Of a stretch of 64,000 bases of DNA, positions 1 to 64,000 are shown piece after piece. Under the pieces are notes generated by a model, which was not told the origin of the DNA, did no database searches, and saw nothing but the letters and a program-made list of their open reading frames with translations. Origin of the DNA: an uncultured Pseudomonadales bacterium. Lineage in GTDB: Bacteria; Pseudomonadota; Gammaproteobacteria; Pseudomonadales; Pseudohongiellaceae. The stretch lies in assembly GCA_943842505.1 (NCBI GenBank), contig CALTDI010000004.1, positions 62,001 to 126,000 of the forward strand. Reading direction: 5' to 3'. Position 1 is the first letter of the stretch, and each line of letters begins with the position of its first letter. The translations under genes and the position numbers were made by a program.

Positions 1-237
1 ATAGCCAGCTGTAGCAGCGCTCTTGATAAGGCAGGATTTTCCTCAGAGCTTACTATCGAGAAAGAGAAAATCGCGCTGGCGGCGATCTACTCTAATCTGG
101 CGGTGGCGAAGGCCATGATCGGCGATACTGCTGGCGCGAATGTCGACCTCGAGATGGCGCTAACGCTTAACAAGAGAGACGACAACGCCAATATTAACTA
201 TGACCTGATTAGCACCAATCTTCTAGCGGGAAGCTAG
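1..237 (+). CDS. C-terminal part of a TPR-like protein (cut by window edge)
   Basis: Frame 1 is open from the first base to a TAG at 235-237 and gives 78 residues. The sequence is alanine-rich and helical, with a stretch around residues 27-56 (IYSNLAVAKAMIGDTAGA, then DLEMALTLN) that has the spacing of a tetratricopeptide helix pair. TPR units mediate protein-protein contacts; nothing here shows a specific role. The start and most of the protein lie outside the window. The TPR assignment is a judgement from residue pattern only. Confidence 0.55.
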   Translation: MASCSSALDKAGFSSELTIEKEKIALAAIYSNLAVAKAMIGDTAGANVDLEMALTLNKRDDNANINYDLISTNLLAGS

Positions 238-344
238 GCAACAAGCGCTAAGCTAGCAAACGAACAACTCTCCTTGGCTGAACTACTAAGACTGTAATAC
301 ACTTTTAGTGAATTCAGCATTTTTTTGGTTCGTCGCTTATGTTG

Positions 345-473
345 TTAACGTGCCGCTCGGCCTAGATAGATCTGAAACGTCCTCTCCACATAGTCATCCA
401 CACCTGGTACAAAAAGCACGGCGAGGATGGTGGCAACAACCGCCACAGCAGTAAAAATATAGAAGTTCTTCAT
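345..473 (-). CDS. small single-pass membrane protein, 42 aa
   Basis: ATG at 473-471, TAA at 347-345, with an AAAGGG-like ribosome site about 8 bases upstream. The product begins MKNFYIFTAVAVVATILAVL, a lysine-anchored hydrophobic helix of about 20 residues, followed by a polar tail (DDYVERTFQIYLGRAAR). It lies 30 bases downstream of the 504-1022 gene on the same strand, so the two are probably co-transcribed. No family recognised. It could be a membrane-anchored small protein or an uncleaved signal-anchor peptide. Confidence 0.5.
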   Translation of the reverse strand: MKNFYIFTAVAVVATILAVLFVPGVDDYVERTFQIYLGRAAR

Positions 474-503
474 GATGCAAACCCTTTAGTTATGAAGCGG
501 TCG

Positions 504-1022
504 CTAGCTACGCGGTGCAGCCTCGAACACCCACACGTCACCCGCTTCGACTGCAGCACGAGTAGTCGCCGATGGGTACTTGGCAGTTATTGTAGCGGTC
601 AATCCATCGAGCACATCACCAGAGCGCAGGCGCTTGAGCTGGCGCTCGTAGCGGACACCATTGATGCGAATTACGGCGCGCCCATCGCGTTCGGCTTGAA
701 TAGGCCACTGCTTCCAAAGACGGCCAATAGGGTTTCCCATATAACCTGACCAGATATATATCTTGTTCTCGTATTCGGCAATCCAGATTCGTCGAGACTG
801 GGCAGGATCTAACAGCTGCATTTCTATCGTTGGAATATCACTCACGAAACTCCAGTCAGGATCCGGGCCCGAATGCAGCTCTCCCGCTACAAGTGGGCCG
901 CCAGAGAAGACGCGATTTGGGCCGTCTTCGAATCGCTGCTTCGCACCTGCGGTAGCAATCGCCGCGACAGGAATCAACAACAAGCAGAACACTACAATAA
1001 TTGCTCTCTTGATTATCTTCAT
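504..1022 (-). CDS. exported/membrane-anchored conserved hypothetical protein, 172 aa
   Basis: Starts with a clear signal sequence or anchor (residues 1-27: KIIKRAIIVVFCLLLIPVAAIATAG region). The mature part has alternating beta-type segments, with IEMQLL, RIWIAEYENKIYIWSGY, WPIQAERDGRAVIRINGVRYERQL and a C-terminal segment ending GDVWVFEAAPRS. The strand pattern resembles a small split-barrel fold such as flavin-reductase or deazaflavin-dependent oxidoreductase-like proteins, but no cofactor motif can be named, so this is only a suggestion. A GAGGA ribosome site precedes the ATG. The 42-aa membrane protein follows on the same strand. Confidence 0.7.
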   Translation of the reverse strand: MKIIKRAIIVVFCLLLIPVAAIATAGAKQRFEDGPNRVFSGGPLVAGELHSGPDPDWSFVSDIPTIEMQLLDPAQSRRIWIAEYENKIYIWSGYMGNPIGRLWKQWPIQAERDGRAVIRINGVRYERQLKRLRSGDVLDGLTATITAKYPSATTRAAVEAGDVWVFEAAPRS

Positions 1023-1125
1023 AACATCCTCTATTGGATTAGTAATAACTTTCTATAGTTCATATAAGAATGGGGCCTGAGTAGGTAACACCCAAGGCCC
1101 CATTATTCGAACAGCGAACTAAAAA

Positions 1126-2151
1126 TTACTGTGCTTCGGACTCGGCTAAGGCATCCTGCACTCTCGCTCCGCGAAGAATGTTTACCATGCCGTAATTTCC
1201 CTCATGGCATGCATACTCGTAGAGCAAGCCCGCTACCTTCGTCATCGGTATAATGGCGGTGAATTTGTCAGTAAATGTCGCTGGATCGTCGACGGTGAAT
1301 TCATAATCTACAGTATAGGGGCCTACACGAGTAAAACGTTCTGTGAGCACCTTGTCTGCGGACGTTCCAGCCTGGCCGAAGCTAGAAGACAGACCATTGA
1401 AATTCCGCGTCTGTACTACCAGCGTGTCTCCCTCCCAATAACCACGAGAGTCTCCCATCCACAATCGAACATCATCACTAAGAGAAGCCAATTCGCTTGG
1501 CGCGTCCACCAGAGGCACAACACGTGCATCGTGAATCATCTCGGTCAAGATGACAGCGGTATCCTTGCTCTGAAAAATTTGCACATTATTGTTGTACAGG
1601 CTGGGAATAAACGGGGGGCCAGCATTGAATCCTATGAGACAACGCTCAGAAAGACCGCGATCCTCTGGGCCATCTGTGCCTATGCCGCCGGCAGAGATAC
1701 GTACCGGACGCGATTCACCTGTTGTATCGCCTCCGTATACTCCCTGATTGGCTATCGCACCCTCCACCAGCGCCGGGAGCCTGCCATCAACCGGGTAAAC
1801 AATATGCGAGGTGCGCACATCGCCACCGATACCCGCATTCTCAACCCAGAAATCGTTATAGGAGCCATCGACTCCCTCGACCGCAATCGCACCATCATTC
1901 GATGCATCTCTGGCGGCCCGTTGCTCTGCAACCGCCCGTACTTCCTCCGGTGTGAGGAATTGACGATCACCGTATCGAGATGGTCGCTGCATGGGTGTAT
2001 TAGACGAAAAATTCCATACTCCCTGTAGGTCGGGCTGACCCCACTCTGTGCGAGGAACGACATAGTCATCTGCAGCAAAAGCCGCAAAAGAGAACACACA
2101 GCCTACCGCCAGTGCGGTAAGACTTTGACACGCTATTATTGTTTTTCTCAT
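1126..2151 (-). CDS. exported 'PDLQGVW' family protein of unknown function, 341 aa
   Basis: Has an N-terminal signal peptide (residues 1-27, ending SFAAFAA) and then the signature RTEWGQPDLQGVWNFSS near the mature N-terminus. The end of the protein carries YEYACHEGNYGMVNILRGAR. Proteins with this head and tail signature are frequent in exported sets of Gammaproteobacteria and Acidobacteria, often near dehydrogenases and TonB receptors, but I know of no assigned activity. A GGAG ribosome site lies just before the ATG. A heavily deleted relative of the C-terminal end occurs at 40894-41042. Gene identity is firm, function unknown. Confidence 0.8.
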   Translation of the reverse strand: MRKTIIACQSLTALAVGCVFSFAAFAADDYVVPRTEWGQPDLQGVWNFSSNTPMQRPSRYGDRQFLTPEEVRAVAEQRAARDASNDGAIAVEGVDGSYNDFWVENAGIGGDVRTSHIVYPVDGRLPALVEGAIANQGVYGGDTTGESRPVRISAGGIGTDGPEDRGLSERCLIGFNAGPPFIPSLYNNNVQIFQSKDTAVILTEMIHDARVVPLVDAPSELASLSDDVRLWMGDSRGYWEGDTLVVQTRNFNGLSSSFGQAGTSADKVLTERFTRVGPYTVDYEFTVDDPATFTDKFTAIIPMTKVAGLLYEYACHEGNYGMVNILRGARVQDALAESEAQ

Positions 2152-2283
2152 GAAAAGCTCCGCGGGTAACTAATTACCGATAGCTAAAAGGTAGCTCATT
2201 CCCCAGGACAGCACAATTTTTAAATGGCGACAAAATGTAGCTAGGAGTACTGAAACTAACGCCAGTTAGATGATGAGGGAGAC

Positions 2284-3138
2284 CTAGGAGCAGCCTAGCG
2301 CCTTCAATAGCTTAGAAGATGGGCGCGGATCACTCTCTGGAAAGAGATCCAAACTACTCATCAACTCGATCTGGTCGATATCTGCCTGGTATTCGCAGAA
2401 CCGGTCTGTCTGGGACAGGTCTTGAGGAAAGACGAAGGCGGCGATGCCGTTCTCTGCGACAACTACCTTAAAGTAAGCGGCCGGATTCAGATCGGCGCTG
2501 TTGGCCGAAGTGCTCAGGGGTTGATCGATGAGATACAGAGGCCCACTGATGACACCGAGGCCGTTCTCACTAGTCACGATACGATTCAGAGTCTGCTCTA
2601 GCTGCAACCATGGGCCGCGTCGCAGCGGCGTGGGCATCGGCACCATATTGCTGAGATTGTTGAGTTCAGGCCAATACGGCGTCTGTGCAAAGCTGGTCAT
2701 AGGCGCAAGCCTAGCGCGTTCTTCCGGAGCAGCGGGCTCATTAACGCCACCATAGGGATTGTCGCCGCTACTAATTTCCGCGAGTGAGAAACCCAGCGCC
2801 TCGGCTTCCGCGAGCTCTTCGATGCCAGACAGACGAACCAGCTCATCGGGCTGCCAGAAACGTGGGAGCAAAGAGGCGACACCGATCGCTTCCTTGGTTA
2901 ATCGGTAGGCCACCCAGTCTGCCATTCCAGTATCCCCATTGAGGCCGGCGGCATAGAGATTGTGGACGACAACATTAGATCGAGTAGCCGCAAGGCCCGA
3001 GGAATAGCTAGGACAGCTTCCCTGACAGTGACCAATAGCGATGTTCTGTCCATGTAAGGAAAACGGGAGGAATACAGCGATTGCCGCCCACAGCAGTAAT
3101 AATAAGGCAGTTGGTTTGTTCGAGTTATACGTTCTCAT
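2284..3138 (-). CDS. exported DNA/RNA non-specific endonuclease-fold protein lacking catalytic residues
   Basis: A hydrophobic signal segment at residues 9-31 precedes a domain matching the beta-beta-alpha-metal nuclease family: NLYAAGLNGDTGMADWVAYRLT corresponds to the N-terminal strand pair, and LSNMVPMPTPLRRGPWLQLE to the metal-site helix. In Serratia-type nucleases the motif DRGH supplies the general base His and a later Asn binds Mg. Here the first site reads ERAR (in EERARLAPM) and the Asn position is Arg (PLRRGPW), while the following Glu (LE) remains. The protein is therefore probably not an active nuclease. I use the ATG at 3138; a GTG four codons earlier (3150) is possible. Confidence 0.75.
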   Translation of the reverse strand: MRTYNSNKPTALLLLLWAAIAVFLPFSLHGQNIAIGHCQGSCPSYSSGLAATRSNVVVHNLYAAGLNGDTGMADWVAYRLTKEAIGVASLLPRFWQPDELVRLSGIEELAEAEALGFSLAEISSGDNPYGGVNEPAAPEERARLAPMTSFAQTPYWPELNNLSNMVPMPTPLRRGPWLQLEQTLNRIVTSENGLGVISGPLYLIDQPLSTSANSADLNPAAYFKVVVAENGIAAFVFPQDLSQTDRFCEYQADIDQIELMSSLDLFPESDPRPSSKLLKALGCS

Positions 3139-3150
3139 CAGAATTGCCAC

Positions 3151-3342
3151 TCAATTCACAGTAAGATCTATGGGCTAAATCTACGACTCACCACCAAGAA
3201 TAGCACCTCGCGCACTATAGCCCAAAACTCTTGTACTCCCTTATCGCAATGATCTAAGCTTGCTATCAGTCGCGATTTAGCCCGGGAAATAACAGTAGCC
3301 CAAAGCAACTGGACAACTTTGAACACCTAACAGGAGAGACAG
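3151..3342. promoter_or_regulatory. divergent intergenic region, nuclease-like gene / serine hydrolase
   Basis: 192-base spacer between two divergent genes, so it must hold both promoters. It is AT-richer than the flanking coding DNA. A good AGGAGAG ribosome site for the rightward gene is at about 3331. No operator or hairpin stands out. Confidence 0.4.
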
Positions 3343-4704
3343 ATGTACATTCAGCCTAGAACTAGTGGCGGTGAGAAAACAGCCTGGCGACGAAGCAGCT
3401 TACTCGGCCTTTGCTTGATCCTAATCGCCGCCTGCAGCCCCGCCCCCAACTCAACCAATGTCTCAACTTCCGCCGCTGCACCCGAGCCCGCAACTGCGGC
3501 TCTGGCAATAGCAGCGCCAGAATCCGTGGGTATCGATTCGGCTCGCCTGGATAGAATCACTCAGGCTATGCAAGGCTATGTAGACCAGGGCTTGCTGGCT
3601 GGCGTTGTCACTATGGCTGCCCGCGACAATAAGCTCGTACACTTCGAATCCGTAGGTTATCGCGATCTTGAGGCGCAGTCTGCAATGAGCAATGACGCCC
3701 TCTTTCGCATCTACTCTATGAGCAAGCCGATAACCGGGGTCGCTCTGATGATTCTCTACGAAGAAGGTAAGTTCCGGCTAGCAGACCCGGTAGAAAAATA
3801 CCTACCAGAACTGAAGGATTTGCAGGTCTTTGCTGGCACTGATGATAACGGCGATATCATTACCGAGCCGGCCGGGCATAAGATGACGATCCGTGAACTG
3901 ATGAGCCACACGGGGGGACTCTCTTACGGCATCTTCGCTCAGTCTCCTGTGGACTCAAAATATGTTGAAGCCGGGCTATTAGACGCCGGAGACACATTAG
4001 AAGAATTCACCACCAAGCTCGGGCAAATTCCTCTCAAACACCAGCCAGGCAGCACGTGGGAATACAGTGTGTCTGTAGACGTCCAAGGTTATCTGGTTGA
4101 AAAACTTGCGGGCCAATCCTTTGGCAGCTTCCTTGAAGAACGAATCTTCGATCCTTTAGGAATGACCGACACAGATTTCCATGTACCCGAAGAAAAAGTA
4201 TCACGCTTCGCCCAGGTTTATGGCTATGACGAAGAGGGGAAGCTGATTGCGGGTGAAGGCTTTGAAGGTGCAAACTTCCTGGCCGACCCGGTCTTCGAAT
4301 CAGGCGGCGGGGGATTGGTTTCCACCGCAATGGACTATATGCGCTTTAGTCAGATGCTGTTAAATGGCGGCGAACTTGATGGTGTAAGAATCCTGGCTCC
4401 GCTCACAGTCGACCTGATGCACAGAGACCAGACTCCCAAGGGGATGGCGCCTAGCGGGCTAAGCATGCAGGGCACTGGTTTCGGACTCGATTTTGCCGTA
4501 ATCGAGGATCCAGTCGAAGCTGAGTCCTACTCCTCTGGAGAGTTTTACTGGGGCGGCGCTGCTGGAACTTGGTTCTGGATTGACCCGGTTGAGAATCTGG
4601 TATTCATAGGCATGATCCAACAATTCGGAGGCCAACTGCCTAATGTGCGAGCGGCTTCGAAGCGATTACTGTATCAATCAATACTAGATCCATACGGCAT
4701 CTAA
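3343..4704 (+). CDS. class C beta-lactamase-fold serine hydrolase, lipoprotein, 453 aa
   Basis: A lipoprotein signal with lipobox LIAAC (Cys31) places it in the envelope. The penicillin-binding fold shows the SxxK nucleophile motif SMSK at 125-128, an HTGG at 189-192, Tyr241 in YSV in place of the usual YxN, and a late WGGAAGTWFWIDP segment near 403-415 in the region of the third motif. This family includes esterases, D-aminopeptidases and beta-lactamase-like hydrolases; the C-terminal GAAGTWFW form is more typical of esterase or transesterase members than of resistance enzymes. AGGAGAG ribosome site 7 bases before ATG. Substrate not predictable. Confidence 0.9.
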   Translation: MYIQPRTSGGEKTAWRRSSLLGLCLILIAACSPAPNSTNVSTSAAAPEPATAALAIAAPESVGIDSARLDRITQAMQGYVDQGLLAGVVTMAARDNKLVHFESVGYRDLEAQSAMSNDALFRIYSMSKPITGVALMILYEEGKFRLADPVEKYLPELKDLQVFAGTDDNGDIITEPAGHKMTIRELMSHTGGLSYGIFAQSPVDSKYVEAGLLDAGDTLEEFTTKLGQIPLKHQPGSTWEYSVSVDVQGYLVEKLAGQSFGSFLEERIFDPLGMTDTDFHVPEEKVSRFAQVYGYDEEGKLIAGEGFEGANFLADPVFESGGGGLVSTAMDYMRFSQMLLNGGELDGVRILAPLTVDLMHRDQTPKGMAPSGLSMQGTGFGLDFAVIEDPVEAESYSSGEFYWGGAAGTWFWIDPVENLVFIGMIQQFGGQLPNVRAASKRLLYQSILDPYGI

Positions 4705-4807
4705 GCTCTATGTGCTCTAGCCTCAGGGTTACTCATAACCTAGCTGTGAGTAGCTTTTTTGCTATTTGCTCTGTCGTAAATTTCTGAATTACAACCCAGG
4801 ATTCCCG

Positions 4808-7486
4808 ATGCGCCGATTACTCTCGCTGCTCGCCCTTACTTCTGCTCTTGCTCTCAGTGCCTGCAGCGAGCAAACCACGACTTCCAATCCTGCGATGGTT
4901 CGCGAAGAGCATCCGCTTCGCCCTGCTCTGGATCAGTTAAGTGAATCCGAGGCCATTGCTCGTAAGGCTCGAATATCCGAGATTTCCTACGTAGTGGACA
5001 TCGATCTGGCAAGTCTCGAGGAATCCTATCAGGGGAGTGTTACTACACGCTTTATGCTAACTGACGGCGACCATCAGCTAGAGGTCGACTTTACCGGCGG
5101 AGTTGTTGAAAGCGTCATAGTAAACGGCGTGTCCTTGGTCCCAGACTACAACGGATTCTTCGTTTCCTTGCCCCAGACAGCTCTGCGAGCGGGAGCGAAC
5201 GAAGTGACCATAAGCTACTCTCACCCTTACGGACAGGACGGGACTGGGCTGCACCGGTTCACAGACCCTCAAGATGATCGAACCTATCTCTACACCTATC
5301 TATGGCCCTATTACTCCAATCGTCTTTTCCCGAATTTCGACCAACCGAATCTGAAGGCGACATACGAGCTCACCGTGCGCGCCCCTCAAGACTGGCAGGT
5401 GATTTCCTCTACTACCGAAGATTCCGTCATCATTGATGAGGAAACACGAGTCTGGCACTTTCCGCAGTCTGAAAAGTTCTCCAGCTATGTCTTTTCTCTG
5501 CACGCAGGCCCCTATCACATCTGGGAAGACATGGCGGGTAGCGTACCAATTCGGTTGATGGCAAGACAATCACTGGCCGACTATGTAGCGGTTGAGGAAT
5601 GGATGGAGTATACGAAGTCGGGCCTGGAGCACTACCGGGACTATTTCGATATCCCCTATCCTTTCGCTAAGTATGATCAGCTAATCGTTCCTGGCTTTCT
5701 AATCGGCGCGATGGAGAATGTTGCCGCAGTGACTTTTTCTGAAAGCTATGTCGACCGCGGCGCCTCCAATCGCTTCAATAGCCAGCGCCGGGCTGGAACG
5801 ATACTTCATGAGATGGCGCATATGTGGTTCGGCGACTTGGTTACCATGAACTGGTGGAATGGCCTGTGGTTGAACGAAAGCTTCGCTACCCTAATGTCTT
5901 CGATCGCCGTGTCCGAGGCCACCGAGTTCGACGACCTCTGGCATGACTTCTATCTCTCGGAGAACCTAACTGCTATCGCAGCCGACAATGCCGTTTCTAC
6001 TCACCCCATCGAGGTGCCCGTGGTTAGCACTAACGACTTCTTTAATGTCTTCGATAATATTACCTATGACAAGGGCGCGTCTGTTTTAAACCAATTGTCT
6101 CATTATATCGGACGCGAAGATTTTCGCGTAGGTGTGTCTAACTACTTGAAGAAATATTCCTGGGAGAATACCGAGCTTGCAGACTTCATGGTCTCTCTAT
6201 CGCAACAATCGGGCATAGACCTCGACCCCTGGGCACAGGATTGGATGTACCAAGCAGGCGTCAATACTATCGAAGCCCGATTCAGCTGCGATGCGAATGG
6301 CATAAGTAGCTTCGCCATACTGCAGACGGTGCCGGATGATCATCCGACACTTAGAGATCAACGAGTGCAGCTGGGACTCTTCTCCTCGACTAGCAGCGGC
6401 GCGATTGAACTCGATGCCGCCATTCCCATAGAAATTTTCGGCGCAGAGACGCAGGTCCCCGATGCGATTGGGCTAGAGTGCCCTGATCTGGTATTGCCAA
6501 ACTATGAAGCCTGGGGCTATCTCGAGGTCAGCCTCGATGATGTCAGTATGAGTAGCGTCATTAACGACGGTGCTCTGGCGAAGATTGATGACCCGCTGAT
6601 GCGCTCTATGATCTGGACGGCCTTGTTCGATGCGCCAGGCAAAGAGCAGATGGAAAATTCCACTCTATTAGAGACTCTTATCAGCTCTCTGCCACTTGAA
6701 GTGAATGACCGCTTAATTCGACAGGTGATGGCCGAACTCGTCAGCAATCTAAATTCACTGGAGAGACTCGGTGGAGAATTTTCCATGGAGCTAGCTCAGT
6801 ACGGCCCTTTAGCCGAGCGTCAGTTATGGGAACTGGTCAGCACCGGGGCTACTGCCACTGACGATAGTCAGTTCCTTAGCACCCTAAACTTACGACTATC
6901 ACGCTACATAGGTCTTGCGCGCAGCGCAGAAGCCTTGGCAAATCTACGCGGCCTGCTAGATGAAAGCATTGAGATCGAAGGATTCAATCTTGGTCAGAAT
7001 CAACGCTGGAATATTATTCAGCGCTTCAGCGCTAGGGATTATGTTGATGCCCGCAGCTTGCTCGCGGCTGAACGTGAACGCGACCCTTCAGATGCAGGCA
7101 GGAGAGCTGCCATTGCCGCGGAGGCTGCACTGCCCGATCTTGAAACCAAGCGACAATGGGCAGACCGCATCCTCGATACCGAGAACCCTCTGCCACTGTC
7201 CAATCTTCGGGCAGCGATGGGGTCGCTATTTCCCACCGGGCAAGAGGAATTGCAATTAAGCCTACTCCCGCAACTAACAGAGAATCTGGCTGACCTTGCC
7301 GAAAACCGCGATAACTATTTTCAGCAGAGCTATGGCCGCGATTTATTCTCCGGCATATGTAGCGAACAAGGCCTGCAGATTCTGTCCGACGCAATCAGTA
7401 ACAGGGAGGCTATCGGTGCCACACTCTATCGGTTCATAAGTGAGAATGAACAGAGTGCCGCCAATTGCATAGCCGCGCGAAACTAG
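4808..7486 (+). CDS. M1 family zinc aminopeptidase, lipoprotein (about 892 aa)
   Basis: The ATG at 4808 gives a lipoprotein signal (MRRLLSLLALTSALALSAC, lipobox LSAC, Cys19) with AGGA upstream; an in-frame ATG at 4766 is less likely because it buries the signal. The catalytic M1 domain has GAMEN (residues 300-304), HEMAH (334-338) and the third zinc ligand Glu357 in LNESFA. M1 enzymes remove N-terminal residues from peptides; here it would act in the envelope on peptide nutrients. The long C-terminal helical region (about 600-892) matches the ERAP-like domain. The last 293 codons are duplicated as a pseudogene at 12562-13441. Confidence 0.95.
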   Translation: MRRLLSLLALTSALALSACSEQTTTSNPAMVREEHPLRPALDQLSESEAIARKARISEISYVVDIDLASLEESYQGSVTTRFMLTDGDHQLEVDFTGGVVESVIVNGVSLVPDYNGFFVSLPQTALRAGANEVTISYSHPYGQDGTGLHRFTDPQDDRTYLYTYLWPYYSNRLFPNFDQPNLKATYELTVRAPQDWQVISSTTEDSVIIDEETRVWHFPQSEKFSSYVFSLHAGPYHIWEDMAGSVPIRLMARQSLADYVAVEEWMEYTKSGLEHYRDYFDIPYPFAKYDQLIVPGFLIGAMENVAAVTFSESYVDRGASNRFNSQRRAGTILHEMAHMWFGDLVTMNWWNGLWLNESFATLMSSIAVSEATEFDDLWHDFYLSENLTAIAADNAVSTHPIEVPVVSTNDFFNVFDNITYDKGASVLNQLSHYIGREDFRVGVSNYLKKYSWENTELADFMVSLSQQSGIDLDPWAQDWMYQAGVNTIEARFSCDANGISSFAILQTVPDDHPTLRDQRVQLGLFSSTSSGAIELDAAIPIEIFGAETQVPDAIGLECPDLVLPNYEAWGYLEVSLDDVSMSSVINDGALAKIDDPLMRSMIWTALFDAPGKEQMENSTLLETLISSLPLEVNDRLIRQVMAELVSNLNSLERLGGEFSMELAQYGPLAERQLWELVSTGATATDDSQFLSTLNLRLSRYIGLARSAEALANLRGLLDESIEIEGFNLGQNQRWNIIQRFSARDYVDARSLLAAERERDPSDAGRRAAIAAEAALPDLETKRQWADRILDTENPLPLSNLRAAMGSLFPTGQEELQLSLLPQLTENLADLAENRDNYFQQSYGRDLFSGICSEQGLQILSDAISNREAIGATLYRFISENEQSAANCIAARN

Positions 7487-7607
7487 ACCTGTAGTAGTAT
7501 CGCACTAAGCCAACTGGGCGACCTGCCTGGTCTCTGTCTATCGCCACATCGATGAATTGAACTTGGCAGAGATTTGCTTTTATCCTGCGCCATAGGATCT
7601 TGTAAGA

Positions 7608-7826
7608 ATGAGCCCATCAATAAAAGCAATTCCTCTACTGGTATTAGCTCCCTTGTGCATAAGCAGTTCCGCTCTCACCCAGAGATAGACCCGGAGATAG
7701 GTCCAGAAATAGACCCAAAAATAGTCCGCTAGACAGCATCGGCTTGAGCAAGTTCGAAGCAAGGCGCCTAGTAGAAATTTCCAGCCTGCACGGGCGCAGG
7801 AAAGTGATGAGATTGCGCTACCCTGA
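7608..7826 (+). pseudogene. remnant of VCBS/FG-GAP gene, internal deletion of about 1.2 kb
   Basis: The first about 70 bases (ATG at 7608, reading MSPSIKAIPLLVLAPLC-like) match the start of the intact gene at 13579, and 7747-7826 match its end including the TGA. The part between is gone and is replaced by a short run of degenerate direct repeats of AGATAGACCC type (7683-7730) that includes in-frame stops. It cannot encode a functional protein. The intact paralog is at 13579-15015. Confidence 0.85.
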
Positions 7827-7860
7827 TTCTTCCCCACCCTCTGACAAAAACCCAAGGATA

Positions 7861-7874
7861 AAACAAGCGGCTTA
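7861..7874. terminator. half of a degraded terminator stem
   Basis: AAACAAGCGGCTTAAAGATCC here equals the right half of the intact terminator at 15055-15082, but the left arm (AAGCCGCTTGTT) has been lost, so the hairpin cannot form. Confidence 0.6.
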
Positions 7875-7921
7875 AAGATCCATTTCCTAAAATAGAGAGA
7901 ATACCTATATGGAGAGAGTAC

Positions 7922-8120
7922 CTATGCAGCCGTGGGCTTACCTGCGGTGCCAGCAGCCGAGGCTGCGCTTGCATCTTCTTCCTCAACAAATTCAACAGCG
8001 TCCTTGATCGCATCCAAACGAGTAGCGAAATTATCACCGTGTGATAAACAATACTCATTGTTAAGACCCTTTAGCATCGTACGAACTTCATCATGCATTC
8101 CCGACACATAGACTTCTTTA
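7922..8120 (-). pseudogene. 3' part of a small acidic protein gene, 5' end cut by an IS3 remnant
   Basis: The minus-strand frame ends at TAG 7924-7922 and encodes ...GMHDEVRTMLKGLNNEYC, then GDNFATRLDAIKDAVEFVEEEDASAASAAGTAGKPTAA. The frame stays open up to 8120, exactly where the IS3 left end (TGTATCCCGT) begins, so the native start was probably removed by the insertion; a GTG at 8107 could still start a 61-residue product. The tail reappears (AAGTTAKPSAA and stop) at 15114-15150 in copy B, which supports it as a real gene. Family unknown. Confidence 0.5.
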
Positions 8121-8546
8121 TGTATCCCGTCAGAACATATGGGACCAATCAGCCTTAATTCCTAAGGGAGACTTCTGATACATTCAATAGTGAATTTAAG
8201 AGTCACTTATGACTGATAAACCCGAAGCACTCGTCAAAGCTATTAAGCGCAAAGCCCGCAAGAAACACGAACCCGAAGAGAAGATTCGCATTGTCCTGGA
8301 AGGGCTTCGAGGAGAAGAGTCTATTGCTGAACTGTGTCGCCGTAAAGGCATAGTAGCCAGTCAGTATTACAGCTGGTCCAAGGAGTTTCTCGAGGCTGGG
8401 AAGCAGCGCCTTGCAGGCGATACCAAGCGCCAGGCCAATAGCCGAGAAGTAACCGATCTCAAGAAAGAGAATGGCCATCTCAAACAGATGCTTGCCGAGA
8501 CGATGCTGAAGAACAACGTGCTCAAAAAAGTGTGCTTGGCTCGGGG
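8121..8546 (+). mobile_element. IS3-family remnant, copy 1 (left end plus orfA)
   Basis: Begins with the terminal sequence TGTATCCCGTCAGAACATAT shared with copy 3 at 29732, then a conserved leader and orfA. After GTGTGCTTGGCTCGGGG (8529-8545) the IS sequence stops: no orfB and no right inverted repeat follows. The element cannot transpose on its own. Confidence 0.85.
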
Positions 8547-8550
8547 TTGA
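8209..8550 (+). CDS. IS3-family transposase OrfA (helix-turn-helix subunit), 113 aa
   Basis: OrfA supplies sequence-specific DNA binding for IS3 transposases. The N-terminal half has the typical HTH pattern (EEKIRIVLEGLRGEESIAELCRRKGI, then SQYYSWSKEFLEAGKQRL), followed by a leucine-zipper-like coiled coil (VTDLKKENGHLKQMLAE). A run CTCAAAAAAGTG near the end (about 8521) resembles the A-rich slippery site used for the -1 frameshift into orfB, but orfB is missing here. Unlike copies 2 and 3 it has no in-frame TAG at the GATCTC site, so this orfA is intact. Confidence 0.85.
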   Translation: MTDKPEALVKAIKRKARKKHEPEEKIRIVLEGLRGEESIAELCRRKGIVASQYYSWSKEFLEAGKQRLAGDTKRQANSREVTDLKKENGHLKQMLAETMLKNNVLKKVCLARG

Positions 8551-8976
8551 TCTGTGGACTTCCCAGGGTTTGCTAGACACCTCACTGCGAGAGCGGTAGC
8601 AATCGCCGACACCTGGCCTTGCGAAGTCTGCACTAGGGACCTAATCTCGTCCTAAACCTATAAATATGACGAGATTTGTCAATAATGAACTTTCATATAG
8701 CGCACCATAAAGGCGCTCAGAAATGTCTCAAAAGCTCCTATTTCTCGACAATTGGTAGTAATCGGGAGGTGAAAGAGACAAAAAGCCCCAGGAAATCCCT
8801 GATTTTGTCAAATTATTACAGATGTGACTGTTTGTTGCCCGCAAAGCTGTGTAATATCCTGGCCAAGTTCTTCAATTAAATCTGTATAGCAGAGCATAGC
8901 TTGAAATAAAGTATCGGGGCACGGGGCCTCGGGATTTGGTTCTGGATTTCAACCTATATAAAAAAGGAGTATGTAG
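8551..8976. other. non-coding stretch before the TonB receptor
   Basis: About 425 bases without a convincing gene. Short open frames on both strands lack ribosome sites and family features. The last 100 bases are AT-rich, as expected for the TonB receptor promoter and leader, and end in AAAAAGGAG, a strong ribosome site 8 bases before the ATG at 8977. Confidence 0.5.
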
Positions 8977-11910
8977 ATGTTTAAGAAAAAATCAGACGGA
9001 CGGAGGTTTACTCAGAAGATTGAATTTGCAAACGCAAAAAATCCTGTCGCTAGAAAGTGCCTGAGTGCCGCAATTTGCGCCTTAGTTCTTACAGTTAGTA
9101 ATCCTGTTTTTGCGCAATCAACTAGCGGCGCAGTCCGTGGAACTGTTCAAGGAGCAAGCAACGGTACTGTTGTTGAAGTCATTGATACTTCCAGAGGCAC
9201 TGCTCGAAGCGAAACTACTGGTAATGACGGCGAATTCCGAATTGACGGATTGGCTCCAGGTGTATACGAAGTACGTGTGCTTCAAAACGGGGCTGAAGTT
9301 GATACCCTGCAGGTTCAAGTTTCAATAGGCAGTGCAACTACTGTGAACTTAGCAACTACAACTACAATGATCAACGAGATCGTTACTACTGGATCTCGAC
9401 GTGCAGCTGTAGACACAAGCATCGCCGAATCCGGCCTTATAATGAGTGCCGATTTACTGCTAGAAATGCCTATTAAAAGAGACCTGACCTCAGTTGCTCT
9501 TCTTGCTCCAGGCGCAAGTGCTGGTGACAACCGTTTTGGAAATCTGGCTTCTTTCGGTGGTGCATCAGTTGCTGAAAATACTTCTTTCATCAACGGCCTA
9601 AATACTACTAACTTCCGAACGGGTGTTGGTTTTTCCCAGGTTCCATTTGAATTCTATGACACTCTTCAAATAAAGACTGGTGGTTATGCGGCCAAGTATG
9701 GTCGTTCACTGGGTGGCGTAATGAACGCTACTGCGAAGAGCGGTTCAAATGAGTGGGATTTTGGTGTTAATACCTACTATAACGACAACAGGTTGAAAAC
9801 TTCTCCTGATACATATAGCGCTGCAAATAGGCTTGATGAAGATACAAGTACAACTGCAGACATCTACGCTTCCGGTCCCATCATCAAAGACCGTTTGTTC
9901 TTCTACGCCTTGTACAGCGACGACTCACAAGAACAGCGTTATGCGGGACTTCAGTCAGGTCGTGACTATGACTATAACGTAGATGAAGGTTTCTGGGGCG
10001 TTAAGCTTGATGGTTATATCACTCCAAATCATCATGTCGAATACACAGCGTTCTCTGATTCTCGGCAAGGTGTTGAGGGAGTTAATAGCTTCGATGCTAG
10101 TACTTATACTCGCGGCGACTTTGTCGGTAACACGGTTTACGATCAGGGCGGTGACAACTGGATAGCTAGTTATACCGGTAACTTCGGCAACGATTTACAA
10201 GTTTCATTTTCCTATGGTGAAAACGAAGCAAATCGCACTACTGCGCCAGCAAGTGCAAACATCCCTGTCGTTTATGAATTTGATGGTGGTTTTAACGCAC
10301 TTGGCGATTGGTCAAACTTCACCGTATCTGAAGGAATCGATATGCGCGAAATGACTCGGGCGGATATTCAGTGGACTGGCTTTGCGAATCATGAACTTTC
10401 TTTTGGTATCGACAATGAGGATAACTCATCAGATGAAGCTACTGTAAACTCTGGCGGAGCTTACTGGCTTCGTGATCCTACAAACGTTTACAACGAATGT
10501 ACTCCAGTTGAGTGCCCTTCCGGCGCAAATGTTCGACTTCGTACTTACAGTGTTGGGGGTTCTTTTTCAACTAAGTCAGATGCCTATTACTTCCAAGACA
10601 TTTGGCAAGTATCTGATCGTTTGACTCTTGAGCTTGGTCTTCGTAATGAGTCCTTCGAAAACATGAATGCCGATGGTGGAGTGTTTGTGGAAGTTACAGA
10701 TCAGTGGGCCCCACGCCTTGCTGCTGTATATGACCCAACAGGTGACGGCCGATCCAAGTTCTTCGCAAACTACGGTGAGTACTACCTGCCAATCGCTGCG
10801 AACACAAACATTCGCATGGCTGGTAATGAGACTTACATCCAAGATTACTATGATTGGGATGGTGTTAGTGTAGGGGCCCAAGAGGTTCCAACGAACCTTG
10901 GTGGCATTTACAACAGTGATGTATTTGGTGACGGCACAGTGCCTGATACTCGCTCCGTTACAGACCGTAATATTGAGGCGATGTTCCAGGAAGAATACAT
11001 CATAGGCTATCAGACTATTTTGGACTCCGGTCTTGAACTTGGTGTGAAGGGTATCTATCGTGACTTGGGTACAACTATCGAAGATGTGGCAATCGATGCT
11101 GCAGTAATCGATTACTACAACGGCCCAGGAAACTGGACTGCAGATGGCACTGTTGAAGATACTTTCGGTGGCTTTCATCAGTACGTACTTACCAACCCTG
11201 GTAATGACATGAGTGTGTACATTCCTGAGACCGATGAGCAAGTAACTCTATCAGCTGCGGCACTTGGTTATCCTGAGCCGGTTCGGACTTACAAGGCTCT
11301 TGAGTTCACAATTGGACTTCCTCTAGAGAACAACTGGTCAGCCGATTTGTCATACACATGGTCAGAAAGCACGGGTAACCACGAAGGTTATGTCAAGTCA
11401 GATAACGGGCAGGACGATGCTGGTATCACTACAAACTTCGACCAACCGGGACTGGTTGACAACTCCAAAGGTGAATTGCCTAACAGTCGAGCTCACACAC
11501 TGAAGGCTTATGGCAGCTATTCGTTCAATAACGGGCTGCGCATTGGTACTAACGTGATTGCGCAATCCGGGCGCCCAATAAGCTGTTTCGGTGTTCACCC
11601 AACTGATGATTTTGCTCAAGCCTACGGTGCTGCATCTCACTTCTGTGCGGGAAACGCTGTTAAACGTGGTTCACTGGGAGAGACTCCAACGCTGTTCAAC
11701 ATTGACCTGAGTGCACAATATAATCTAGAAATTGCTAGCACTGATGTATTGTTGACTCTGGATGTATTCAACATACTTAATCGTGATAAGGCTTCTCGTG
11801 TGAATGAAATAGCCGAAACCGGTGGCGGTGCGGCGGATCCTAATTACGGGCTTAATTCCGCATATCAGCGTCCACGCGGCTTGCGTCTGAGCGCCCGATT
11901 CAACTTTTAG
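8977..11910 (+). CDS. TonB-dependent outer-membrane receptor with CarboxypepD-like N-terminal domain, 977 aa
   Basis: Extended signal region ends near VSNPVFAQ (residue 47). Residues about 50-125 form a carboxypeptidase-regulatory-like beta sandwich (SGAVRGTVQGASNGTVVEVIDTS, ending in ATTVNL), as in Oar-like receptors. The plug follows (residues about 140-260, with GGVMNATAKSGSNEW), then a large beta-barrel ending RGLRLSARFNF with the terminal Phe used for barrel assembly. These receptors import large substrates such as oligosaccharides, peptides or metal complexes using TonB energy. Codons are dominated by GGT, ACT, GTT and similar, unlike its GC-richer neighbours, which suggests high expression or a different origin. 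Lies between the two halves of a segmental duplication. Confidence 0.95.
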   Translation: MFKKKSDGRRFTQKIEFANAKNPVARKCLSAAICALVLTVSNPVFAQSTSGAVRGTVQGASNGTVVEVIDTSRGTARSETTGNDGEFRIDGLAPGVYEVRVLQNGAEVDTLQVQVSIGSATTVNLATTTTMINEIVTTGSRRAAVDTSIAESGLIMSADLLLEMPIKRDLTSVALLAPGASAGDNRFGNLASFGGASVAENTSFINGLNTTNFRTGVGFSQVPFEFYDTLQIKTGGYAAKYGRSLGGVMNATAKSGSNEWDFGVNTYYNDNRLKTSPDTYSAANRLDEDTSTTADIYASGPIIKDRLFFYALYSDDSQEQRYAGLQSGRDYDYNVDEGFWGVKLDGYITPNHHVEYTAFSDSRQGVEGVNSFDASTYTRGDFVGNTVYDQGGDNWIASYTGNFGNDLQVSFSYGENEANRTTAPASANIPVVYEFDGGFNALGDWSNFTVSEGIDMREMTRADIQWTGFANHELSFGIDNEDNSSDEATVNSGGAYWLRDPTNVYNECTPVECPSGANVRLRTYSVGGSFSTKSDAYYFQDIWQVSDRLTLELGLRNESFENMNADGGVFVEVTDQWAPRLAAVYDPTGDGRSKFFANYGEYYLPIAANTNIRMAGNETYIQDYYDWDGVSVGAQEVPTNLGGIYNSDVFGDGTVPDTRSVTDRNIEAMFQEEYIIGYQTILDSGLELGVKGIYRDLGTTIEDVAIDAAVIDYYNGPGNWTADGTVEDTFGGFHQYVLTNPGNDMSVYIPETDEQVTLSAAALGYPEPVRTYKALEFTIGLPLENNWSADLSYTWSESTGNHEGYVKSDNGQDDAGITTNFDQPGLVDNSKGELPNSRAHTLKAYGSYSFNNGLRIGTNVIAQSGRPISCFGVHPTDDFAQAYGAASHFCAGNAVKRGSLGETPTLFNIDLSAQYNLEIASTDVLLTLDVFNILNRDKASRVNEIAETGGGAADPNYGLNSAYQRPRGLRLSARFNF

Positions 11911-11918
11911 ACAACCAT

Positions 11919-11945
11919 TCCTTGCGAGTTTCGGCTCGCGAGGAT
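11919..11945. other. hairpin after TonB receptor gene
   Basis: TCCTTGCGAG-TTTCGG-CTCGCGAGGA forms a 10-bp stem with one G-T pair and a 6-base loop directly after the stop codon. No T-run follows, so it more likely protects the 3' end of the mRNA or acts with the terminator downstream. Confidence 0.5.
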
Positions 11946-11980
11946 GTTTGAAGAAGTTCTGTTTCAAAAGTATAAAAGAA

Positions 11981-12014
11981 AAAGAGCTAACTCTTAGGAG
12001 TTGGCTCTTTTTTT
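11981..12014 (+). terminator. Rho-independent terminator of the TonB receptor gene
   Basis: AAAGAGCTAACTC-TTAG-GAGTTGGCTCTTTTTTT: a 13-bp stem with one wobble, 4-base loop and a T-run. Confidence 0.9.
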
Positions 12015-12348
12015 GCCTGCGGTATTCTGGGCCTCACATTCTTGGCTAGGACCTAAATAGCGTTAAATGGAATTGCTAGGCTAGAAAAGTGCCTAGTAAA
12101 TGACTAGGAAGTTCGCATTGACTCCAGTAATTGATTGTAGTGGTTTCTATGGCGCTAGTTGTGGTCCAGCTGCAACGACCAAATGGGTCCAGCACACAAC
12201 TTGGGGCTAAAACCTATCATTTCAAAGCTGGGCTTAAGTCTGTCTTTTTAACAATTTGATTTTGATAGAGCTGCGTTAGGAAGAGTTGCTGCTGTCTATC
12301 GAAGTTTAGTAGAAGTTTTTTCGGCTCGTAAACCAGCGCAAAAATCTT
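12015..12348. other. non-coding stretch
   Basis: No gene, tRNA-like fold or clear repeat was seen here. The stretch is AT-rich and scattered with stops in all frames. Confidence 0.4.
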
Positions 12349-12561
12349 TCAGTACATACCTAAGATTCGTCTAGTATCCTTCGCCGACGCGGTACTACGA
12401 TCAAGTAATAGAACGGCATCGCCGGCCGCCTTAACAAGCGCTGCGTTATCTGCGGCCAGACTATCGTCCGACATAAAATAGATTATTCTCGAAACCAACA
12501 CGGCAATGTCCACCTCACTATAAATTCTGACTATTGGAAAGAGAATAAAGAATTGTTCCTA
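12349..12561 (-). pseudogene. possible gene remnant, about 70 codons, function unknown
   Basis: A minus-strand frame ending at TGA 12351-12349 reads YSEVDIAVLVSRIIYFM, then SDDSLAADNAALVKAAGDAVLLLDRS and ASAKDTRRILGMY. Its composition is protein-like and it is open right up to the duplication junction at 12561, which may have removed its start. A GTG (at VDIAV) or an ATG (at MSDDSL) could initiate a short product. No family recognised; chance cannot be excluded. Confidence 0.3.
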
Positions 12562-13441
12562 ATGATCTGGACGGCTCTGTTCGATGCGCCAGGCAAGGAG
12601 CAGATGGAAAATTCCACACTATTAGAGACTCTTATCAGCTCTCTGCCACTCGAGGCGAATGACCCCTTAATTCGACAGGTGATGGCCGAACTCGTCAGCA
12701 ACCTAAATTCACTAGAGAGACTCGGTGGAGAATTTTCCATGGAGCTGGCTCAGTACGGCCCGTTAGCCGAGCGTCAGTTATGGGAACTGGTCAGCACCGG
12801 GGCTACTGCCACTGACGACAGTCAGTCCCTTAGCACCCTAAACTTACGACTGTCACGCTACATAGGTCTTGCGCGCAGCGCAGAAGCCTTGGCGAATCTG
12901 CGCGGCCTGCTAGATGAAAGCATTGAGATCGAAGGATTCAATCTTGGTCAGAATCAACGCTGGAATATTATTCAGCGCTTCAGCGCTAGGGATTATGTTG
13001 ATGCCCGCAGCTTGCTCGCGGCTGAACGTGAACGCGACCCTTCAGATGCAGGCAGGAGAGCTGCCATTGCCGCGGAGGCTGCACTGCCCGATCTTGAAAC
13101 CAAGCGACAATGGGCAGACCGCATCCTCGATACCGAGAACCCTCTGCCACTGTCCAATCTTCGGGCAGCGATGGGGTCGCTATTTCCCACCGGGCAAGAG
13201 GAATTGCAATTAAGCCTACTCCCGCAACTGACAGAGAATCTGGGCTGACCTTGCCGCAAACCGCGACAACTATTTTCAGCAGAGCTATGGCCGCGATTTA
13301 TTCTCCGGCATATGCAGCGAACAGGGCCTGCAGATTCTATCCAATGCAATTAGCGACCCAGATGCTATCGGCGCCACACTCTATCGATTCATGAGTGAGA
13401 ACCAACAGAGCGCCGCCGATTGCATAGCCGCCAGAAACTAG
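12562..13441 (+). pseudogene. truncated and frameshifted copy of the M1 aminopeptidase C-terminal region
   Basis: Near-identical to 6608-7486. It lacks the whole catalytic domain, so GAMEN and HEXXH are absent. One extra G near 13243 (CTGGGCTGACC against CTGGCTGACC) shifts the frame to an early TGA at 13248; the original reading resumes in another frame to the TAG at 13441. A TTG at 12553 could start a short product, but no function is expected. Confidence 0.9.
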
Positions 13442-13469
13442 ACCGATAGTAGTATCGCACCAAGCCAAC

Positions 13470-13495
13470 AGGGCGGCCTGCTACGCAGCCGCCCT
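13470..13495 (+). terminator. hairpin after the M1 fragment
   Basis: AGGGCGGC (13470-13477) pairs perfectly with GCCGCCCT (13488-13495) around a 10-base loop. The T-run is weak. The corresponding place in copy A has lost the pairing. Confidence 0.55.
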
Positions 13496-13578
13496 GTCTG
13501 GCCGCTGACTATCGACGCAGCGATGAATTGGACTTGCCGGAAATTTGCTTCTATCCTGCGCGATAGAATCTTACAAAA

Positions 13579-15015
13579 ATGAGACCCTCAATGAAAGCAA
13601 TCCATCTACTCGTATTAGCGCCCTTATGCCTAAACAGTTCCGCCCTGGCCCAGAATCTGATTAGCGAATCCATGACTAATGCGCTCTCAAGTGACGGCTC
13701 CTACATAAGTTGGCAGGAACATATTATCGATGACCCAGAGATAGCCGGCTTTGCGCTCAGTGGCAGCGATGGGCTGGTCATGGGCGATGTAGACCGCGAT
13801 GGCTACGAGGATATCGTATCCGTGCACGAATCCGATGCCGAATATGACTCGGCAAGCTATTCTCCTGGCTTCATCCCACCGCCGGAAGGCACGGTGCGAA
13901 TCGCATTCGGCTCGGCCGATCCAACAAGCTGGCTCAACATCACCATAGCCGAGGGCACCGATGCGCCCGCGCCGGAAGATGCAGTGCTTGTCGACCTCAA
14001 CGGCGATGATTATCTCGATGTGGTAGTCGCCGCAGAACAGTCTCATCTGATCTATCTGCAAAACCCCGGCGCGAATGCACGCACAACCACCTGGCCGCGA
14101 CTGATTCTTCCAATGACACAGGGCCGCGGTTCCTATATTCGCGTGTTCGCGGCCGATTTCGATGGAGATGGTATTGCCGAGCTCACCGCACCCAATAAAG
14201 GTGCTCAGTCTCCCGGGCCGCAGGATTACGCCCGCTCCACCCCTGTAGAATTGTATAAATTAAATGGCGACCCTTTAGAAGGCGGAAGCTGGCAGCGCAG
14301 CGTACTGGGAAATTACAGCATTCCCCAGAATGCCGAACCGGTCGATCTTGATGGTGACGGCGACATGGACATCGTAGTCGGAGCGCGCGGCGATGCACGC
14401 CTGGTCTATTTCGAAAACCCAGGCAACGGTTCCTTAAATTTTGAAGAGCATGCGATCGGCATCTACGGCGGAACACTCGCCGGCTTCAACCTCGAATACA
14501 GCGATCTGAATGGCGATGGCCGGCTAGACATCATTGGCTTGAGCACCAATGGTCAGTTCAAGTGGATAGAACAACCCGCCAACATCGATGACACATGGAA
14601 TGCCTATACCATCGGTAGCATTACCCCCGATGGACTAGTCGGCATGGAGATCGCCGATATCGACAACGATGGTGACACCGATATCATGGTGGGTAGCTAC
14701 AGCCGTGGCCCGCGCACCGGAGATGGCGATGTCGATGCAGAAGATGCCTTGGGCCGGCTCGCCTGGTTTGAAAATACCGGCGAAGCGAAGGCAGCCTGGA
14801 CCCGCCATGATATTTCGCGGCGCAAACGCGGCATGTTTGACAAGTTCATCGCCCGAGACATCGACAACGATGGGGACATGGACTTCCTTGGCACACGCGG
14901 CAATAGCGCTCCCTTCGATGGGGTATTCTGGCTTGAGCAAGTTCGAAGCGACGTGCCTCGTAGAAATTTCCAGCCTGCACGGGCGCAGGAAAGTGATGAG
15001 ATTGCGCTACCCTGA
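13579..15015 (+). CDS. exported FG-GAP/VCBS repeat beta-propeller protein, 478 aa
   Basis: Signal peptide ends at SSALAQ (about residue 25). At least seven repeats follow, each with a calcium-loop motif of DxDxDGxxD type: DVDRDGYEDIVSV, DLNGDDYLDVVVA, DFDGDGIAELTA, DLDGDGDMDIVVG, DLNGDGRLDIIGL, DIDNDGDTDIMVG and DIDNDGDMDFLGT. They are interleaved with FENPG or WLEQ-type strands. Such integrin-like propellers bind calcium and serve adhesion or substrate binding; no catalytic motif is visible. The start may be ATG 13579 or the ATG at 13591. It follows the M1 aminopeptidase in the ancestral order, so the two were probably functionally linked. A decayed copy is at 7608-7826. Confidence 0.88.
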   Translation: MRPSMKAIHLLVLAPLCLNSSALAQNLISESMTNALSSDGSYISWQEHIIDDPEIAGFALSGSDGLVMGDVDRDGYEDIVSVHESDAEYDSASYSPGFIPPPEGTVRIAFGSADPTSWLNITIAEGTDAPAPEDAVLVDLNGDDYLDVVVAAEQSHLIYLQNPGANARTTTWPRLILPMTQGRGSYIRVFAADFDGDGIAELTAPNKGAQSPGPQDYARSTPVELYKLNGDPLEGGSWQRSVLGNYSIPQNAEPVDLDGDGDMDIVVGARGDARLVYFENPGNGSLNFEEHAIGIYGGTLAGFNLEYSDLNGDGRLDIIGLSTNGQFKWIEQPANIDDTWNAYTIGSITPDGLVGMEIADIDNDGDTDIMVGSYSRGPRTGDGDVDAEDALGRLAWFENTGEAKAAWTRHDISRRKRGMFDKFIARDIDNDGDMDFLGTRGNSAPFDGVFWLEQVRSDVPRRNFQPARAQESDEIALP

Positions 15016-15054
15016 TTCTTCCTCACCCTCCAACAAAAAACCAAGGGCAAAAAA

Positions 15055-15082
15055 AAGCCGCTTGTTGTAAAACAAGCGGCTT
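15055..15082. terminator. bidirectional terminator hairpin after VCBS gene
   Basis: AAGCCGCTTGTT-GTAA-AACAAGCGGCTT is a perfect 12-bp stem with a 4-base loop, preceded by a run of A (T on the minus strand). It would end the VCBS transcript and the convergent small gene whose tail lies just beyond. Confidence 0.88.
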
Positions 15083-15113
15083 AAAGATCCATTTCCTAAA
15101 ATGGAGAGAATAC

Positions 15114-15150
15114 CTATGCAGCCGAGGGTTTAGCTGTGGTGCCAGCAGCC
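15114..15150 (-). pseudogene. last about 12 codons of the small minus-strand gene (copy B)
   Basis: Reads AAGTTAKPSAA and TAG (15116-15114), matching AAGTAGKPTAA at 7922. The rest has been replaced by IS3 orfA sequence. Confidence 0.6.
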
Positions 15151-15252
15151 GAGAAGTAACCGATCTCTAGAAAGAGAATGGCCATCTCAAACAGATGCTT
15201 GCCGAAACGATGCTGAAGAATAATGTGCTCAAAAAAAGTGTGCTTGGCTCGG
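15147..15252 (+). mobile_element. IS3-family remnant, copy 2 (internal orfA fragment)
   Basis: Matches orfA of copy 1 from GCCGAGAAGTAACCGATCTC to GTGTGCTTGGCTCGGG, with the same in-frame TAG (GATCTCTAG) as copy 3 and one extra A in the A-run (seven instead of six). Neither terminal repeat is present. It marks the left edge of the carbon-acquisition island. Confidence 0.85.
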
Positions 15253-15402
15253 GAGCCCAATGCTGGTGTTCTGGTCAGTAATCTTCAGTTACATGAGCAA
15301 GGTCACTTCAATCATCAGTTAAAATTCGTTGAAGGTGTGCTGGTAGAAGATTGCAGCGCTTTAATGCGAGATTTTTTCTCACACGCAGAAAGTAATCTTT
15401 AA
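15253..15402 (+). pseudogene. 3' fragment of an unidentified gene, 49 codons
   Basis: Directly after the IS3 fragment the plus strand is open from 15253 to TAA 15400-15402. It reads EPNAGVLVSNLQLHEQGHFN, then HQLKFVEGVLVEDCSALMRDFFSHAESNL. It looks like a protein C-terminus but has no start and no family I recognise. It was probably truncated when the IS-mediated rearrangement formed the left island edge. Confidence 0.4.
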
Positions 15403-15457
15403 CTTCCGATTACATCCTGATTAGCCGTACGCTTATCAAGTGCCCGCCTGCTATCCA

Positions 15458-16942
15458 TTACCCTCGGGGGAAATTACTCAGCCAGGCTTCAGTGGCAATA
15501 GTGATGCTATTTACCAGCAGGCCAGGAAAGAAACCCAGGATTAGGGCGAATAGACAACAGGGTAGAAGGATCAGCATTTCATCTACTTTTAAATCCGCAT
15601 AGGGCTGTTTCGGGGGATTGATTGTTTCTCCCCAAAACGTTTTTCTAGCATGGGTAAGCAGGTAGGCCGCGCTGATTATAATGGTTGTCAGCGCAATCAA
15701 GCCGAAGCTTACATGGAGTTTAAAAACCCCCAGAATTAGTAAGAGTTCTGCTGCAAAACCACTAGTCCCGGGAAGACCGATACTGGCCAGTGCCAGAAAA
15801 AAGAACAGGGATGTAAAGCGCGGCATAGTGCTGGCAAGATTGCCCAGGGAAATCAATTCAGTGGTACCGGTACGCTGTTGAATAAATCCGCTCATCAGCA
15901 TCAAGCCACTGGCGATCATGGTGAAATTCAATAACTGGAATACTGCGCCCTGAATGCCCTGGTTATTCAGGGAAGCAACGCCCATCACCACTAATCCAAC
16001 ATGACTTATGCTGGCATAGGCGAGCATGCGGCGCAGGTTGGTCTGATGTAAAGCAATGAATGCGGCATACAGTAAGGTCAAGGCGCCACAGATGCCCAGA
16101 AGCCAGGCGTAATTAACAGCGGCTTCCGGTGCCAGAGGTAAGGCAAAACGTAATAATCCGTAGACGCCCAATTTCAATCCCACCAGCAAGGCGGTTAACT
16201 GTGCGGGGGATTCCATGGCGATTGTCGGTAACCAGGTGTGGAATGGAAACAGCGGCGCTTTGGCAGCAAAACCGAGCACCAGCAAGCCGAAAAGTAGGGG
16301 TTGCAGGTGACTGGCGACGGGAGACGCCAATAATTGTGGCAGGCTGAAAGTTAAAACCTGGCTTGTCGGATCACTAACGTTGAGTGCCAGTAAAATGAAG
16401 GCAAACAATAAAGGAATGCCACCAAACATCATGTACATGGTGTACTTCATTGCGGCTCTGCGTCGCTCAGGACCGATTCCCCACAGGCTAACCAGAAAAT
16501 AAATGGGTGGCAGGGTAAGCTCCCAGAACAGGAAAAACAACATGGTGTCCAGGGCCATGAAGATACCCATGGTAACGGCAAGTAATACCAGCATCATGGC
16601 AAAGTAAAAGCCATGTAGTCTGTCCACACTATGCCAGGACGCTACTATGGCAATTGTTGCCAGCACGGCCGTTGCCGGCAGAAATAATACAGAAATACCG
16701 TCTATCCCGAGCAGATACTGAATATTCAGGCCGGGAATCCACATAGCCTGTTCCATGAACTGGAATTCACCGCCGCGGAGATGATCAAAAGAAACATACA
16801 CTATTAGCGCCAGAGCAGTTTCGACTATTGCCGTGATCACAGCGATCAGGCGCGCAGTACTGACCGCAGGGAAACACAGGGTCAGGATGGCGCCGGCAAG
16901 GGGTAAAAAAACCAACGCACTTAACCAGGGAAACATTGTCAT
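15458..16942 (-). CDS. NuoM-like proton-translocating subunit (dab operon, fifth gene), 494 aa
   Basis: A membrane protein of about 14 helices in the Proton_antipo_M family (complex I NuoM/NuoL and Mrp relatives). Key channel residues are present: Glu in FFLFWELTLPPIYFLVS (TM5), Lys in AAKAPLFPFHTWLP (TM7) and Lys in LVGLKLGVYGLLRF (TM8). Its start overlaps the previous stop by one base (TAATG at 16942), indicating tight translational coupling. No complex I hydrophilic subunits are nearby. In this context it probably forms part of a membrane module that drives DabA with the ion gradient. It is more NuoM-like than the DabB at 18397. Confidence 0.9.
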   Translation of the reverse strand: MTMFPWLSALVFLPLAGAILTLCFPAVSTARLIAVITAIVETALALIVYVSFDHLRGGEFQFMEQAMWIPGLNIQYLLGIDGISVLFLPATAVLATIAIVASWHSVDRLHGFYFAMMLVLLAVTMGIFMALDTMLFFLFWELTLPPIYFLVSLWGIGPERRRAAMKYTMYMMFGGIPLLFAFILLALNVSDPTSQVLTFSLPQLLASPVASHLQPLLFGLLVLGFAAKAPLFPFHTWLPTIAMESPAQLTALLVGLKLGVYGLLRFALPLAPEAAVNYAWLLGICGALTLLYAAFIALHQTNLRRMLAYASISHVGLVVMGVASLNNQGIQGAVFQLLNFTMIASGLMLMSGFIQQRTGTTELISLGNLASTMPRFTSLFFFLALASIGLPGTSGFAAELLLILGVFKLHVSFGLIALTTIIISAAYLLTHARKTFWGETINPPKQPYADLKVDEMLILLPCCLFALILGFFPGLLVNSITIATEAWLSNFPRG

Positions 16943-18375
16943 TACAGTGCCCTCTCCAGCCAGGCCGCAAGTGGGTATATACCGGAAATTATTAACATCA
17001 GACCCAATATAACGCAGATCAGTAATTCGCCAGGTTGATGTTGTGTTGCTTTCTTGCCAGTGATGGAAACAGGACGCCTGGAGTCAGCGATAAAAATTTG
17101 TTGAAAGGCACGAAGCAGAAAGGCTGCTGCCAGTACATTACCAATAAGAATAACAATTGCGGTTTGCCAGCCGCTATTTTCAATAACCCCTTCCAGTAAG
17201 ATATGCGCAGCGTTATACCCTGGTGTTCCTGGCATGGCCATGGTGCTCAGGGCCGCAAGCAGAAATAACAGTGCTGCCGCCGTTTTCTTTTCAAATAAAT
17301 TCCCCAGGCGTGGGATGAAGGCAGTGCCACTTGCACGGTGGATGAAGGCGCTGCTGAGAATCAACCCGGTGGAAGCAATACCGAAAGCAATGCTAAGCAG
17401 AATACTCCCCTCCAGGCTATGTGCATTACCGGTAAACAAACCGATTACCAGCATGCCATTATGGCTGATTATTGCGAAAGCCAGCAGGCGGTTGATATTG
17501 ATTTGCATGAGTGCAAGCAAGGCGCCATAAAATATACAGAACAGGGCAATGGTAGTAATTAATCCTGTCCAGTGCTCTTCTCCAGCCGGCAGCAGCGGTG
17601 TAGCAAAACGGTATAGTCCGTAAATCCCGATTTTTACGCCAGCGATAAAGCAAAATACCGGAATGGTTTTGTTACTGTTTACCAATTCAGGAAGCCAGCC
17701 ATGAAAGGGAAATATCGGCAATCTTACTGATAAGCCAAAAAATAAAAGAATAAAACAGACGGTGGCTGTTTCAAGATTAGCAGTGGTACTCAGATATTGA
17801 TGGTCAAGTACTGCGCTGGACTCCCCGGTACTGCCCAGGACGATGATCAACATGGCTGCCAGTATCATGCCCAGCATTAAGGCCCAATAGCGAGTAATGA
17901 CAGATGGCAATTGTGGTTTGTTGCCCATGATTGCTCCTGACATCATCCGTATGGGAATGAGCTCAAGAAGCAGGAAGCACCAGAACTGCAAAAGATTTAA
18001 CGCGGTAAGTGCTCCAATTAGGATTGCCTGATAAAGCAAAATAGCGGCAAAAATAGAGCCCTTATTGTCCTCTATAGCATAGCGAGCATAGAGCAGAATA
18101 ATTGGCCCCAGTGTGCTTGTTAACAGCAGAAAGATCATGCTGACGCCGTCCAGCCCGGCATGCCACGCGATATTTCCGCTGCCAAGGGATTCTTCCAGAT
18201 GAATGCCAGAGGGCTCCGTATTGACAACAAGCAGGCTATAAAGACTCATTCCGAGAACCGCAATGCAGGCAGTCATGGCCATTGCAAATTCAGATCGGGC
18301 GCTACGTTGAACTGCAATGGCAGTGAACACCAGAATCAGGATGGTTAAGGAAATTATTGGGAAGGATGTGAGCAT
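16942..18375 (-). CDS. NuoN/NuoM-like proton-translocating subunit (dab operon, fourth gene), 477 aa
   Basis: Multi-helix Proton_antipo_M protein. The TM5 Glu survives (CFLLLELIPIRMM), but the TM7 lysine of the canonical (V/A)KxPxFPxHxWLP motif is Arg here (LSVRLPIFPFHGWLPE). The following helix keeps Lys (AGVKIGIYGLYRF). The Lys-to-Arg change at a proton-path residue suggests altered coupling or a mainly structural role. It lies 21 bases after DabB and overlaps the next gene by one base. With its neighbours it gives this operon four antiporter-like subunits, more than the usual single DabB. Confidence 0.85.
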   Translation of the reverse strand: MLTSFPIISLTILILVFTAIAVQRSARSEFAMAMTACIAVLGMSLYSLLVVNTEPSGIHLEESLGSGNIAWHAGLDGVSMIFLLLTSTLGPIILLYARYAIEDNKGSIFAAILLYQAILIGALTALNLLQFWCFLLLELIPIRMMSGAIMGNKPQLPSVITRYWALMLGMILAAMLIIVLGSTGESSAVLDHQYLSTTANLETATVCFILLFFGLSVRLPIFPFHGWLPELVNSNKTIPVFCFIAGVKIGIYGLYRFATPLLPAGEEHWTGLITTIALFCIFYGALLALMQININRLLAFAIISHNGMLVIGLFTGNAHSLEGSILLSIAFGIASTGLILSSAFIHRASGTAFIPRLGNLFEKKTAAALLFLLAALSTMAMPGTPGYNAAHILLEGVIENSGWQTAIVILIGNVLAAAFLLRAFQQIFIADSRRPVSITGKKATQHQPGELLICVILGLMLIISGIYPLAAWLERAL

Positions 18376-18396
18376 CAGGCTAATAAAGTCTCCGGC

Positions 18397-19959
18397 TTAC
18401 AGGGCAAACAACAATACGATGACAATAAACATAATCAGGTAACGTGTACGCAGCAGTAATTGTTCAATACTAATTGCAACAAAACCCATGCGGCGACCTG
18501 CTGAAGGTAACTTCTGTTCTATGCCTTGCAGTACAAAGTGATGTTCAAACCAACCACTACAAGCAGCTACCCACGCAGTCAGATGCCCGGCAAGACCGCT
18601 ACCACTGGAAAAATTATTTTCATCGGTATCAAGTCTGGCGCCAATTAATTGTTCTTCTCGCTGTGCCAGTCTGGCTCCAGAAAGGACGGCCGCCTTAGGC
18701 AGACCAATTAGCGGGTCAACGAAATTGTCATCAAGTTTGGCAAGATCACAGGACAGCTGACGACAAGGTTTGCTGATAAGCTGATGGCTGATTTCTTCCA
18801 GCCAGAAGTTATGCAGAGATGCCAAAGACAGCCAGCGCAACAGCGGATGTTTCAAGGTAACGGGAATAACCGGGTTGCCATGGACGTTATGCAGGATGGA
18901 AGGGGCCGTCAGATATAGATAGCAACGAACTATTGCATGAGCACAAAGATGAATGAAAGCCAGTTGCCACAGGCCTAACCCACATTCAACAAACATCAGA
19001 CCGAGTTGTCCTGCTGTGGAAAAGCCCAGTGAACTTTTAATATCTACCTGGGTTTGTACGCTAAGCAGACTGTATGCAAAGGTTAACAGACCAACAGCTA
19101 TAAGCAGCAAAGACATGGCAGGCGAATGGTCAAAAACCGGTGACAGCAATATAAGAAGAAACACGCCGGAGTGCACCATGACGGCACCATAAAAAACAGC
19201 ACTTGAAGGGGTAGGGCCTTCCATGGAGCGGTTCAGCCACCAGGTGAAAGGAAATTGCACAGATTTAACCATGGCAGCCATGGCAAAACTGAAGGCTATC
19301 AGGTTGACCTGAGTTGCGCTGAGCGTACCAATCTGATTATTAATTTCCGGCCATTCCAGCGTGTTAAGCCAGGTATGACACAAAATAGCGGCAAGAATGA
19401 AAAATGCATCACCGATTCGATTAACAATGAAAACCATGTAGGCGTTTTTTGAAGCATTCTCACGATGCCAGGCAAAGGCAATTAACAGGAATGAACTGAC
19501 CCCAGCTAACTCCCAGCCAATAAATGTCATGATCACATTCCCGGAAAGCAGGATCATATACATGGCAAATACAAACAGGCTCAATAGCATGAAAAAGCGG
19601 TGAAAACCTTTTTCACTATGCAGGTAATTTCTGGAAAAACGAAAGATGACGATAAACAGCAGAGAAAACAGGCAGCTGAGAATCAGCCCTGGACCTGCAG
19701 TTTGAAAGCTCAATGACACTATAAAAGTCCCGCTATTGAGCCAGGTCCCTACAGTGTAGCTCCCGGTCAATGCATTGTTGTTGTCTAGCCATAGCAAGCT
19801 AAAACATAGCGCAGTGCTGATGTAGACAGACCAACAGGCAATGCGTGAGGTCAGTGCTTCTGATTGGCTGCTATCCAGAAAACGGCTGAATTGACCCAGA
19901 CCTATTGCTACTGTGGCCAGCAAAGGCACTAAGGGTATGATAGAGACGAGGAAATCCAT
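18397..19959 (-). CDS. dabB: DabB: NuoL-like membrane subunit of the DAB inorganic-carbon pump, 520 aa
   Basis: DabB is the cation-translocating membrane partner of DabA in energy-coupled CO2 or bicarbonate uptake. The NuoL-type core is seen in FIGWELAGVSSFLLIAFAW (TM5 Glu), the following RENASKNAYMVFIVNRIGDAFF, MVKSVQFPFTWWLNRSMEGP (TM7 Lys) and TPSSAVFYGAVMVHSGVFLL. The MEGPTPSSA signature is characteristic of NuoL/DabB. A cytoplasmic C-terminal extension precedes a final anchoring helix (YLIMFIVIVLLFAL). Its start lies 4 bases after the dabA stop, the classical dabA-dabB adjacency in reversed gene order. Confidence 0.92.
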   Translation of the reverse strand: MDFLVSIIPLVPLLATVAIGLGQFSRFLDSSQSEALTSRIACWSVYISTALCFSLLWLDNNNALTGSYTVGTWLNSGTFIVSLSFQTAGPGLILSCLFSLLFIVIFRFSRNYLHSEKGFHRFFMLLSLFVFAMYMILLSGNVIMTFIGWELAGVSSFLLIAFAWHRENASKNAYMVFIVNRIGDAFFILAAILCHTWLNTLEWPEINNQIGTLSATQVNLIAFSFAMAAMVKSVQFPFTWWLNRSMEGPTPSSAVFYGAVMVHSGVFLLILLSPVFDHSPAMSLLLIAVGLLTFAYSLLSVQTQVDIKSSLGFSTAGQLGLMFVECGLGLWQLAFIHLCAHAIVRCYLYLTAPSILHNVHGNPVIPVTLKHPLLRWLSLASLHNFWLEEISHQLISKPCRQLSCDLAKLDDNFVDPLIGLPKAAVLSGARLAQREEQLIGARLDTDENNFSSGSGLAGHLTAWVAACSGWFEHHFVLQGIEQKLPSAGRRMGFVAISIEQLLLRTRYLIMFIVIVLLFAL

Positions 19960-19963
19960 GTTA

Positions 19964-22900
19964 CTACGCTCCCTCAGGCTGCGTGATCAGGATTGGCGAA
20001 ATAGGATCATGTATCCCTTTATAGCAGTCGGTAGATTTCGCGCATTCCGGTAAAGGCAAATCGTCTTCCTGCCACAGAACAAAGCCCTGGTCAGGTTCGA
20101 ACATATGGATTGCATCACTGTCCGGGTCCTTGGTCGCCAGTAATAACCAGCCGCCACCAACAAGTTCCTGTAATGCCGGTTGGTCGCCATAAATACGCTC
20201 CAGCACAGTGGTTTTGTGTTCCACCACAACCAGCAAGCGCATGGGTTCATGAATTTCAATCATCTGTTCAGGTAACCCGGTTCTCAGGTCGCTGCCAGTG
20301 CCTTCCAGAACGCCGAACAGACCGGCAACATTATGAGGAATCTTGGTGCCACAGCCGAACTTGTTATTGTCAATGGTGGAAAAATAATATTCCAGATTGA
20401 TCCCGGCACCTACTGGGCCGGCAGTAAGCAAAATATTTTCCAGGATATTGCCTTCCGGATCCTGGGTTGGATCGTAAGAAATAAGGAATGAACGCCGGTC
20501 GAGAAATAAGCCCTGGGAAATATTGCGACGGCCAATGATGGCAGAGGCATTAGTAGCATGACCATATTCTGGTCGAACCTGGCTCAGGTCTCTGGCACGC
20601 AGAATAACGTGTTGGAATGCCTTTGCTGGTGTTGCCGGGTCGTTGGCGGAAGAAAAGCGTCGGCAGCGTTCATGAGCTGAATATGCCTGTGCCTGTTCAA
20701 TATTTTCACTGAAGGCCTGGAAATTATCATGCAGGTCTGCAGGGATCAGGTCCGTGTCATACCAGATGATGGAATCATTACAGGTGTCATGCTGCATGCC
20801 AAGAAACCAGCAGTCATTCGGAATGTGAATGCCACCAGCAGCAAGAATGGTTCTGACTTCTGCCCGGTTTGCCATTCCGGCATAAGCCCTGGCATTGGGG
20901 CCGCCCTGACGTCCACCGCAAGCGCCACAGTCATGGGCAGCTTCATGAGGATTATTCTGGCTGGTAGAACCATGGCCTGAGAATGCGACGAGGGGAGCAA
21001 AATTAGCCGTCAGGCCCAAAGTTCGCAACAGGGCACCAACCTTGTCTGCCTGTTCCTGATCAGTAAAACCAAGTCGTGGATTTTCTGTGCTGGCTTCAGT
21101 ATCCGGAGAATCTGTAGTGATGGTTAGTTCTGTGGTAACAGGTGTCACTATATAACGCCTGACACTGTCGACAATGCCTTTATATTGCGCTGGAAACAGG
21201 CTGTGCATGAGTTGTCCGACAAGTGAAAAAGGCGCAAGCAGAAAGGTGCCAAACCAGTTATATAACGGGTTCAGACGAAAGCTCTGGTGCAACTTGTAAG
21301 TGAAACTTTTGAGAAAGACCGCGCCCTTACGATGGGATTTCAGCAACTGGTCTTGTGCAGCCCTGGCTTTTTCATCCACCCGGTGAGCGGGTGTGACGAC
21401 AATAGGACATAACGATGTTAAATGGGTGTCGTCAAGACCTTTGAATTTCATAGGTATGCCAAAAAAGCCTGCGGCACCAAGTGTTTCTATGCGTGGATTG
21501 AGCTCTTCCAGATGACGTCTGAAACTTTCTTCCCGTTCATCCATACACATCACAATCTGGGCTTGGGGTCGGTTGTCTCTTTTTACCCAGATTCCACGGC
21601 GGTAATTCCCTGCAATGCCCTTGAACAGATCATTGCGGTAATGAATTTCATAGGCAAGCAACCAGACCCTGTTTCGGATTTCAGAACTGAATTCATCGAG
21701 GGTCTGTAACATGGCTGTCAGTACTTCCTTGTCCAATAGTGGAAGGGCATTTTTACCCAGGCCAAGGTGCTGACACAGACGAAAAAGTTTCCAGCCTTGA
21801 TCGTGAGCACAGCAGACGGTCTCACCGCTATGGTATTGCTGCCAGGAGTGAAGACTGCTTGCCAATTCCAGCCAATGTGATTCTTCAGCATTTTGTTGCT
21901 GGTTCAATTTGTCTGTTTGCTGGCTCAGGGTTTCAGGCATGTTTCCGCGCTGCCAGGCAGAGCGCACCCAGCATTCCAGAGAATGCCTTGTCAGGTAGTG
22001 AGAGAGTGCAGAATAATTACCATCGCATTGCCAGAGCTGTCTGCATAGCTGATCCAGATAAAGTTTGTCGAGTGTGAGCCTGATCGCCAGCCAGTCAGAC
22101 AAGTGAGGTTGCATGGCATTCAGACAATGATAGTCAGGATTTTGTTGTCGCCAGTTGATTAATCCAGTCCATCCAGGCATTTCAAGGCATAAACGCTGCA
22201 AGTAGCCGGCCCATTTTGCTTGTGGCAACTGCAGCTTTTCGAGTTGTTGAATGATTGTGTATTCCGCCGAATCCGGCAACTGCGCAATGATGTCTTGCCA
22301 GGCAATAGCCTCAAGAGCCAGACCGCAGTCCTGGTGAAGACTGCCGCGCCAGGCCTGATAAAGGCTGTGATAGTGATTATCACCGGCATGCCAGGGCGCT
22401 GTTCCTTCATCAAGCATGCTTGCTGACAGGCGCATCATGACTGGAAACACAGAGTTTCTGATGTCCTGACCAGAAAGTGAAAACACAAGGCCTCCCAGAC
22501 TCAGGGAGTTGCCCACTTCTGCAAGTAAGTTACTGGTGTCGGAATTGGCAATATCAGTTATTGTTTGCGAGTCTGTCAGCGGCAATGGTGAAAGTGAATC
22601 CGGATCCTCGTCAAGCCTTGCAATCGCCAGCGTGGACTGAATATGCTGCCATAATGCCGGTAAGGTAGTGCGGGCATTTTCATTGCCTTCACTTAATCTG
22701 GCTTTGGCATCGGCAGGGATGTCAGTCTGCCATTCAGTCAGGGCTTTTTCCCGAGTGAGTTGCCAGCGCAATTGAGCTGTCGAGATTGCGCAGACAGGCG
22801 CACGCAAGGCAGCGAGATAAATATCGCTATTTCCAATCTTCATTTCCGATTTATCAGAACTGAGCAGTACCTCGCCAGGCCGCAATGATGCATTACTGTC

Positions 22901-23167
22901 GATTGCCTGGTTTAAATCCTTTTCTGAAATTCGCCCCTTGTCGAAGCATTCACGAAACCGGGTTTCTGTCATATATCCCCGGGTTCCAGTCAATTTTTCG
23001 TAATCTTCCAGAGCCTGGCTAAAGGGTAGGTGCTGGAAACCATGGATGGTGTTGTGATGAATAAAATCCAGGATCGGTCCTTGCCCCGGCAGGATATGAT
23101 TAAGATGATCAATAGCCTGACGTACTGTTTCCAGACGGGAGTTTTTTGTGGAATCAGTGTTTGACAT
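19964..23167 (-). CDS. dabA: DabA: DUF2309 zinc subunit of the DAB inorganic-carbon pump, 1067 aa
   Basis: DabA is a cytoplasmic, peripheral-membrane protein with a beta-carbonic-anhydrase-like zinc site; with DabB it is thought to hydrate CO2 vectorially, driven by the ion gradient. The site is intact: Cys541 and Asp543 in IVMCMDEREESFRRH, His732 in AFSGHGSTSQNNP and Cys747 in AHDCGACGGRQGG. The His-to-Cys spacing of 15 equals that of the characterised Halothiobacillus protein (H524/C539). The conserved N-terminal HHNTIHGFQHLPF motif is at 37-49. It is somewhat longer than many homologs because of glutamine-rich helical inserts (about 400-450). It starts 9 bases after the preceding NuoM-like gene. 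Confidence 0.95.
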   Translation of the reverse strand: MSNTDSTKNSRLETVRQAIDHLNHILPGQGPILDFIHHNTIHGFQHLPFSQALEDYEKLTGTRGYMTETRFRECFDKGRISEKDLNQAIDSNASLRPGEVLLSSDKSEMKIGNSDIYLAALRAPVCAISTAQLRWQLTREKALTEWQTDIPADAKARLSEGNENARTTLPALWQHIQSTLAIARLDEDPDSLSPLPLTDSQTITDIANSDTSNLLAEVGNSLSLGGLVFSLSGQDIRNSVFPVMMRLSASMLDEGTAPWHAGDNHYHSLYQAWRGSLHQDCGLALEAIAWQDIIAQLPDSAEYTIIQQLEKLQLPQAKWAGYLQRLCLEMPGWTGLINWRQQNPDYHCLNAMQPHLSDWLAIRLTLDKLYLDQLCRQLWQCDGNYSALSHYLTRHSLECWVRSAWQRGNMPETLSQQTDKLNQQQNAEESHWLELASSLHSWQQYHSGETVCCAHDQGWKLFRLCQHLGLGKNALPLLDKEVLTAMLQTLDEFSSEIRNRVWLLAYEIHYRNDLFKGIAGNYRRGIWVKRDNRPQAQIVMCMDEREESFRRHLEELNPRIETLGAAGFFGIPMKFKGLDDTHLTSLCPIVVTPAHRVDEKARAAQDQLLKSHRKGAVFLKSFTYKLHQSFRLNPLYNWFGTFLLAPFSLVGQLMHSLFPAQYKGIVDSVRRYIVTPVTTELTITTDSPDTEASTENPRLGFTDQEQADKVGALLRTLGLTANFAPLVAFSGHGSTSQNNPHEAAHDCGACGGRQGGPNARAYAGMANRAEVRTILAAGGIHIPNDCWFLGMQHDTCNDSIIWYDTDLIPADLHDNFQAFSENIEQAQAYSAHERCRRFSSANDPATPAKAFQHVILRARDLSQVRPEYGHATNASAIIGRRNISQGLFLDRRSFLISYDPTQDPEGNILENILLTAGPVGAGINLEYYFSTIDNNKFGCGTKIPHNVAGLFGVLEGTGSDLRTGLPEQMIEIHEPMRLLVVVEHKTTVLERIYGDQPALQELVGGGWLLLATKDPDSDAIHMFEPDQGFVLWQEDDLPLPECAKSTDCYKGIHDPISPILITQPEGA

Positions 23168-23176
23168 AGCGTTTTC

Positions 23177-24640
23177 TCAGAATACTCCGGCAAAAGACTG
23201 GTCTATGTGCGTGATTGCGCTGGCTGATAAATGAATAAGCGGCGCAGGCGTGATACCGAGTGCGACAATGAGTAGCACCAGAATCCCGGCTGCCAACATT
23301 TCCGACAGCTTTAAGTCCTCGATCTGTTTCATGTCACTTTTAACTGGACCGGTAAACAGCATGGCAATGGTGCGCAAAGCATAAGAGGCTGTAATGAGGA
23401 TGCTGATACTGAAGAAAACCATCAGCCAATTCCACTGTTGAAAACCGCCAATTATAGTGTGCAGTTCAGCGATGAAACCCACCGTGCCCGGTAATCCCAT
23501 TGCCGCCAACAAACTCAAAGTCATGAACAGGGTAAAGCGGGGCATCACCTGGACCAGAGAGCTGTAATGCTTGATATCACGGGTATGAGTACGCTCATAG
23601 AGCAGTCCTACGAGGAGAAACAGGGCGCCGGCAATAAGTCCGTGGGCAGTCATCTGAACCACGGCGCCGGTAAATCCATTTTCATTCAGGGCGGCGATGC
23701 CCAGTAATACAATACCCATATGGCTTACTGACGCGTATGCAATCATGGCTTTCAAATCGGTCTGACGCCATGCCAGCAAGGCTCCATAGATCATCCCAAT
23801 AAGTGCTAATGTCAACAGCAAAGGCTGGATGAATACTGCAGCTTCGGGCAGTGTAGCAATGATCCTGATTAGTCCATAAGCTCCCATTTTCAGCAGGATT
23901 CCTGAAAGCAGGATGCTGACGGGACTGGGGGCTTCCACATGGGCGAGGGGAAGCCAGCCATGCAATGGGAATATCGGCATTTTGACACCAAGGCCCAGTA
24001 GAAATCCGGCAAGGATCCAAAGCTGCTGGCGTACGGGAATGTCTTCACTGGAAATTCGCATGCTAGCCATTAGCGTATTACTGTCGGCTGGAATAAATTG
24101 CTCAATGGCAAAAATGCTGAGAAGCATGAAAATCGAACCACCCATCGTGTAGAGGACGAAATTCAGACTGGCCGCATGACGCCTTTGTCCCCCCCAGCGA
24201 TCAATCAGAAAATAAAGAGGCACCAGGGTTACTTCCCAGAAAATGAAAAACAGGCTCCATTGCTGAGCTAGAAAAACTCCCAACATGCCAAATTCCAATA
24301 TTAAGACACTGATATGGTAAGACTTGATGCCATGGGTGATTGAGCCAGATGCCAGAAGTGCCACCAGAGTCAGCAGGGAGGCGAGTACCACCATAGGTAA
24401 GGAAATGCCGTCTATGCCCAGTGTGTAAGCAGTTCCGAGGAAGAGAAAGTCTGTTTCAAGCAATTGTGGCGCGGCATTGCTGGCATCAAATCGTGCAATC
24501 AACAAGCATGAAAGCAACAATGTTGCAGCAGAAACCAGGAGGGCTATCGTACGGATAGCTCTGGTGTTTCCGGGTTGTATGAAAGCCAGAATGATGACTC
24601 CAAGAACAGGAGCCCATAATAGCTGACTGATAATTCCCAT
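23177..24640 (-). CDS. NuoM-like proton-translocating subunit (dab operon, first gene), 487 aa
   Basis: Complex I NuoM-type fold with TM5 Glu in FFIFWEVTLVPLYFLIDRWG, TM7 Lys in GLGVKMPIFPLHGWLPLAH and TM8 Lys in GILLKMGAYGLIRI. The HVEAPSPVSILLSG stretch is diagnostic of NuoM rather than NuoL. It is the promoter-proximal gene of the dab operon. Upstream, a perfect palindrome (24713-24731) sits about 73 bases before the start codon. No nuoA-K neighbours exist, so it is not from a complex I operon. Its role is inferred: an additional ion-conducting module of the DAB complex, or part of a separate antiporter co-regulated with it. Confidence 0.9.
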   Translation of the reverse strand: MGIISQLLWAPVLGVIILAFIQPGNTRAIRTIALLVSAATLLLSCLLIARFDASNAAPQLLETDFLFLGTAYTLGIDGISLPMVVLASLLTLVALLASGSITHGIKSYHISVLILEFGMLGVFLAQQWSLFFIFWEVTLVPLYFLIDRWGGQRRHAASLNFVLYTMGGSIFMLLSIFAIEQFIPADSNTLMASMRISSEDIPVRQQLWILAGFLLGLGVKMPIFPLHGWLPLAHVEAPSPVSILLSGILLKMGAYGLIRIIATLPEAAVFIQPLLLTLALIGMIYGALLAWRQTDLKAMIAYASVSHMGIVLLGIAALNENGFTGAVVQMTAHGLIAGALFLLVGLLYERTHTRDIKHYSSLVQVMPRFTLFMTLSLLAAMGLPGTVGFIAELHTIIGGFQQWNWLMVFFSISILITASYALRTIAMLFTGPVKSDMKQIEDLKLSEMLAAGILVLLIVALGITPAPLIHLSASAITHIDQSFAGVF

Positions 24641-24712
24641 AGATTACTTCTTGATTATAATTTTTAGCGGGACATTCTAATATGCAAGGAAAAAACATAA
24701 TAGCCAGACTAA

Positions 24713-24731
24713 CGATAGGATTTTCCTATCG
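24713..24731. promoter_or_regulatory. LysR-type operator candidate upstream of the dab operon
   Basis: CGATAGGA-TTT-TCCTATCG is a perfect 8-bp inverted repeat containing the T-N11-A form (T24716, A24728) typical of LysR regulators. Seventeen bases of it match 28642-28658 at 14 positions. Its place in the divergent region between the dab operon and the porin gene fits a shared activator site. Confidence 0.65.
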
Positions 24732-24943
24732 CTCAATGGTAAAACAAACTGAAAATGCCTGACTTTCTGTCGGCGGCACGATTCACTAAGCACTATCTGA
24801 GTGCTGCCCATCCTGTTGCGCCCCACAGGAGAGCATTTACCCCTCCGGTCTTCGCCAAATTCTTGATGTTGATCCGTGTTATTTCATATTTTTCCTTTAA
24901 AAACAGGGTTTGTAATTGTTGGCAAGCACATTGATAAGACAAT

Positions 24944-24966
24944 GATAGGAAAGACAAAAACTTTCC
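24944..24966. promoter_or_regulatory. operator-like repeat upstream of the porin gene
   Basis: GATAGGAAAG, with the same GATAGGA core as the dab and lysR promoter sites, forms an inverted repeat GGAAAG-N7-CTTTCC. The spacing differs from the other two sites, so it may be a weaker half-site for the same regulator. Confidence 0.4.
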
Positions 24967-25016
24967 TTTAATAAACGAAGTTGCAATGTCTTGAGATACA
25001 AGACTCACTAGGAGAA

Positions 25017-25775
25017 ATGAAAAAATCGCTGATCACCACTTTCAAAAGGCCACTGGCATTGACAGCACTTACCATGGCAGTAGCTACTGTTTCGGCTCCT
25101 TCCTATGCTGAACTGTCAGGTAACGTAAGTGTAACTAACAACTATATATGGCGTGGTCTGACTCAGAGCATCAATGAGTCTGCTGTACAAGGTGGCCTTG
25201 ATTACGCGAGCGAGTCTGGATTTTACGCAGGTACCTGGGTTTCTAATGTAGCTTATGATTCAGATGATGCTTATTCTTGTGAGCATGACATGTATTTTGG
25301 CTTTGCAGACGAAACAGAAGGCTTCAGTTACGATGTTGGCTATCTGTATTATAACTATGACTCTAATGTTGGTTATGACTTTGGTGAAGTTTATGGTTCA
25401 GTTGGTTTAGGTAATCTTGGCCTTACTCTTTATCTTCTGACTAATGCAGAGCCAGATGAAGGCCTTGGTGAAGATTTTGGTTTTGCTGAAGCGTCTTATT
25501 TCTCCGTTGATTATGCTATCCCCCTCTCAAGTGGTGCGAAAGTGGGCTTGCATGCAGGAGACTTCGCTTACTCATTTAATGGTGTGACTGAAGATTACTT
25601 CGATGACAACATCAGCATTGCTAAAGATGGATTCTCAGCGATGATTTCCATGACTGATCTGGATTCGGATGGTGACGGTGATGGTGATGGTTTTGAAGAT
25701 TAAGCAAATATGCCTGCTCGTGATAATGGCGAAGTTAAATTCGTTGTTTATTACGGTGTAGACTTCGAGTTGTAA
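25017..25775 (+). CDS. TorF-family putative outer-membrane porin, interrupted by an in-frame TAA near the C-terminus
   Basis: Start ATG 25017 with AGGAGA upstream. The signal peptide ends SAPSYA (about residue 33). The mature part is a small beta-barrel of alternating strands starting ELSGNVSVTNNYIWRGLTQS, the hallmark of the Gcw_chp/TorF (TIGR02001) family. The frame reaches TAA at 25701-25703 right after an acidic run DSDGDGDGDGFED, giving 228 residues. Beyond it the same frame continues ANMPARDNGEVKFVVYYGVDFEL to TAA at 25773-25775, which looks like the native last strand. The gene is thus broken by a nonsense codon, read through, or mis-sequenced. Placed with dab and bicarbonate transporter genes, it probably lets inorganic carbon into the periplasm. 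Confidence 0.8.
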
Positions 25776-25841
25776 GAACTTTGGTATAGAAAGAACTTTT
25801 TAAGTTGTAAGTACTTTTTATGCAGTAAGTACTCTTTAAAA
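25774..25841. repeat. four imperfect tandem repeats of about 18 bp
   Basis: Successive units AAGAACTTTGGTATAGA, AAGAACTTTTTAAGTTGT, AAGTACTTTTTATGCAGT and AAGTACTCTTTAAAAAGA lie between the porin gene and its terminator. Degenerate and AT-rich; function unknown. Confidence 0.55.
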
Positions 25842-25847
25842 AGAACA

Positions 25848-25881
25848 GAAAAACCGGTGCTGGAAACAGTACCGGTTTTTT
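25848..25881 (+). terminator. Rho-independent terminator after the porin gene
   Basis: AAACCGGTGCTG-GAAA-CAGTACCGGTTT followed by TTT: strong stem with a GAAA tetraloop and one internal mismatch. Its survival next to the nonsense codon indicates the transcript unit ended after 25775. Confidence 0.88.
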
Positions 25882-26094
25882 CGTCTCTGGAAAAAATTAA
25901 AAGTTTAATTTGATAGCCAGGGCGATTGATTGTTTATCACTATTGAATGATTTCCAGATGAGGTGTTGCTGCACAGGGAAAGTATCAGCCCTGAAGAAGT
26001 TGCAGAGGCTTTAAACTGTCCGGGGGTCATACGAGTGCTCTGGATTTATCTACTTCAGGATGACTGGTATGGCGAGAGATGAAGGGGCGTAAAT
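25882..26094. other. stretch with only a small doubtful open frame
   Basis: A plus-strand frame around 25957-26083 reads PDEVLLHRESISPEEVAEAL, then NCPGVIRVLWIYLLQDDWYGER. It looks slightly protein-like but has no good start or ribosome site. It may be a gene remnant. Confidence 0.25.
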
Positions 26095-26099
26095 AAAAA

Positions 26100-26123
26100 A
26101 GCCCGGCTTGGGGTAGCCGGGCT
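26100..26123 (-). terminator. Rho-independent terminator of the sulP-carbonic anhydrase operon
   Basis: AGCCCGGCT-TGGGGT-AGCCGGGCT is a perfect 9-bp stem. On the minus strand it is followed by a T-rich run (TTTTTTATTT), placing it about 35 bases beyond the SulP stop codon. Confidence 0.88.
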
Positions 26124-26159
26124 AAAAGGAGGAGGTTGATATAAATCAGTCAGTTAAGT

Positions 26160-27821
26160 TTAGGTAGCAGGTTGCAGGTCAAGCCCTTTAATATCGCCAC
26201 TAAGATCTTCCAATGCCGCTTCAAGTGCTTCTTCCCGCGTTGCATAGTGATTGCTGGGGTCAATATGCTTGTCTGCTTCCAGCACGCTGAGTGTTGACTC
26301 TACAGATTCATTCATTCCACAAGGGTAGACTTTGCGCTTGGTTTTCGCCGCATTACTGGCAACAGTTTCAATGGCCAGTGCTGCGGAAACATCGAGAAAA
26401 GGCACGCGGGAGAAGTCGAGAATGATTGCCAGGGCCCCACCTTCAAGTTGTGAGCGGGCATGGTGACCAAGGTCAGCTGCTGCGCCAAAACTCATAGGGC
26501 CGCTGAAATCAAAAATATTGATCTTATCACCGAGCAAATCAATTATTTCTTTTTCACGTGTTGTGGCATTGTGACGAATCAGGTGAGTTTGACGCAGTCT
26601 TTCCATTTGATCATGAGCAACCTGTTTAACGAAGGCAATTGAGGCCAGAACTACGCCTACAGCCACCGCAGTAATCAGGTCGACAAAGATTGTCAGGCCG
26701 ACAACAATTAGCATCAATGCCAGGTCCCAACGCGGACCACGATGTGCATTTTTGATGTAATTCCAATCAATAATGTCCAAGCCTACCTTGATCAGGATGC
26801 CTGCCAGTACAGCATTGGGAATGAAACTGGCATAAGCACCAAGGCCCAGTGCGACGCCGAGTAAAAGAAGCGCATGAATCATCCCGGAAATTCTTGTGCG
26901 TCCACCTGTACGAATATTGACCACGGTACGCATAGTGGCACCAGCTCCGGGTGCACCACCAAACAGACCGGCAATGGTATTACCAATACCCTGACCAATC
27001 AGTTCTTTATTTGAGTCATGTCTGGTGCCCGTCATATTATCTGCAACAAGTGATGTCAGCAGGCTGTCAATGGACCCAAGCAGCGCCAGAACAAATGCAG
27101 CTTCAGCGATGATAAGAAATGAAATGGCTGAGAATTCTGGCAAGTGTATTTGCGGCAAGCCGGAAGGAATATCTCCGAGGATTGGCGCGCCACCGATAAA
27201 AAGGCTGAGGATAGTGCCAATGATAAGTGCAGCCAGTGGCCCCGGCACAAATTTGGCTAACTTGGAAGGCCACTTAAAGGCTATGCCAAGCGTTAGTATA
27301 CCAATAAACAAGGCAACAAAATTGATATCCAGGATTGCTGTTGGCGTGTAAAACAGCGCATCGACAGTGCCTGCAGGTGCGCTGTGTCCCAGCATCGGAC
27401 TAATTTGAAGGATTATGATGATGCCGCCAATACCACTCATGAAGCCGCTGATAACAGGGTAAGGGACCAGGCGAATGTATTCGCCCAATTTAAATAAACC
27501 CAAAGCAACCTGAAAAAGTCCCGCCATCATAATAGCTGTAAAGATAAGACCGGTATTTCCCATGAGGTCTGGATGCGAGGCAATACTGGCAGCAAGCCCT
27601 GCACAGACTACTGTCATGGGCCCGGTTGGACCTGAAATCTGTGGTTCTGTGCCGCCAAAAAGAGCCGCAAAGAAGCCGACAAAAATGGCGCCATAAAGAC
27701 CTGCAATAGGGCCAAGGCCGGATGCCACACCCATGGCCAGAGCAAGGGGCAAGGCAACTACGCCAGCTGTCAGGCCGCCATATATATCGCCGCGTAAATG
27801 TGATGTATCCAGTTTGATCAT
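26160..27821 (-). CDS. SulP-family (BicA-like) anion transporter with STAS domain, probable bicarbonate uptake, 553 aa
   Basis: Membrane core opens with GDIYGGLTAGVVALPLALAMG and SGPTGPMTVV, the SulP signatures, and has about 12-14 helices to residue ~400. A C-terminal STAS domain (about 430-540, with IIDLLGDKINIFDFSGPMSFG and IILDFSRVPFLDVSAALAIE) follows. SulP proteins carry sulfate, bicarbonate or other anions. The gene begins 22 bases after a beta-carbonic anhydrase and sits beside a DAB operon, which argues for bicarbonate (often with Na+), as in BicA. AAGGAGA ribosome site 8 bases before the ATG. Confidence 0.9.
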   Translation of the reverse strand: MIKLDTSHLRGDIYGGLTAGVVALPLALAMGVASGLGPIAGLYGAIFVGFFAALFGGTEPQISGPTGPMTVVCAGLAASIASHPDLMGNTGLIFTAIMMAGLFQVALGLFKLGEYIRLVPYPVISGFMSGIGGIIIILQISPMLGHSAPAGTVDALFYTPTAILDINFVALFIGILTLGIAFKWPSKLAKFVPGPLAALIIGTILSLFIGGAPILGDIPSGLPQIHLPEFSAISFLIIAEAAFVLALLGSIDSLLTSLVADNMTGTRHDSNKELIGQGIGNTIAGLFGGAPGAGATMRTVVNIRTGGRTRISGMIHALLLLGVALGLGAYASFIPNAVLAGILIKVGLDIIDWNYIKNAHRGPRWDLALMLIVVGLTIFVDLITAVAVGVVLASIAFVKQVAHDQMERLRQTHLIRHNATTREKEIIDLLGDKINIFDFSGPMSFGAAADLGHHARSQLEGGALAIILDFSRVPFLDVSAALAIETVASNAAKTKRKVYPCGMNESVESTLSVLEADKHIDPSNHYATREEALEAALEDLSGDIKGLDLQPAT

Positions 27822-27842
27822 GAAAAGAGTCTCCTTGCTTGT

Positions 27843-28517
27843 TTAAAAACGTCGATCAACTTTGGTTTCTTTCCACTCAGTGGTGTGCAAGTGCGCGTAA
27901 CGGTCCTGCACAGAAACAAACGTGCCCTTTTCAGAGTCAAAACAGGTGACTTCACCTGAGCCTATATTATAGATCCAGCCATGCAGTTCCAAGTTTTCCT
28001 TTGCCATGCTGGTTGCAACACTAGGATGAGTTTCAAGATGCCTTAATTGTAACAGCACATTTTCCTTGGTCATTTCATGCAGGTGTTCATCGACGGAGAG
28101 TTCATCGTGTCTTGCAGAAACTCTGGCAAGTGCGGCCGCACTATGTGACAGCCAGTTATGTACATGGGGTAAGGACTTGGCAATATCAGGCTGCATGGCC
28201 CCTTTCATAGCACCGCAATCAGTATGTCCACAAACAATAATATATTGAACACCCAGAACGGAGACTGCAAATTCAATGGATGCAGTTACCCCGCCGGTTG
28301 CCAGCGAATGTGGTGGGACGATATTGCCAACATTGCGATGAATAAAAAGATCGCCGGGATCTGTTTCTGTTATCAGGCTGGGGTCAACCCGTGAATCACA
28401 GCAGGTGAGGAACATCACTTCGGGATCCTGTTGATTGGCAAGTTCCTGAAAAAACTCCCTGTTGTTGGGAAATGTGCTTTTCTGAAATTCAGAGATTCCT
28501 TTAATCAATTTTTTCAT
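27843..28517 (-). CDS. beta-class carbonic anhydrase, 224 aa
   Basis: Interconverts CO2 and bicarbonate in the cytoplasm using zinc. All catalytic residues are seen: Cys39, Asp41 and Arg43 in FLTCCDSRVDP, and His98 and Cys101 in VCGHTDCGAMKGAM. The IHRNVGNIVPPH motif matches the family. It is first in a two-gene operon with the SulP transporter, a common pairing in which the enzyme works on the transported bicarbonate. A free cytoplasmic anhydrase would dissipate a bicarbonate pool in a carboxysome-based cell. Its presence, with no carboxysome genes here, fits supply of bicarbonate to general carboxylases instead. Confidence 0.95.
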   Translation of the reverse strand: MKKLIKGISEFQKSTFPNNREFFQELANQQDPEVMFLTCCDSRVDPSLITETDPGDLFIHRNVGNIVPPHSLATGGVTASIEFAVSVLGVQYIIVCGHTDCGAMKGAMQPDIAKSLPHVHNWLSHSAAALARVSARHDELSVDEHLHEMTKENVLLQLRHLETHPSVATSMAKENLELHGWIYNIGSGEVTCFDSEKGTFVSVQDRYAHLHTTEWKETKVDRRF

Positions 28518-28600
28518 TTTACAAACCTCATGCTCTTAATTCTTAAGTCTTAACTCATCCTGACAGCATACTTACTATATCTGACATCAGGCTAAGAAGC

Positions 28601-28612
28601 TCACTATAGTGA
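28601..28612. promoter_or_regulatory. 12-bp perfect palindrome in the carbonic anhydrase / lysR divergent promoter
   Basis: TCACTATAGTGA lies about 84 bases before the carbonic anhydrase start and 69 bases before lysR. It may be a second regulator site or part of the promoter. No partner copy was seen elsewhere in the island. Confidence 0.4.
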
Positions 28613-28641
28613 AATTTATTTAGCAAATATATTGGATAGAT

Positions 28642-28658
28642 GATAGGATAATCCTTTC
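28642..28658. promoter_or_regulatory. LysR-type operator candidate in the carbonic anhydrase / lysR divergent promoter
   Basis: GATAGGATAATCCTTTC matches the dab operon palindrome (GATAGGATTTTCCTATC, 24714-24730) at 14 of 17 positions. It lies about 22 bases before the lysR ATG, a normal place for autoregulation with control of the divergent gene pair. Confidence 0.65.
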
Positions 28659-28680
28659 ATAAATTTTGCCCAGATTTGCT

Positions 28681-29622
28681 ATGAAAGACCTGAATATTTC
28701 CCTGAAACAACTGCGTTACTATCTTGTTGCTTCGAAGCATGAAAGTCTGCGCCAGGCTGCTCGTGAACTTAAAATTAGTCAGCCTTCTCTGAGTGCTCAA
28801 TTACAAAAATTGGAGCAAGCTTTGGGAATAGAGCTATTCGAGCGAAGCAGGGGAGGAGTCAGGCTCACTCCTCTCGGGCGCGACCTGCTGAAACAGGCAC
28901 AACAAGCAGTGAATGCTGCACAGGTAATTATAGATGCTGCAAATTTCGCCACCAAGGGACCTTCCGGGACATTCAGGCTTGGCGCCAGTCCTACATTAGG
29001 CCCCTATGCCTTGCCGTGGATATTACCGGAAGTTCACAAGAAATATGGAGGTGTAAAGTTTTTTGTCAGAGAGGAAGTGCCGGACGCGCTGGCCGAAGGA
29101 CTCTACAACGGTCGTTATGATCTTATTTTGACGACTCTGCCATTAAAGGAAGAGGGTATCACTGTTATACCTTTGTTTAGGGAGCCTTTATATCTGGTAA
29201 TGAATCGCCAGCATCCTCTTGCCCATAATAAATCCATAAGAGCTGCTCAACTAGCTGGATTGGAAATACTGACCTTGGAAGAACATCACCTGCTGTTCAG
29301 ACAGGTAGAGGATCTTTGTAAACAGTTTAAAGCTGAAATTCTGCGTGATTATGAAGGCACCAGTCTCGACTCCATTCGGCAGATGGTTTATATGGAAATG
29401 GGGGTCGCTTTCTTGCCGGCACTTTATATCCGCTCCGAGATTCTCGACAGGGATGAATTGAGTGTTGTCAGTATTACAGGTGAGTCAATCGATCGAGTGC
29501 ATGCACTGGTATGGCGAGATACCTCACCGCAGCGAAGTTTCTATCGGGAGCTTGCCAAATTTTTCCAGGGAGAATTTGAGAAACAATTCAGCAAGGATGT
29601 GGTCATGCTTACCAATGTGTAA
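28681..29622 (+). CDS. LysR-family regulator, OxyR-like, probable island activator, 313 aa
   Basis: N-terminal winged HTH (LKQLRYYLVASKHESLRQAARELKISQPSLSAQLQKLE) followed by a periplasmic-binding-type effector domain. The effector domain resembles OxyR (FRLGASPTLGPYALPWILPEVH and LFREPLYLVMNRQHPLA). The peroxide-sensing cysteine segment HCLRDQ of OxyR reads HLLFRQ here, so the first redox Cys is Leu while a Cys near the second position (EDLC) remains; disulfide peroxide sensing is unlikely. Divergent from the carbonic anhydrase operon, with the operator candidate shared with dab upstream. It probably responds to a carbon-status metabolite. ATG 28681 is preferred over a TTG at 28666. Confidence 0.88.
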   Translation: MKDLNISLKQLRYYLVASKHESLRQAARELKISQPSLSAQLQKLEQALGIELFERSRGGVRLTPLGRDLLKQAQQAVNAAQVIIDAANFATKGPSGTFRLGASPTLGPYALPWILPEVHKKYGGVKFFVREEVPDALAEGLYNGRYDLILTTLPLKEEGITVIPLFREPLYLVMNRQHPLAHNKSIRAAQLAGLEILTLEEHHLLFRQVEDLCKQFKAEILRDYEGTSLDSIRQMVYMEMGVAFLPALYIRSEILDRDELSVVSITGESIDRVHALVWRDTSPQRSFYRELAKFFQGEFEKQFSKDVVMLTNV

Positions 29623-29703
29623 AGCAAAAGACGGATACTGACTGACAGATTATGATCCCCTGGCTTCAACGAGCTAAAAACAGCAATTCCGGCTAGTCAA
29701 AAA

Positions 29704-29727
29704 AAGGCCCCTGGGGGCAGGAGCCTA
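29704..29727 (-). terminator. hairpin, terminator-like on the minus strand
   Basis: AGGC-C-CCTG-GGGG-CAGG-A-GCCT folds into a stem with one mismatch. The minus strand carries a T-run after it, so it would stop leftward transcription, yet no leftward gene remains to its right before the IS element. It may be left over from an earlier arrangement, or also act for lysR. Confidence 0.5.
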
Positions 29728-29819
29728 AAATTGTATCCCGTTAGAACATATGGGACTAATCAGCCTTAATTCCTAAGGGAGACTTCTGATAAATTCAATA
29801 GTGAATTTAGGAGTCACTT

Positions 29820-30112
29820 ATGACTGATACACCCGAAGCACTCGTCAAAGCTATTAAGCGCAAAGCCCTCAAGAAACACGAACCCGAAGAGAAGATTCGC
29901 ATTGTCCTGGAAGGGCTTCGAGGAGAAGAGTCTATTGCTGAACTGTGTCGCCGGAAAGGCATAGCAGTCAGTCAGTATTACAGCTGGTCCAAGGAGTTTC
30001 TCGAGGCCGGTAAGCAGCGCCTTGCAGGCGATACCAAGCGTCAGGCCAACAGCCGAGAAGTAACCGATCTCTAGAAAGAGAATGGCCATCTCAAACAGAT
30101 GCTTGCCGAAAC
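29820..30112 (+). pseudogene. IS3 OrfA, truncated by in-frame TAG
   Basis: Near-identical to the OrfA at 8209, with the HTH part intact. The codon AAG after GATCTC has become TAG (stop at 30072-30074). The remaining homology continues to about 30112 and then ends at the deletion junction. Product at most 84 residues, lacking the coiled-coil end. Confidence 0.85.
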
Positions 30113-30571
30113 GATCGTGCTGATGATGTAAAGATTACGCTGGATGATGCCATTGAGCAAACTGGAGCAGACCAGGTAGTGGTTAAACACCGGCCTCGGC
30201 TGCTGAGCGACAATGGGTCATGCTATCTGTCGAAAGAGCTCAAGGAATATCTGAGCGAGCGAAAGATGGAGCATACTCGAGGTGCGCCCTACCACCCGCA
30301 GACTCAGGGTAAGGTCGAACGCTATCACCGCTCAATGAAGCATGTGGTGAAGCTGGAGAACTATTACTATCCCCGGGAACTCGAGAAGGCGGTCGGGGAG
30401 TTCGTAGATTATTACAATCATCAGCGGTATCACGAGTCGCTAGACAACGTGACATCTGCAGATATGTTCTATGGTCGTTACGAACAAATCATAAACCGAA
30501 GACAACTTATTAAACAGCAGACTCTGCAACGCAGGAGGAAGGAAAACCTTATGGCTTGTTCAGCTCGCTAA
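30113..30571 (+). pseudogene. IS3 OrfB (DDE integrase core), N-terminal half deleted
   Basis: Encodes ADDVKITLDDAIEQTGADQV, the second catalytic Asp in RPRLLSDNGSCYLS, and the catalytic Glu in HPQTQGKVERYHRSMK, ending in a Lys/Arg-rich tail. The HTH_21 region and the first catalytic Asp are missing, so strand transfer is not possible. Confidence 0.85.
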
Positions 30572-30642
30572 CTGAAAGCTATACTGCAAATGTTTCCTTT
30601 AGCTTTTGAGGCGAGTGGCCCCAAATCATCTGACGACTTACA

Positions 30643-30873
30643 GGTATGGGCACCGCTTTTCTGCCAGCGCTGTATGTTAAGTCGGAGATTCGGCAAGAGA
30701 ACGAACTGCGGATCGCCGATGTGGAAGGAGTGAACGTGGTGCGAAACCACGTTCTGGTGTGGAGAAACTCATCGCCGGAGAAGTCATTCTACCGCAATCT
30801 AGCCATTGAGATTCGGCGCATCGTCGAGCAAAACCTGAACGATGTGGTAATACCGATCAGGGCTGAGAAATAG
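30643..30873 (+). pseudogene. C-terminal stump of a second OxyR-like LysR regulator
   Basis: Starts at the base after the IS right end and reads GMGTAFLPALYVKSEIRQEN, then ELRIADVEGVNVVRNHVLVWRNSSPEKSFYRNLA. It aligns along its length with the C-terminus of the island regulator (MGVAFLPALYIRSEI, then ALVWRDTSPQRSFYRELA), but the two are clearly different genes. The first about 235 codons are gone. It was probably a resident paralog disrupted when the IS and island arrived. Confidence 0.8.
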
Positions 30874-30933
30874 AGAGCAGAATAAGGAATTCTACCTAAC
30901 TAATACTACAGCCCTGTTCGACTGGAATCTTAT

Positions 30934-31893
30934 TTACAAGATTCGTTGCTTCGCCGCCTCGTATTCAACCCTCATTCGCGCAACTAAATCTGCAGTAGGC
31001 ACTACATCTTTTATCGCATTGATGCCTTGGCCGCAGCCCCAAATATCTTTCCACGCCTTCGACTTACTGCTGCCGCCGGAACCGAAGTTCATCGCCGACG
31101 GGTCACTCTCGGGAAGATTTTCCGGATCCATGCCTGCAGCCTCTATAGAAGGCTTGAGATAATTACCATGTACGCCGGTGAATAGGTTTGTATAGACGAT
31201 ATCACTAGACGCATAATCTACTAAGGCTTGCTTATAGGCAGGATCGGCATTTGCCTCCTCGGTAGCGATAAATGCCGAACCGATGTAGGCGAGATCGGCG
31301 CCCATCGCTTGAGCCGCGAGCACGCCGTCTCCTGTCGAAATTGCACCGGAAAGAAGTACCGGGCCATCGAACCACTCTCGCACTTCCTGAATAAATGCCA
31401 TTGGTGATAGCGTTCCCGCGTGACCTCCAGCCCCTGCCGCCACACAGATTAGGCCATCGGCACCCTTCTCGATCGCCTTGTGCGCAAATCGATTATTGAT
31501 AACATCATGCAGACAAATTCCACCATAGGAGTGAATGGCCTCGAAGACCTCTGGCCTGGCACCAAGAGATGTAATGACGACAGGCACCTCATGTTTCACA
31601 CACATCTCTACATCATGCATGAGTCGATCGTTAGAGTTATGTACGATCTGATTCACCGCATAGGGAGCAGCAGGGTTATCGGGATTGGCTTGATTATGAG
31701 CGTCTAACTCTTCAGAGATTCTTGTGAGCCACTGATCCAAAACCTCAGCCGGGCGTGCATTCAACGCGGGGAAGGAACCGACCACGCCGGCCTTACACTG
31801 CGCGATAACAAGATTTGGGTTCGAGATGATAAACAGAGGGGCGCCAATTACCGGGAATGAGAGTTTGCCGCGTAGGTTTTCTGGTAATGCCAT
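30934..31893 (-). CDS. nitronate monooxygenase family FMN enzyme, 319 aa
   Basis: NMO (2-nitropropane dioxygenase-like) enzymes oxidise nitronates with FMN. The TIM-barrel signature opens with LSFPVIGAPLFIISNPNLVIAQ and AGVVGSFPALN. The phosphate-binding and catalytic regions follow as GADGLICVAAGAGGHAG, with the active-site His in GGHAG, and GPVLLSGAISTGDGVLAAQAMGADLAYIGSAF. Length is normal. It is last in a leftward run of oxidative genes (35328-37478 and following) but separated by about 98 bases from the next one upstream, so it may have its own promoter. Substrate within the family is not predictable. Confidence 0.9.
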   Translation of the reverse strand: MALPENLRGKLSFPVIGAPLFIISNPNLVIAQCKAGVVGSFPALNARPAEVLDQWLTRISEELDAHNQANPDNPAAPYAVNQIVHNSNDRLMHDVEMCVKHEVPVVITSLGARPEVFEAIHSYGGICLHDVINNRFAHKAIEKGADGLICVAAGAGGHAGTLSPMAFIQEVREWFDGPVLLSGAISTGDGVLAAQAMGADLAYIGSAFIATEEANADPAYKQALVDYASSDIVYTNLFTGVHGNYLKPSIEAAGMDPENLPESDPSAMNFGSGGSSKSKAWKDIWGCGQGINAIKDVVPTADLVARMRVEYEAAKQRIL

Positions 31894-31991
31894 TGATAGT
31901 TTCCTAATTAGTTCTTCGGTAGTTCTTCGAGTAGTTCTTTAAATAGATTTTTTTGAATAGTTCTTTAGCCGGTTGACTAAACTTTCACAAA

Positions 31992-32714
31992 TTATTTCTT
32001 GGGCTCGAAAGCCTTGTCTACGGCACGCTCTACGGCGGCATGAGCGCCCGATGCGAGCAGTGTTCCGTGTGCCGCAAGCAAGCTATCAAATCGAAGCCCC
32101 AATAAGCGCCTGAACTCAGCCTCCAGAGTCTCACCTTCTGGAGTCTGATACTTCAACCAGATTGGACCAACTATTGTCTCGCGGGGAAAACCTATGAAGG
32201 GCATCAGTATTTTTGCTGGAATATTGTTGTAGCTGTAATCGCCATAATTTTGAATCGCATCACAGGTAAACAAAATTCTTTTATCGCGCTTTATCAGCAG
32301 GGCACACTCGGGTTGAGTGGTGCCGGCGAACTCGAATATTTCTGACGCCTCGAAGGGAAGCGGAGCGATACTATCCAGCTGCCTATCAATCTTTGGCTCT
32401 GTGTAGGTAGTACCGCCTGGCTGCGCCCACATCAAGGCGCCGAATTTCTCAACATAATAGGGGTCATCCACGCCGTGAAAAGCGCCAAGGCGCATGACAT
32501 GCTTGATCTGACCCAGAGCCGTTAACTGTGCCTCGACTTTCGTGTTAACACGCACCGGATTAATCAGGGTCAGCTCATCACCGTTTCTAATGATCGCCAT
32601 ATTGCGAGTAATTCTAAGTAGAGGATTCATCTTAATGCTGCCACGCAGCATAAAAATGTCTTCGGCAATTTCTTCTATATTGCCGTGGGGATAAATCGGT
32701 GTACTACTAGTCAT
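31992..32714 (-). CDS. metallo-beta-lactamase-fold-like protein without the zinc motif, 240 aa
   Basis: Overall layout matches DUF4336-like or degenerate MBL-fold proteins: strands around IFMLRGSIKMNPLLRITRNM and ELTLINPVRV, then MRLGAFHGVDDPYYVEKFGA in the place of HxHxDH, LFTCDAIQNYG, and a terminal AAHGTLLASGAHAAVERAV. The canonical HxHxDH is not present, so activity as a zinc hydrolase is doubtful. It lies between the SMP-30-like and nitronate monooxygenase genes on the same strand. Confidence 0.65.
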   Translation of the reverse strand: MTSSTPIYPHGNIEEIAEDIFMLRGSIKMNPLLRITRNMAIIRNGDELTLINPVRVNTKVEAQLTALGQIKHVMRLGAFHGVDDPYYVEKFGALMWAQPGGTTYTEPKIDRQLDSIAPLPFEASEIFEFAGTTQPECALLIKRDKRILFTCDAIQNYGDYSYNNIPAKILMPFIGFPRETIVGPIWLKYQTPEGETLEAEFRRLLGLRFDSLLAAHGTLLASGAHAAVERAVDKAFEPKK

Positions 32715-32763
32715 GGTTCACTTCTTACTAATTTAAATAAGCTATAGTAACTATTGGCCAAGC

Positions 32764-33798
32764 TTACGCGATTCCGGCTCCGCGCACACCTACATAGACA
32801 GAATAAAGTGACTGGCTCGCCGTCATAAATAATCGATTTCGCTTCATTCCCGCGAAGCAAACATTGGCGCATACTTCGGGAAGCCGGATTACACCGATGG
32901 TAACCCCATCCGGCGCGATAACCTGCACTCCGGGTCGTGCACCTGCCCAGATATTTCCATCAACATCACATCGAATTCCATCTGCCGAAGTAATCGCGTC
33001 TGTCCCCGGAAGCGTCAATTGTGCATGACGCCTACCATTTCGTAAGCGATCTCCATCAAGGTCCCAAACTTTGATCTCACGACCCTCGCCAGTATCGGCC
33101 ACATAAAGCTTGCCTTGGTCAGGCGAGAAACACAGGCCGTTTGGTGCAGAAATTTCATCAGTTACCTTGCTGATGCGACCACTGTCTCTATCTACTCTGT
33201 AAACCGCATTTACTAATTCCGATTCGGCACTGAACCCTTCATAGTTACCACGAATACCATAGGGCGGATCGGTAAACCAAATCGAATTATCGGCCGCGAC
33301 AACTACGTCGTTGGGAGAGTTGAGACGCTTACCCTCGAAGCTATCGGCAATAACCGTCTCACTGCCATCCGAATTGTAGCGCACTACCCGACGCCCGCCA
33401 TGCTCGCAGGAAATTTGTCGCCCCTCATGATCAAAGGTATTGCCGTTACTATTACCAGCGGGCCTGCGAAACTCAGTTACCCTGCCATCATCTTCGATCC
33501 AGCGCAGCTGGCTATCGTTAGGTATATCGCTCCATACAAGATAACGGCCAACCCCACTCCAGGCAGGGCCCTCCGCCCAAAGAGTGCCGGTGTAGTGCCG
33601 CTGAATAGGTGTATTGAACAAGATATAGCGCTGAAAGCGCGGCTCCAACGCTATTAGGTCAGGATCTGGATAGCGCAGAGGCGTGTTTCCCGACCAGTCT
33701 CTGGGCTTGTATTCCGTAATAGGTGTCTGTGCAGACAGGACCATGGGCAGTGCAGCTGTCAGCGCCATGCCTGACTGCAAGAATGAACGACGTTTCAT
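32764..33798 (-). CDS. SMP-30/gluconolactonase-like beta-propeller, exported (Tat-like signal), 344 aa
   Basis: Start ATG 33798 is preceded by GGAGG and begins MKRRSFLQSGMALTAALP, a twin-arginine-type signal. The six-bladed propeller carries LNSPNDVVVAADNSIWFTDP (metal-site Asn/Asp) and ISAPNGLCFSPDQGKLYVAD, typical of SMP-30/gluconolactonases that open sugar lactones. The neighbours encode a PQQ dehydrogenase and a sorbosone-dehydrogenase-like protein. A lactonase step after periplasmic sugar oxidation is therefore a natural reading, though the true substrate is unknown. An upstream start at 33837 would mask the signal. Confidence 0.88.
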   Translation of the reverse strand: MKRRSFLQSGMALTAALPMVLSAQTPITEYKPRDWSGNTPLRYPDPDLIALEPRFQRYILFNTPIQRHYTGTLWAEGPAWSGVGRYLVWSDIPNDSQLRWIEDDGRVTEFRRPAGNSNGNTFDHEGRQISCEHGGRRVVRYNSDGSETVIADSFEGKRLNSPNDVVVAADNSIWFTDPPYGIRGNYEGFSAESELVNAVYRVDRDSGRISKVTDEISAPNGLCFSPDQGKLYVADTGEGREIKVWDLDGDRLRNGRRHAQLTLPGTDAITSADGIRCDVDGNIWAGARPGVQVIAPDGVTIGVIRLPEVCANVCFAGMKRNRLFMTASQSLYSVYVGVRGAGIA

Positions 33799-33879
33799 AG
33801 TGCCTCCGAAAAAATGTGAAGGCCGGCCAACAAGCACGACATCAGTCGAAAGCCGATCAATTTCTTATTTACTTATGTT

Positions 33880-35304
33880 TTATCTTACGACCAATTTCCT
33901 AATCCAACCATCGCCTTTAGTCAGTAGATAGAGCTCACCTGCCGCATCGGTACCAAGCCTCAAATCTGCCCGCTTGCCGCCGCCGTAGGTGTTTGCAAAT
34001 CCCGTCGCCTCAGCCATGTTTACCTCATTCCCATCCATGACAATACGCAGTTCCTGTATAGAAGCCGGTTTTCCTGCCTCAAGCCCGTCACTTTCGGCGT
34101 GGAACACGCGGCCCGATACCATGTCGGTAAACACGACTCTGCCGACTAGCGCTGGAATTCCTGTACCGCGATAGACATAGACACTGCTAACCGCATTGCC
34201 TTCGTCGTGATCAAATTGGAGAACAGGATAAGTGAATTCCTGACTATCATTTGGCTTAGGGTACACCGGATTCGGTCTGACATTACCGATCCCAAAAGCC
34301 GAAGCAAACATACCCTCGCGTAAACGCCAACCATAGTTAGCGCCGGGGACGCCTATATTTATTTCCTCGATCTGATTCTGCCCGATATCGGCGATGTACA
34401 TAGTGCCATCGCTGTCGAACGAAAAATGCTGGGGATGTCGCAGGCCATAGGCCCATATCTCCGGCGCTGCCCCCACTTCGCCAACGAAGGGATTGTCCTC
34501 GGGTATTCCATAGCTTGAAGGGTACTCAGAATTCAGGGGGTCGATTCTAATGATGGATGACATTGGCGAGTCGAGAGACTGCCCGTTCTCATTAGGATCA
34601 TTCGCCCCACCTCCATCTCCCAGGCTGGCAAATAGCAAACCATAGTCTGAATCGGCATTCGTAGCGGCATAATTAAATGCCAAGGTACCAATGTTATGAT
34701 TTTGTGCGAACTGTCCTATGCGAAATATTTCTCTCGATGTACCGGAGAAGACATTAGCGCTCGCATCCGTCGCCGTCCACTCACGAATCACACTCTCATG
34801 GTTCTCGGAATTGTCATCCAGATAATTGGCAAGCCCGCTTTGTGAACTCGTACTGAAAGCTGTGTAGAACTTGCCGTAGCCCGGCCTGCCAACTTGTCCG
34901 AACTGAGGGTGGAACGCAAAACCCGCTAGTCCGGTTTCGTTGGGGTACATGGAGTCATCGAAGCCTACTTCGCCGCCTCGAATATCCAGAAACGCATCGA
35001 GGGTGTTCGCCTGCTCATCATAGATATACAACACGCCGCGCAGCTCATTGATCACAAGGCGTCCGGAGTTATCCGGAATTGGCTGCATATACTGCAGGCG
35101 AGCATAGGCATTGTTAGTGAGAGGGACATCATTTGAGTCCAGGGTCTGCGGTAGCCGCAGAAATTCCTGGGCGATAACACTGATCTCGCCCTTCTCAATC
35201 TTCGCAGGAATAGGATCGACCAAAGCTTCGGGTAAAGCCTCGGCGGCGAACGAGCCAGCCATCGCACTCATACAGGCAAAACTAAAACCGACTTCCAACT
35301 TCAT
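33880..35304 (-). CDS. PQQ-type sugar dehydrogenase (glucose/sorbosone dehydrogenase family), exported, about 474 aa
   Basis: After a signal peptide (MKLEVGFSFACMSAMAGSFA) comes a six-bladed propeller with the GSDH pattern: LVINELRGVLYIYD, GLAGFAFHPQFG, HNIGTLAFN, LLFASLGDGGGANDPNENGQ, EIWAYGLRHPQHFSFD, and MYIADIGQNQIEEIN. These correspond to the catalytic His, the Ca/PQQ-binding Arg-His and Asp sites of soluble glucose dehydrogenase relatives. The GTG at 35331 overlaps the stop of the preceding PQQ dehydrogenase, showing translational coupling; ATG 35304 gives a better signal peptide. Confidence 0.88.
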   Translation of the reverse strand: MKLEVGFSFACMSAMAGSFAAEALPEALVDPIPAKIEKGEISVIAQEFLRLPQTLDSNDVPLTNNAYARLQYMQPIPDNSGRLVINELRGVLYIYDEQANTLDAFLDIRGGEVGFDDSMYPNETGLAGFAFHPQFGQVGRPGYGKFYTAFSTSSQSGLANYLDDNSENHESVIREWTATDASANVFSGTSREIFRIGQFAQNHNIGTLAFNYAATNADSDYGLLFASLGDGGGANDPNENGQSLDSPMSSIIRIDPLNSEYPSSYGIPEDNPFVGEVGAAPEIWAYGLRHPQHFSFDSDGTMYIADIGQNQIEEINIGVPGANYGWRLREGMFASAFGIGNVRPNPVYPKPNDSQEFTYPVLQFDHDEGNAVSSVYVYRGTGIPALVGRVVFTDMVSGRVFHAESDGLEAGKPASIQELRIVMDGNEVNMAEATGFANTYGGGKRADLRLGTDAAGELYLLTKGDGWIRKLVVR

Positions 35305-35327
35305 GGCTCGATTACCCTCGTATATGC

Positions 35328-37478
35328 TCACCTTTGATTAGGCAGTCTGTAGGCAACCAGGGCACCAGGAAAGTCTGTACGCGAGCTACCAATCTGCACG
35401 ACGATGTACTGCTTGCCCTGATGCATATAGGTCATCATTCCATACTGGCCTGGCGCGGGTAACGGCACACTGCCGACTATCTCTCCGCTGTATTTATCTC
35501 GTGCATTCAAGGTCATTGGCGCATCGGGAACAAATTGCACCATGCCCTCACTCATCGCCCGGGTCTGCACCAGAAGATCGTCCATCACCATCTGAATCGA
35601 CCAGCCTACGCCTCCGGTATCCGGCACATCGACTCCTTCCAGGAGAGGATGGTTCTTGATTGCATCGGGAGTAGGACCTACTGCCATCGACCAAGCCTTC
35701 TCGCCACTGTTCATCTGATACGCGGTTAGCTGATTATCCATCGGCTTGAAGACACGCAGACCATCTATAGTGGGCAAGCCACCACCACCGCCGGGCAACC
35801 AAGCTGCAACAGTCTTACCGGTAGTTGGTGTACTGTTTGGAGTCGCACCACCTTCGCCAGGTATCGGATAGTTAGGATTGTCTCTGTCGACACCATTCGT
35901 TGGCCGCATGAAGCCGGGAGCAAAACAGTTGCGCGCATGGGAGGCAAACATCAAACCGCTGCTTGGGTCACCTACAGGTTGATGAGGAATAACATTGCCA
36001 CCGCCTATGCAGCCAATATTATTGATGTAGTCGTTATCGTGCCCCTGGGGCAGAGCCGGAACATAGAGGCCACCGACGCGATAGCCATTGAGAATTACCA
36101 TCGCCTGCTCTTTTAACTCGGGCGTGTAATCGATAACAAACTCTTCGGTCAGGCCGTCGGTGACTATCGGATCAACCGGTTCTGGCCAGGTAGGAAAGGG
36201 CTGGGTCGGCGCGGTGTAATTTCCCGGCACCTGAGTCTGGAATACTTCGCGATCCTCGATCGGCCAGATCGGTTCACCGGTCTCGCGATTGAATGCAAAC
36301 ACCAAGCCCTGCTTGGTGTTCTGAATGAGTGCGGGAATAGTCTGCCCGTCTATGGTCAGATCCATCAACATCGGTGGCGTGGGCAAATCGTAGTTCCACT
36401 GATCGCTGCGATGAATCTGATAGTGCCAGCGACGCTCACCGGTTTGGACATCCAGGGCCAACACACTGCCACCAAATAGATTGTAGCCAGGCCGATGACC
36501 AGCATAGGCCTGAACGGTAGACGCATTGGTCACCATATAGACCAGACCTAACTCCGGGTCTGCCGACGCCGGCGCCCAGGTTGAGATATCGCCGGACCAC
36601 TGCCAGGCGTCATTCTCCCAGGTCTCATGCCCGACTTCGCCAGGTCTGGGAATAGAATGAAACTTCCAGAGGAATTCGCCAGTAGCGGCATCGAAGCCCA
36701 TGATGTCCCCAGGCACATTCTCGATGCGGGTCTGACCATAGCTGGGCTGATGCCCCACTAGTACAACCACGACACCATTCACGACAATGGGTGGAGCCGA
36801 GGCAGTCACCATGCCTAACTCTCGCGGGATACCGTAGTCCGGATCGTAACTGCCTCCGGCGACCAGATAATCCTGCCAGGGACCCCAGTCTTCTACCAGT
36901 TTGGGAATAAGGTCTATTCCACCGGATTGCTCAAAGCCATCCAGCGGAATCGGTTCTCCCCAATTCTCTAGCGGCTTGCCTGTTTTCGCGTCCAAAGCCC
37001 AGAGAAAGAAACCCGGCGTAGTAATATAGACAACGCCTCTGCCATCTACCTCGGCATAGGCCACACCCTTGCCATAGGCCTGCCGTGGCGAGCGCTGATG
37101 CCTTACCGTGGCCGGCTCTCTAAAGGTCCAGATATTCTCTCCCGTTGCGGGATCCATCGCTATAACCTGCCTGCGTGGAGTCGCCACCGTGTACAGCATT
37201 CCATCTACATAGACAGGCGTTGAGCGGGAGAAATAATCCAGATTCGGCCCAAAATTATCACTGCGCCAGATCCAGGCCTGTTCGAGATCCGAGAAATTCG
37301 CGGCATTAATCTGATTTAGGGGAGAGTAGCGTGTATTGCCTGAATCGCCGCCCAGGTAGCGCCATTCCCCATTCTCGGTGCCGGGCATGCCCTGCGCCGA
37401 GGCTTGGCTGGATAACAGCAAGGCCATAAGTGATAAGAGGAGCGAGTGAGGTTTCAAGACTCTGAACATACTGTGCAT
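35328..37478 (-). CDS. PQQ-dependent quinoprotein dehydrogenase (eight-bladed propeller), exported, 716 aa
   Basis: Signal peptide ends SSQASAQ (about residue 29). The family start GEWRYLGGDSGNTRYSPLNQINAANF is followed by tryptophan-docking propeller repeats (for example AMDPATGENIWTFREP, ALDAKTGKPLENWGEP, GFDAATGEFLWKFHSIPRPG and AFNRETGEPIWPIEDR). The layout matches the membrane glucose/quinate-type or soluble GDH-like group. I see no CxxCH, so there is no fused cytochrome c domain and electrons must go to a separate acceptor. First gene of the leftward oxidative cluster; PQQ synthesis genes are not in the window. Confidence 0.92.
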   Translation of the reverse strand: MHSMFRVLKPHSLLLSLMALLLSSQASAQGMPGTENGEWRYLGGDSGNTRYSPLNQINAANFSDLEQAWIWRSDNFGPNLDYFSRSTPVYVDGMLYTVATPRRQVIAMDPATGENIWTFREPATVRHQRSPRQAYGKGVAYAEVDGRGVVYITTPGFFLWALDAKTGKPLENWGEPIPLDGFEQSGGIDLIPKLVEDWGPWQDYLVAGGSYDPDYGIPRELGMVTASAPPIVVNGVVVVLVGHQPSYGQTRIENVPGDIMGFDAATGEFLWKFHSIPRPGEVGHETWENDAWQWSGDISTWAPASADPELGLVYMVTNASTVQAYAGHRPGYNLFGGSVLALDVQTGERRWHYQIHRSDQWNYDLPTPPMLMDLTIDGQTIPALIQNTKQGLVFAFNRETGEPIWPIEDREVFQTQVPGNYTAPTQPFPTWPEPVDPIVTDGLTEEFVIDYTPELKEQAMVILNGYRVGGLYVPALPQGHDNDYINNIGCIGGGNVIPHQPVGDPSSGLMFASHARNCFAPGFMRPTNGVDRDNPNYPIPGEGGATPNSTPTTGKTVAAWLPGGGGGLPTIDGLRVFKPMDNQLTAYQMNSGEKAWSMAVGPTPDAIKNHPLLEGVDVPDTGGVGWSIQMVMDDLLVQTRAMSEGMVQFVPDAPMTLNARDKYSGEIVGSVPLPAPGQYGMMTYMHQGKQYIVVQIGSSRTDFPGALVAYRLPNQR

Positions 37479-37845
37479 CAGCTAAGATCCTATGAGAGCG
37501 CCGGCTTAGCGCTTCCGCAGCCTTATCTAAAATGGCAGAAGAAGTGAGCTTGCCGGTCTATTGATTGAAATTCTGATTGACCGAACTGTAGACTAAAAGC
37601 TATCGCGCCCGAAGTCTATGACTGCGAAGTCCGATAGCTGCGGTAGCCCATGAAAGCCCCAATTTCGAAGGTCTGGAGTAGAAAGCTGTGTATATATCTT
37701 GCGAAATCCCATGGGCAATCCGTATTATGTGCAGCATATCGCTGGCTGAATCAGGGTAGCTAACTGAGCTCTAGCTGCAGGCCATTTATCGAACTTAACA
37801 ACCCTCTTCGCTATTAACTATTACCCATACCCAGGTGGTTTAACA
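37479..37845. promoter_or_regulatory. divergent promoter region, PQQ dehydrogenase / S46 peptidase
   Basis: 367 bases without a gene between divergent starts, so promoters for both are expected. An AGGTGG ribosome site lies 8 bases before the rightward ATG. No palindrome or riboswitch-like structure stood out. Confidence 0.4.
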
Positions 37846-40050
37846 ATGTTTACTACAACGCTTCAATTAATGCCGGCACTGCTTAATCGACTAGCCTTAA
37901 TCCCGATCGTCTGTCTTGCGGCTATTGCTGGCCACTCGGTCGCCGACGAAGGCATGTGGCAACCCCATCAATTGCCCGATCTGAGCGAACAGTTGCTACA
38001 ACTCGGGCTCGAGATCAATCCTGAAAACCTCAGCAGGCTGGATCAATTCCCGATGAACGCAGTCGTCAGTCTGGGCGGCTGTAGCGCCTCCTTCGTTTCG
38101 CCTCAGGGTCTGGTCGTAACCAATCATCACTGTATCTATGGCTCTGTGCAATACAACAGCACCCCCGAGAATAATTTACTGACAGATGGTTTTCTGGCAA
38201 AGCAACTGAACGAAGAAATTCCAACGGCACCGGGGACGCGAGTCTATGTCACCGAAGAAGTGAGCGATGTGACCGCCGATGTATTGTCGGGCGTAACTGC
38301 ATCAACATCCGGAATAGATCGCTACAACATGATCGAGGCGAATAGAAAATCTCTCATCGCGGACTGTGAATCATCCGGCAACCATCGCTGCGGTGTTTCT
38401 TCGTTTCATCAGGGTCTGGAATATTTCCTCATCAAGCGACTCGAAGTTCGCGACGTGCGTCTTGTCTATGCACCTGCAACCAGTATCGGCAAATACGGTG
38501 GCGACATCGATAACTGGCAATGGCCCCGACACACCGGTGACTTCGGTTTCTACCGCGCCTACGTGGGCACAGATGGGCGTCCTGCAGAATACAGTGAAGA
38601 CAATGTACCCTATGCCTCGAATAGCTTCCTGGAAGTAAGCGCTACGGGTGTTGAAGAAGGCGACTTCGTCATGGGAGTCGGCTATCCCGGCAGCACGAAC
38701 CGCTACCGCACAACTGCCGAGGTTGAGAATGAATTCGAATGGTACTACCCCCAGGCTCGGGGTTTTCGAGAGGACATAATCAACATTATCAATGCAAACT
38801 CCGCCGATGGCAGTGCAGCGCGCATCGCCTACGAAGGAACTCTCGCCAGCCTGAATAACTATGCAAAGAATTTTCAGTCTATGGTGGAGAGCTACAACAA
38901 GAGTGACTTCATAGATAGACGCCGACAGGCTGAAACCGATCTAGTTGAATGGATCAATAGCGACAGCACAAGGCGACAGCAATATGCGCCAGCCATAGGA
39001 CGTCTGCAAGATTTAATAGAGACGAATCATGGAACTCGCGAGCGTGATCTGGTGCGCAGCTATATGGGCTATGCAACTCTGCCATCTGCTGCCCATCGTC
39101 TTTATAGACTAGCCATGGAGAAACAAAAGCCCGACGCAGAACGCGAACCGGGTTATCAGGAACGAGACTTACGTCGTCTAAGCCAGTCGATGCAGACCAT
39201 TAGCCGACGCTATGACGAGACCGTCGACAAGGCTACTCTGAGTTACTTACTCGCAAGATACGCGGAACTCCCCGAGCAGCATCGATCGCAAGCTACAGAT
39301 TCCTTCTTTGGTATTTCCGGTAGCATCGATCAGGGTCAAGTAGATCAGATTATCGAAGATAGCTATGCCCAGACATCATTAGATGACGAGGCGGCACGAT
39401 TGGCATGGCTGGAAAGTTCTGTAGAAGATTTTGAGAACAGCGATGACCCTCTGATTCGTTATGCTGTGGACTCCTATGCCGAGCGCATGGCGCTCGAACT
39501 AGAGCGCAAAGAGCTGAGTGGGCAGTTCCAACGCTGGCGCCCCGAATATATGGAAGCGGTGATCGCCTATAACCGAAGCCTGGGCCAGCCCATCTATGCC
39601 GATGCCAATAGTTCATTGCGCGTTACATTCGGTCAGGTGAGAGGCAACCAGCCTAAAGATGGCCTGACCAATCAGCCATTCACCTCACTGGAGGGCATCG
39701 TGAGTAAAGACACCGGCCTGGATCCATTCAATGCCCCCGCAAAGCAATTGGATCTGATTCGCGCAAAGCAATATGGCGACTATGTATTGCCTTCCCTAGG
39801 CACAGTACCCGTGAACTTCTTGAGCACACTGGATATCACCGGCGGCAATTCAGGTACCGCAACCATGAACAGTAAAGCGCAGCTGGTTGGCCTGTTGTTC
39901 GACGGAGTCTACGAGAGCATTATCGGGGACTGGGACTTCGACGATTCCAAGAACCGCGCTATCTCAGTCGATGCCCGCTATATGCTTTGGGTAATGGAAT
40001 ACATGGATGGCGCCACGAATCTTCTGGAGGAAATGACTATTGCCAAGTAA
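37846..40050 (+). CDS. S46 family dipeptidyl-peptidase (DPP7-like), exported, 734 aa
   Basis: Removes dipeptides from peptide N-termini in the periplasm. The chymotrypsin-type triad is recognisable: His in GLVVTNHHCIYGSVQ, Asp in the KYGGDIDNWQWPRHTGDF block and Ser in DITGGNSGTATMN. Eighteen residues after the catalytic Ser, where DPP11 enzymes have the Arg that selects acidic P1 residues, this protein has Gly (LLFDGVYES). It should therefore prefer hydrophobic or small P1 residues, like DPP7. Signal peptide ends near HSVAD. Length is normal. It complements the M1, M28 and DUF885 peptidases elsewhere in the window. Confidence 0.93.
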   Translation: MFTTTLQLMPALLNRLALIPIVCLAAIAGHSVADEGMWQPHQLPDLSEQLLQLGLEINPENLSRLDQFPMNAVVSLGGCSASFVSPQGLVVTNHHCIYGSVQYNSTPENNLLTDGFLAKQLNEEIPTAPGTRVYVTEEVSDVTADVLSGVTASTSGIDRYNMIEANRKSLIADCESSGNHRCGVSSFHQGLEYFLIKRLEVRDVRLVYAPATSIGKYGGDIDNWQWPRHTGDFGFYRAYVGTDGRPAEYSEDNVPYASNSFLEVSATGVEEGDFVMGVGYPGSTNRYRTTAEVENEFEWYYPQARGFREDIINIINANSADGSAARIAYEGTLASLNNYAKNFQSMVESYNKSDFIDRRRQAETDLVEWINSDSTRRQQYAPAIGRLQDLIETNHGTRERDLVRSYMGYATLPSAAHRLYRLAMEKQKPDAEREPGYQERDLRRLSQSMQTISRRYDETVDKATLSYLLARYAELPEQHRSQATDSFFGISGSIDQGQVDQIIEDSYAQTSLDDEAARLAWLESSVEDFENSDDPLIRYAVDSYAERMALELERKELSGQFQRWRPEYMEAVIAYNRSLGQPIYADANSSLRVTFGQVRGNQPKDGLTNQPFTSLEGIVSKDTGLDPFNAPAKQLDLIRAKQYGDYVLPSLGTVPVNFLSTLDITGGNSGTATMNSKAQLVGLLFDGVYESIIGDWDFDDSKNRAISVDARYMLWVMEYMDGATNLLEEMTIAK

Positions 40051-40057
40051 AGAGATC

Positions 40058-40897
40058 ATGCATCAGAAAATACTTCAGACTATAGCGTGCCTCGCTTGCG
40101 GGGTAATTGGCATGAGCGCGCTCGCCCATGACTCGACTGCGCACTACATGGCTAACGAAGGCTTGATGGTAGAACACGGTGACACCAAGATTCTCTTCGA
40201 CCCGCTGTTCCGAAATAGTTACGGACAATACTTGCTGCTACCGGAGGAAATGGAACAGGCCTTGTTTGCCGGAGTAGCTCCCTACGATGGAGTCGATGCC
40301 ATCTTCGTCAGCCATCATCATGGGGATCATTTCTCTCCCAGCGATATGGTGCGGCTGTTGAGAGAACAACCGAACATCAAACTATACGCTCCGAATCAAG
40401 CGGTGATCGCCATGCGCAGCGAGAGCGGCAATAGCGATGCCGACCTATTCGATCGGGTAACTGGGGTCAGTCTGGAATATAAGGACGCGCCGGTAGCACT
40501 GAGCATGGAGGGCCTACAGATCGAGGCGGTGCATATTCCACACTCCGGCTGGCCAACGGGCCGCCTGGACGTCGAGAATATCGTGTGGCGAGTAACGCTG
40601 AATGAGGACACGACTGTCCTGCATATGGGAGATGCCGATCCGAACGATGTGCATTTTGCTCGGGATGCACAATACTGGAATCTTAACAATCCACATATGG
40701 CATTCCCTCCCTATTGGTTCTTCAGCTCCGCAAGTGGGCGCAATATTTTAAGCAACAGGATTAAGGCAAAACGCAATGTGGGCGTGCATGTACCGGTAAC
40801 AATTTCATCTGACCCAATACGAAGACCAGCAGAACTTCGCGGCTTCGACCTCTTCGCCATCCCGGGGGAAACCAGAAGAATTTCTGTCGAAGACTAG
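40058..40897 (+). CDS. exported metallo-beta-lactamase-fold hydrolase, 279 aa
   Basis: Start ATG 40058 lies 7 bases after the S46 stop (40050), so the two are coupled. The signal peptide ends SALAHD. The zinc motif is complete: IFVSHHHGDHFSP (HxHxDH), His in AVHIPHSGWP, and Asp in VLHMGDADPNDVHF. The layout with a C-terminal GVHVPV strand resembles UlaG/lactonase-like MBL proteins. Its periplasmic location with a peptidase leaves the substrate open. Confidence 0.88.
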   Translation: MHQKILQTIACLACGVIGMSALAHDSTAHYMANEGLMVEHGDTKILFDPLFRNSYGQYLLLPEEMEQALFAGVAPYDGVDAIFVSHHHGDHFSPSDMVRLLREQPNIKLYAPNQAVIAMRSESGNSDADLFDRVTGVSLEYKDAPVALSMEGLQIEAVHIPHSGWPTGRLDVENIVWRVTLNEDTTVLHMGDADPNDVHFARDAQYWNLNNPHMAFPPYWFFSSASGRNILSNRIKAKRNVGVHVPVTISSDPIRRPAELRGFDLFAIPGETRRISVED

Positions 40898-41042
40898 TTT
40901 TCTGCAACCGCCGCATCTGCCTCTTCGGTGCGCCCGGCACGCAATATTCCTGTCATAGCATAGTTTCCAGAGTGGCAGGAAGGGCTGAAGAAGTAAGCGC
41001 AGCCCCAACGATGGCAAGGCACAAAAGCAGAGTTCGGATCAT
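40894..41042 (-). pseudogene. deleted remnant of a 'PDLQGVW' family gene
   Basis: The minus strand ends in WGCAYFFSPSCHSGNYAM and TGILRAGRTEEADAAVAEN, closely resembling the C-terminus of the protein at 1126-2151 (ACHEGNYGMVNILRGAR). A signal-peptide-like start (ATG 41042, MIRTLLLCLAIVGAALTSSA) lies just upstream but in a different frame, and the whole middle is missing. Its TAG shares two bases with the convergent MBL gene's TAG. Confidence 0.6.
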
Positions 41043-41075
41043 GACAAGCTCGTATTCAGGTGCTGTAAATTGTCC

Positions 41076-41315
41076 CTAAGACTTAGCCTGCAGCATTGTC
41101 ACTAGCGCCTGAGTATGTTCGGCAGCCTCCATACCTAGTGTCGTCAGATATCCGCCGTCTTCAAGCGTAATGAAGTTTTTTTGAAACAGTCGCTTGGCAG
41201 CGGCGATACGCTCGGGAGCCGCCTCATGATGAATCTTGATTCCACCCTGAGAGCTTTCCAGGTTGAACAGGTTAAGAAGTTCCAGATCTTCGAGAAATTC
41301 GCGGCTTAAACTCAT
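41076..41315 (-). CDS. TIGR02647-family small protein, 79 aa
   Basis: Matches the compact Gammaproteobacterial family with ELLNLFNLESSQGGIKIHHE, AAKRLFQKNFITLEDGGYLT and TLGMEAAEHTQALVTML. The pattern suggests a small winged-helix-like domain; the function is unknown. I prefer the ATG at 41315 (MSLSREFL) over an ATG four codons upstream, since the family usually begins with this segment. Confidence 0.85.
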   Translation of the reverse strand: MSLSREFLEDLELLNLFNLESSQGGIKIHHEAAPERIAAAKRLFQKNFITLEDGGYLTTLGMEAAEHTQALVTMLQAKS

Positions 41316-41572
41316 GGCAGGTCTCATCTAATGTTGTTCCATGGATAGCATAGCACGTGCTTCGGTAGTTTTTCCCTCGGGATGACTAAATTCATCTATT
41401 CCATGTCCCTGCACGACCATGCACGGCTAAAGGCACCGCGCCTCGTCTCACGCAGAGACGATCAGGCTAAGCTGGGGTCGAAAATACAGCTAAAAAAACC
41501 GAAGAAGGATGGTTGGTACTGCGTTTTGACCCAATAGCTCGATAAGCGGGTTAACCGTGTTAGGCAATATGC

Positions 41573-42181
41573 CTATTCCCATGCCATCGCCCTAATAAAC
41601 CCTTCACGCTCCATAAGACTCTTTAGATAGCGCTGACAGTTGGGCTTGTAATATTCGCTTAGCCCCAGAGAGATTCCCATAAAGAGTGCATACCCTACCG
41701 CGATGTCTGCAATCGTGAATCGATCGGCACAAAGATACTCTCTGTCCTCGAGCGCGGACTCAACACTACGCAACCTCGATAGATACCACTTCGTATAATC
41801 TTCCACCACCTGTGGCACCCGGCGCTCCTCCGGCTCCAGGCGGGTATAGCGCAGCACCAGAGTTTGGGGAAACGTAAGCGTTGCATCACTACGATACAGC
41901 CAATTGAGATACTCGCCATAATCTACCTCATCTGAGGCAACCGCCAGCGGCGTAGGCCCATATTTCTCTGCTAAGTAGTGACAGATAGCCGTCGACTCTG
42001 TGAGTGTTACACCTCCATCGACAAGGCTTGGCACCGTTCCCAGGGGATTAACATCCAGGTAGCCGTTATGCTCAAAGCGCGGCGGAAAATTCATAGTGAC
42101 CAACTCATAATCGAGCTGCATCTCTTCGAGTGTCCATAGCGGTCTCAGCGAACGGGAGTTTTTACAGTGATAGAGTTTCAT
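41573..42181 (-). CDS. glutathione S-transferase family protein, 202 aa
   Basis: Thioredoxin-like N-terminal domain with MKLYHCKNSRSLRPLWTLEE (the catalytic Ser is probably in NSRS) and VPSLVDGG...LTESTAICHYLAEKYG, the glutathione-binding cis-Pro and Glu-Ser motif. The all-helical C-terminal domain carries FTIADIAVGYALFMG. Cytoplasmic; conjugates or reduces electrophiles with glutathione. Stand-alone gene. Confidence 0.92.
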   Translation of the reverse strand: MKLYHCKNSRSLRPLWTLEEMQLDYELVTMNFPPRFEHNGYLDVNPLGTVPSLVDGGVTLTESTAICHYLAEKYGPTPLAVASDEVDYGEYLNWLYRSDATLTFPQTLVLRYTRLEPEERRVPQVVEDYTKWYLSRLRSVESALEDREYLCADRFTIADIAVGYALFMGISLGLSEYYKPNCQRYLKSLMEREGFIRAMAWE

Positions 42182-42288
42182 GTTAATCGGCTTCCAGAAA
42201 GGATAGCTTCTCTATTGTATATCGAAATGAAAAATCGGGAGTACGCGTAGGCCATGATTTATAAGGTATCAAATAATTTGGCTGAGGC

Positions 42289-43287
42289 TTAGCTAGTACT
42301 CACTCGGAAAAACATGTACGCAACATAAGCTGCAACGAAGAAGATCCCAACCTGACGGCTCATCAGCGCTCTACCGAAGATAAAAATGGGAACCAGGAAA
42401 AGGGCAAAGATCAGAGAGACCAAAATATCTAAGATACCGCCCTCGGGAACTATTAGCGGCTGAACAAGCGCACTAATTGGCAACACGAACAAACCATTAA
42501 ATATATTCGACCCGATAACATTTCCCACACACAGGTCAGCCTCGCCCTTCATGGCCGCAAAGATTGAAGTAATAAGTTCTGGCAGACTCGTTCCTACTGC
42601 CAACACCAGCATACCAATAATCACCGGTGGAACACCCAGTGACTCTGCTAAAGCTGACCCGTTATCAATAGTTAACTGCCCGCCTATGGCAAGCCCAACA
42701 ACACCACCGACTATCAATAACCAGTTAACCCTTTTCTCGGCGTGGGAAACTATATCCAGCTCTCCAATAGTCGTAACTAGCGGATCTTTCCCCTGCCGCA
42801 GAAAATCCGTCACGGTTAAATAGAGGAATATGCTGAACAGCAACAACATGACCAAGCCATCGGAACGATCGATGATAGGACTTTCGCCACGCAAGAGTGG
42901 ATCCAGGGTCATGAACAGAAGGACGGTTGTTCCCAAGAGAAGCAACGGCAATTCTCTGCGGATGATTTTCCCTTGCAGAGTCATCGGCGTAATGACTGCC
43001 GCCGAGCCCAGAACCAGGCCAAGATTAGCCAAGTTTGAGCCTGTAATATTACCGAAGGCCAGTTCTGTCTGACCCTCTAATGCGCCAAGCACGTTGACTA
43101 CCAGTTCCGGAGCACTGGTACCGAAGGCAACTACTGTAAGGCCAACGACTAGCGGTGGGACGCCATAGGCATCCGCTATTCCCGAGGCTCCGCGAACCAT
43201 AGCGGCACCGCCACCCAGGAGTAGCAATAGCCCTAAGAATAATAGTAAGAAAGTAATTGTGTGTCCCCCGAGGCACGATTGCTTCAC
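42289..43287 (-). CDS. Na+/Ca2+ exchanger family membrane protein (CaxA/YrbG-type), 332 aa
   Basis: Two inverted halves, each with the alpha-repeat acid motif: VVGLTVVAFGTSAPELVVNV...GNITGSNLANLGLVLG and VIGMLVLAVGTSLPELITSI...GNVIGSNIFNGLFVLPI. About 10 helices in total. It exchanges Ca2+ (or another divalent) for Na+ or H+ across the inner membrane. The listed start is a GTG at 43287; a nearby alternative start just before the first helix (ITFLLLFLGLLL) is possible. Confidence 0.9.
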   Translation of the reverse strand: MKQSCLGGHTITFLLLFLGLLLLLGGGAAMVRGASGIADAYGVPPLVVGLTVVAFGTSAPELVVNVLGALEGQTELAFGNITGSNLANLGLVLGSAAVITPMTLQGKIIRRELPLLLLGTTVLLFMTLDPLLRGESPIIDRSDGLVMLLLFSIFLYLTVTDFLRQGKDPLVTTIGELDIVSHAEKRVNWLLIVGGVVGLAIGGQLTIDNGSALAESLGVPPVIIGMLVLAVGTSLPELITSIFAAMKGEADLCVGNVIGSNIFNGLFVLPISALVQPLIVPEGGILDILVSLIFALFLVPIFIFGRALMSRQVGIFFVAAYVAYMFFRVSTS

Positions 43288-43455
43288 TCTTATTTAAAGC
43301 ATAGCTAGTAATGGCTATCAAGTGCGATTGTTCCACCCCGACTAAAACACACTGTTTGCTGCCGCTAGATCCAACAAACGCGATACTTAGCAGTAGTCGA
43401 AGAGTGGGTTACACTAGAAAACTAACATTCGACAGATCATAAGAAGATTGCCTAT

Positions 43456-44700
43456 ATGAACCCAAGAACAGCACTGGATCTCGAATTCGTGCGCGCGCAG
43501 TATCCTGAGAATCATTGGAACTGGGCCTTCTTCGAGAATGCAGGTGGTGCCTATGTCCCACATTCGGTGATTCAGAGAATCAACGCTTACATGAGTGAAA
43601 CTCAGGTGCAGCCAGGCTATCCCTATCCAGAATCATCCGATGCAGCTTGGCGAATGAATCTTGGCCATAGGCTGATGGCGGATTTCGTCGGTGCACAGCT
43701 CGAAGAGGTCACTGTGTCGGCATCTACCTCCTTCAATGTCTATGTACTCGCACAGGCACTTCGACATCTTTGGGCCGCCGGCGATGAGATTATTGTCGCA
43801 ACCCTAAATCATGAGGCGAACTCGGGGCCCTGGCGACGCCTGGAAGAATTTGGATTGAAGATAGTCGAATGGCCCATAGCATCGGACACTGCCGAACTCG
43901 ATCTGAATGTACTTAAACAATTGCTAAATGAGAAGACGCAGCTAGTTGCCTTTCCCCATGTCTCGAACATAGCAGGCAATATAAACGCTGTCGGTGCTAT
44001 CACCGAACTGGCGCATGCAGCGGGCGCTTTGGTTTGTGTGGATGGCGTTGCCTATGCGCCGCACCGGGCACTGAGTGTGAAAGAGTGGGATGTCGATTTC
44101 TATCTTTTCAGCTTCTACAAAGTATTCGGGCCACATATGGGATGCCTGTATGGAAAGCGAGATATTCTGCACAAAGCCAAAGGGCAGTATCATTACTTCT
44201 TCGACGAAGATGACCTGCTACACAAGATGAACCCCGCTGGCCCGAATCACGAATCTATCGCCTCATTGGTTGGCATCGCCGACTACTTCGATGCGCTCTA
44301 CGCTCACCACTTCGACGAACAGCGAGAATCATTCTTCCAACGCAGCCAGATCGTCTATGGTGCGATAGCGGAACACGAGCAGCTTCTGACTACCAGATTT
44401 CTAGACTTTATCGGCTCCAGAAAAGATATCAGGTTAATTGGCAGACATGATCAGGACAAAGATATTCGTGTACCTACCTTCTCATTCGTCTCCAGCAAGA
44501 TGGGCTCTGAAGAAATAGCCAGAGCGGTTGCCCAAGACGAAGTCGCTATCAGTTCCGGCCATTTCTATGCGAAGCGATTGGTAGAGAGCCTGCAAATAAA
44601 AGATACCGAAGACGGCGTTGTACGCTGCTCAATGGCACACTACAACACCATCGAAGAAGTCGATAAACTAATTCATTCCCTAGATAGAGTTCTAGGCTAA
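43456..44700 (+). CDS. class V aminotransferase / cysteine-desulfurase-like PLP enzyme, 414 aa
   Basis: A fold-type I PLP enzyme with FFENAGGAYVPHSV at the N-terminus, NHEANSGPWRRL and FPHVSNIAGNINAVG in the cofactor region, VCVDGVAYAPHR, and the PLP lysine in FYLFSFYKVFGPHMG. The pattern matches the TIGR01976 cysteine-desulfurase-like group rather than IscS or SufS, whose Cys loop is missing. Possibly works with the downstream aldehyde dehydrogenase, 35 bases on, in amino-compound catabolism. Confidence 0.88.
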   Translation: MNPRTALDLEFVRAQYPENHWNWAFFENAGGAYVPHSVIQRINAYMSETQVQPGYPYPESSDAAWRMNLGHRLMADFVGAQLEEVTVSASTSFNVYVLAQALRHLWAAGDEIIVATLNHEANSGPWRRLEEFGLKIVEWPIASDTAELDLNVLKQLLNEKTQLVAFPHVSNIAGNINAVGAITELAHAAGALVCVDGVAYAPHRALSVKEWDVDFYLFSFYKVFGPHMGCLYGKRDILHKAKGQYHYFFDEDDLLHKMNPAGPNHESIASLVGIADYFDALYAHHFDEQRESFFQRSQIVYGAIAEHEQLLTTRFLDFIGSRKDIRLIGRHDQDKDIRVPTFSFVSSKMGSEEIARAVAQDEVAISSGHFYAKRLVESLQIKDTEDGVVRCSMAHYNTIEEVDKLIHSLDRVLG

Positions 44701-44735
44701 ATAGAAACCGTCACTCTAGCAGAGATATAGACACT

Positions 44736-46190
44736 ATGATTAAGCTCGAAGATCCCACACTGTTTAGAACCGAAAATTTCGTCAATGGCAAATGGGTCGC
44801 AGGCTCCGCTGGCCATATTGAAGTACTGAACCCAGCGAGCGGCGAACTGGTTGCAAGAACAGTAGACGGCAATGCCGACGATGCAAGAGCGGCGGTCGAT
44901 GCCGCGGCCGTGGCTTTCAAGAGCTGGAGCAGAATACCCGCGAAAGAGCGCGCCACCTATCTGCGTCGCTGGTATGAACTGATTCTAGAAAACGCCGATG
45001 ATCTAGGCGCATTGATGACCGCCGAGCAGGGCAAGCCGCTTAGCGAAGCTATCGGCGAAGTGAAATACGGAGCCGGCTTCATCGAGTTCTATGCCGAAGA
45101 GTGCAAGCGCGTGATGGGGGATATTATTCCTACCGTAGCCAACGATCGTCGCTTACAAGTTTACAAGCAAGCCGTTGGCGTTGTTGGCTGCATCACGCCC
45201 TGGAATTTTCCCAACGCAATGATCACCAGAAAGGCAGCCCCGGCCATGGCCGCAGGTTGCACGGTTGTAATAAAGCCCGACGCGGGCACTCCCCTGTCTG
45301 CACTGGCCCTTTGCGAACTCGCGCAACGTGCCGGCATTCCCGCAGGCGTACTTAACGTTGTCGTTGGCAGCGATGCGCAGGCCATAGGTGAAGTTCTCAC
45401 ACAGCATGAAAAGATCGGGAAGTTTACATTCACCGGGTCGACCGCAGTCGGGAAGATACTAATGGCGCAATGCGCGTCCACGGTAAAGAAAATTTCCCTA
45501 GAGCTGGGCGGCAACGCGCCCTTCATCGTATTCGATGATGCCGACATCGACGCGGCAGTAAGCCATTGCGTCGCCACCAAGTTTCGAAACTGCGGCCAAA
45601 CCTGTGTCTGTACCAATCGAATCTTTGTACATGAAACTATCGCCGAAGAATTCACCGACAAGCTACAGCAGAGCATAGCGGCACTAAAGGTTGCCGACGG
45701 ACTCGAAGAAGGCGCCGAGATTGGGCCCATGATTAATATCCAGGCCCTGGAGAAGATGGATATGCTAATGGCTGACGCACTGAGCAAAGGGGCGAAGGTA
45801 TTGATTGGTGGCGCGCGCCACGAACTCGGCCAGAACTTCTTCCAGCCAACCCTGCTGACCAATATTAACGATGCTATGCGACTGGCGAATGAAGAGATCT
45901 TCGGCCCTATCGCTGCTGTGCAGACATTCACCACAGAAGAGGAAGTCGTCGCCAAGGCGAACGCGACCGAGTACGGGCTCGCCGCCTATTTCTTCACACG
46001 AGACGTAGGTCGGGTCATGCGCGTCTCCGAAGACCTCGAATACGGCATCGTGTGTTCTAACTCGGGCGTGTTCTCTACCGAGGTGGCACCGTTTGGTGGC
46101 TGGAAACAGTCCGGCATTGGATCGGAAGGTGGCAGGGAAGGCATTGCCGATTTCTATGAAACGAAGTTCCATTCTCTGGGTGGAATCTAA
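44736..46190 (+). CDS. gabD: succinate-semialdehyde dehydrogenase-type NAD(P)+ aldehyde dehydrogenase, 484 aa
   Basis: Oxidises an aldehyde to an acid; closest in motif to GabD. Seen: CITPWNFPNAMITRK, GCTVVIKPDAGTPLSALAL, FTGSTAVGKILM, ISLELGGNAPFIVFDDADID (catalytic Glu), RNCGQTCVCTNRI (catalytic Cys) and NEEIFGPIAAVQTF. Length matches GabD (about 480). It follows the PLP enzyme on the same strand, a gene order that fits 4-aminobutyrate or related transamination followed by oxidation. That linkage is inferred, and the exact aldehyde is not proven. Confidence 0.9.
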   Translation: MIKLEDPTLFRTENFVNGKWVAGSAGHIEVLNPASGELVARTVDGNADDARAAVDAAAVAFKSWSRIPAKERATYLRRWYELILENADDLGALMTAEQGKPLSEAIGEVKYGAGFIEFYAEECKRVMGDIIPTVANDRRLQVYKQAVGVVGCITPWNFPNAMITRKAAPAMAAGCTVVIKPDAGTPLSALALCELAQRAGIPAGVLNVVVGSDAQAIGEVLTQHEKIGKFTFTGSTAVGKILMAQCASTVKKISLELGGNAPFIVFDDADIDAAVSHCVATKFRNCGQTCVCTNRIFVHETIAEEFTDKLQQSIAALKVADGLEEGAEIGPMINIQALEKMDMLMADALSKGAKVLIGGARHELGQNFFQPTLLTNINDAMRLANEEIFGPIAAVQTFTTEEEVVAKANATEYGLAAYFFTRDVGRVMRVSEDLEYGIVCSNSGVFSTEVAPFGGWKQSGIGSEGGREGIADFYETKFHSLGGI

Positions 46191-46294
46191 AGGTTAGAAC
46201 TTTGCGTCGTAATATTCAGCTAGCCGAGCTTTACTGAACTGGAGGCTGGCTCGCTAGAGATAGAGAGAACCCGAATCGCAATCCGGCTGCCTAT

Positions 46295-46753
46295 TCAATC
46301 ACGATAATTGATTTGCAGGCCCTTCAAGAAATTTCTGAGGATCTGATCTTTGCATTCGCGGTAATGCTTATGGCCAGGGCGGCGAAAGAAAGCACTTAAC
46401 TCATGCTTGCTGATCTCCTGCCCTGCCGATGCCAATATCTCTAGGATCTCATCAGCCTTGAGGTTCAGTGCAATCTTCAACTTCATAAATATCATATTAT
46501 TAGTGAGCTTCGTTTCGGCTTCCGGTACCCCACCCTCTTTCTCACCACGCAAGGCGATGATCAGGCCGTTTAGAAACGAGGCTAGAGAGGTATCGTCACA
46601 CTCGACCAGATCAGGATCATCGTCCTTCTTCAGCCATGCGGAGATTTCTGCCCTATCGGTCTCCACATTAGCCAGCCCGAAGATAGCGATCATCTTGCTA
46701 TCATCAAAGTCCAGTATGTAGCGTATCCGTCTTAGACAATCATTATTGTTCAT
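46295..46753 (-). CDS. yehS: DUF1456 family protein (YehS-like), 152 aa
   Basis: Two DUF1456 repeats: NNNDCLRRIRYILDFDDSKM...FLNGLIIALRG and LTNNMIFMKLKIALNLKADEILEIL...FLKGLQINYRD. Function unknown in general; common across Gammaproteobacteria. It lies 7 bases after the S4-domain gene on the same strand. Confidence 0.92.
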   Translation of the reverse strand: MNNNDCLRRIRYILDFDDSKMIAIFGLANVETDRAEISAWLKKDDDPDLVECDDTSLASFLNGLIIALRGEKEGGVPEAETKLTNNMIFMKLKIALNLKADEILEILASAGQEISKHELSAFFRRPGHKHYRECKDQILRNFLKGLQINYRD

Positions 46754-46760
46754 ACTCTTA

Positions 46761-47144
46761 TTAGCTCTTTATGCCTATAGCTTTTCTTCCTGCCTTCTTC
46801 GCTACCGGCTTTTTGCTCTTGGCTTTCATTTTTTTTCCCGTGTCTGTCTTAGCAGGACTTCCTTCAGGCTCAGCACTAGGGACTTCAACAACCGGTTCGG
46901 CACTTTGGTCACAATGCATGCGATAGTTATTGCCATCGAATTGAATGATATCTCCCGATAGGATCTTCTTTCTCTTCTGGGTCTGAACTACATTATTCAC
47001 CAGCACATGGCCTCCCGCAATAGCAGCCTTCGCCTCTCCGCCACTTCCGACCAAACCTTCGAATTTTAGAATCTTGTATAGCTCGATTGGCTGCCTGGTC
47101 AGCTCTACCAGCTGTGCCTTAATATCGTTGTCTGCATCTGTCAT
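46761..47144 (-). CDS. ybcJ: S4-domain RNA-binding protein (YbcJ-like) with basic tail, 127 aa
   Basis: Start ATG 47144 gives MTDADNDIKAQLVELTRQPI. The S4-like core is IELYKILKFEGLVGSGGEAK and AAIAGGHVLVNNVVQTQKRKKI, as in YbcJ. A C-terminal tail rich in Lys (KKMKAKSKKPVAKKAGRKA) extends well past the usual length of about 70 residues and probably adds non-specific RNA affinity. Same strand as YehS and YaeQ. Confidence 0.88.
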   Translation of the reverse strand: MTDADNDIKAQLVELTRQPIELYKILKFEGLVGSGGEAKAAIAGGHVLVNNVVQTQKRKKILSGDIIQFDGNNYRMHCDQSAEPVVEVPSAEPEGSPAKTDTGKKMKAKSKKPVAKKAGRKAIGIKS

Positions 47145-47187
47145 AGGATTCTCTTTAAACATCTATGCCAATAATTAGTAACTGCCT

Positions 47188-47727
47188 TCATGATTTATCC
47201 TGCAAAGACTCAACGAACAGCTCACACTCACCCAACTCGCTCGCAACGAATAGTGAGTCACCGGATACCGTAATAGATAACTCCATACCCCGATCACAAA
47301 TTTTTGCCAACGCCTGCACTTGCTCCCAGTTAAACTGGTAAACGTCGACTGGTAACTCTTCCAGCTGCGTTCGGTTCTGCTGCCACCATGTAGGTGCCTT
47401 GCTATTAAAACAATAGATCTTTGCGCTTTCAGCAATGCGACTTGACTTCTTTATTCTCTCTGACGATGGCTCTCCAACATCTATCCACAATTGCAGATTT
47501 CCATCCAGCGAATGTGACCAGAGGTCTGGCTCTTCCGTATCACTAAGGCCTTTGCAGAATACCAGTTGATCGTCGCTATTCAGGCAGTAGCCCAGCACGC
47601 GAACCATCATCCTCTCCATCGTCTCGGATGGGTGACGCGCGAGCGTGAGATTAAACGAATCGTAGACATCCCTGTTCAGATCGCTAAGTGAGACTTGAAG
47701 CTTGTAAATTGTCGGCTTTAGGGCCAC
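47188..47727 (-). CDS. yaeQ: YaeQ family protein, 179 aa
   Basis: Typical YaeQ start MALKPTIYKLQVSLSDLNRD, then LARHPSETMERMMVRVLGYC, DEEPDLWSHSLDGNLQLWIDVG-like core and the closing QVQALAKICDRGMELSITV block. YaeQ has a PD-(D/E)XK nuclease-like fold; its role is not settled. Strongly characteristic of Gamma- and Betaproteobacteria. Confidence 0.95.
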   Translation of the reverse strand: MALKPTIYKLQVSLSDLNRDVYDSFNLTLARHPSETMERMMVRVLGYCLNSDDQLVFCKGLSDTEEPDLWSHSLDGNLQLWIDVGEPSSERIKKSSRIAESAKIYCFNSKAPTWWQQNRTQLEELPVDVYQFNWEQVQALAKICDRGMELSITVSGDSLFVASELGECELFVESLQDKS

Positions 47728-47900
47728 GTGAGATCTCGATGTCTGTTTATAGATGGGCGCTAGCGATAGCCGCTAGCAGCTGTTACGGGGCGCACACTAT
47801 AGCATCAATAGCGCCTCCGCGTGGGCCAGGAATTCTTCAGACGTTCACCGCTTGCCGAGAATATGTAAGAATGCAGGTCGAGTTACATTAGGGAACAACT

Positions 47901-50156
47901 ATGAAACATTCTATTCAGACATTTCTTCGACGTTCTACTCTCGCGTTTCGCTGCCTCGCGATAGCAGCTGTGGTATCGATCGCTACGATTAGCAGCGCAC
48001 AGCCGACACTGTTCGGATTTAATGATAGTACCAGTGCGCAACAGAGACAGATGGAAACCCAGTTCGATACGCTTATCGACAGGGCTGAGATGGATCGCTG
48101 GCTGAGGGAGTTTTCGTCCCAGGCCCACCACGTCGGATCACCTAAGAGTAAAGAGAACGCAGAGGCCATTGCGGCACTTCTGCGCTCATGGAACTATGAC
48201 GTAGAGATTGCCGAGTATGAAGTGCTGTTTCCCGAGCCACTCACTCGCGAGCTAGAGCTCGTAGCTCCCACGCGATTCACTGCCTCGTTGATGGAAGACC
48301 CCATCGATGGAGATGCCAGCACGTCGAACACTGACAATCTGCTTCCTTCGTATAATGCCTTCTCGACAGACGGAGAAGTGGAGGCCGAGTTAGTCTTCGT
48401 TAACTACGGCACCCCGGCTGACTACGAGTTACTCGAGCGTTATGGTGTAAGTGTCGCTGGCAAGATCGCCATCTCAAAATATGGGGGATCCTGGCGTGGC
48501 ATCAAACCCAAGCTCGCAGGAGAGATGGGTGCAATTGGCACTCTCATCTATTCCGACCCGGCTGACGACGGCTATGGGCCAGGCGATGTATACCCCGAAG
48601 GCCCCTACAAGAACGATAGCGGCGTACAACGTGGCTCGGTTATGGATATGCCCACCTATCCAGGCGATGTGCTCACTCCCGGAGTCGGTGCGACTGGAGA
48701 TGTGAATCGACTTAGTCGCGAAGAAGCGCCGACTATTACACAAATTCCTGTGCTGCCAATATCCTATCGAGATGCCCTGCCCCTGCTCGAGGCGATGGGC
48801 GGAGCGGTAGTTCCTAAGGAATGGCGCGGCGGCTTACCGATAACCTACCACCTGGGACCCGGGCCCGCGCGCGTCAGGCTCAAGCTTGAGTTCGACTGGA
48901 AGATGGTGACCGCCTACAACGTCATCGCCCGCCTGGAAGGCACTAGCATGCCGGATCAGTGGATTATTCGTGGCAATCATCACGACGGATGGAATCATGG
49001 CGCGGCAGACCCTCTTTCGGGGATAGTCGCCATGCTCGCCGAGGCCAAGGCGGTAAGTCGCCTCGCAGAATCGGGCTACCCGCCGGCAAGAACCATCATC
49101 TATGCAGCCTGGGATGCCGAAGAGCCTGGACTAATCGGATCGACTGAGTGGGCGGAACATCACGCCGCAGAGTTACAGGAGCATGCGGTTGCCTACCTCA
49201 ATACCGATGGCAACGGTCGTGGTTTCGTGAATGTTGGCGGCAGCCATGTATTGGAACGATTCTTTAATGAAATCATGAGCGATGTCGAAGACCCCCAAAC
49301 TGGCGTCTCAGTTCAACAGAGGCGTCGCGCGAATCTGCGCATCAATGGCGGCTCTGAGAAAATTCGAAATGAGGCGAAGAATCGCAGCGACCTGCGTATT
49401 AGTCCTCTTGGTTCGGGGTCGGACTACACCCCGTTTCTTCAACATCTGGGTATAGCGTCTGCCAATATGGGCTTCGGTGGACACTCCGGAGGTGGCAGTT
49501 ACCACACTATGTACGATACCTATGAACACTATAGCAAGTGGATCGACCCTGGCCTGATCTACGGACGCACTCTTGCCCAGTTTGCCGGGCGCGCCACCCT
49601 GCGTCTGGCCAATGCGCCAAGACTGCCATTCGACTTTCAGGGCTTCACTGATAATGTCTCAGGCTACATTGAAGAGATTGAGACACTGGCTGATGACATG
49701 CGCGAGAAAACCGCCACTGACAATCTCGACATAGACTCAGGTGTGTATGGCCTCGTTCTCGATCCGACGAAAACATTCGGCCCACCTATACCCAAACCCG
49801 CCGTGCCACATTTTAATTTTGCACCACTAAAGAACGCCCTGGCGCGACTTGAAGATTCGGCAGCGGCCTACCAGAACCTGGCAATGACTGGCGCCGCGGC
49901 AAGCGCAAATCAGAACTATCTGCTGTACACCAGCGAGCGCGAGCTAATTCGAGAGGAAGGCTTGACTGGCCGCCCCTGGTATAAGCACCACATCTACGCG
50001 CCGGGCTTCTATACCGGCTATGGCGTTAAGACCATTCCAGGCGTTAGAGAGGCGATTGAACAGCGACAATACAATCAGGTTGCCGGACAGATCGATATCG
50101 CAGCCGAAGTGCTGACCAATCTAGCAGTGCGACTGGATGAACTAGTAGAGCGCTAG
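47901..50156 (+). CDS. M28 family metallopeptidase (glutamate carboxypeptidase II-like), exported, 751 aa
   Basis: Signal peptide ends SSAQ (about residue 33). Domain order follows the PSMA/NAALADase group: an N-terminal domain, a PA insert (VNYGTPADYELLERYGVSVAGKIAISKYG), and the di-zinc catalytic domain. Zinc ligands are visible in RGNHHDGWNHGAADPLSG, WDAEEPGLIGSTEW (catalytic Glu-Glu), AYLNTDGNG and GGGSYHTMYDTYEHY. A C-terminal helical dimerisation domain completes it. Cleaves C-terminal acidic residues from peptides or similar exopeptidase substrates. RBS GGGAAC lies 5 bases upstream. Confidence 0.93.
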   Translation: MKHSIQTFLRRSTLAFRCLAIAAVVSIATISSAQPTLFGFNDSTSAQQRQMETQFDTLIDRAEMDRWLREFSSQAHHVGSPKSKENAEAIAALLRSWNYDVEIAEYEVLFPEPLTRELELVAPTRFTASLMEDPIDGDASTSNTDNLLPSYNAFSTDGEVEAELVFVNYGTPADYELLERYGVSVAGKIAISKYGGSWRGIKPKLAGEMGAIGTLIYSDPADDGYGPGDVYPEGPYKNDSGVQRGSVMDMPTYPGDVLTPGVGATGDVNRLSREEAPTITQIPVLPISYRDALPLLEAMGGAVVPKEWRGGLPITYHLGPGPARVRLKLEFDWKMVTAYNVIARLEGTSMPDQWIIRGNHHDGWNHGAADPLSGIVAMLAEAKAVSRLAESGYPPARTIIYAAWDAEEPGLIGSTEWAEHHAAELQEHAVAYLNTDGNGRGFVNVGGSHVLERFFNEIMSDVEDPQTGVSVQQRRRANLRINGGSEKIRNEAKNRSDLRISPLGSGSDYTPFLQHLGIASANMGFGGHSGGGSYHTMYDTYEHYSKWIDPGLIYGRTLAQFAGRATLRLANAPRLPFDFQGFTDNVSGYIEEIETLADDMREKTATDNLDIDSGVYGLVLDPTKTFGPPIPKPAVPHFNFAPLKNALARLEDSAAAYQNLAMTGAAASANQNYLLYTSERELIREEGLTGRPWYKHHIYAPGFYTGYGVKTIPGVREAIEQRQYNQVAGQIDIAAEVLTNLAVRLDELVER

Positions 50157-50185
50157 GCAATAGCAATCAGGTATCGAAGCACGCC

Positions 50186-50920
50186 ATGAGCAAACCGTTT
50201 CTGATAATCCAACTTCGCCCGGAAGACGCAACTGCGGATAACGAGCTAGAAGCCATCAAGCAATACGGCACTCTAGATGATAGCGAGATAGTTAGGCTAC
50301 GCGCAGAGCAAGCGGGCCTGAAAGATATCGAACTGAGCCGCTATGCCGGCATCATTGTCGGTGGCAGCCCCTTCGATATCAGCACCCCCGCGGATCAGAA
50401 GTCAGCAACGCAACTAGAGATCGAAGCAGGCTTCAGTGACCTATTCGAGACAGTAATAGCACAGGACTTTCCGTTTCTGGGGTGCTGCTCGGGAAACGGC
50501 TTGCTGGGGAATTATCTAGGCGCTTCGATATCACAGAAGTATGCCGAAGCTGTTGGCGCAGCCACCATCGCGCTTAGCGAAGAAGGGAAACGCGACCCGT
50601 TGCTTAGAGGCTTTCCCGATACGTTTAGAGTTTTATTGGGTCACAAGGAGGCCTGCGACGATACACCGCCGGGAGCTGTCCTGCTCGCTAGCAATACCGC
50701 CTGCCCCGTGCAGATGTTCAGAGTTAGGAACAATATCTATGCAACTCAGTTTCATCCCGAAGCGGATGCCGCAGGGTTCACCGTTCGCATTAATATCTAC
50801 AAAGACTATGGCTACTTTCCTGCAGACTCTGCGGAAAAACTCATCGCGGCTATTGAGAAAGAGGAATTACCCGAGGCACAATTACTTCTGAAAAGATTTG
50901 TGGACACCTATAGAACCTGA
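50186..50920 (+). CDS. class I glutamine amidotransferase-like protein, 244 aa
   Basis: GATase1 fold with nucleophile Cys in FLGCCSGNGLLGNYLGA (a GxCxG-like elbow) and catalytic His/Glu in TQFHPEADAAGF. The segment GIIVGGSPFDIS is the strand before the oxyanion loop. Stand-alone members hydrolyse glutamine or gamma-glutamyl compounds, such as gamma-Glu-putrescine or GMP-synthase-like ones. It is followed, 15 bases on, by a macro-domain gene; the two are probably co-transcribed. Confidence 0.88.
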   Translation: MSKPFLIIQLRPEDATADNELEAIKQYGTLDDSEIVRLRAEQAGLKDIELSRYAGIIVGGSPFDISTPADQKSATQLEIEAGFSDLFETVIAQDFPFLGCCSGNGLLGNYLGASISQKYAEAVGAATIALSEEGKRDPLLRGFPDTFRVLLGHKEACDDTPPGAVLLASNTACPVQMFRVRNNIYATQFHPEADAAGFTVRINIYKDYGYFPADSAEKLIAAIEKEELPEAQLLLKRFVDTYRT

Positions 50921-50935
50921 ATAGGAATAGAACTC

Positions 50936-51427
50936 ATGATCTATGAAGTAGAAGGTGATATTTTGATGAGTCGCGCCGAAGTGATCGCTCAGGGCATAGG
51001 GGTGAACGACCCGATGGCCAGCGGCCTGGCACGAAAGCTTCAGGAGAAATTTCCTGGCATGCGCGACCAATTCCACGAGTGGTGCGAGCAGACAGACCCA
51101 GAGCCTGGCGAGATTTGGCTTTGGGAAGGCCATAGCAAAACCAAGATTCTTAATCTCATTACGGGCAAGCCCGCCGATTCAGAACTGGGCCGACCCAGTC
51201 GACCCGAGAAGATTGCCGTGCACCGCGCCTTCAGGGCACTCAATAAGGTGGTGGCTGATAAACGCCTTAGCTCTATCGCAATGCCGATGGTTGGTAGCGG
51301 AATTGGAGGTATCGATTGGTTGGAGGTGCGCGGCATGATGCATAGCCAGCTGGGCGAACTGCTCATACCCGTGTTCGTTTATGTATCGGTGCGCGATGGA
51401 ATGCTGGCGTCTGAACCGGGCATGTAA
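50936..51427 (+). CDS. macro-domain protein (ADP-ribose binding), 163 aa
   Basis: The core of a macro domain: MIYEVEGDILMSRAEVIAQG (VxGDI motif), a helix, WEGHSKTKILNLITGKP, and IAMPMVGSGIGGIDWLEV (phosphate-loop GxGxGG-type). These bind ADP-ribose or reverse ADP-ribosylation. The usual NAANS motif is altered to AQGIGVND, so affinity or activity may differ; the later parts are canonical. Sits directly after the amidotransferase gene. Confidence 0.88.
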   Translation: MIYEVEGDILMSRAEVIAQGIGVNDPMASGLARKLQEKFPGMRDQFHEWCEQTDPEPGEIWLWEGHSKTKILNLITGKPADSELGRPSRPEKIAVHRAFRALNKVVADKRLSSIAMPMVGSGIGGIDWLEVRGMMHSQLGELLIPVFVYVSVRDGMLASEPGM

Positions 51428-51450
51428 GACATGCCCGCATCGAATTAATA

Positions 51451-52074
51451 CTACGCCTGAACGTCTACGCTTTCTCTCTCACAGACCAATGCGTGCCAGC
51501 GCCACAGATTCTCCAGAGACTCAGCCGGCTTCAATCCAACTAACGAAGTCGCGAAATCCACCGCGGTTAGCAGTGTGATATCGACGATCGTGAACCTGTC
51601 GCCTGCTATGTAAGCTGATTCGCCAAGCTCTCTATCTATGCGCTCATAGTAGTTGTTCACATTAACATCGCTGGCTTCCTTCGCCGCCGGAATCTGTTTG
51701 AATAATCCCATCGCACCGACTATAGGCCCATTCACCCAGGACACGCCAACTTGCGACCACAGCTCGGTTTCGATATGGCGGTTTCGCATCTCGATGTGAC
51801 CTAATTCAAAAGCGTCTCTGCCCATCAGATTTGGCTCAGGCTGGATGGCCTCTAGATAACGACAGATTGCGACCGACTCACCAAGGCAGCGACCATCTTC
51901 CAGCTCCAGCACAGGGATCTTTCCGCTTGGATTTTTCTTGAGAAACTCTGGCGTCTTATGTTCGCCCTTGCTCATGTCACAATTGATCAATTCGACCTCG
52001 ATACCCTTCTCTGCTAGAAAAATCTTAACCCGTCTTGGGTTCGGGGCACGGGCATAGTCATAGAGTTTCATCAT
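51451..52074 (-). CDS. glutathione S-transferase family protein, 207 aa
   Basis: N-terminal thioredoxin domain MKLYDYARAPNPRRVKIFLA (NPRRV is the catalytic-site variant seen in several bacterial GSTs) and IPVLELEDGRCLGESVAICRYLE (cis-Pro and glutathione-gamma-Glu site). The C-terminal helical domain has FTIVDITLLTAVDF. Convergent with the macro-domain gene. Not closely similar to the other GST at 41573. Confidence 0.92.
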   Translation of the reverse strand: MMKLYDYARAPNPRRVKIFLAEKGIEVELINCDMSKGEHKTPEFLKKNPSGKIPVLELEDGRCLGESVAICRYLEAIQPEPNLMGRDAFELGHIEMRNRHIETELWSQVGVSWVNGPIVGAMGLFKQIPAAKEASDVNVNNYYERIDRELGESAYIAGDRFTIVDITLLTAVDFATSLVGLKPAESLENLWRWHALVCERESVDVQA

Positions 52075-52174
52075 CTTAAAAATTCCAACTAGTGAATGCG
52101 TTAGTATTAGCGGTGGTCGCTATCCCTTAGAAAGCGTCGATCTACGCTTAGTCCTTCGAGCAAGTCTGGCACGC

Positions 52175-53086
52175 CTACTCCTTCGGGTCCTGCAGCCCAC
52201 CGAAAGCCTCGAAAAAAGACTTGAAGAAGCCCGACAATTCAAGAGTCATAACGGCAAACTCCTGATCAAACTTCTGTGCTGCACTCTCAATCTCCTCGTT
52301 CGCCTCCTCCTGCTTCATGCCGACAAATTTAAGGCGTTTTATAGAGAGATCATCCCCCAGAGCGCAGCTTAGAATGCTATTCCATGTCACTCCCAGATTC
52401 TTAACCTGTTTGCCCGCCTCGAGATGGCCCTGGATCTCATCGGAGAACAAATCCTGCCCCTTGCAGCGCACTATATTACTGCCATCGGTTGGGTTATAGA
52501 GCTCACAGTCTTCATCGATGAGAAAGTGGTCGCTCGCATGCTGCTCCTTCAACCAACGCGTCATCACATCGCTGGGAGCGCGGTTAGCATCGGGAAGCGA
52601 TACTTTCAGACTACCGAGGCTCTCGCGCAGCAAACTGAGCAGGGATTCCGCCTTGGGGGCACTGGAGGAATTCACGACGATCAAATTGTCTTTGCCTGAG
52701 ATATAGGCGAATGTTTGCTGATTACGGGTAAAGGCTCTGGGCAGCAGCGACACAAATACATCGTCTCTTATCTGCCGCTTCTCTTTGCGGTAGATCTTAC
52801 GGCCCTGCCTATCTTCCAACTCAGCCACCTTCTCATCGGTTGCCTCATTGATCACCGACGTTGGCAAGATCTTTTCCTGCTTCTGTGCGCAGAGCATAAT
52901 ATAATCACCCTGCACATGGGCAAGCATCTCCCCCTCCTTGCCTAGTGGGCTAATCCAGCCATACTTTGACTTATCATGGCTGCTGCAGGGATGAAAGATT
53001 TGATCGGTTAGTTTCTGTTCTAATTCTTCGGGAGAGATTTTGAGCGCTTCGTTGAGACAATAGAGACGTATATTCTTGAACCACAT
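52175..53086 (-). CDS. rdgC: recombination-associated protein RdgC, 303 aa
   Basis: Start ATG 53086 gives the family start MWFKNIRLYCLN; the open frame extends 19 codons further upstream but the GGAAAA ribosome site fits this ATG. Core features: GWISPLGKEGEMLAHVQGDY, INEATDEKVAELEDRQGRKI, FVSLLPRAFTRNQQTFAYI and a C-terminal helix region ending in FEAFGGL. RdgC is a ring-shaped, non-specific DNA-binding protein that restrains RecA-promoted recombination at the nucleoid. Confidence 0.95.
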   Translation of the reverse strand: MWFKNIRLYCLNEALKISPEELEQKLTDQIFHPCSSHDKSKYGWISPLGKEGEMLAHVQGDYIMLCAQKQEKILPTSVINEATDEKVAELEDRQGRKIYRKEKRQIRDDVFVSLLPRAFTRNQQTFAYISGKDNLIVVNSSSAPKAESLLSLLRESLGSLKVSLPDANRAPSDVMTRWLKEQHASDHFLIDEDCELYNPTDGSNIVRCKGQDLFSDEIQGHLEAGKQVKNLGVTWNSILSCALGDDLSIKRLKFVGMKQEEANEEIESAAQKFDQEFAVMTLELSGFFKSFFEAFGGLQDPKE

Positions 53087-53358
53087 AGATAATTTTCCGG
53101 CTAGTACAGCTAGTACTGAAGAGATTCTAAAAGGATTAAGCAAAAAGCTTAGCGCGGAAGATTATGCGCGATACAGACACAGTATTCTAGTAGTAGCATA
53201 AGCTATTAATTTATTATCTGACTCCGAACCGAGCCGGATGAAACACCAGAACACTATCGAAAAAAGAATGGCGGCGAATGATTTTCCCATCCTATCTGGT
53301 CCCTATATTTAGGCACGATAGCATCTCCAAAAAATAGTGAGTAAAACCGGATCATCTT

Positions 53359-53805
53359 ATGAATAAAATTGTGAATTGGATTCTACCCTTGTACATAGCC
53401 TTTGTGTTTCTGCAATCGCTGTTCTTCAAATTTAGCGGCTCTGAAGAGACTGTCATCATTTTCAATACTATAGGCACGTGGATGGCCGATATTGGTTTGC
53501 CCCAGAGCTTTGCGCAGGGCTTCAGCAACTACGGTGGAACCGCGACTGGTCTTGTAGAATTGATTGTCAGTATCCTGGTGCTTATCCCTATCTCAAGAGT
53601 ATGGGGAGCTCTAGCAGGGCTAATGGTAATGTCCGGCGCGATCTTCTTTCACCTGTTTACGCCCCTGGGTGTAGTACGGATTGTCGATGCTGCCGGGAAT
53701 ACCGATGGCGGTGTACTGTTCTTCATGGCTTGTGGTGTGTGGTTGAGCAGCCTGGCTCTTATCTATACTGACAGGAGAAAGCTGCTAGCTTTAATCGGGC
53801 GCTAG
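53359..53805 (+). CDS. DoxX-like small integral membrane protein, 148 aa
   Basis: Four predicted helices: WILPLYIAFVFLQSLFFKFS, TATGLVELIVSILVLIPI, VWGALAGLMVMSGAIFFHLF and GGVLFFMACGVWLSSLALIY. The GTWMADIGLPQSFAQGF spacing is like DoxX/MauE-type proteins, which are often linked to thiol or quinone redox. No specific partner nearby. Confidence 0.75.
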   Translation: MNKIVNWILPLYIAFVFLQSLFFKFSGSEETVIIFNTIGTWMADIGLPQSFAQGFSNYGGTATGLVELIVSILVLIPISRVWGALAGLMVMSGAIFFHLFTPLGVVRIVDAAGNTDGGVLFFMACGVWLSSLALIYTDRRKLLALIGR

Positions 53806-54033
53806 GCGGAAGTAGAACGCGCTATTCACCGGCAGACTTTAACTAACAAGCACTACATGGAGCTTCCTATCTGACAAGGTTTTGGCGATCTCATAGCCTG
53901 CACCAGCATTGAGCCCTGGCACGAAACCTGCCCCGCATCAAGACTCAGGAAATAACCGCAACCCCAGTTTTTACTCTGACCCCAATCTCGCCTATAGTAT
54001 ACCCTACTAAACCCCTACAAGAGCTCATTCGCG

Positions 54034-55968
54034 ATGACCGATACCAGCATTCAATCCAACACGAAACCAATAGAACGCAAGGAACTAACCCTCAGAGTCG
54101 TGGTATTGGGACTGCTGCTGGCGGTAGTAATGGGGGCAGCGAATGTCTATGTTGGCCTGCGCGCCGGCATGACCGTATCCGCCTCAATACCAGCAGCCGT
54201 CATGGCTATGCTGCTGTTTAAGATGCTGTTCAAGAATTCCACTATTCTCGAAGCCAACCAGGTTCAGACCTGTGCCTCGGCGGGAGAATCACTCGCCGCG
54301 GGAATCATCTTTACTATGCCAGCCATGGTTCTCATTGGCTTCTGGGATTCCTTTGATTTTTGGTCGGTCACCATCATCGCGCTTACCGGCGGTCTATTGG
54401 GCATCCTCTTTATGATCCCCATGCGCAAGGTCTTCATTCTTAATAACACTGAACTAGCCTATCCGGAGGGTATAGCCTGTGCTGCTGTGCTACGTGCCGG
54501 CGAAGCCGAGGCCGCCGAGGAGGAAGATGGCGAACAGGAGGGGGCTGCGAAAAATCTACTGGTTGGCGGCCTGCTGGGCGCCGGTGTAGCCATTGGCGCG
54601 AAGTTAATCGGAGTGTTTGCCGCGACTCTTGAGGCGGCCACCGTGGTGAGCTCACGCATTTTCTATTTTGGCGGCGACCTCTCGCCAATGCTGATTGCAA
54701 TAGGCTTTATCGTGCGACTGAACGTCGCTATTCTTATTTTTATTGGTGGTGCCATTTCCTGGATTGTAGCCATACCCCTGCTGGGCACGGGCGATCAGTT
54801 TCCGTCTGCCATCGACGGCGCCTACGAGCTATGGAGCACGCAGATTCGCTATGTAGGTGTTGGCGCCATGGTGCTGGGTGGATTTGCCTCACTCTACTCC
54901 GTCCGCTTCGGGCTGATCGCGGCCATACGCGAATTGCGTAACAACCTGACCAGCGGCGACCTGATGGGTGACAGCCTGGAGAGAGACATCCCAACCTGGG
55001 CCATCATCGCCCTCACTCTCGGCTGCGTCGTGGTCCTCGCCTTTGTGAATTATCGCTTCACCTCTGGAGTGGGTATCACCATTCTGTCGACCATAGTGAT
55101 GTTGGTCATGGGCTTCTTCTTCACCGCCGTGGCAAGTTACATCGTGGGGCTAGTGGGCAACTCGAACAGCCCGGTCTCCGGTATGACCATCACCGCAGTC
55201 CTCGTCGCCGGGGGCATGCTATGGCTTTTTAACTATACCGGCATGGAAGCCATGGTGGCCACGCTAGGCATTGCCGCCATAGTCTGCTGTGTCGCTGCGA
55301 CCAGCGGCGATGTCTGTAACGATCTCAAGACCGGCACACTGGTAGGTGCCGCCCCCTTTCGTCAGCAGATCATGCAGATTGCGGGCGTATTCGTCGCCGC
55401 TTTCGTCATGTCACCGGTACTGAACCTCTTGCACAATAATATCGAAGGCGGCATCGGCGGGCGCGAGCTATCGGCTCCGCAGGCTAGTTTGTTCGCATCA
55501 CTCGCACGGGGATTCTCCGGAGAGACGCAGTTACCCTGGGACATGATCGGCTACGGCGTGCTTGTTGGCGGCGTAATCTTAGTAGTCGATTGGTATCTGC
55601 GCGTCAGCGGCAAGAAATTCAGAGCGCATCTGATGCCCATCGCCGTGGGAATGTATCTACCCTTTGGTCTGGCAGCACCCATCCTGATCGGTGGCCTGAT
55701 TGCACACTTCCATAGCAAAGGAACGCCAGAGGCTCAACACGACAAGGTGCTGCATCGCGGCATACTCTTCTCATCGGGAGTTATCGCAGGCGAGGCATTG
55801 ATGTCAGTTGGCCTCGCCTGTCTCACCGCACTTGGAGTGCAGTCACTAGACTTAGGCCTCTCTGCCGGCTTGGTAACTGCGCTCTCAGTGGTAGCCGCGG
55901 CTATAGCTGTTTGGATGTTTTATAAATTCACTCTACCCTCGGGCAGCTCAGCGGCTACCGTCCCGTAA
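54034..55968 (+). CDS. OPT family oligopeptide transporter, 644 aa
   Basis: Inner-membrane protein with about 15-16 helices. Early RAGMTVSASIPAAVMAMLLF, the NQVQTCASAGESLAAGIIFT region and ELAYPEGIACAAVLRAGEAE are the OPT signature blocks. The cytoplasmic loop after the last block is acidic (EAEAAEEEDGEQEG). OPT proteins import small peptides or metal-chelate compounds. It fits the peptidase-rich neighbourhood, since a periplasmic peptide breakdown needs uptake systems. Stand-alone gene. Confidence 0.93.
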   Translation: MTDTSIQSNTKPIERKELTLRVVVLGLLLAVVMGAANVYVGLRAGMTVSASIPAAVMAMLLFKMLFKNSTILEANQVQTCASAGESLAAGIIFTMPAMVLIGFWDSFDFWSVTIIALTGGLLGILFMIPMRKVFILNNTELAYPEGIACAAVLRAGEAEAAEEEDGEQEGAAKNLLVGGLLGAGVAIGAKLIGVFAATLEAATVVSSRIFYFGGDLSPMLIAIGFIVRLNVAILIFIGGAISWIVAIPLLGTGDQFPSAIDGAYELWSTQIRYVGVGAMVLGGFASLYSVRFGLIAAIRELRNNLTSGDLMGDSLERDIPTWAIIALTLGCVVVLAFVNYRFTSGVGITILSTIVMLVMGFFFTAVASYIVGLVGNSNSPVSGMTITAVLVAGGMLWLFNYTGMEAMVATLGIAAIVCCVAATSGDVCNDLKTGTLVGAAPFRQQIMQIAGVFVAAFVMSPVLNLLHNNIEGGIGGRELSAPQASLFASLARGFSGETQLPWDMIGYGVLVGGVILVVDWYLRVSGKKFRAHLMPIAVGMYLPFGLAAPILIGGLIAHFHSKGTPEAQHDKVLHRGILFSSGVIAGEALMSVGLACLTALGVQSLDLGLSAGLVTALSVVAAAIAVWMFYKFTLPSGSSAATVP

Positions 55969-56052
55969 GCCCTAGCATTTCCCTCCTGGTTGGCTCCTTA
56001 TCCCCACCTCGACTCTCGATATAAGATAGAGAACCGAGGGGCTCTTGGAGCC

Positions 56053-56073
56053 CGACAAGATAACAGCTTGTCG
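56053..56073. other. small hairpin in the OPT / DUF885 intergenic region
   Basis: CGACAAG-ATAACAG-CTTGTCG is a perfect 7-bp stem with a 7-base loop; no T-run follows. It may be the 3' structure of the OPT transcript. Confidence 0.4.
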
Positions 56074-56174
56074 ACGGGAGCCTGTCCGGATTCTTATTTT
56101 CCCACTATGCAGGGATAGACTTAAGCAGCCCCAGCTTTTATTCTCTCGACGAAGCCTCTAAGGATGGACGAACC

Positions 56175-58025
56175 ATGCGCACTTTTCTATTTTCATTATT
56201 ACTTCTTCTAGCCAACTGCGGCGAAAGCACAACGGTTGCGCAGAACAACGACACAAATTCTAGCAGCTCCGCTCAAGACACGATCGCAGCCGAGAGTCAG
56301 CGTTTCATAGAATGGCTTGATGCCGAGTACGCCGAAGAATTGGATTTCTCTCCCCTTCTTAAGACACGCCAGGGCGACAAGAGTGCTCATGGAGAATTAA
56401 ATGATGTGTCTGAGGCGGCACTAGACGCCCAGCTTCAGTGGCGACGATCCAGCGTTGCGCAGATGCGTTCTAACTTCGACCGCGACCAACTCGACAAACA
56501 AGGCAAGCTTTCCTGGGATCTGTGGGAGTACATTCTGGAAGATGCGCAGCGCAGCGAGCCGTTTCGTCGGCATCGGTATATCTTTGGTCGTCGCGGCCCG
56601 CAGTCCGCATTGGCCAACAGTCTGATCAACTATCAGGAAGTGATAGATGCGAATGATATGGGGGACTATATTTCGCGCCTCAACCAATCACAGCGCTACT
56701 TCCAGCAGTACCTGGAGCGCGCCAAGCTAGCTGCGGCCGATGGCATTCGAGCGCCGCACTTTGACTATCAGCAGGCTATCAGCGAGGCGCGGCGGGTAAC
56801 TTCCGGAGCGCCGTTCGATAAGCAAGACGACTCTGCGTTATGGGCAGATATCACCGCGAAGATAGAGCAGCTTGTAGAAACTGGAGAGATCGGCGAGTGG
56901 CAGGCCGATGAGTTTCGCGAACAATCCCGTAGCGCCCTGTTGACTCGGTTCAAGCCGGCACTGGATGAAATCGTCGCATGGCTGGAGCAAGACTTAGAGA
57001 ATGTTTCCGACGTGGCAAAAGGTGCCTGGTCTCTTCCTAATGGCGAGGCCTATTACAACTCGCGTCTGGCAAACATGACAACCCTACCGCTTAGCGCCGA
57101 TGAGATTCATGAAATAGGTATTTCAGAAGTCGCACGCATACAGACAGAAATGGAACAGATAAAGAGACAGGTCGGTTTCGAAGGATCTCTGCAGGAGTTC
57201 TTCACCTATTTGCGTGAGGATGATCAGTTCTACTACCCATCTACCGATGAGGGCCGTAGTAACTATCTCAGCCTGGCCGATGATTTATTGGCGAATATGT
57301 ACGAACGACTGCCCGACTATTTTGGCATCCTACCAAAGGCCGGATTGCAGGTTAGAAGGGTCGAGGCATTTCGGGAAACAGCAGGTGGCGCGGCTCACTA
57401 TGCTCGCGGCACGAAAGACGGCTCACGCCCCGGTACTTTCTACGCGCACCTGATCGATATGCGCGCCGCGTCGATCTTTAGACTCGAGAACCTTGCCTAC
57501 CACGAGGGTGTTCCTGGCCACCATATGCAGATATCCATTCAGCAGGAGCTGGAAAACATCCCACGCTTTCGAACTGCGAAAGGTTATACCGCCTTCAGTG
57601 AGGGCTGGGGCTTGTACGCCGAATACCTGGGCAAGGAAATGGGCTTCTATAACGACCCCTACACTGAATTTGGCAGGCTCTCGGGAGAGATTTGGCGTGC
57701 TGTGCGGCTTGTCGTAGATACCGGCATTCACGCCAAGCAGTGGACTCAGGAAGAAGCGGTGAACTATGCACTGACAAATTCAGCCAGGCCAGAGCCTTCT
57801 GTTCGCTCCGAGATTCGTCGTTACTTCAATAACCCAGGCCAGGCTACCGCCTATAAGATTGGGATGTTAAAGATTCAGGAAGTCCGCGCGAAAGCCGAGG
57901 CAGAACTCGGCGATGATTTCGACATCCGGGCGTTTCATGACACCGTACTAGGGTCGGGCCAGCTTCCCATGCAAACCCTGGAGGCCGAAGTCGATAGCTG
58001 GATAGAGTCTGTTAGAAACCAGTAG
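56175..58025 (+). CDS. DUF885 family lipoprotein, probable zinc peptidase-like, 616 aa
   Basis: Short lipoprotein signal MRTFLFSLLLLLANC (lipobox LLANC, Cys15). The DUF885 signature LENLAYHEGVPGHHMQISIQ carries the HExxxxxHH metal-binding-like motif, with a later SEGWGLYAEYLGKEMG supplying a downstream Glu; this arrangement resembles M3/M32-like metallopeptidases. The helical rest and the end near HDTVLGSGQLPMQTLE match the family. It probably cleaves peptides in the envelope; experimental data for the family are sparse. Confidence 0.92.
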   Translation: MRTFLFSLLLLLANCGESTTVAQNNDTNSSSSAQDTIAAESQRFIEWLDAEYAEELDFSPLLKTRQGDKSAHGELNDVSEAALDAQLQWRRSSVAQMRSNFDRDQLDKQGKLSWDLWEYILEDAQRSEPFRRHRYIFGRRGPQSALANSLINYQEVIDANDMGDYISRLNQSQRYFQQYLERAKLAAADGIRAPHFDYQQAISEARRVTSGAPFDKQDDSALWADITAKIEQLVETGEIGEWQADEFREQSRSALLTRFKPALDEIVAWLEQDLENVSDVAKGAWSLPNGEAYYNSRLANMTTLPLSADEIHEIGISEVARIQTEMEQIKRQVGFEGSLQEFFTYLREDDQFYYPSTDEGRSNYLSLADDLLANMYERLPDYFGILPKAGLQVRRVEAFRETAGGAAHYARGTKDGSRPGTFYAHLIDMRAASIFRLENLAYHEGVPGHHMQISIQQELENIPRFRTAKGYTAFSEGWGLYAEYLGKEMGFYNDPYTEFGRLSGEIWRAVRLVVDTGIHAKQWTQEEAVNYALTNSARPEPSVRSEIRRYFNNPGQATAYKIGMLKIQEVRAKAEAELGDDFDIRAFHDTVLGSGQLPMQTLEAEVDSWIESVRNQ

Positions 58026-58031
58026 GCAGTC

Positions 58032-58424
58032 TTAGCTATTAGCTAGAACCTGCTTCAGGCCTTCGAAGGAAATGCTCATTCCATGTTCTATGGCGGGAGA
58101 GAATTCGTCTGGCGCTATCTCCGTTGTCCACGAGAAATGGCAGCCCGTGTCGCTCGCCGTCAGTTGAATTGTCGCTAGATGATGACCCAATGGCGTCGGG
58201 GTCTTAATGGCAGAATATTGGAGACAGTGTTTCTCACCATCTAATGTCAGGATTTTCTCCTGCACTTCTCCGATGCCTTCCATGGTGAAGGAGCGCACGC
58301 CGTCTTGTTCTGTTATCGACTCTACCGCAGGAACCCAATCGCAGCGGGTCACATCAGCGAATATTGCCCAGACTTCCTCTAAAGGATAATCTAGTTCTTC
58401 TTCGATTTTAACCGTTTTCATCAT
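58032..58424 (-). CDS. SRPBCC (START-like) ligand-binding protein, 130 aa
   Basis: Begins MMKTVKIEEELDYPLEEVWAIFADV, the opening strand and helix of the polyketide-cyclase/START fold, followed by long beta strands and a C-terminal helix (FSPAIEHGMSISFEGLKQVLA). These proteins bind hydrophobic ligands in a cavity. No catalytic residues can be assigned. Precedes, on the same strand, nothing else within 6 bases of the convergent DUF885 stop. Confidence 0.85.
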   Translation of the reverse strand: MMKTVKIEEELDYPLEEVWAIFADVTRCDWVPAVESITEQDGVRSFTMEGIGEVQEKILTLDGEKHCLQYSAIKTPTPLGHHLATIQLTASDTGCHFSWTTEIAPDEFSPAIEHGMSISFEGLKQVLANS

Positions 58425-58443
58425 GCCTCACTTTGTCAAATCA

Positions 58444-58752
58444 CTAGCTCGAAGGTCGCGTCTTCGCCCACAGATAAGCGGGAAGCGCACAGGACAGGCC
58501 TATACATAAATTGAGGGCAATAAACGCCCAGGGCTTAGGTCCGCCCGACTGATTAGAAAACATATAGATCCAAAATACAAACGAGCTAATCAACAGGTCT
58601 GCGGTAAATCCACCCGCCGCCCCATTCACAAATAGTGCCATCACGAAGGCCACCAGATCGATACCCTGATCAACTGCAAAGTCTGCGAAGAAGGCTATCG
58701 GTATTACCGCACCCAGAATCGCAAATAGTAGGTAGGTCGTTCTCAGATTCAT
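58444..58752 (-). CDS. DUF2834 family small membrane protein, 102 aa
   Basis: Three predicted helices: TTYLLFAILGAVIPIAFFADF, GFTADLLISSFVFWIYMFS and PWAFIALNLCIGLSCALPAYLW. The ITADL/SSFVFW-type centre is typical of DUF2834. Function unknown. Lies 19 bases upstream of the SRPBCC gene on the same strand, so the two may be co-transcribed. Confidence 0.82.
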   Translation of the reverse strand: MNLRTTYLLFAILGAVIPIAFFADFAVDQGIDLVAFVMALFVNGAAGGFTADLLISSFVFWIYMFSNQSGGPKPWAFIALNLCIGLSCALPAYLWAKTRPSS

Positions 58753-59037
58753 CCTTTACTCCATTCACCTGTGGTTTTCTATTTGTAGCCGCCGGCTCGA
58801 AGCTATGAGCTCTGATCACGGCGCTCTGCGGCCTCGCTAGGCCCCTATTAGCAGCTAGTCTCTCTGATTGAGGTCTGTCATTCAATTACCTATTGGGTAA
58901 TGAAATTAACCAATACTGAGAATCTCAGCCAGTAGATTTTTGTGGTATTCTGCCTGCAAATACCCGTGCGGCTTACCCCCGGTTCGCTATCAGATACTAC
59001 TGGGCCACAAGCTAGCAGAATCAAGCAGGAGATTGTC
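58753..59037. promoter_or_regulatory. divergent region, DUF2834 gene / PD40 gene
   Basis: 285 bases with no convincing gene. Contains the start regions of two divergent transcripts; an AGCAGGAG ribosome site is at about 59023. Open frames that extend into it from the PD40 gene lack a signal peptide and are not used. Confidence 0.4.
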
Positions 59038-59997
59038 ATGCATCTAAAACTAAGAACACTAGCACTTGTGCTGTCACTTATCGCGACACTGGGCAGCTTT
59101 GGCATTAGCTCTGCACAGGACCCAGAATGGGTCGACCTGGCAGTTCATAACTTCGGCGCCCCCATCAATACCATGTGGGCCGAGGGAGAGCTCTCCTTCG
59201 CCGCCGACGGCACTATGGTCTACTGCAGCGCCAGAGAGGATATGGCCGTAGCTCCGGGCGATCCGAAGGATCTCTATATCGCTACGTTTAACGCCGAGAC
59301 CGGCAGCTGGAACACCCCTATTAATATGGGTATCCCCATTAATGCGGCACCCGCCACCGAGGTCGACCCGCTGCGTGCTGGCGATGATCGCGAGCCCTGG
59401 ATAACCGCAGACGGAAACACTATCTACTTCAAGTCTGATCGACTCGCTACCACTAGCCCGCGCAATGCCAATGACTTGTTCATTACCCGCAAAGTGAACG
59501 GACAATGGAGCACACCAGAGCTGATAGGCTTCCCCATCAGTACCAACGTCGGCAACGAGCACTGCCCTGCAATTCTCCAAGACGGCGAGACACTATGCTT
59601 CGCATCGATGCGTGAGGGTGGCTACGGCGGATCCGATATCTATTGCTCTAAGCCCGACGGCAACGGCGGCTGGCAGGAGCCGGTTAACCAGGGGCCTAAC
59701 ATCAATACGGCGGCCGAAGAATTTCACTTCACGCAGGATAAAGACGGCATGGTGTATTTCACATCCTCTCGCCCCGGTGGCTTCGGCGGCACCGACATTT
59801 ACGGCGCGATGACGCAGGGAGAGAACAGCTGGGGCGCGGCGAGAAATCTAGGCTCGCAGGTGAACACGGCTGGTGCCGATATGTGTCCAGCCCTGCCACC
59901 GGGTGACAATACATTTACCTGGTTCTCGACTCGTAGTGATAACAGCCTGGGCAATATCGATATATTCTGGACCAACAAACTGAACGTGAGTAATTAA
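59038..59997 (+). CDS. exported PD40/TolB-like beta-propeller protein, 319 aa
   Basis: Signal peptide ends GISSAQD (about residue 25). Repeated PD40 units follow: LSFAADGTMVYCSAREDMA, PWITADGNTIYFKSDRLA, PAILQDGETLCFASMREGGYGGSDIY, FHFTQDKDGMVYFTSSRPGGFGGTDIY and TFTWFSTRSDNSLGNIDIFW. Such propellers bind proteins or ligands; OmpA-linked versions are common. The start ATG 59038, with AGGAG upstream, is preferred over an in-frame ATG at 58942. Followed after 1 base by a lipoprotein gene. Confidence 0.9.
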   Translation: MHLKLRTLALVLSLIATLGSFGISSAQDPEWVDLAVHNFGAPINTMWAEGELSFAADGTMVYCSAREDMAVAPGDPKDLYIATFNAETGSWNTPINMGIPINAAPATEVDPLRAGDDREPWITADGNTIYFKSDRLATTSPRNANDLFITRKVNGQWSTPELIGFPISTNVGNEHCPAILQDGETLCFASMREGGYGGSDIYCSKPDGNGGWQEPVNQGPNINTAAEEFHFTQDKDGMVYFTSSRPGGFGGTDIYGAMTQGENSWGAARNLGSQVNTAGADMCPALPPGDNTFTWFSTRSDNSLGNIDIFWTNKLNVSN

Positions 59998-59998
59998 T

Positions 59999-60418
59999 AT
60001 GACAGTAGAAGCATCCTCGGTTAGGCGCTGCGGCTGGCGCGTTATAGCAACACTAGGGGCAGCCCTGCTTGCCTCCTGTGCAGTCAGTCCGCAGACACAG
60101 GCAAAGATGGACGAATACGCAAGAACTGTCCCCACGTGTAGCAGCGACGCCGAATGTGATCGCAAGTGGGCACTCGCCCGGCAATGGACTATAGATAATT
60201 CAGCTTTCGCCATTAGAGGCGAAAGCGATACGCGTATTAATGCCAACAGCAATATCATCAGCCAGAGTGGCGTAGGCGTCCTCGTTAACAAGGTGGCGAA
60301 TGGCTCTAACGGCTCTCAGATCATCGTCGAAGTGGAATGCTTTAGCGCCTATGGCTGCCCGGATCTTTGGGACATGCAGATCGATTTTAATCGCACGGTC
60401 AACGGTAACGCGCAATGA
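59999..60418 (+). CDS. small lipoprotein of unknown function, 139 aa
   Basis: The signal region VRRCGWRVIATLGAALLASCAVS contains the lipobox LLASC (Cys at about residue 27). The mature part has two cysteine pairs (PTCSSDAECDRKWALARQWT and VECFSAYGCPDLW) that could form disulfides in the periplasm, plus ARINANSNIISQSG-type beta segments. No family recognised. It starts just after the PD40 gene and overlaps the DUF1080 start by 4 bases (ATGA), so the three genes are an operon. Confidence 0.8.
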   Translation: MTVEASSVRRCGWRVIATLGAALLASCAVSPQTQAKMDEYARTVPTCSSDAECDRKWALARQWTIDNSAFAIRGESDTRINANSNIISQSGVGVLVNKVANGSNGSQIIVEVECFSAYGCPDLWDMQIDFNRTVNGNAQ

Positions 60419-61215
60419 AGCCAAACATTGCACAATCAATAGCAGGAAATCTTCTGGCACTGTTATTCATCATGCTACCGACGGCAGCCTATACTCAAGA
60501 TGATAGCGAACAGTGGATTAGCCTGTTTAACGGGGGTGATCTCTCTAACTGGGTTCCAAAGTTTACCGGCCACGAACTCGGTGTTAACTATCGTGATACC
60601 TTTCGCGTCGAGGATGGCATATTAAAAGTGTCCTATGATAATTGGCCAGACTTCGACGGTGAGTTCGGCCATATCTTCTACGACGAGAGTTTTTCTCACT
60701 ACAAGTTGCTCGTCGAATACAGATTCGCTGGCGCCCAGGTTCGCAACGGTCCGGACTGGGCCTTCCGCAACAATGGCGTAATGCTGCATGGCCAGTCTCC
60801 ACAGTCGATGACCCTGGATCAGGAATTTCCAGCCTCTATCGAAGTACAGCTTCTTGGCGGCAACGGCGTCGATGCACGCGCTACAGCAAATGTCTGCTCG
60901 CCAGGCACACACTACGTCAGAGACGGTGAGCTGGTGACTCAGCATTGCATCAATTCCAGCTCCGATACTTTTCATGGCGATCAGTGGGTAACGCTGGAAG
61001 TTGAAGTGCGCGGCGACGAACTCATTAGGCACACAGTGAATGGTGAGGTAGTTTTTGAGTATTCGAAAACACAATTGGATGAGAGCGATCCCGATGCACA
61101 GAATCTTATCAGTCAGGGTCAGCCTATAGCGGTAAGCGAAGGATACATCTCACTGCAGGCTGAGAGTCACCCTACGCAGTTCAGAAAAGTAGAACTCCTG
61201 CCACTAGCGCACTAA
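60415..61215 (+). CDS. exported DUF1080 (3-keto-disaccharide hydrolase fold) protein, 266 aa
   Basis: Signal peptide ends PTAAYTQD (about residue 29). The jelly-roll domain shows WISLFNGGDLSNWVPKFTGH, FGHIFYDESFSHYKLLVEYRF, GPDWAFRNNGVMLHGQSPQSM and WVTLEVEVRGDELIRHTVNG, the DUF1080 pattern. Related proteins include 3-keto-disaccharide hydrolases and carbohydrate-binding proteins, but activity here is inferred. Last gene of a three-gene operon with PD40 and lipoprotein genes. Confidence 0.9.
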   Translation: MKPNIAQSIAGNLLALLFIMLPTAAYTQDDSEQWISLFNGGDLSNWVPKFTGHELGVNYRDTFRVEDGILKVSYDNWPDFDGEFGHIFYDESFSHYKLLVEYRFAGAQVRNGPDWAFRNNGVMLHGQSPQSMTLDQEFPASIEVQLLGGNGVDARATANVCSPGTHYVRDGELVTQHCINSSSDTFHGDQWVTLEVEVRGDELIRHTVNGEVVFEYSKTQLDESDPDAQNLISQGQPIAVSEGYISLQAESHPTQFRKVELLPLAH

Positions 61216-61280
61216 ATCCTAGCCGGAGCTAGAAACCACCAACCCCCAAACATTCAAGCCCGGAATCGGGTAGTTGTTTG

Positions 61281-61411
61281 CGAACAATCAGGGCCGCAGG
61301 CCCGTGAGCAAATAGCTACGCGATTGCTGGCGGCAGGTCTGAAAAAAATACTATATCGCACGCAGCAATGGGGACATTACCCACTCACGGACCTTCGGCC
61401 CTGATTGTTCG
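61281..61411. repeat. 131-bp imperfect inverted repeat with 28-bp arms between convergent genes
   Basis: The left arm (61281-61308, CGAACAATCAGGGCCGCAGG...) and right arm (61384-61411, CTCACGGACCTTCGGCCCTG...) pair at 26 of 28 positions. An inner ATTGCTG / CAGCAAT pair extends the fold. It lies between the convergent DUF1080 and GMC genes, so it could act as a two-way terminator; the long spaced arms also resemble a small palindromic repeat element. Confidence 0.75.
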
Positions 61412-61510
61412 TTGGCAATATCCCCATCCCTGCGCGCTTGCTTCAGAGATGGATTCTTAAGGAGCCCTATTTAGATATTCTAAATATCCCGTAGAAATAG
61501 CATTTGAAAA

Positions 61511-63211
61511 CTACAGGGTTCCATCCGCGATTAAATCCGCCGCATAGTGTGCCGCTCTTGCGCTGAAGGCCATATAGGTCAGCGAAGGATTCTGGCAGGC
61601 AGACGAGGCCATGAACGAGCCATCCGTAATAAATAGATTCGGCACATCATGGGCCTGACACCATTGATTAAGCACCGAATTAGCCGGATCGCGGCCCATT
61701 CTTGCACTACCCATTTCATGAATTCTATTCCCCGGCTTCGTTAAACTCACCTCATTCGCAGTGATATTCGTGCAGCCTGCAGCCTCCAACATGGCAACAG
61801 CATCCTTACTCGCCTCCTGCAGCATGGTGTGTTCGTTGTCGCTATAGGTCACGTTTAACAGAGCCAGCGGATTGCCCCAGCGATCGCGTTTGGAGGGGTG
61901 CAGCGTGACACGGTTCTCTGAGTTCGGCAGTTGTTCGCCGAAGGCGCCGATGTTGACGCGCCAAGGGCCAGGGTTCTTGTGTGCTTCTTTGAAATTTCTA
62001 CCAATGCCCGCGATCTGTCCGCCGCCATTACCCAAGGGGCTGGAACCACCCTGGAAACCAAACCCGCGCAGATAAGGCTTATCCTGCCCGTTCAGGTTTG
62101 CGTAGCGCGGAATATAGATTCCACCACTAGGCCGTCTGCCGAATACTTTCTGATTGTCGAAGCCACTCATCAGACCAACCGCACCCGCGCCACTCACATG
62201 GTCCATCAGGTTTCTACCCACCTGATCGGAACGGTTTACCAATCCATTAGGATACGTCTCGGAGGTCGACTGCAGCAGAATCATCGCCGACGCAATGGTT
62301 GACGCATTTAGAAAAACGACTTTGGCCGTATAGAATCTCTTCTCGTTAGACTCGGCATCGACGATACGCACACCAGTAACTCTATTGGTCTGCGCGTCAT
62401 ACTCTAGAGAACTCACTATGGCATTGTGCACCATGGTCAGATTACCGGTACGCTCTGCCGCTGGCAGTGTCGCATTCAATGATGAGAAATAGGCCTTAAA
62501 TGAACAACCGAAATGACATCGATTACGCACCTGACAATTCGACCTGCCCAATTCTTTCTGCTCATCCGTCGCATCGGTAAGATGGGCAATTCTGGCTGGA
62601 ATAATATTTCGTTCGGGGAAGGTAGTTTCGACTTTCGCCTTGAGCGCCTTCTCTGCATCGGTTAATTCGAAGGCAGGTTGAAACACACTGTCGGGTAACT
62701 GCGGCAGGCCTTCGGCGCTACCGGCGATACCGATGAAGGTCTCTACCTTTTGATACCAGGGCTCTATGTCTTCATAACGAATTGGCCAGTCGATGCCATG
62801 ACCGTCGGTCTTGTTCGCGTTGAAATCCAGATCACTCAGGCGATAAACCTGGCGCGACCACATGATAGAACGGCCACCCGTATGGTAACCCCTAAGCCAA
62901 TCGTAGCTAGTTCCTTCCGCCTCTTCGTAGGGGTGCTCGTCGTCCTTCACCCAGAAGTGCTTGTTCGATTCCTTGATCGCATAGGCGACGCCGCCATACT
63001 GCTTGGGGTAGTGCTCTGCAATCTCGTCCTGCGCCACACTATCCAGATTCGGACTCTCCCAAGGTGCGAGATTATCGACATAGTCTCGCTCGGGAATTAT
63101 TTCAGGGCCGCGTTCAAGTACTAGAACTTTCAAGCCACGCTCGGTGAGTTCCTTTGCGGACATGCCGCCACTCATTCCTGAACCCACTACAATTGCATCA
63201 AAATCTGCCAC
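61511..63211 (-). CDS. GMC family FAD-dependent oxidoreductase, gluconate-2-dehydrogenase-type large subunit, 566 aa
   Basis: The dinucleotide-binding start FDAIVVGSGMSGGMSAKELT places FAD. Further motifs: GGRSIMWSRQVYRL, CQVRNRCHFGCSFKAYFSSL (a Cys-rich segment), VVFLNASTIASAMIL, HEMGSARMGRDPANSVLNQW and CHDVPNLFITDGSFM-like end with catalytic His. It oxidises an alcohol or sugar-acid hydroxyl. The gene 72 bases upstream encodes the small subunit, as in the membrane-bound gluconate dehydrogenase. The cytochrome c subunit is not visible here. Confidence 0.92.
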   Translation of the reverse strand: MADFDAIVVGSGMSGGMSAKELTERGLKVLVLERGPEIIPERDYVDNLAPWESPNLDSVAQDEIAEHYPKQYGGVAYAIKESNKHFWVKDDEHPYEEAEGTSYDWLRGYHTGGRSIMWSRQVYRLSDLDFNANKTDGHGIDWPIRYEDIEPWYQKVETFIGIAGSAEGLPQLPDSVFQPAFELTDAEKALKAKVETTFPERNIIPARIAHLTDATDEQKELGRSNCQVRNRCHFGCSFKAYFSSLNATLPAAERTGNLTMVHNAIVSSLEYDAQTNRVTGVRIVDAESNEKRFYTAKVVFLNASTIASAMILLQSTSETYPNGLVNRSDQVGRNLMDHVSGAGAVGLMSGFDNQKVFGRRPSGGIYIPRYANLNGQDKPYLRGFGFQGGSSPLGNGGGQIAGIGRNFKEAHKNPGPWRVNIGAFGEQLPNSENRVTLHPSKRDRWGNPLALLNVTYSDNEHTMLQEASKDAVAMLEAAGCTNITANEVSLTKPGNRIHEMGSARMGRDPANSVLNQWCQAHDVPNLFITDGSFMASSACQNPSLTYMAFSARAAHYAADLIADGTL

Positions 63212-63283
63212 GGAGTAACTCCCTTTCTAAATCTGTTTTAACTTCTTGTTCCAGTTTGTTCTATTTTGTTCTTAAGCCTGGGT

Positions 63284-63814
63284 TTATATCTCTACACTTG
63301 GGTCCCATCTTCCGGGAACCGCTACCCACTTCAACTCTTCTGTGGCGCCACCCTCTGTGGCGAAGAATGACTGACTCATATAGCCCTTCACCCGTTTATA
63401 ACCGTTTCCATCTCCCGCTGCCGCGAATGCCCGAGCGTCGAAGACTGCCAGTGCGCGCTCTGCAGTTTCATCATTCACCTGAAGAAAGTCTTCTCCTGCC
63501 TGTGTATCGAGGCTCTGCTTTATCTGAAGCAAAGCCTGGCGATGTGCATTCTTCGTCTCAGTGCTTGCCCAATCCGTCATGAGCCCGTCCATGTAACCCG
63601 GAACATTGACATCCAGAGCGCCTGGCGTCTCGGTGCGAGGAATAATGAGATCACTTACTCGCGACACCAATGCCATCTCAGCATCGGTATAGAAACGTGG
63701 CGCCGAGCCAGATTGCGTCGATAACACATTGGCTACGCCACCACATGCGGTAAGTGCTGTAGCACCACCTATTGATACGATCAAACCCTGAAGTACTTCG
63801 CGTCTTGTTCTCAT
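63284..63814 (-). CDS. gluconate 2-dehydrogenase subunit 3 family protein (Tat-type signal), 176 aa
   Basis: Begins MRTRREVLQGLIVSIGGATA, a twin-arginine signal that carries a folded GMC partner across the membrane. The mature part includes FYTDAEMALVSRVSDLIIPR and DVNVPGYMDGLMTDWAS, the Gluconate_2-dh3 pattern. It precedes the GMC subunit on the same strand; the pair forms a periplasmic dehydrogenase complex. Confidence 0.92.
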   Translation of the reverse strand: MRTRREVLQGLIVSIGGATALTACGGVANVLSTQSGSAPRFYTDAEMALVSRVSDLIIPRTETPGALDVNVPGYMDGLMTDWASTETKNAHRQALLQIKQSLDTQAGEDFLQVNDETAERALAVFDARAFAAAGDGNGYKRVKGYMSQSFFATEGGATEELKWVAVPGRWDPSVEI

Positions 63815-63877
63815 GCTCTTGCCTTTTTCTTACTTTCTCTACCGATTTAAATTCTGTCTTTGTCTGGATTGTAGCAA

Positions 63878-64000
63878 CTAGTAGACGATGTTGCGCACCG
63901 TATAGATACTCTGGGCGATCGAAGCGAGCCCGTCTTTTCCCGGCCTGTCATGTTCGACGAAGAAGTGCTTAAAGCCCGCCGTGTCGGCATAGCCGAATAT
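63878..64000 (-). CDS. C-terminal part of a sugar phosphate isomerase/epimerase-like protein (cut by window edge)
   Basis: The minus strand is open from 64000 to TAG 63880-63878 and reads IFGYADTAGFKHFFVEHDRP and GKDGLASIAQSIYTVRNIVY. The KHFFVEHD...LASIAQS ending is the C-terminal strand and helix of xylose-isomerase-like TIM-barrel proteins. It is 63 bases upstream of the gluconate-dehydrogenase-like pair, suggesting a sugar-metabolism operon extending beyond the window. Confidence 0.75.
   Translation of the reverse strand: MFGYADTAGFKHFFVEHDRPGKDGLASIAQSIYTVRNIVY

Follow-up and report, generated by a model that had tools for sequence, protein, structure and literature searches.

A five-gene locus joining DabA and a shortened DabB to three NuoM-like subunits: a candidate multi-subunit inorganic-carbon pump

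The two-subunit pump DAB2 of Halothiobacillus neapolitanus consists of DabA and DabB. The locus described here places genes for both proteins in one operon with three further antiporter-like genes, and the question is whether the three additional products (M1, M2 and M3) form part of the pump, and what they would contribute to it. We lean slightly towards the view that all five products assemble into a single membrane complex, a DAB of several subunits in which proton flow through M1 and M3 would power CO2 hydration. We infer the physical assembly of the five proteins, the proton route, its direction and its stoichiometry; the model is based on gene content, conservation, co-occurrence, natural fusions, and residue and hydropathy patterns.

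The operon and its surroundings

The window (the whole stretch of 64,000 nucleotides that was analysed) contains the features listed in Table 1. Both the coordinates and the spacing of the five leftward genes, given in a preliminary description as gaps of 4–21 bases or a 1-base overlap, were confirmed: successive genes are separated by 9, 4 and 21 bases, and M2 and M3 overlap by one base.

Table 1. Features of the five-gene operon and its neighbourhood (positions within the window)
Feature	Coordinates	Strand	Length	Basis
Terminator-like hairpin with T run, downstream of M3	15055..15082	-		consensus match only
M3, NuoM-like subunit	15458..16942	-	494 aa	profile matches, residues
M2, divergent NuoM-like subunit	16942..18375	-	477 aa	profile matches, residues
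DabB, shortened NuoL-like subunit	18397..19959	-	520 aa	profile matches, residues, hydropathy
DabA, long form, beta-carbonic-anhydrase-like subunit	19964..23167	-	1067 aa	PF10070, zinc site
M1, NuoM-like antiporter subunit, first gene of the operon	23177..24640	-	487 aa	profile matches, residues
Terminator-like hairpin after the SulP gene	26100..26123	-		consensus match only
SulP transporter, BicA-like, neighbour	26160..27821	-		best NCBIfam match BicA, 532 bits, under the 880 cut-off
Beta-carbonic anhydrase (Pro_CA), neighbour	27843..28517	-		Pfam
LysR-type regulator, divergent from the carbonic anhydrase–SulP pair	28666..29622	+		Pfam

DabA matches PF10070 with 792.8 bits in Pfam, and it adjoins a NuoL-like PF00361 protein, the arrangement that identifies DAB/DAC systems. 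M1, DabB, M2 and M3 match PF00361 (Proton_antipo_M) with 237.1, 137.6, 120.0 and 204.6 bits respectively, where the Pfam cut-off is 21.5. Against the NCBIfam NuoM model TIGR01972 (cut-off 263.8), M1 scores 474 bits and M3 455, while M2 falls under the cut-off at 217.8; DabB finds its best NCBIfam matches in the N-terminal part of NuoL, below the cut-offs. In a small tree, M1, M2 and M3 each form one clade, and all three cluster with NuoM and not with NuoN or MrpD. A mixed alignment (A3) was set aside, its M2 rows having only 13–20% identity to a natural DabB–M2 fusion and being read as misplaced.

Scanning 29 ORFs of the window against Pfam identified no complex I peripheral-arm families and no MrpB, C, E, F or G families, in agreement with the preliminary description, which had noted the lack of complex I hydrophilic and MrpE/F/G subunits. 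The operon itself contains no NuoH, J or K gene and no peripheral-arm gene, and its neighbours belong to other families. A stray Nuo or Mrp operon was dismissed on the ground that the operon has no accessory subunits of either type. The genome has three other PF00361 genes, interpreted as NuoL, M and N, and these sit together on a separate contig.

The SulP gene is probably transcribed separately from the five-gene operon. Terminator-like consensus matches number 12 in the region, where shuffled sequences give an expectation of 15.7. A search of the genome (94% complete) for the RuBisCO large chain (PF00016) found none, and a link to Calvin-cycle autotrophy is therefore unsupported for this organism.

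Occurrence of the additional subunits with DabA

The five-gene family is conserved in Pseudomonadota, where it occurs in methanotrophs, ammonia oxidisers, Nitrotoga, Competibacter and Thiothrix. The complete set is present in 30 of 71 stretches from the phylum sample, and in 54 of 80 named loci each of the five genes has an ORF of its own. Because the same set recurs, a chance origin is excluded. The preliminary description treated the three genes as additions to a normal DabA–DabB pair; they are indeed present, but the arrangement is not unusual, being widespread. It is moreover already known that NuoM genes lie beside dabA-dabB: the relevant part of a 2017 paper reports both NuoM and SulP genes in this position, and proposes that the number of ions rises with the number of membrane subunits (PMC5700660).

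Independence from dabA was checked using M2, as profiles for M1 and M3 would match NuoM too. M2-class proteins are found in 36 genomes of a 398-genome phylum sample; all 36 also encode a long DabA, and no M2 independent of dabA was seen in that sample. Where the dabA locus lacks M2, the gene is found elsewhere in the genome in 8/8 cases (6/6 named genomes and two sampled genomes), a count that leaves out L184 and L192, which have M2 within or adjoining the locus. The two sampled genomes carry a separate M1-M3-DabB-M2 operon, with dabA apart. No additional antiporter gene was found near the two-gene DABs (n = 31). DabB and M2 are naturally fused in six genomes, and M1 and DabA in a single genome, which suggests that M2 lies beside DabB and M1 close to DabA; long ORFs that include DabB at L048 and L110 were not scored as fusions, since they overlap DabA in another frame. 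As a counterpoint to the complex model, we note that linked genes correlate in distance for non-contact reasons too.

Co-occurrence, fusions and clade structure support, at the level of sequence, the view that M1–M3 belong with DabA. To this extent the earlier suggestion of a larger DAB complex is supported, with the correction that the extras are not equals. The same evidence bears on the alternative that DabA–DabB is the whole CO2 pump, and that M1–M3 form a separate, co-expressed antiporter (for example Na+/H+ or K+/H+) which handles the hydration proton or pH. M1–M3 do match Mrp-type subunit models, although more weakly than NuoM, and the two genomes in which dabA lies apart would fit such a division. 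However, in those two genomes DabB remains with the M genes, the fusions cross the proposed boundary, the operon lacks the small Mrp subunits, and DabB shows by hydropathy no helices for a periplasmic half-channel of its own. We consider a separate antiporter unlikely, though it is the best placed of the alternatives.

Zinc site, channel residues and loss of helices

The DabA zinc site, previously described as intact on the basis of C541, D543, H732 and C747, is so: these residues and R545 are present, and are constant in 112/112 long DabA sequences (a redundant set). Alignment to chain A of the DAB2 structure (9rd0_A) matches C541/H732/C747 to the zinc ligands C351/H524/C539, and D543/R545 to the D353/R355 pair. 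The finger residue of DAB2, Glu444, corresponds in the window DabA to Phe642. This position is Asp in 40 of the 112 long sequences, Ala in 16, Asn in 15 and Leu in 15, with other residues in the remainder; in short DabA it is Glu in 19 of the 20 sequences that were aligned, out of 27 available. A suspicion from 22 long rows that the finger acid is always lost was dropped in view of the 40 Asp. Given this Asp, some members of the family may retain the DabA/DabB proton path.

DabB differs consistently between the two classes. The window protein has E150, Y257, H263 and R345. A TM5 Glu (E150) is present in 79/79 non-redundant five-gene DabBs and in 0/31 two-gene DabBs; the position of DAB2 H260 is Tyr in all 79 and His in all 31, and that of K347 is Arg in all 79 and Lys in all 31. 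Judged sequence by sequence from hydropathy only, residues 358–500 contain no peaks in any of the 79, whereas every one of the 31 two-gene DabBs has two to four peaks past the same column. After TM10 the only predicted helix is one at the C-terminal end, so that the TM11–15 helices of DAB2-type DabB are missing by this measure. DabB is shorter still in a three-gene class, which has an antiporter-like companion in the 3/3 cases seen. The Tyr and Arg substitutions, like the TM5 Glu, recur in these three-gene systems, and also in L159, a 626-residue DabB that has the later helices and for which no companion gene of its own was seen. We therefore conclude that these residues mark a DabB lineage and not strictly the presence of M1–M3; the idea that the TM5 Glu is kept only where M1–M3 exist was dismissed because the three-gene systems keep it too. 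As DabB is both shortened and altered, the proton path seems to be redistributed, not merely multiplied.

M1 retains E136, K220, K251, H333 and E392, which are identical in 68/68 non-redundant sequences. M3 has E141, K228, K257 and E399, with F340 at the position of the M1 His, and its canonical Glu/Lys set is present in 65/65 sequences. In M2, R218 replaces the TM7 Lys and A390 the TM12 Glu, while H391 and E395 are retained. The three extras are therefore not equivalent. Although it has lost the canonical Lys and Glu, M2 was not regarded as simply dead: H391 is present in 57/57 sequences, and position 395 is Glu in 52 and Asp in 5. With this His and nearby acid, M2 may still conduct.

These patterns also bear on a further alternative, that the complex is real but the extras are structural or assembly factors, with protons taking the DAB2 route, by way of DabB and the finger of DabA. 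The residues lost from M2, and the Asp at the finger position of part of the long DabA, are in keeping with it. Conservation of the canonical Glu and Lys throughout M1 and M3 would however be unexpected for scaffolds. In DabB the later helices are missing, and the two sites that are Tyr and Arg here are ones at which, in the available account of DAB2, alanine impairs function. This explanation is improbable, and we place it second among the alternatives.

Proposed mechanism and relation to known systems

In the five-subunit complex that we favour, DabA would form bicarbonate from CO2 at the cytoplasmic face of the membrane, as suggested by its intact zinc site and by DAB2. DabB, cut down after TM10, would serve as a docking subunit between DabA and the NuoM-type subunits M1, M2 and M3, arranged in a row. 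Inward proton flow through M1 and M3, which have complete complex-I-type residues, would power hydration, with lateral coupling through the TM5-Glu/TM7-Lys ion-pair residues kept in DabB; M2 would be a non-canonical spacer or modified channel adjoining DabB. The energy source would be the proton-motive force and not electron transfer, and at least two H+ per bicarbonate would be expected, giving steeper accumulation.

The same complex might instead be driven by Na+. Use of a sodium gradient has been argued for MpsAB, while DAB2, in the account available, had no need of sodium; here there is no sodium-site evidence, and the residue sets, being those of complex I, do not decide the ion. We rate sodium drive as about as improbable as the two alternatives above. 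CO2 hydration has a small energy yield. This, and the description of DAB2 as hydrating CO2 at the expense of the proton-motive force, make it very improbable that the complex runs in reverse, exporting ions by means of an exergonic DabA reaction, as part of the 2017 paper proposed before DABs were characterised (PMC5700660).

If the five-subunit complex is correct, and hydration is powered by protons passing through the M subunits and not through DabB, methanotrophs and nitrifiers would possess a multi-proton CO2 pump, driven by ions and coupled laterally in the manner of complex I, yet free of electron transfer. Lateral coupling and coupling ratio are debated for complex I, and both would become testable without electron transfer. 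Nature would have provided the experiment, DabA being found with one full subunit (DAB2), with a shortened DabB and one companion, or with a shortened DabB and three. Surveys based on PF10070 alone would lump this CO2-supply machine of methane- and ammonia-oxidising bacteria with DAB2.

DAB2 (DabA2–DabB2; PDB 9rd0) shares with the window system a PF10070 DabA, the same zinc site and a NuoL-like DabB. It differs, as far as the available description goes, in having two subunits only, and a DabB2 that has 15 helices and Ile151, His260 and Lys347, and that works with DabA Glu444; the window system has a shortened DabB with Glu, Tyr and Arg at these positions, Phe642 in DabA, and three added NuoM-like subunits. 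In the clade C operons defined with COGNAT, dabA (ybcC) precedes a nuoL homologue, often with NuoM (COG1008) and SulP (COG0659) (PMC5700660). The window has this gene order, with NuoM and SulP nearby; the passages describing clade C do not mention M subunits of three distinct kinds, obligate co-occurrence, lost residues, M fusions or a shortened DabB (PMC5700660). The three-subunit DAC DAB1 (DabA1, DabB1 and a small membrane protein) also adds a membrane protein to DabA–DabB, but one that is described, in the text available, as a small hypothetical transmembrane protein. With complex I and the Mrp antiporters the locus shares the placement of M1–M3 with NuoM, but its operon is without peripheral-arm, NuoH/J/K and MrpB/C/E/F/G genes.

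The cyanobacterial NDH-1MS complex (CupA-NdhF3-NdhD3) likewise has a NuoL-like subunit that carries the CO2-hydrating one, beside NuoM-like subunits with proton channels, and the sections of its description that concern the NuoL-like subunit report interface ion pairs retained and an altered lateral proton channel (PMC6981117). According to the same sections, CupA differs in fold from carbonic anhydrases and the complex is driven by electron transfer, whereas the window operon has no redox subunits (PMC6981117). We tentatively suggest that the five-gene system could be a redox-free counterpart of NDH-1MS, somewhat short of an even chance in our estimate, in which the channel of DabB itself has been dismantled and DabA draws its power from proton flow through M1 and M3, and perhaps also through a rewired M2.

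The operon and its surroundings

The leftward operon encodes, in this order, M1 (487 aa), DabA (1067 aa), DabB (520 aa), M2 (477 aa) and M3 (494 aa), where M1, M2 and M3 are antiporter-like proteins. Successive genes are separated by 9, 4 and 21 bases, and the last junction is a 1-base overlap. Pfam assigns DabA to PF10070 (792.8 bits) and M1, DabB, M2 and M3 to PF00361; the match of DabB stops at position 227 of 294, and those of the M proteins extend to 293 or 294. By score M1 and M3 reach NuoM, M2 is under the NuoM cut-off, and DabB resembles the front part of NuoL. Three other PF00361 genes, on contig C22, are taken as NuoL, M and N.

A SulP transporter, a carbonic anhydrase and a LysR gene adjoin the operon, and RuBisCO (PF00016) has no match in the window's genome; the neighbourhood is likely to supply carbon for carboxylations outside the Calvin cycle. 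Terminator-like hairpins 3' of SulP and of M3, consensus matches that do not exceed the shuffled-sequence count, suggest that SulP and the operon would form separate transcripts. Elsewhere in the window, the ERAP1_C-like ORF may be what is left of an M1 peptidase gene like the one listed.

Coordinates and make-up of the loci (L numbers are genome stretches fetched around dabA)
Locus	Position	Strand	Content
Window	24640-15458	leftward	Five-gene operon
Window	within 26160-29622		SulP, BicA-like, upstream of operon
Window	within 26160-29622		Beta-carbonic anhydrase, upstream of operon
Window	within 26160-29622	divergent	LysR gene, upstream of operon
Window	24981-25703	+	Gcw_chp family protein, between operon and SulP, opposite strand
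Window	12553-13248	+	Stand-alone ERAP1_C-like ORF
Window	4766-7486		M1 peptidase gene
Window	33880-37478	-	Adjoining GSDH and PQQ dehydrogenase genes, 4-base overlap
L196	5329-12345		Three-gene DAB
L197	5263-12129		Three-gene DAB
L074	110-5719		Three-gene DAB: DabA-DabB and diverged companion
L159	2196-19256		DabA and DabB, five-gene operon, carbonic anhydrase, SulP
L188	7439-20900		M1, two DabA-DabB pairs (DUF559 gene between first DabA and DabB), M2
L080	9187-18581		Broken SulP upstream; frame-broken short-type DabA, MnhE, MbhD/E-like, MnhB, MrpD-like, NuoL-like, NuoM-like
L078 with L092; L079 with L091			Four halves of two operons, split at contig ends
L044			Operon broken off by contig end
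L049, L082			DabA alone
L105			DabB-DabA fused

Distribution and co-occurrence

PF10070 was found in 69 of 398 genomes of a phylum sample. We analysed 71 stretches, comprising the matches of 67 of these genomes and one further match in the window's genus, and leaving out the window's own genome and one match under the cut-off; ORF labels come from phmmer comparison with the proteins of the window. The complete five-gene set is present in 30 stretches. In a further 31 there is the DabB-DabA pair alone, and here the M1, M2, M3 and diverged-companion profiles match only DabB at E 1e-3. The remaining 10, read partly by eye, are of other make-up (in the table, L044, L049, L074, L078, L079, L080, L082, L091, L092 and L105). 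One of these, L080 (genome G013, window's genus), has DabA heading an Mrp-type operon; its frame breaks may stem from faulty assembly or from decay.

A scan of named loci kept only the best 80 of 572 confirmed relatives and is therefore biased toward close relatives. These 80 include Methylobacter, Methylomonas, Nitrosomonas, Nitrosospira, Nitrosovibrio, Nitrotoga, Competibacter, Thiothrix and others. All five genes stand as separate ORFs in 54, 18 are truncated by contig ends on our own criterion, and 8 are otherwise built, among them L176, a complete locus in which DabB is joined to M2. The gene row of L188 comes from a Thiothrix MAG. Within the window's order, 50 of 390 genomes match PF10070; only in the window's genome does the DabA match span about 3 kb, and two genomes have matches of 2.6-2.7 kb. 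This rarity suggests that the five-gene DAB may have reached the window's lineage by horizontal gain.

Co-occurrence with dabA was measured through M2 alone, using a profile from 17 M2 sequences run over the 398 genomes. With a threshold of 400 bits, placed at the score gap after the list was known (next score 327 bits), 36 genomes, the window's own included, score at least 400. All 36 encode long DabA, the form present in the window, and the sole long-DabA genome without M2 is G353, which has a three-gene system. Eight genomes whose named dabA locus is incomplete were searched in full, and each has M2 (526-621 bits), away from that locus in six (L138, L143, L172, L177, L180, L189) and inside or adjoining it in two (L184, L192). 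In G194 and G198 an M1-M3-DabB-M2 operon lies on a different contig from dabA, with M1 truncated at the contig end in G198.

M1 and DabA form a single ORF in one genome, Candidatus Competibacter phosphatis (L180), and DabB and M2 in six (L176, L184 (= G777), G775, G776, G778 and G780; in G776 a frame change breaks the DabB part). These fusions suggest that M1 lies near DabA and that M2 adjoins DabB; the records are mostly named Competibacteraceae or Contendobacter, so they may stem from few events.

A 61-row tree resolves M1, M2, M3 and the DabBs of five-gene and of two-gene systems as five clades, each with an ultrafast bootstrap of 100. M2 is sister to M3 (99/97), and the two DabB clades group together with weaker support (92/84). 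Across 59 loci, the pairwise distances of any one of the five proteins track those of the others with correlations of 0.85-0.94, values that linked inheritance alone could give.

Changes in DabB and the M subunits

Hydropathy peaks are absent from residues 358-500 in all 79 five-gene DabBs, sequence by sequence, whereas all 31 two-gene DabBs have two to four peaks past the equivalent column; the five-gene form retains one C-terminal helix. According to the account of DAB2 (the DabA2-DabB2 pair of Halothiobacillus neapolitanus, PDB 9rd0), helices TM11-15 and the DabA finger build the periplasmic half-channel. Judged from hydropathy, five-gene DabB therefore seems to be without TM11-15. Residues 377-422 possibly align with 572-617 of chain 6hum_F (9.2 bits, not significant alone).

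Residues were counted on sets without sequences at least 85% identical, and helices are named after those of complex I. DabB differs between five-gene and two-gene systems at positions 150 (Glu in 79/79 vs 0/31), 257 (Tyr 79/79 vs His 31/31), 263 (His 78/79 vs Asn 31/31) and 345 (Arg 79/79 vs Lys 31/31). In DAB2, with numbering verified against chains 9rd0_A and 9rd0_B, positions 150, 257 and 345 correspond to Ile151, His260 and Lys347. The DAB2 account reports that alanine at His260 or Lys347 lowers activity and that changing the DabA finger Glu444 abolished it. The window's DabA has Phe642 in place of Glu444; across 112 long DabAs this position is most often Asp (40), followed by Ala (16), Asn (15) and Leu (15).

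M1 conserves E136, K220, H227, K251, H307, H333 and E392 in 68/68 sequences, and M3 conserves E141, K228, H235, K257, H314 and E399 in 65/65, with Phe (64) or Met (1) at position 340. In all 57 M2 sequences Arg replaces the TM7 Lys, the TM12 Glu is absent and H391 is kept; position 395 is acidic (E 52, D 5).

Three-gene systems occur in G488 (window's genus), G673 (window's family) and G353. Their DabA has 955-995 aa, and an even shorter DabB (434-457 aa) is followed by a single diverged antiporter-like protein (369-433 aa). Pfam detects two of the three companions, missing that of L196; the M3 profile scores all positively (64, 26 and 21 bits). No M2-class match was found in G488 or G673 (top scores 220 and 223 bits). 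These DabBs share the Glu, Tyr, His and Arg of five-gene DabB. Shortened DabB thus goes together with a companion both in these three genomes and in complete five-gene operons. The full operon of L159, a Methylococcaceae MAG, has directly upstream of it another, separate DabA-DabB pair (867 and 626 aa); this DabB retains the later helices and bears the same four residues.

Comparison with known systems

We recognised no published account of the five-gene anatomy in a search that stopped short of the 2019 DAB survey and the 2021 subunit study, so that earlier print is possible. The 2021 study reportedly treated one-, two- and three-subunit complexes. The COGNAT paper (PMC5700660) describes dabA upstream of a nuoL homologue, often with NuoM and SulP, and suggests that the number of ions rises with the number of membrane genes.

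The five-gene DAB resembles cyanobacterial NDH-1MS, where a CO2-hydrating subunit sits on an altered NuoL-like subunit beside NuoM-like pumps: DabB retains Glu and Lys at the interface, with its channel lost or changed, and stands beside M subunits with full proton-residue sets. From this likeness we propose that protons would enter via M1 and M3 and that their flow would drive DabA by way of DabB, with assembly, direction and ion ratio as inferences.
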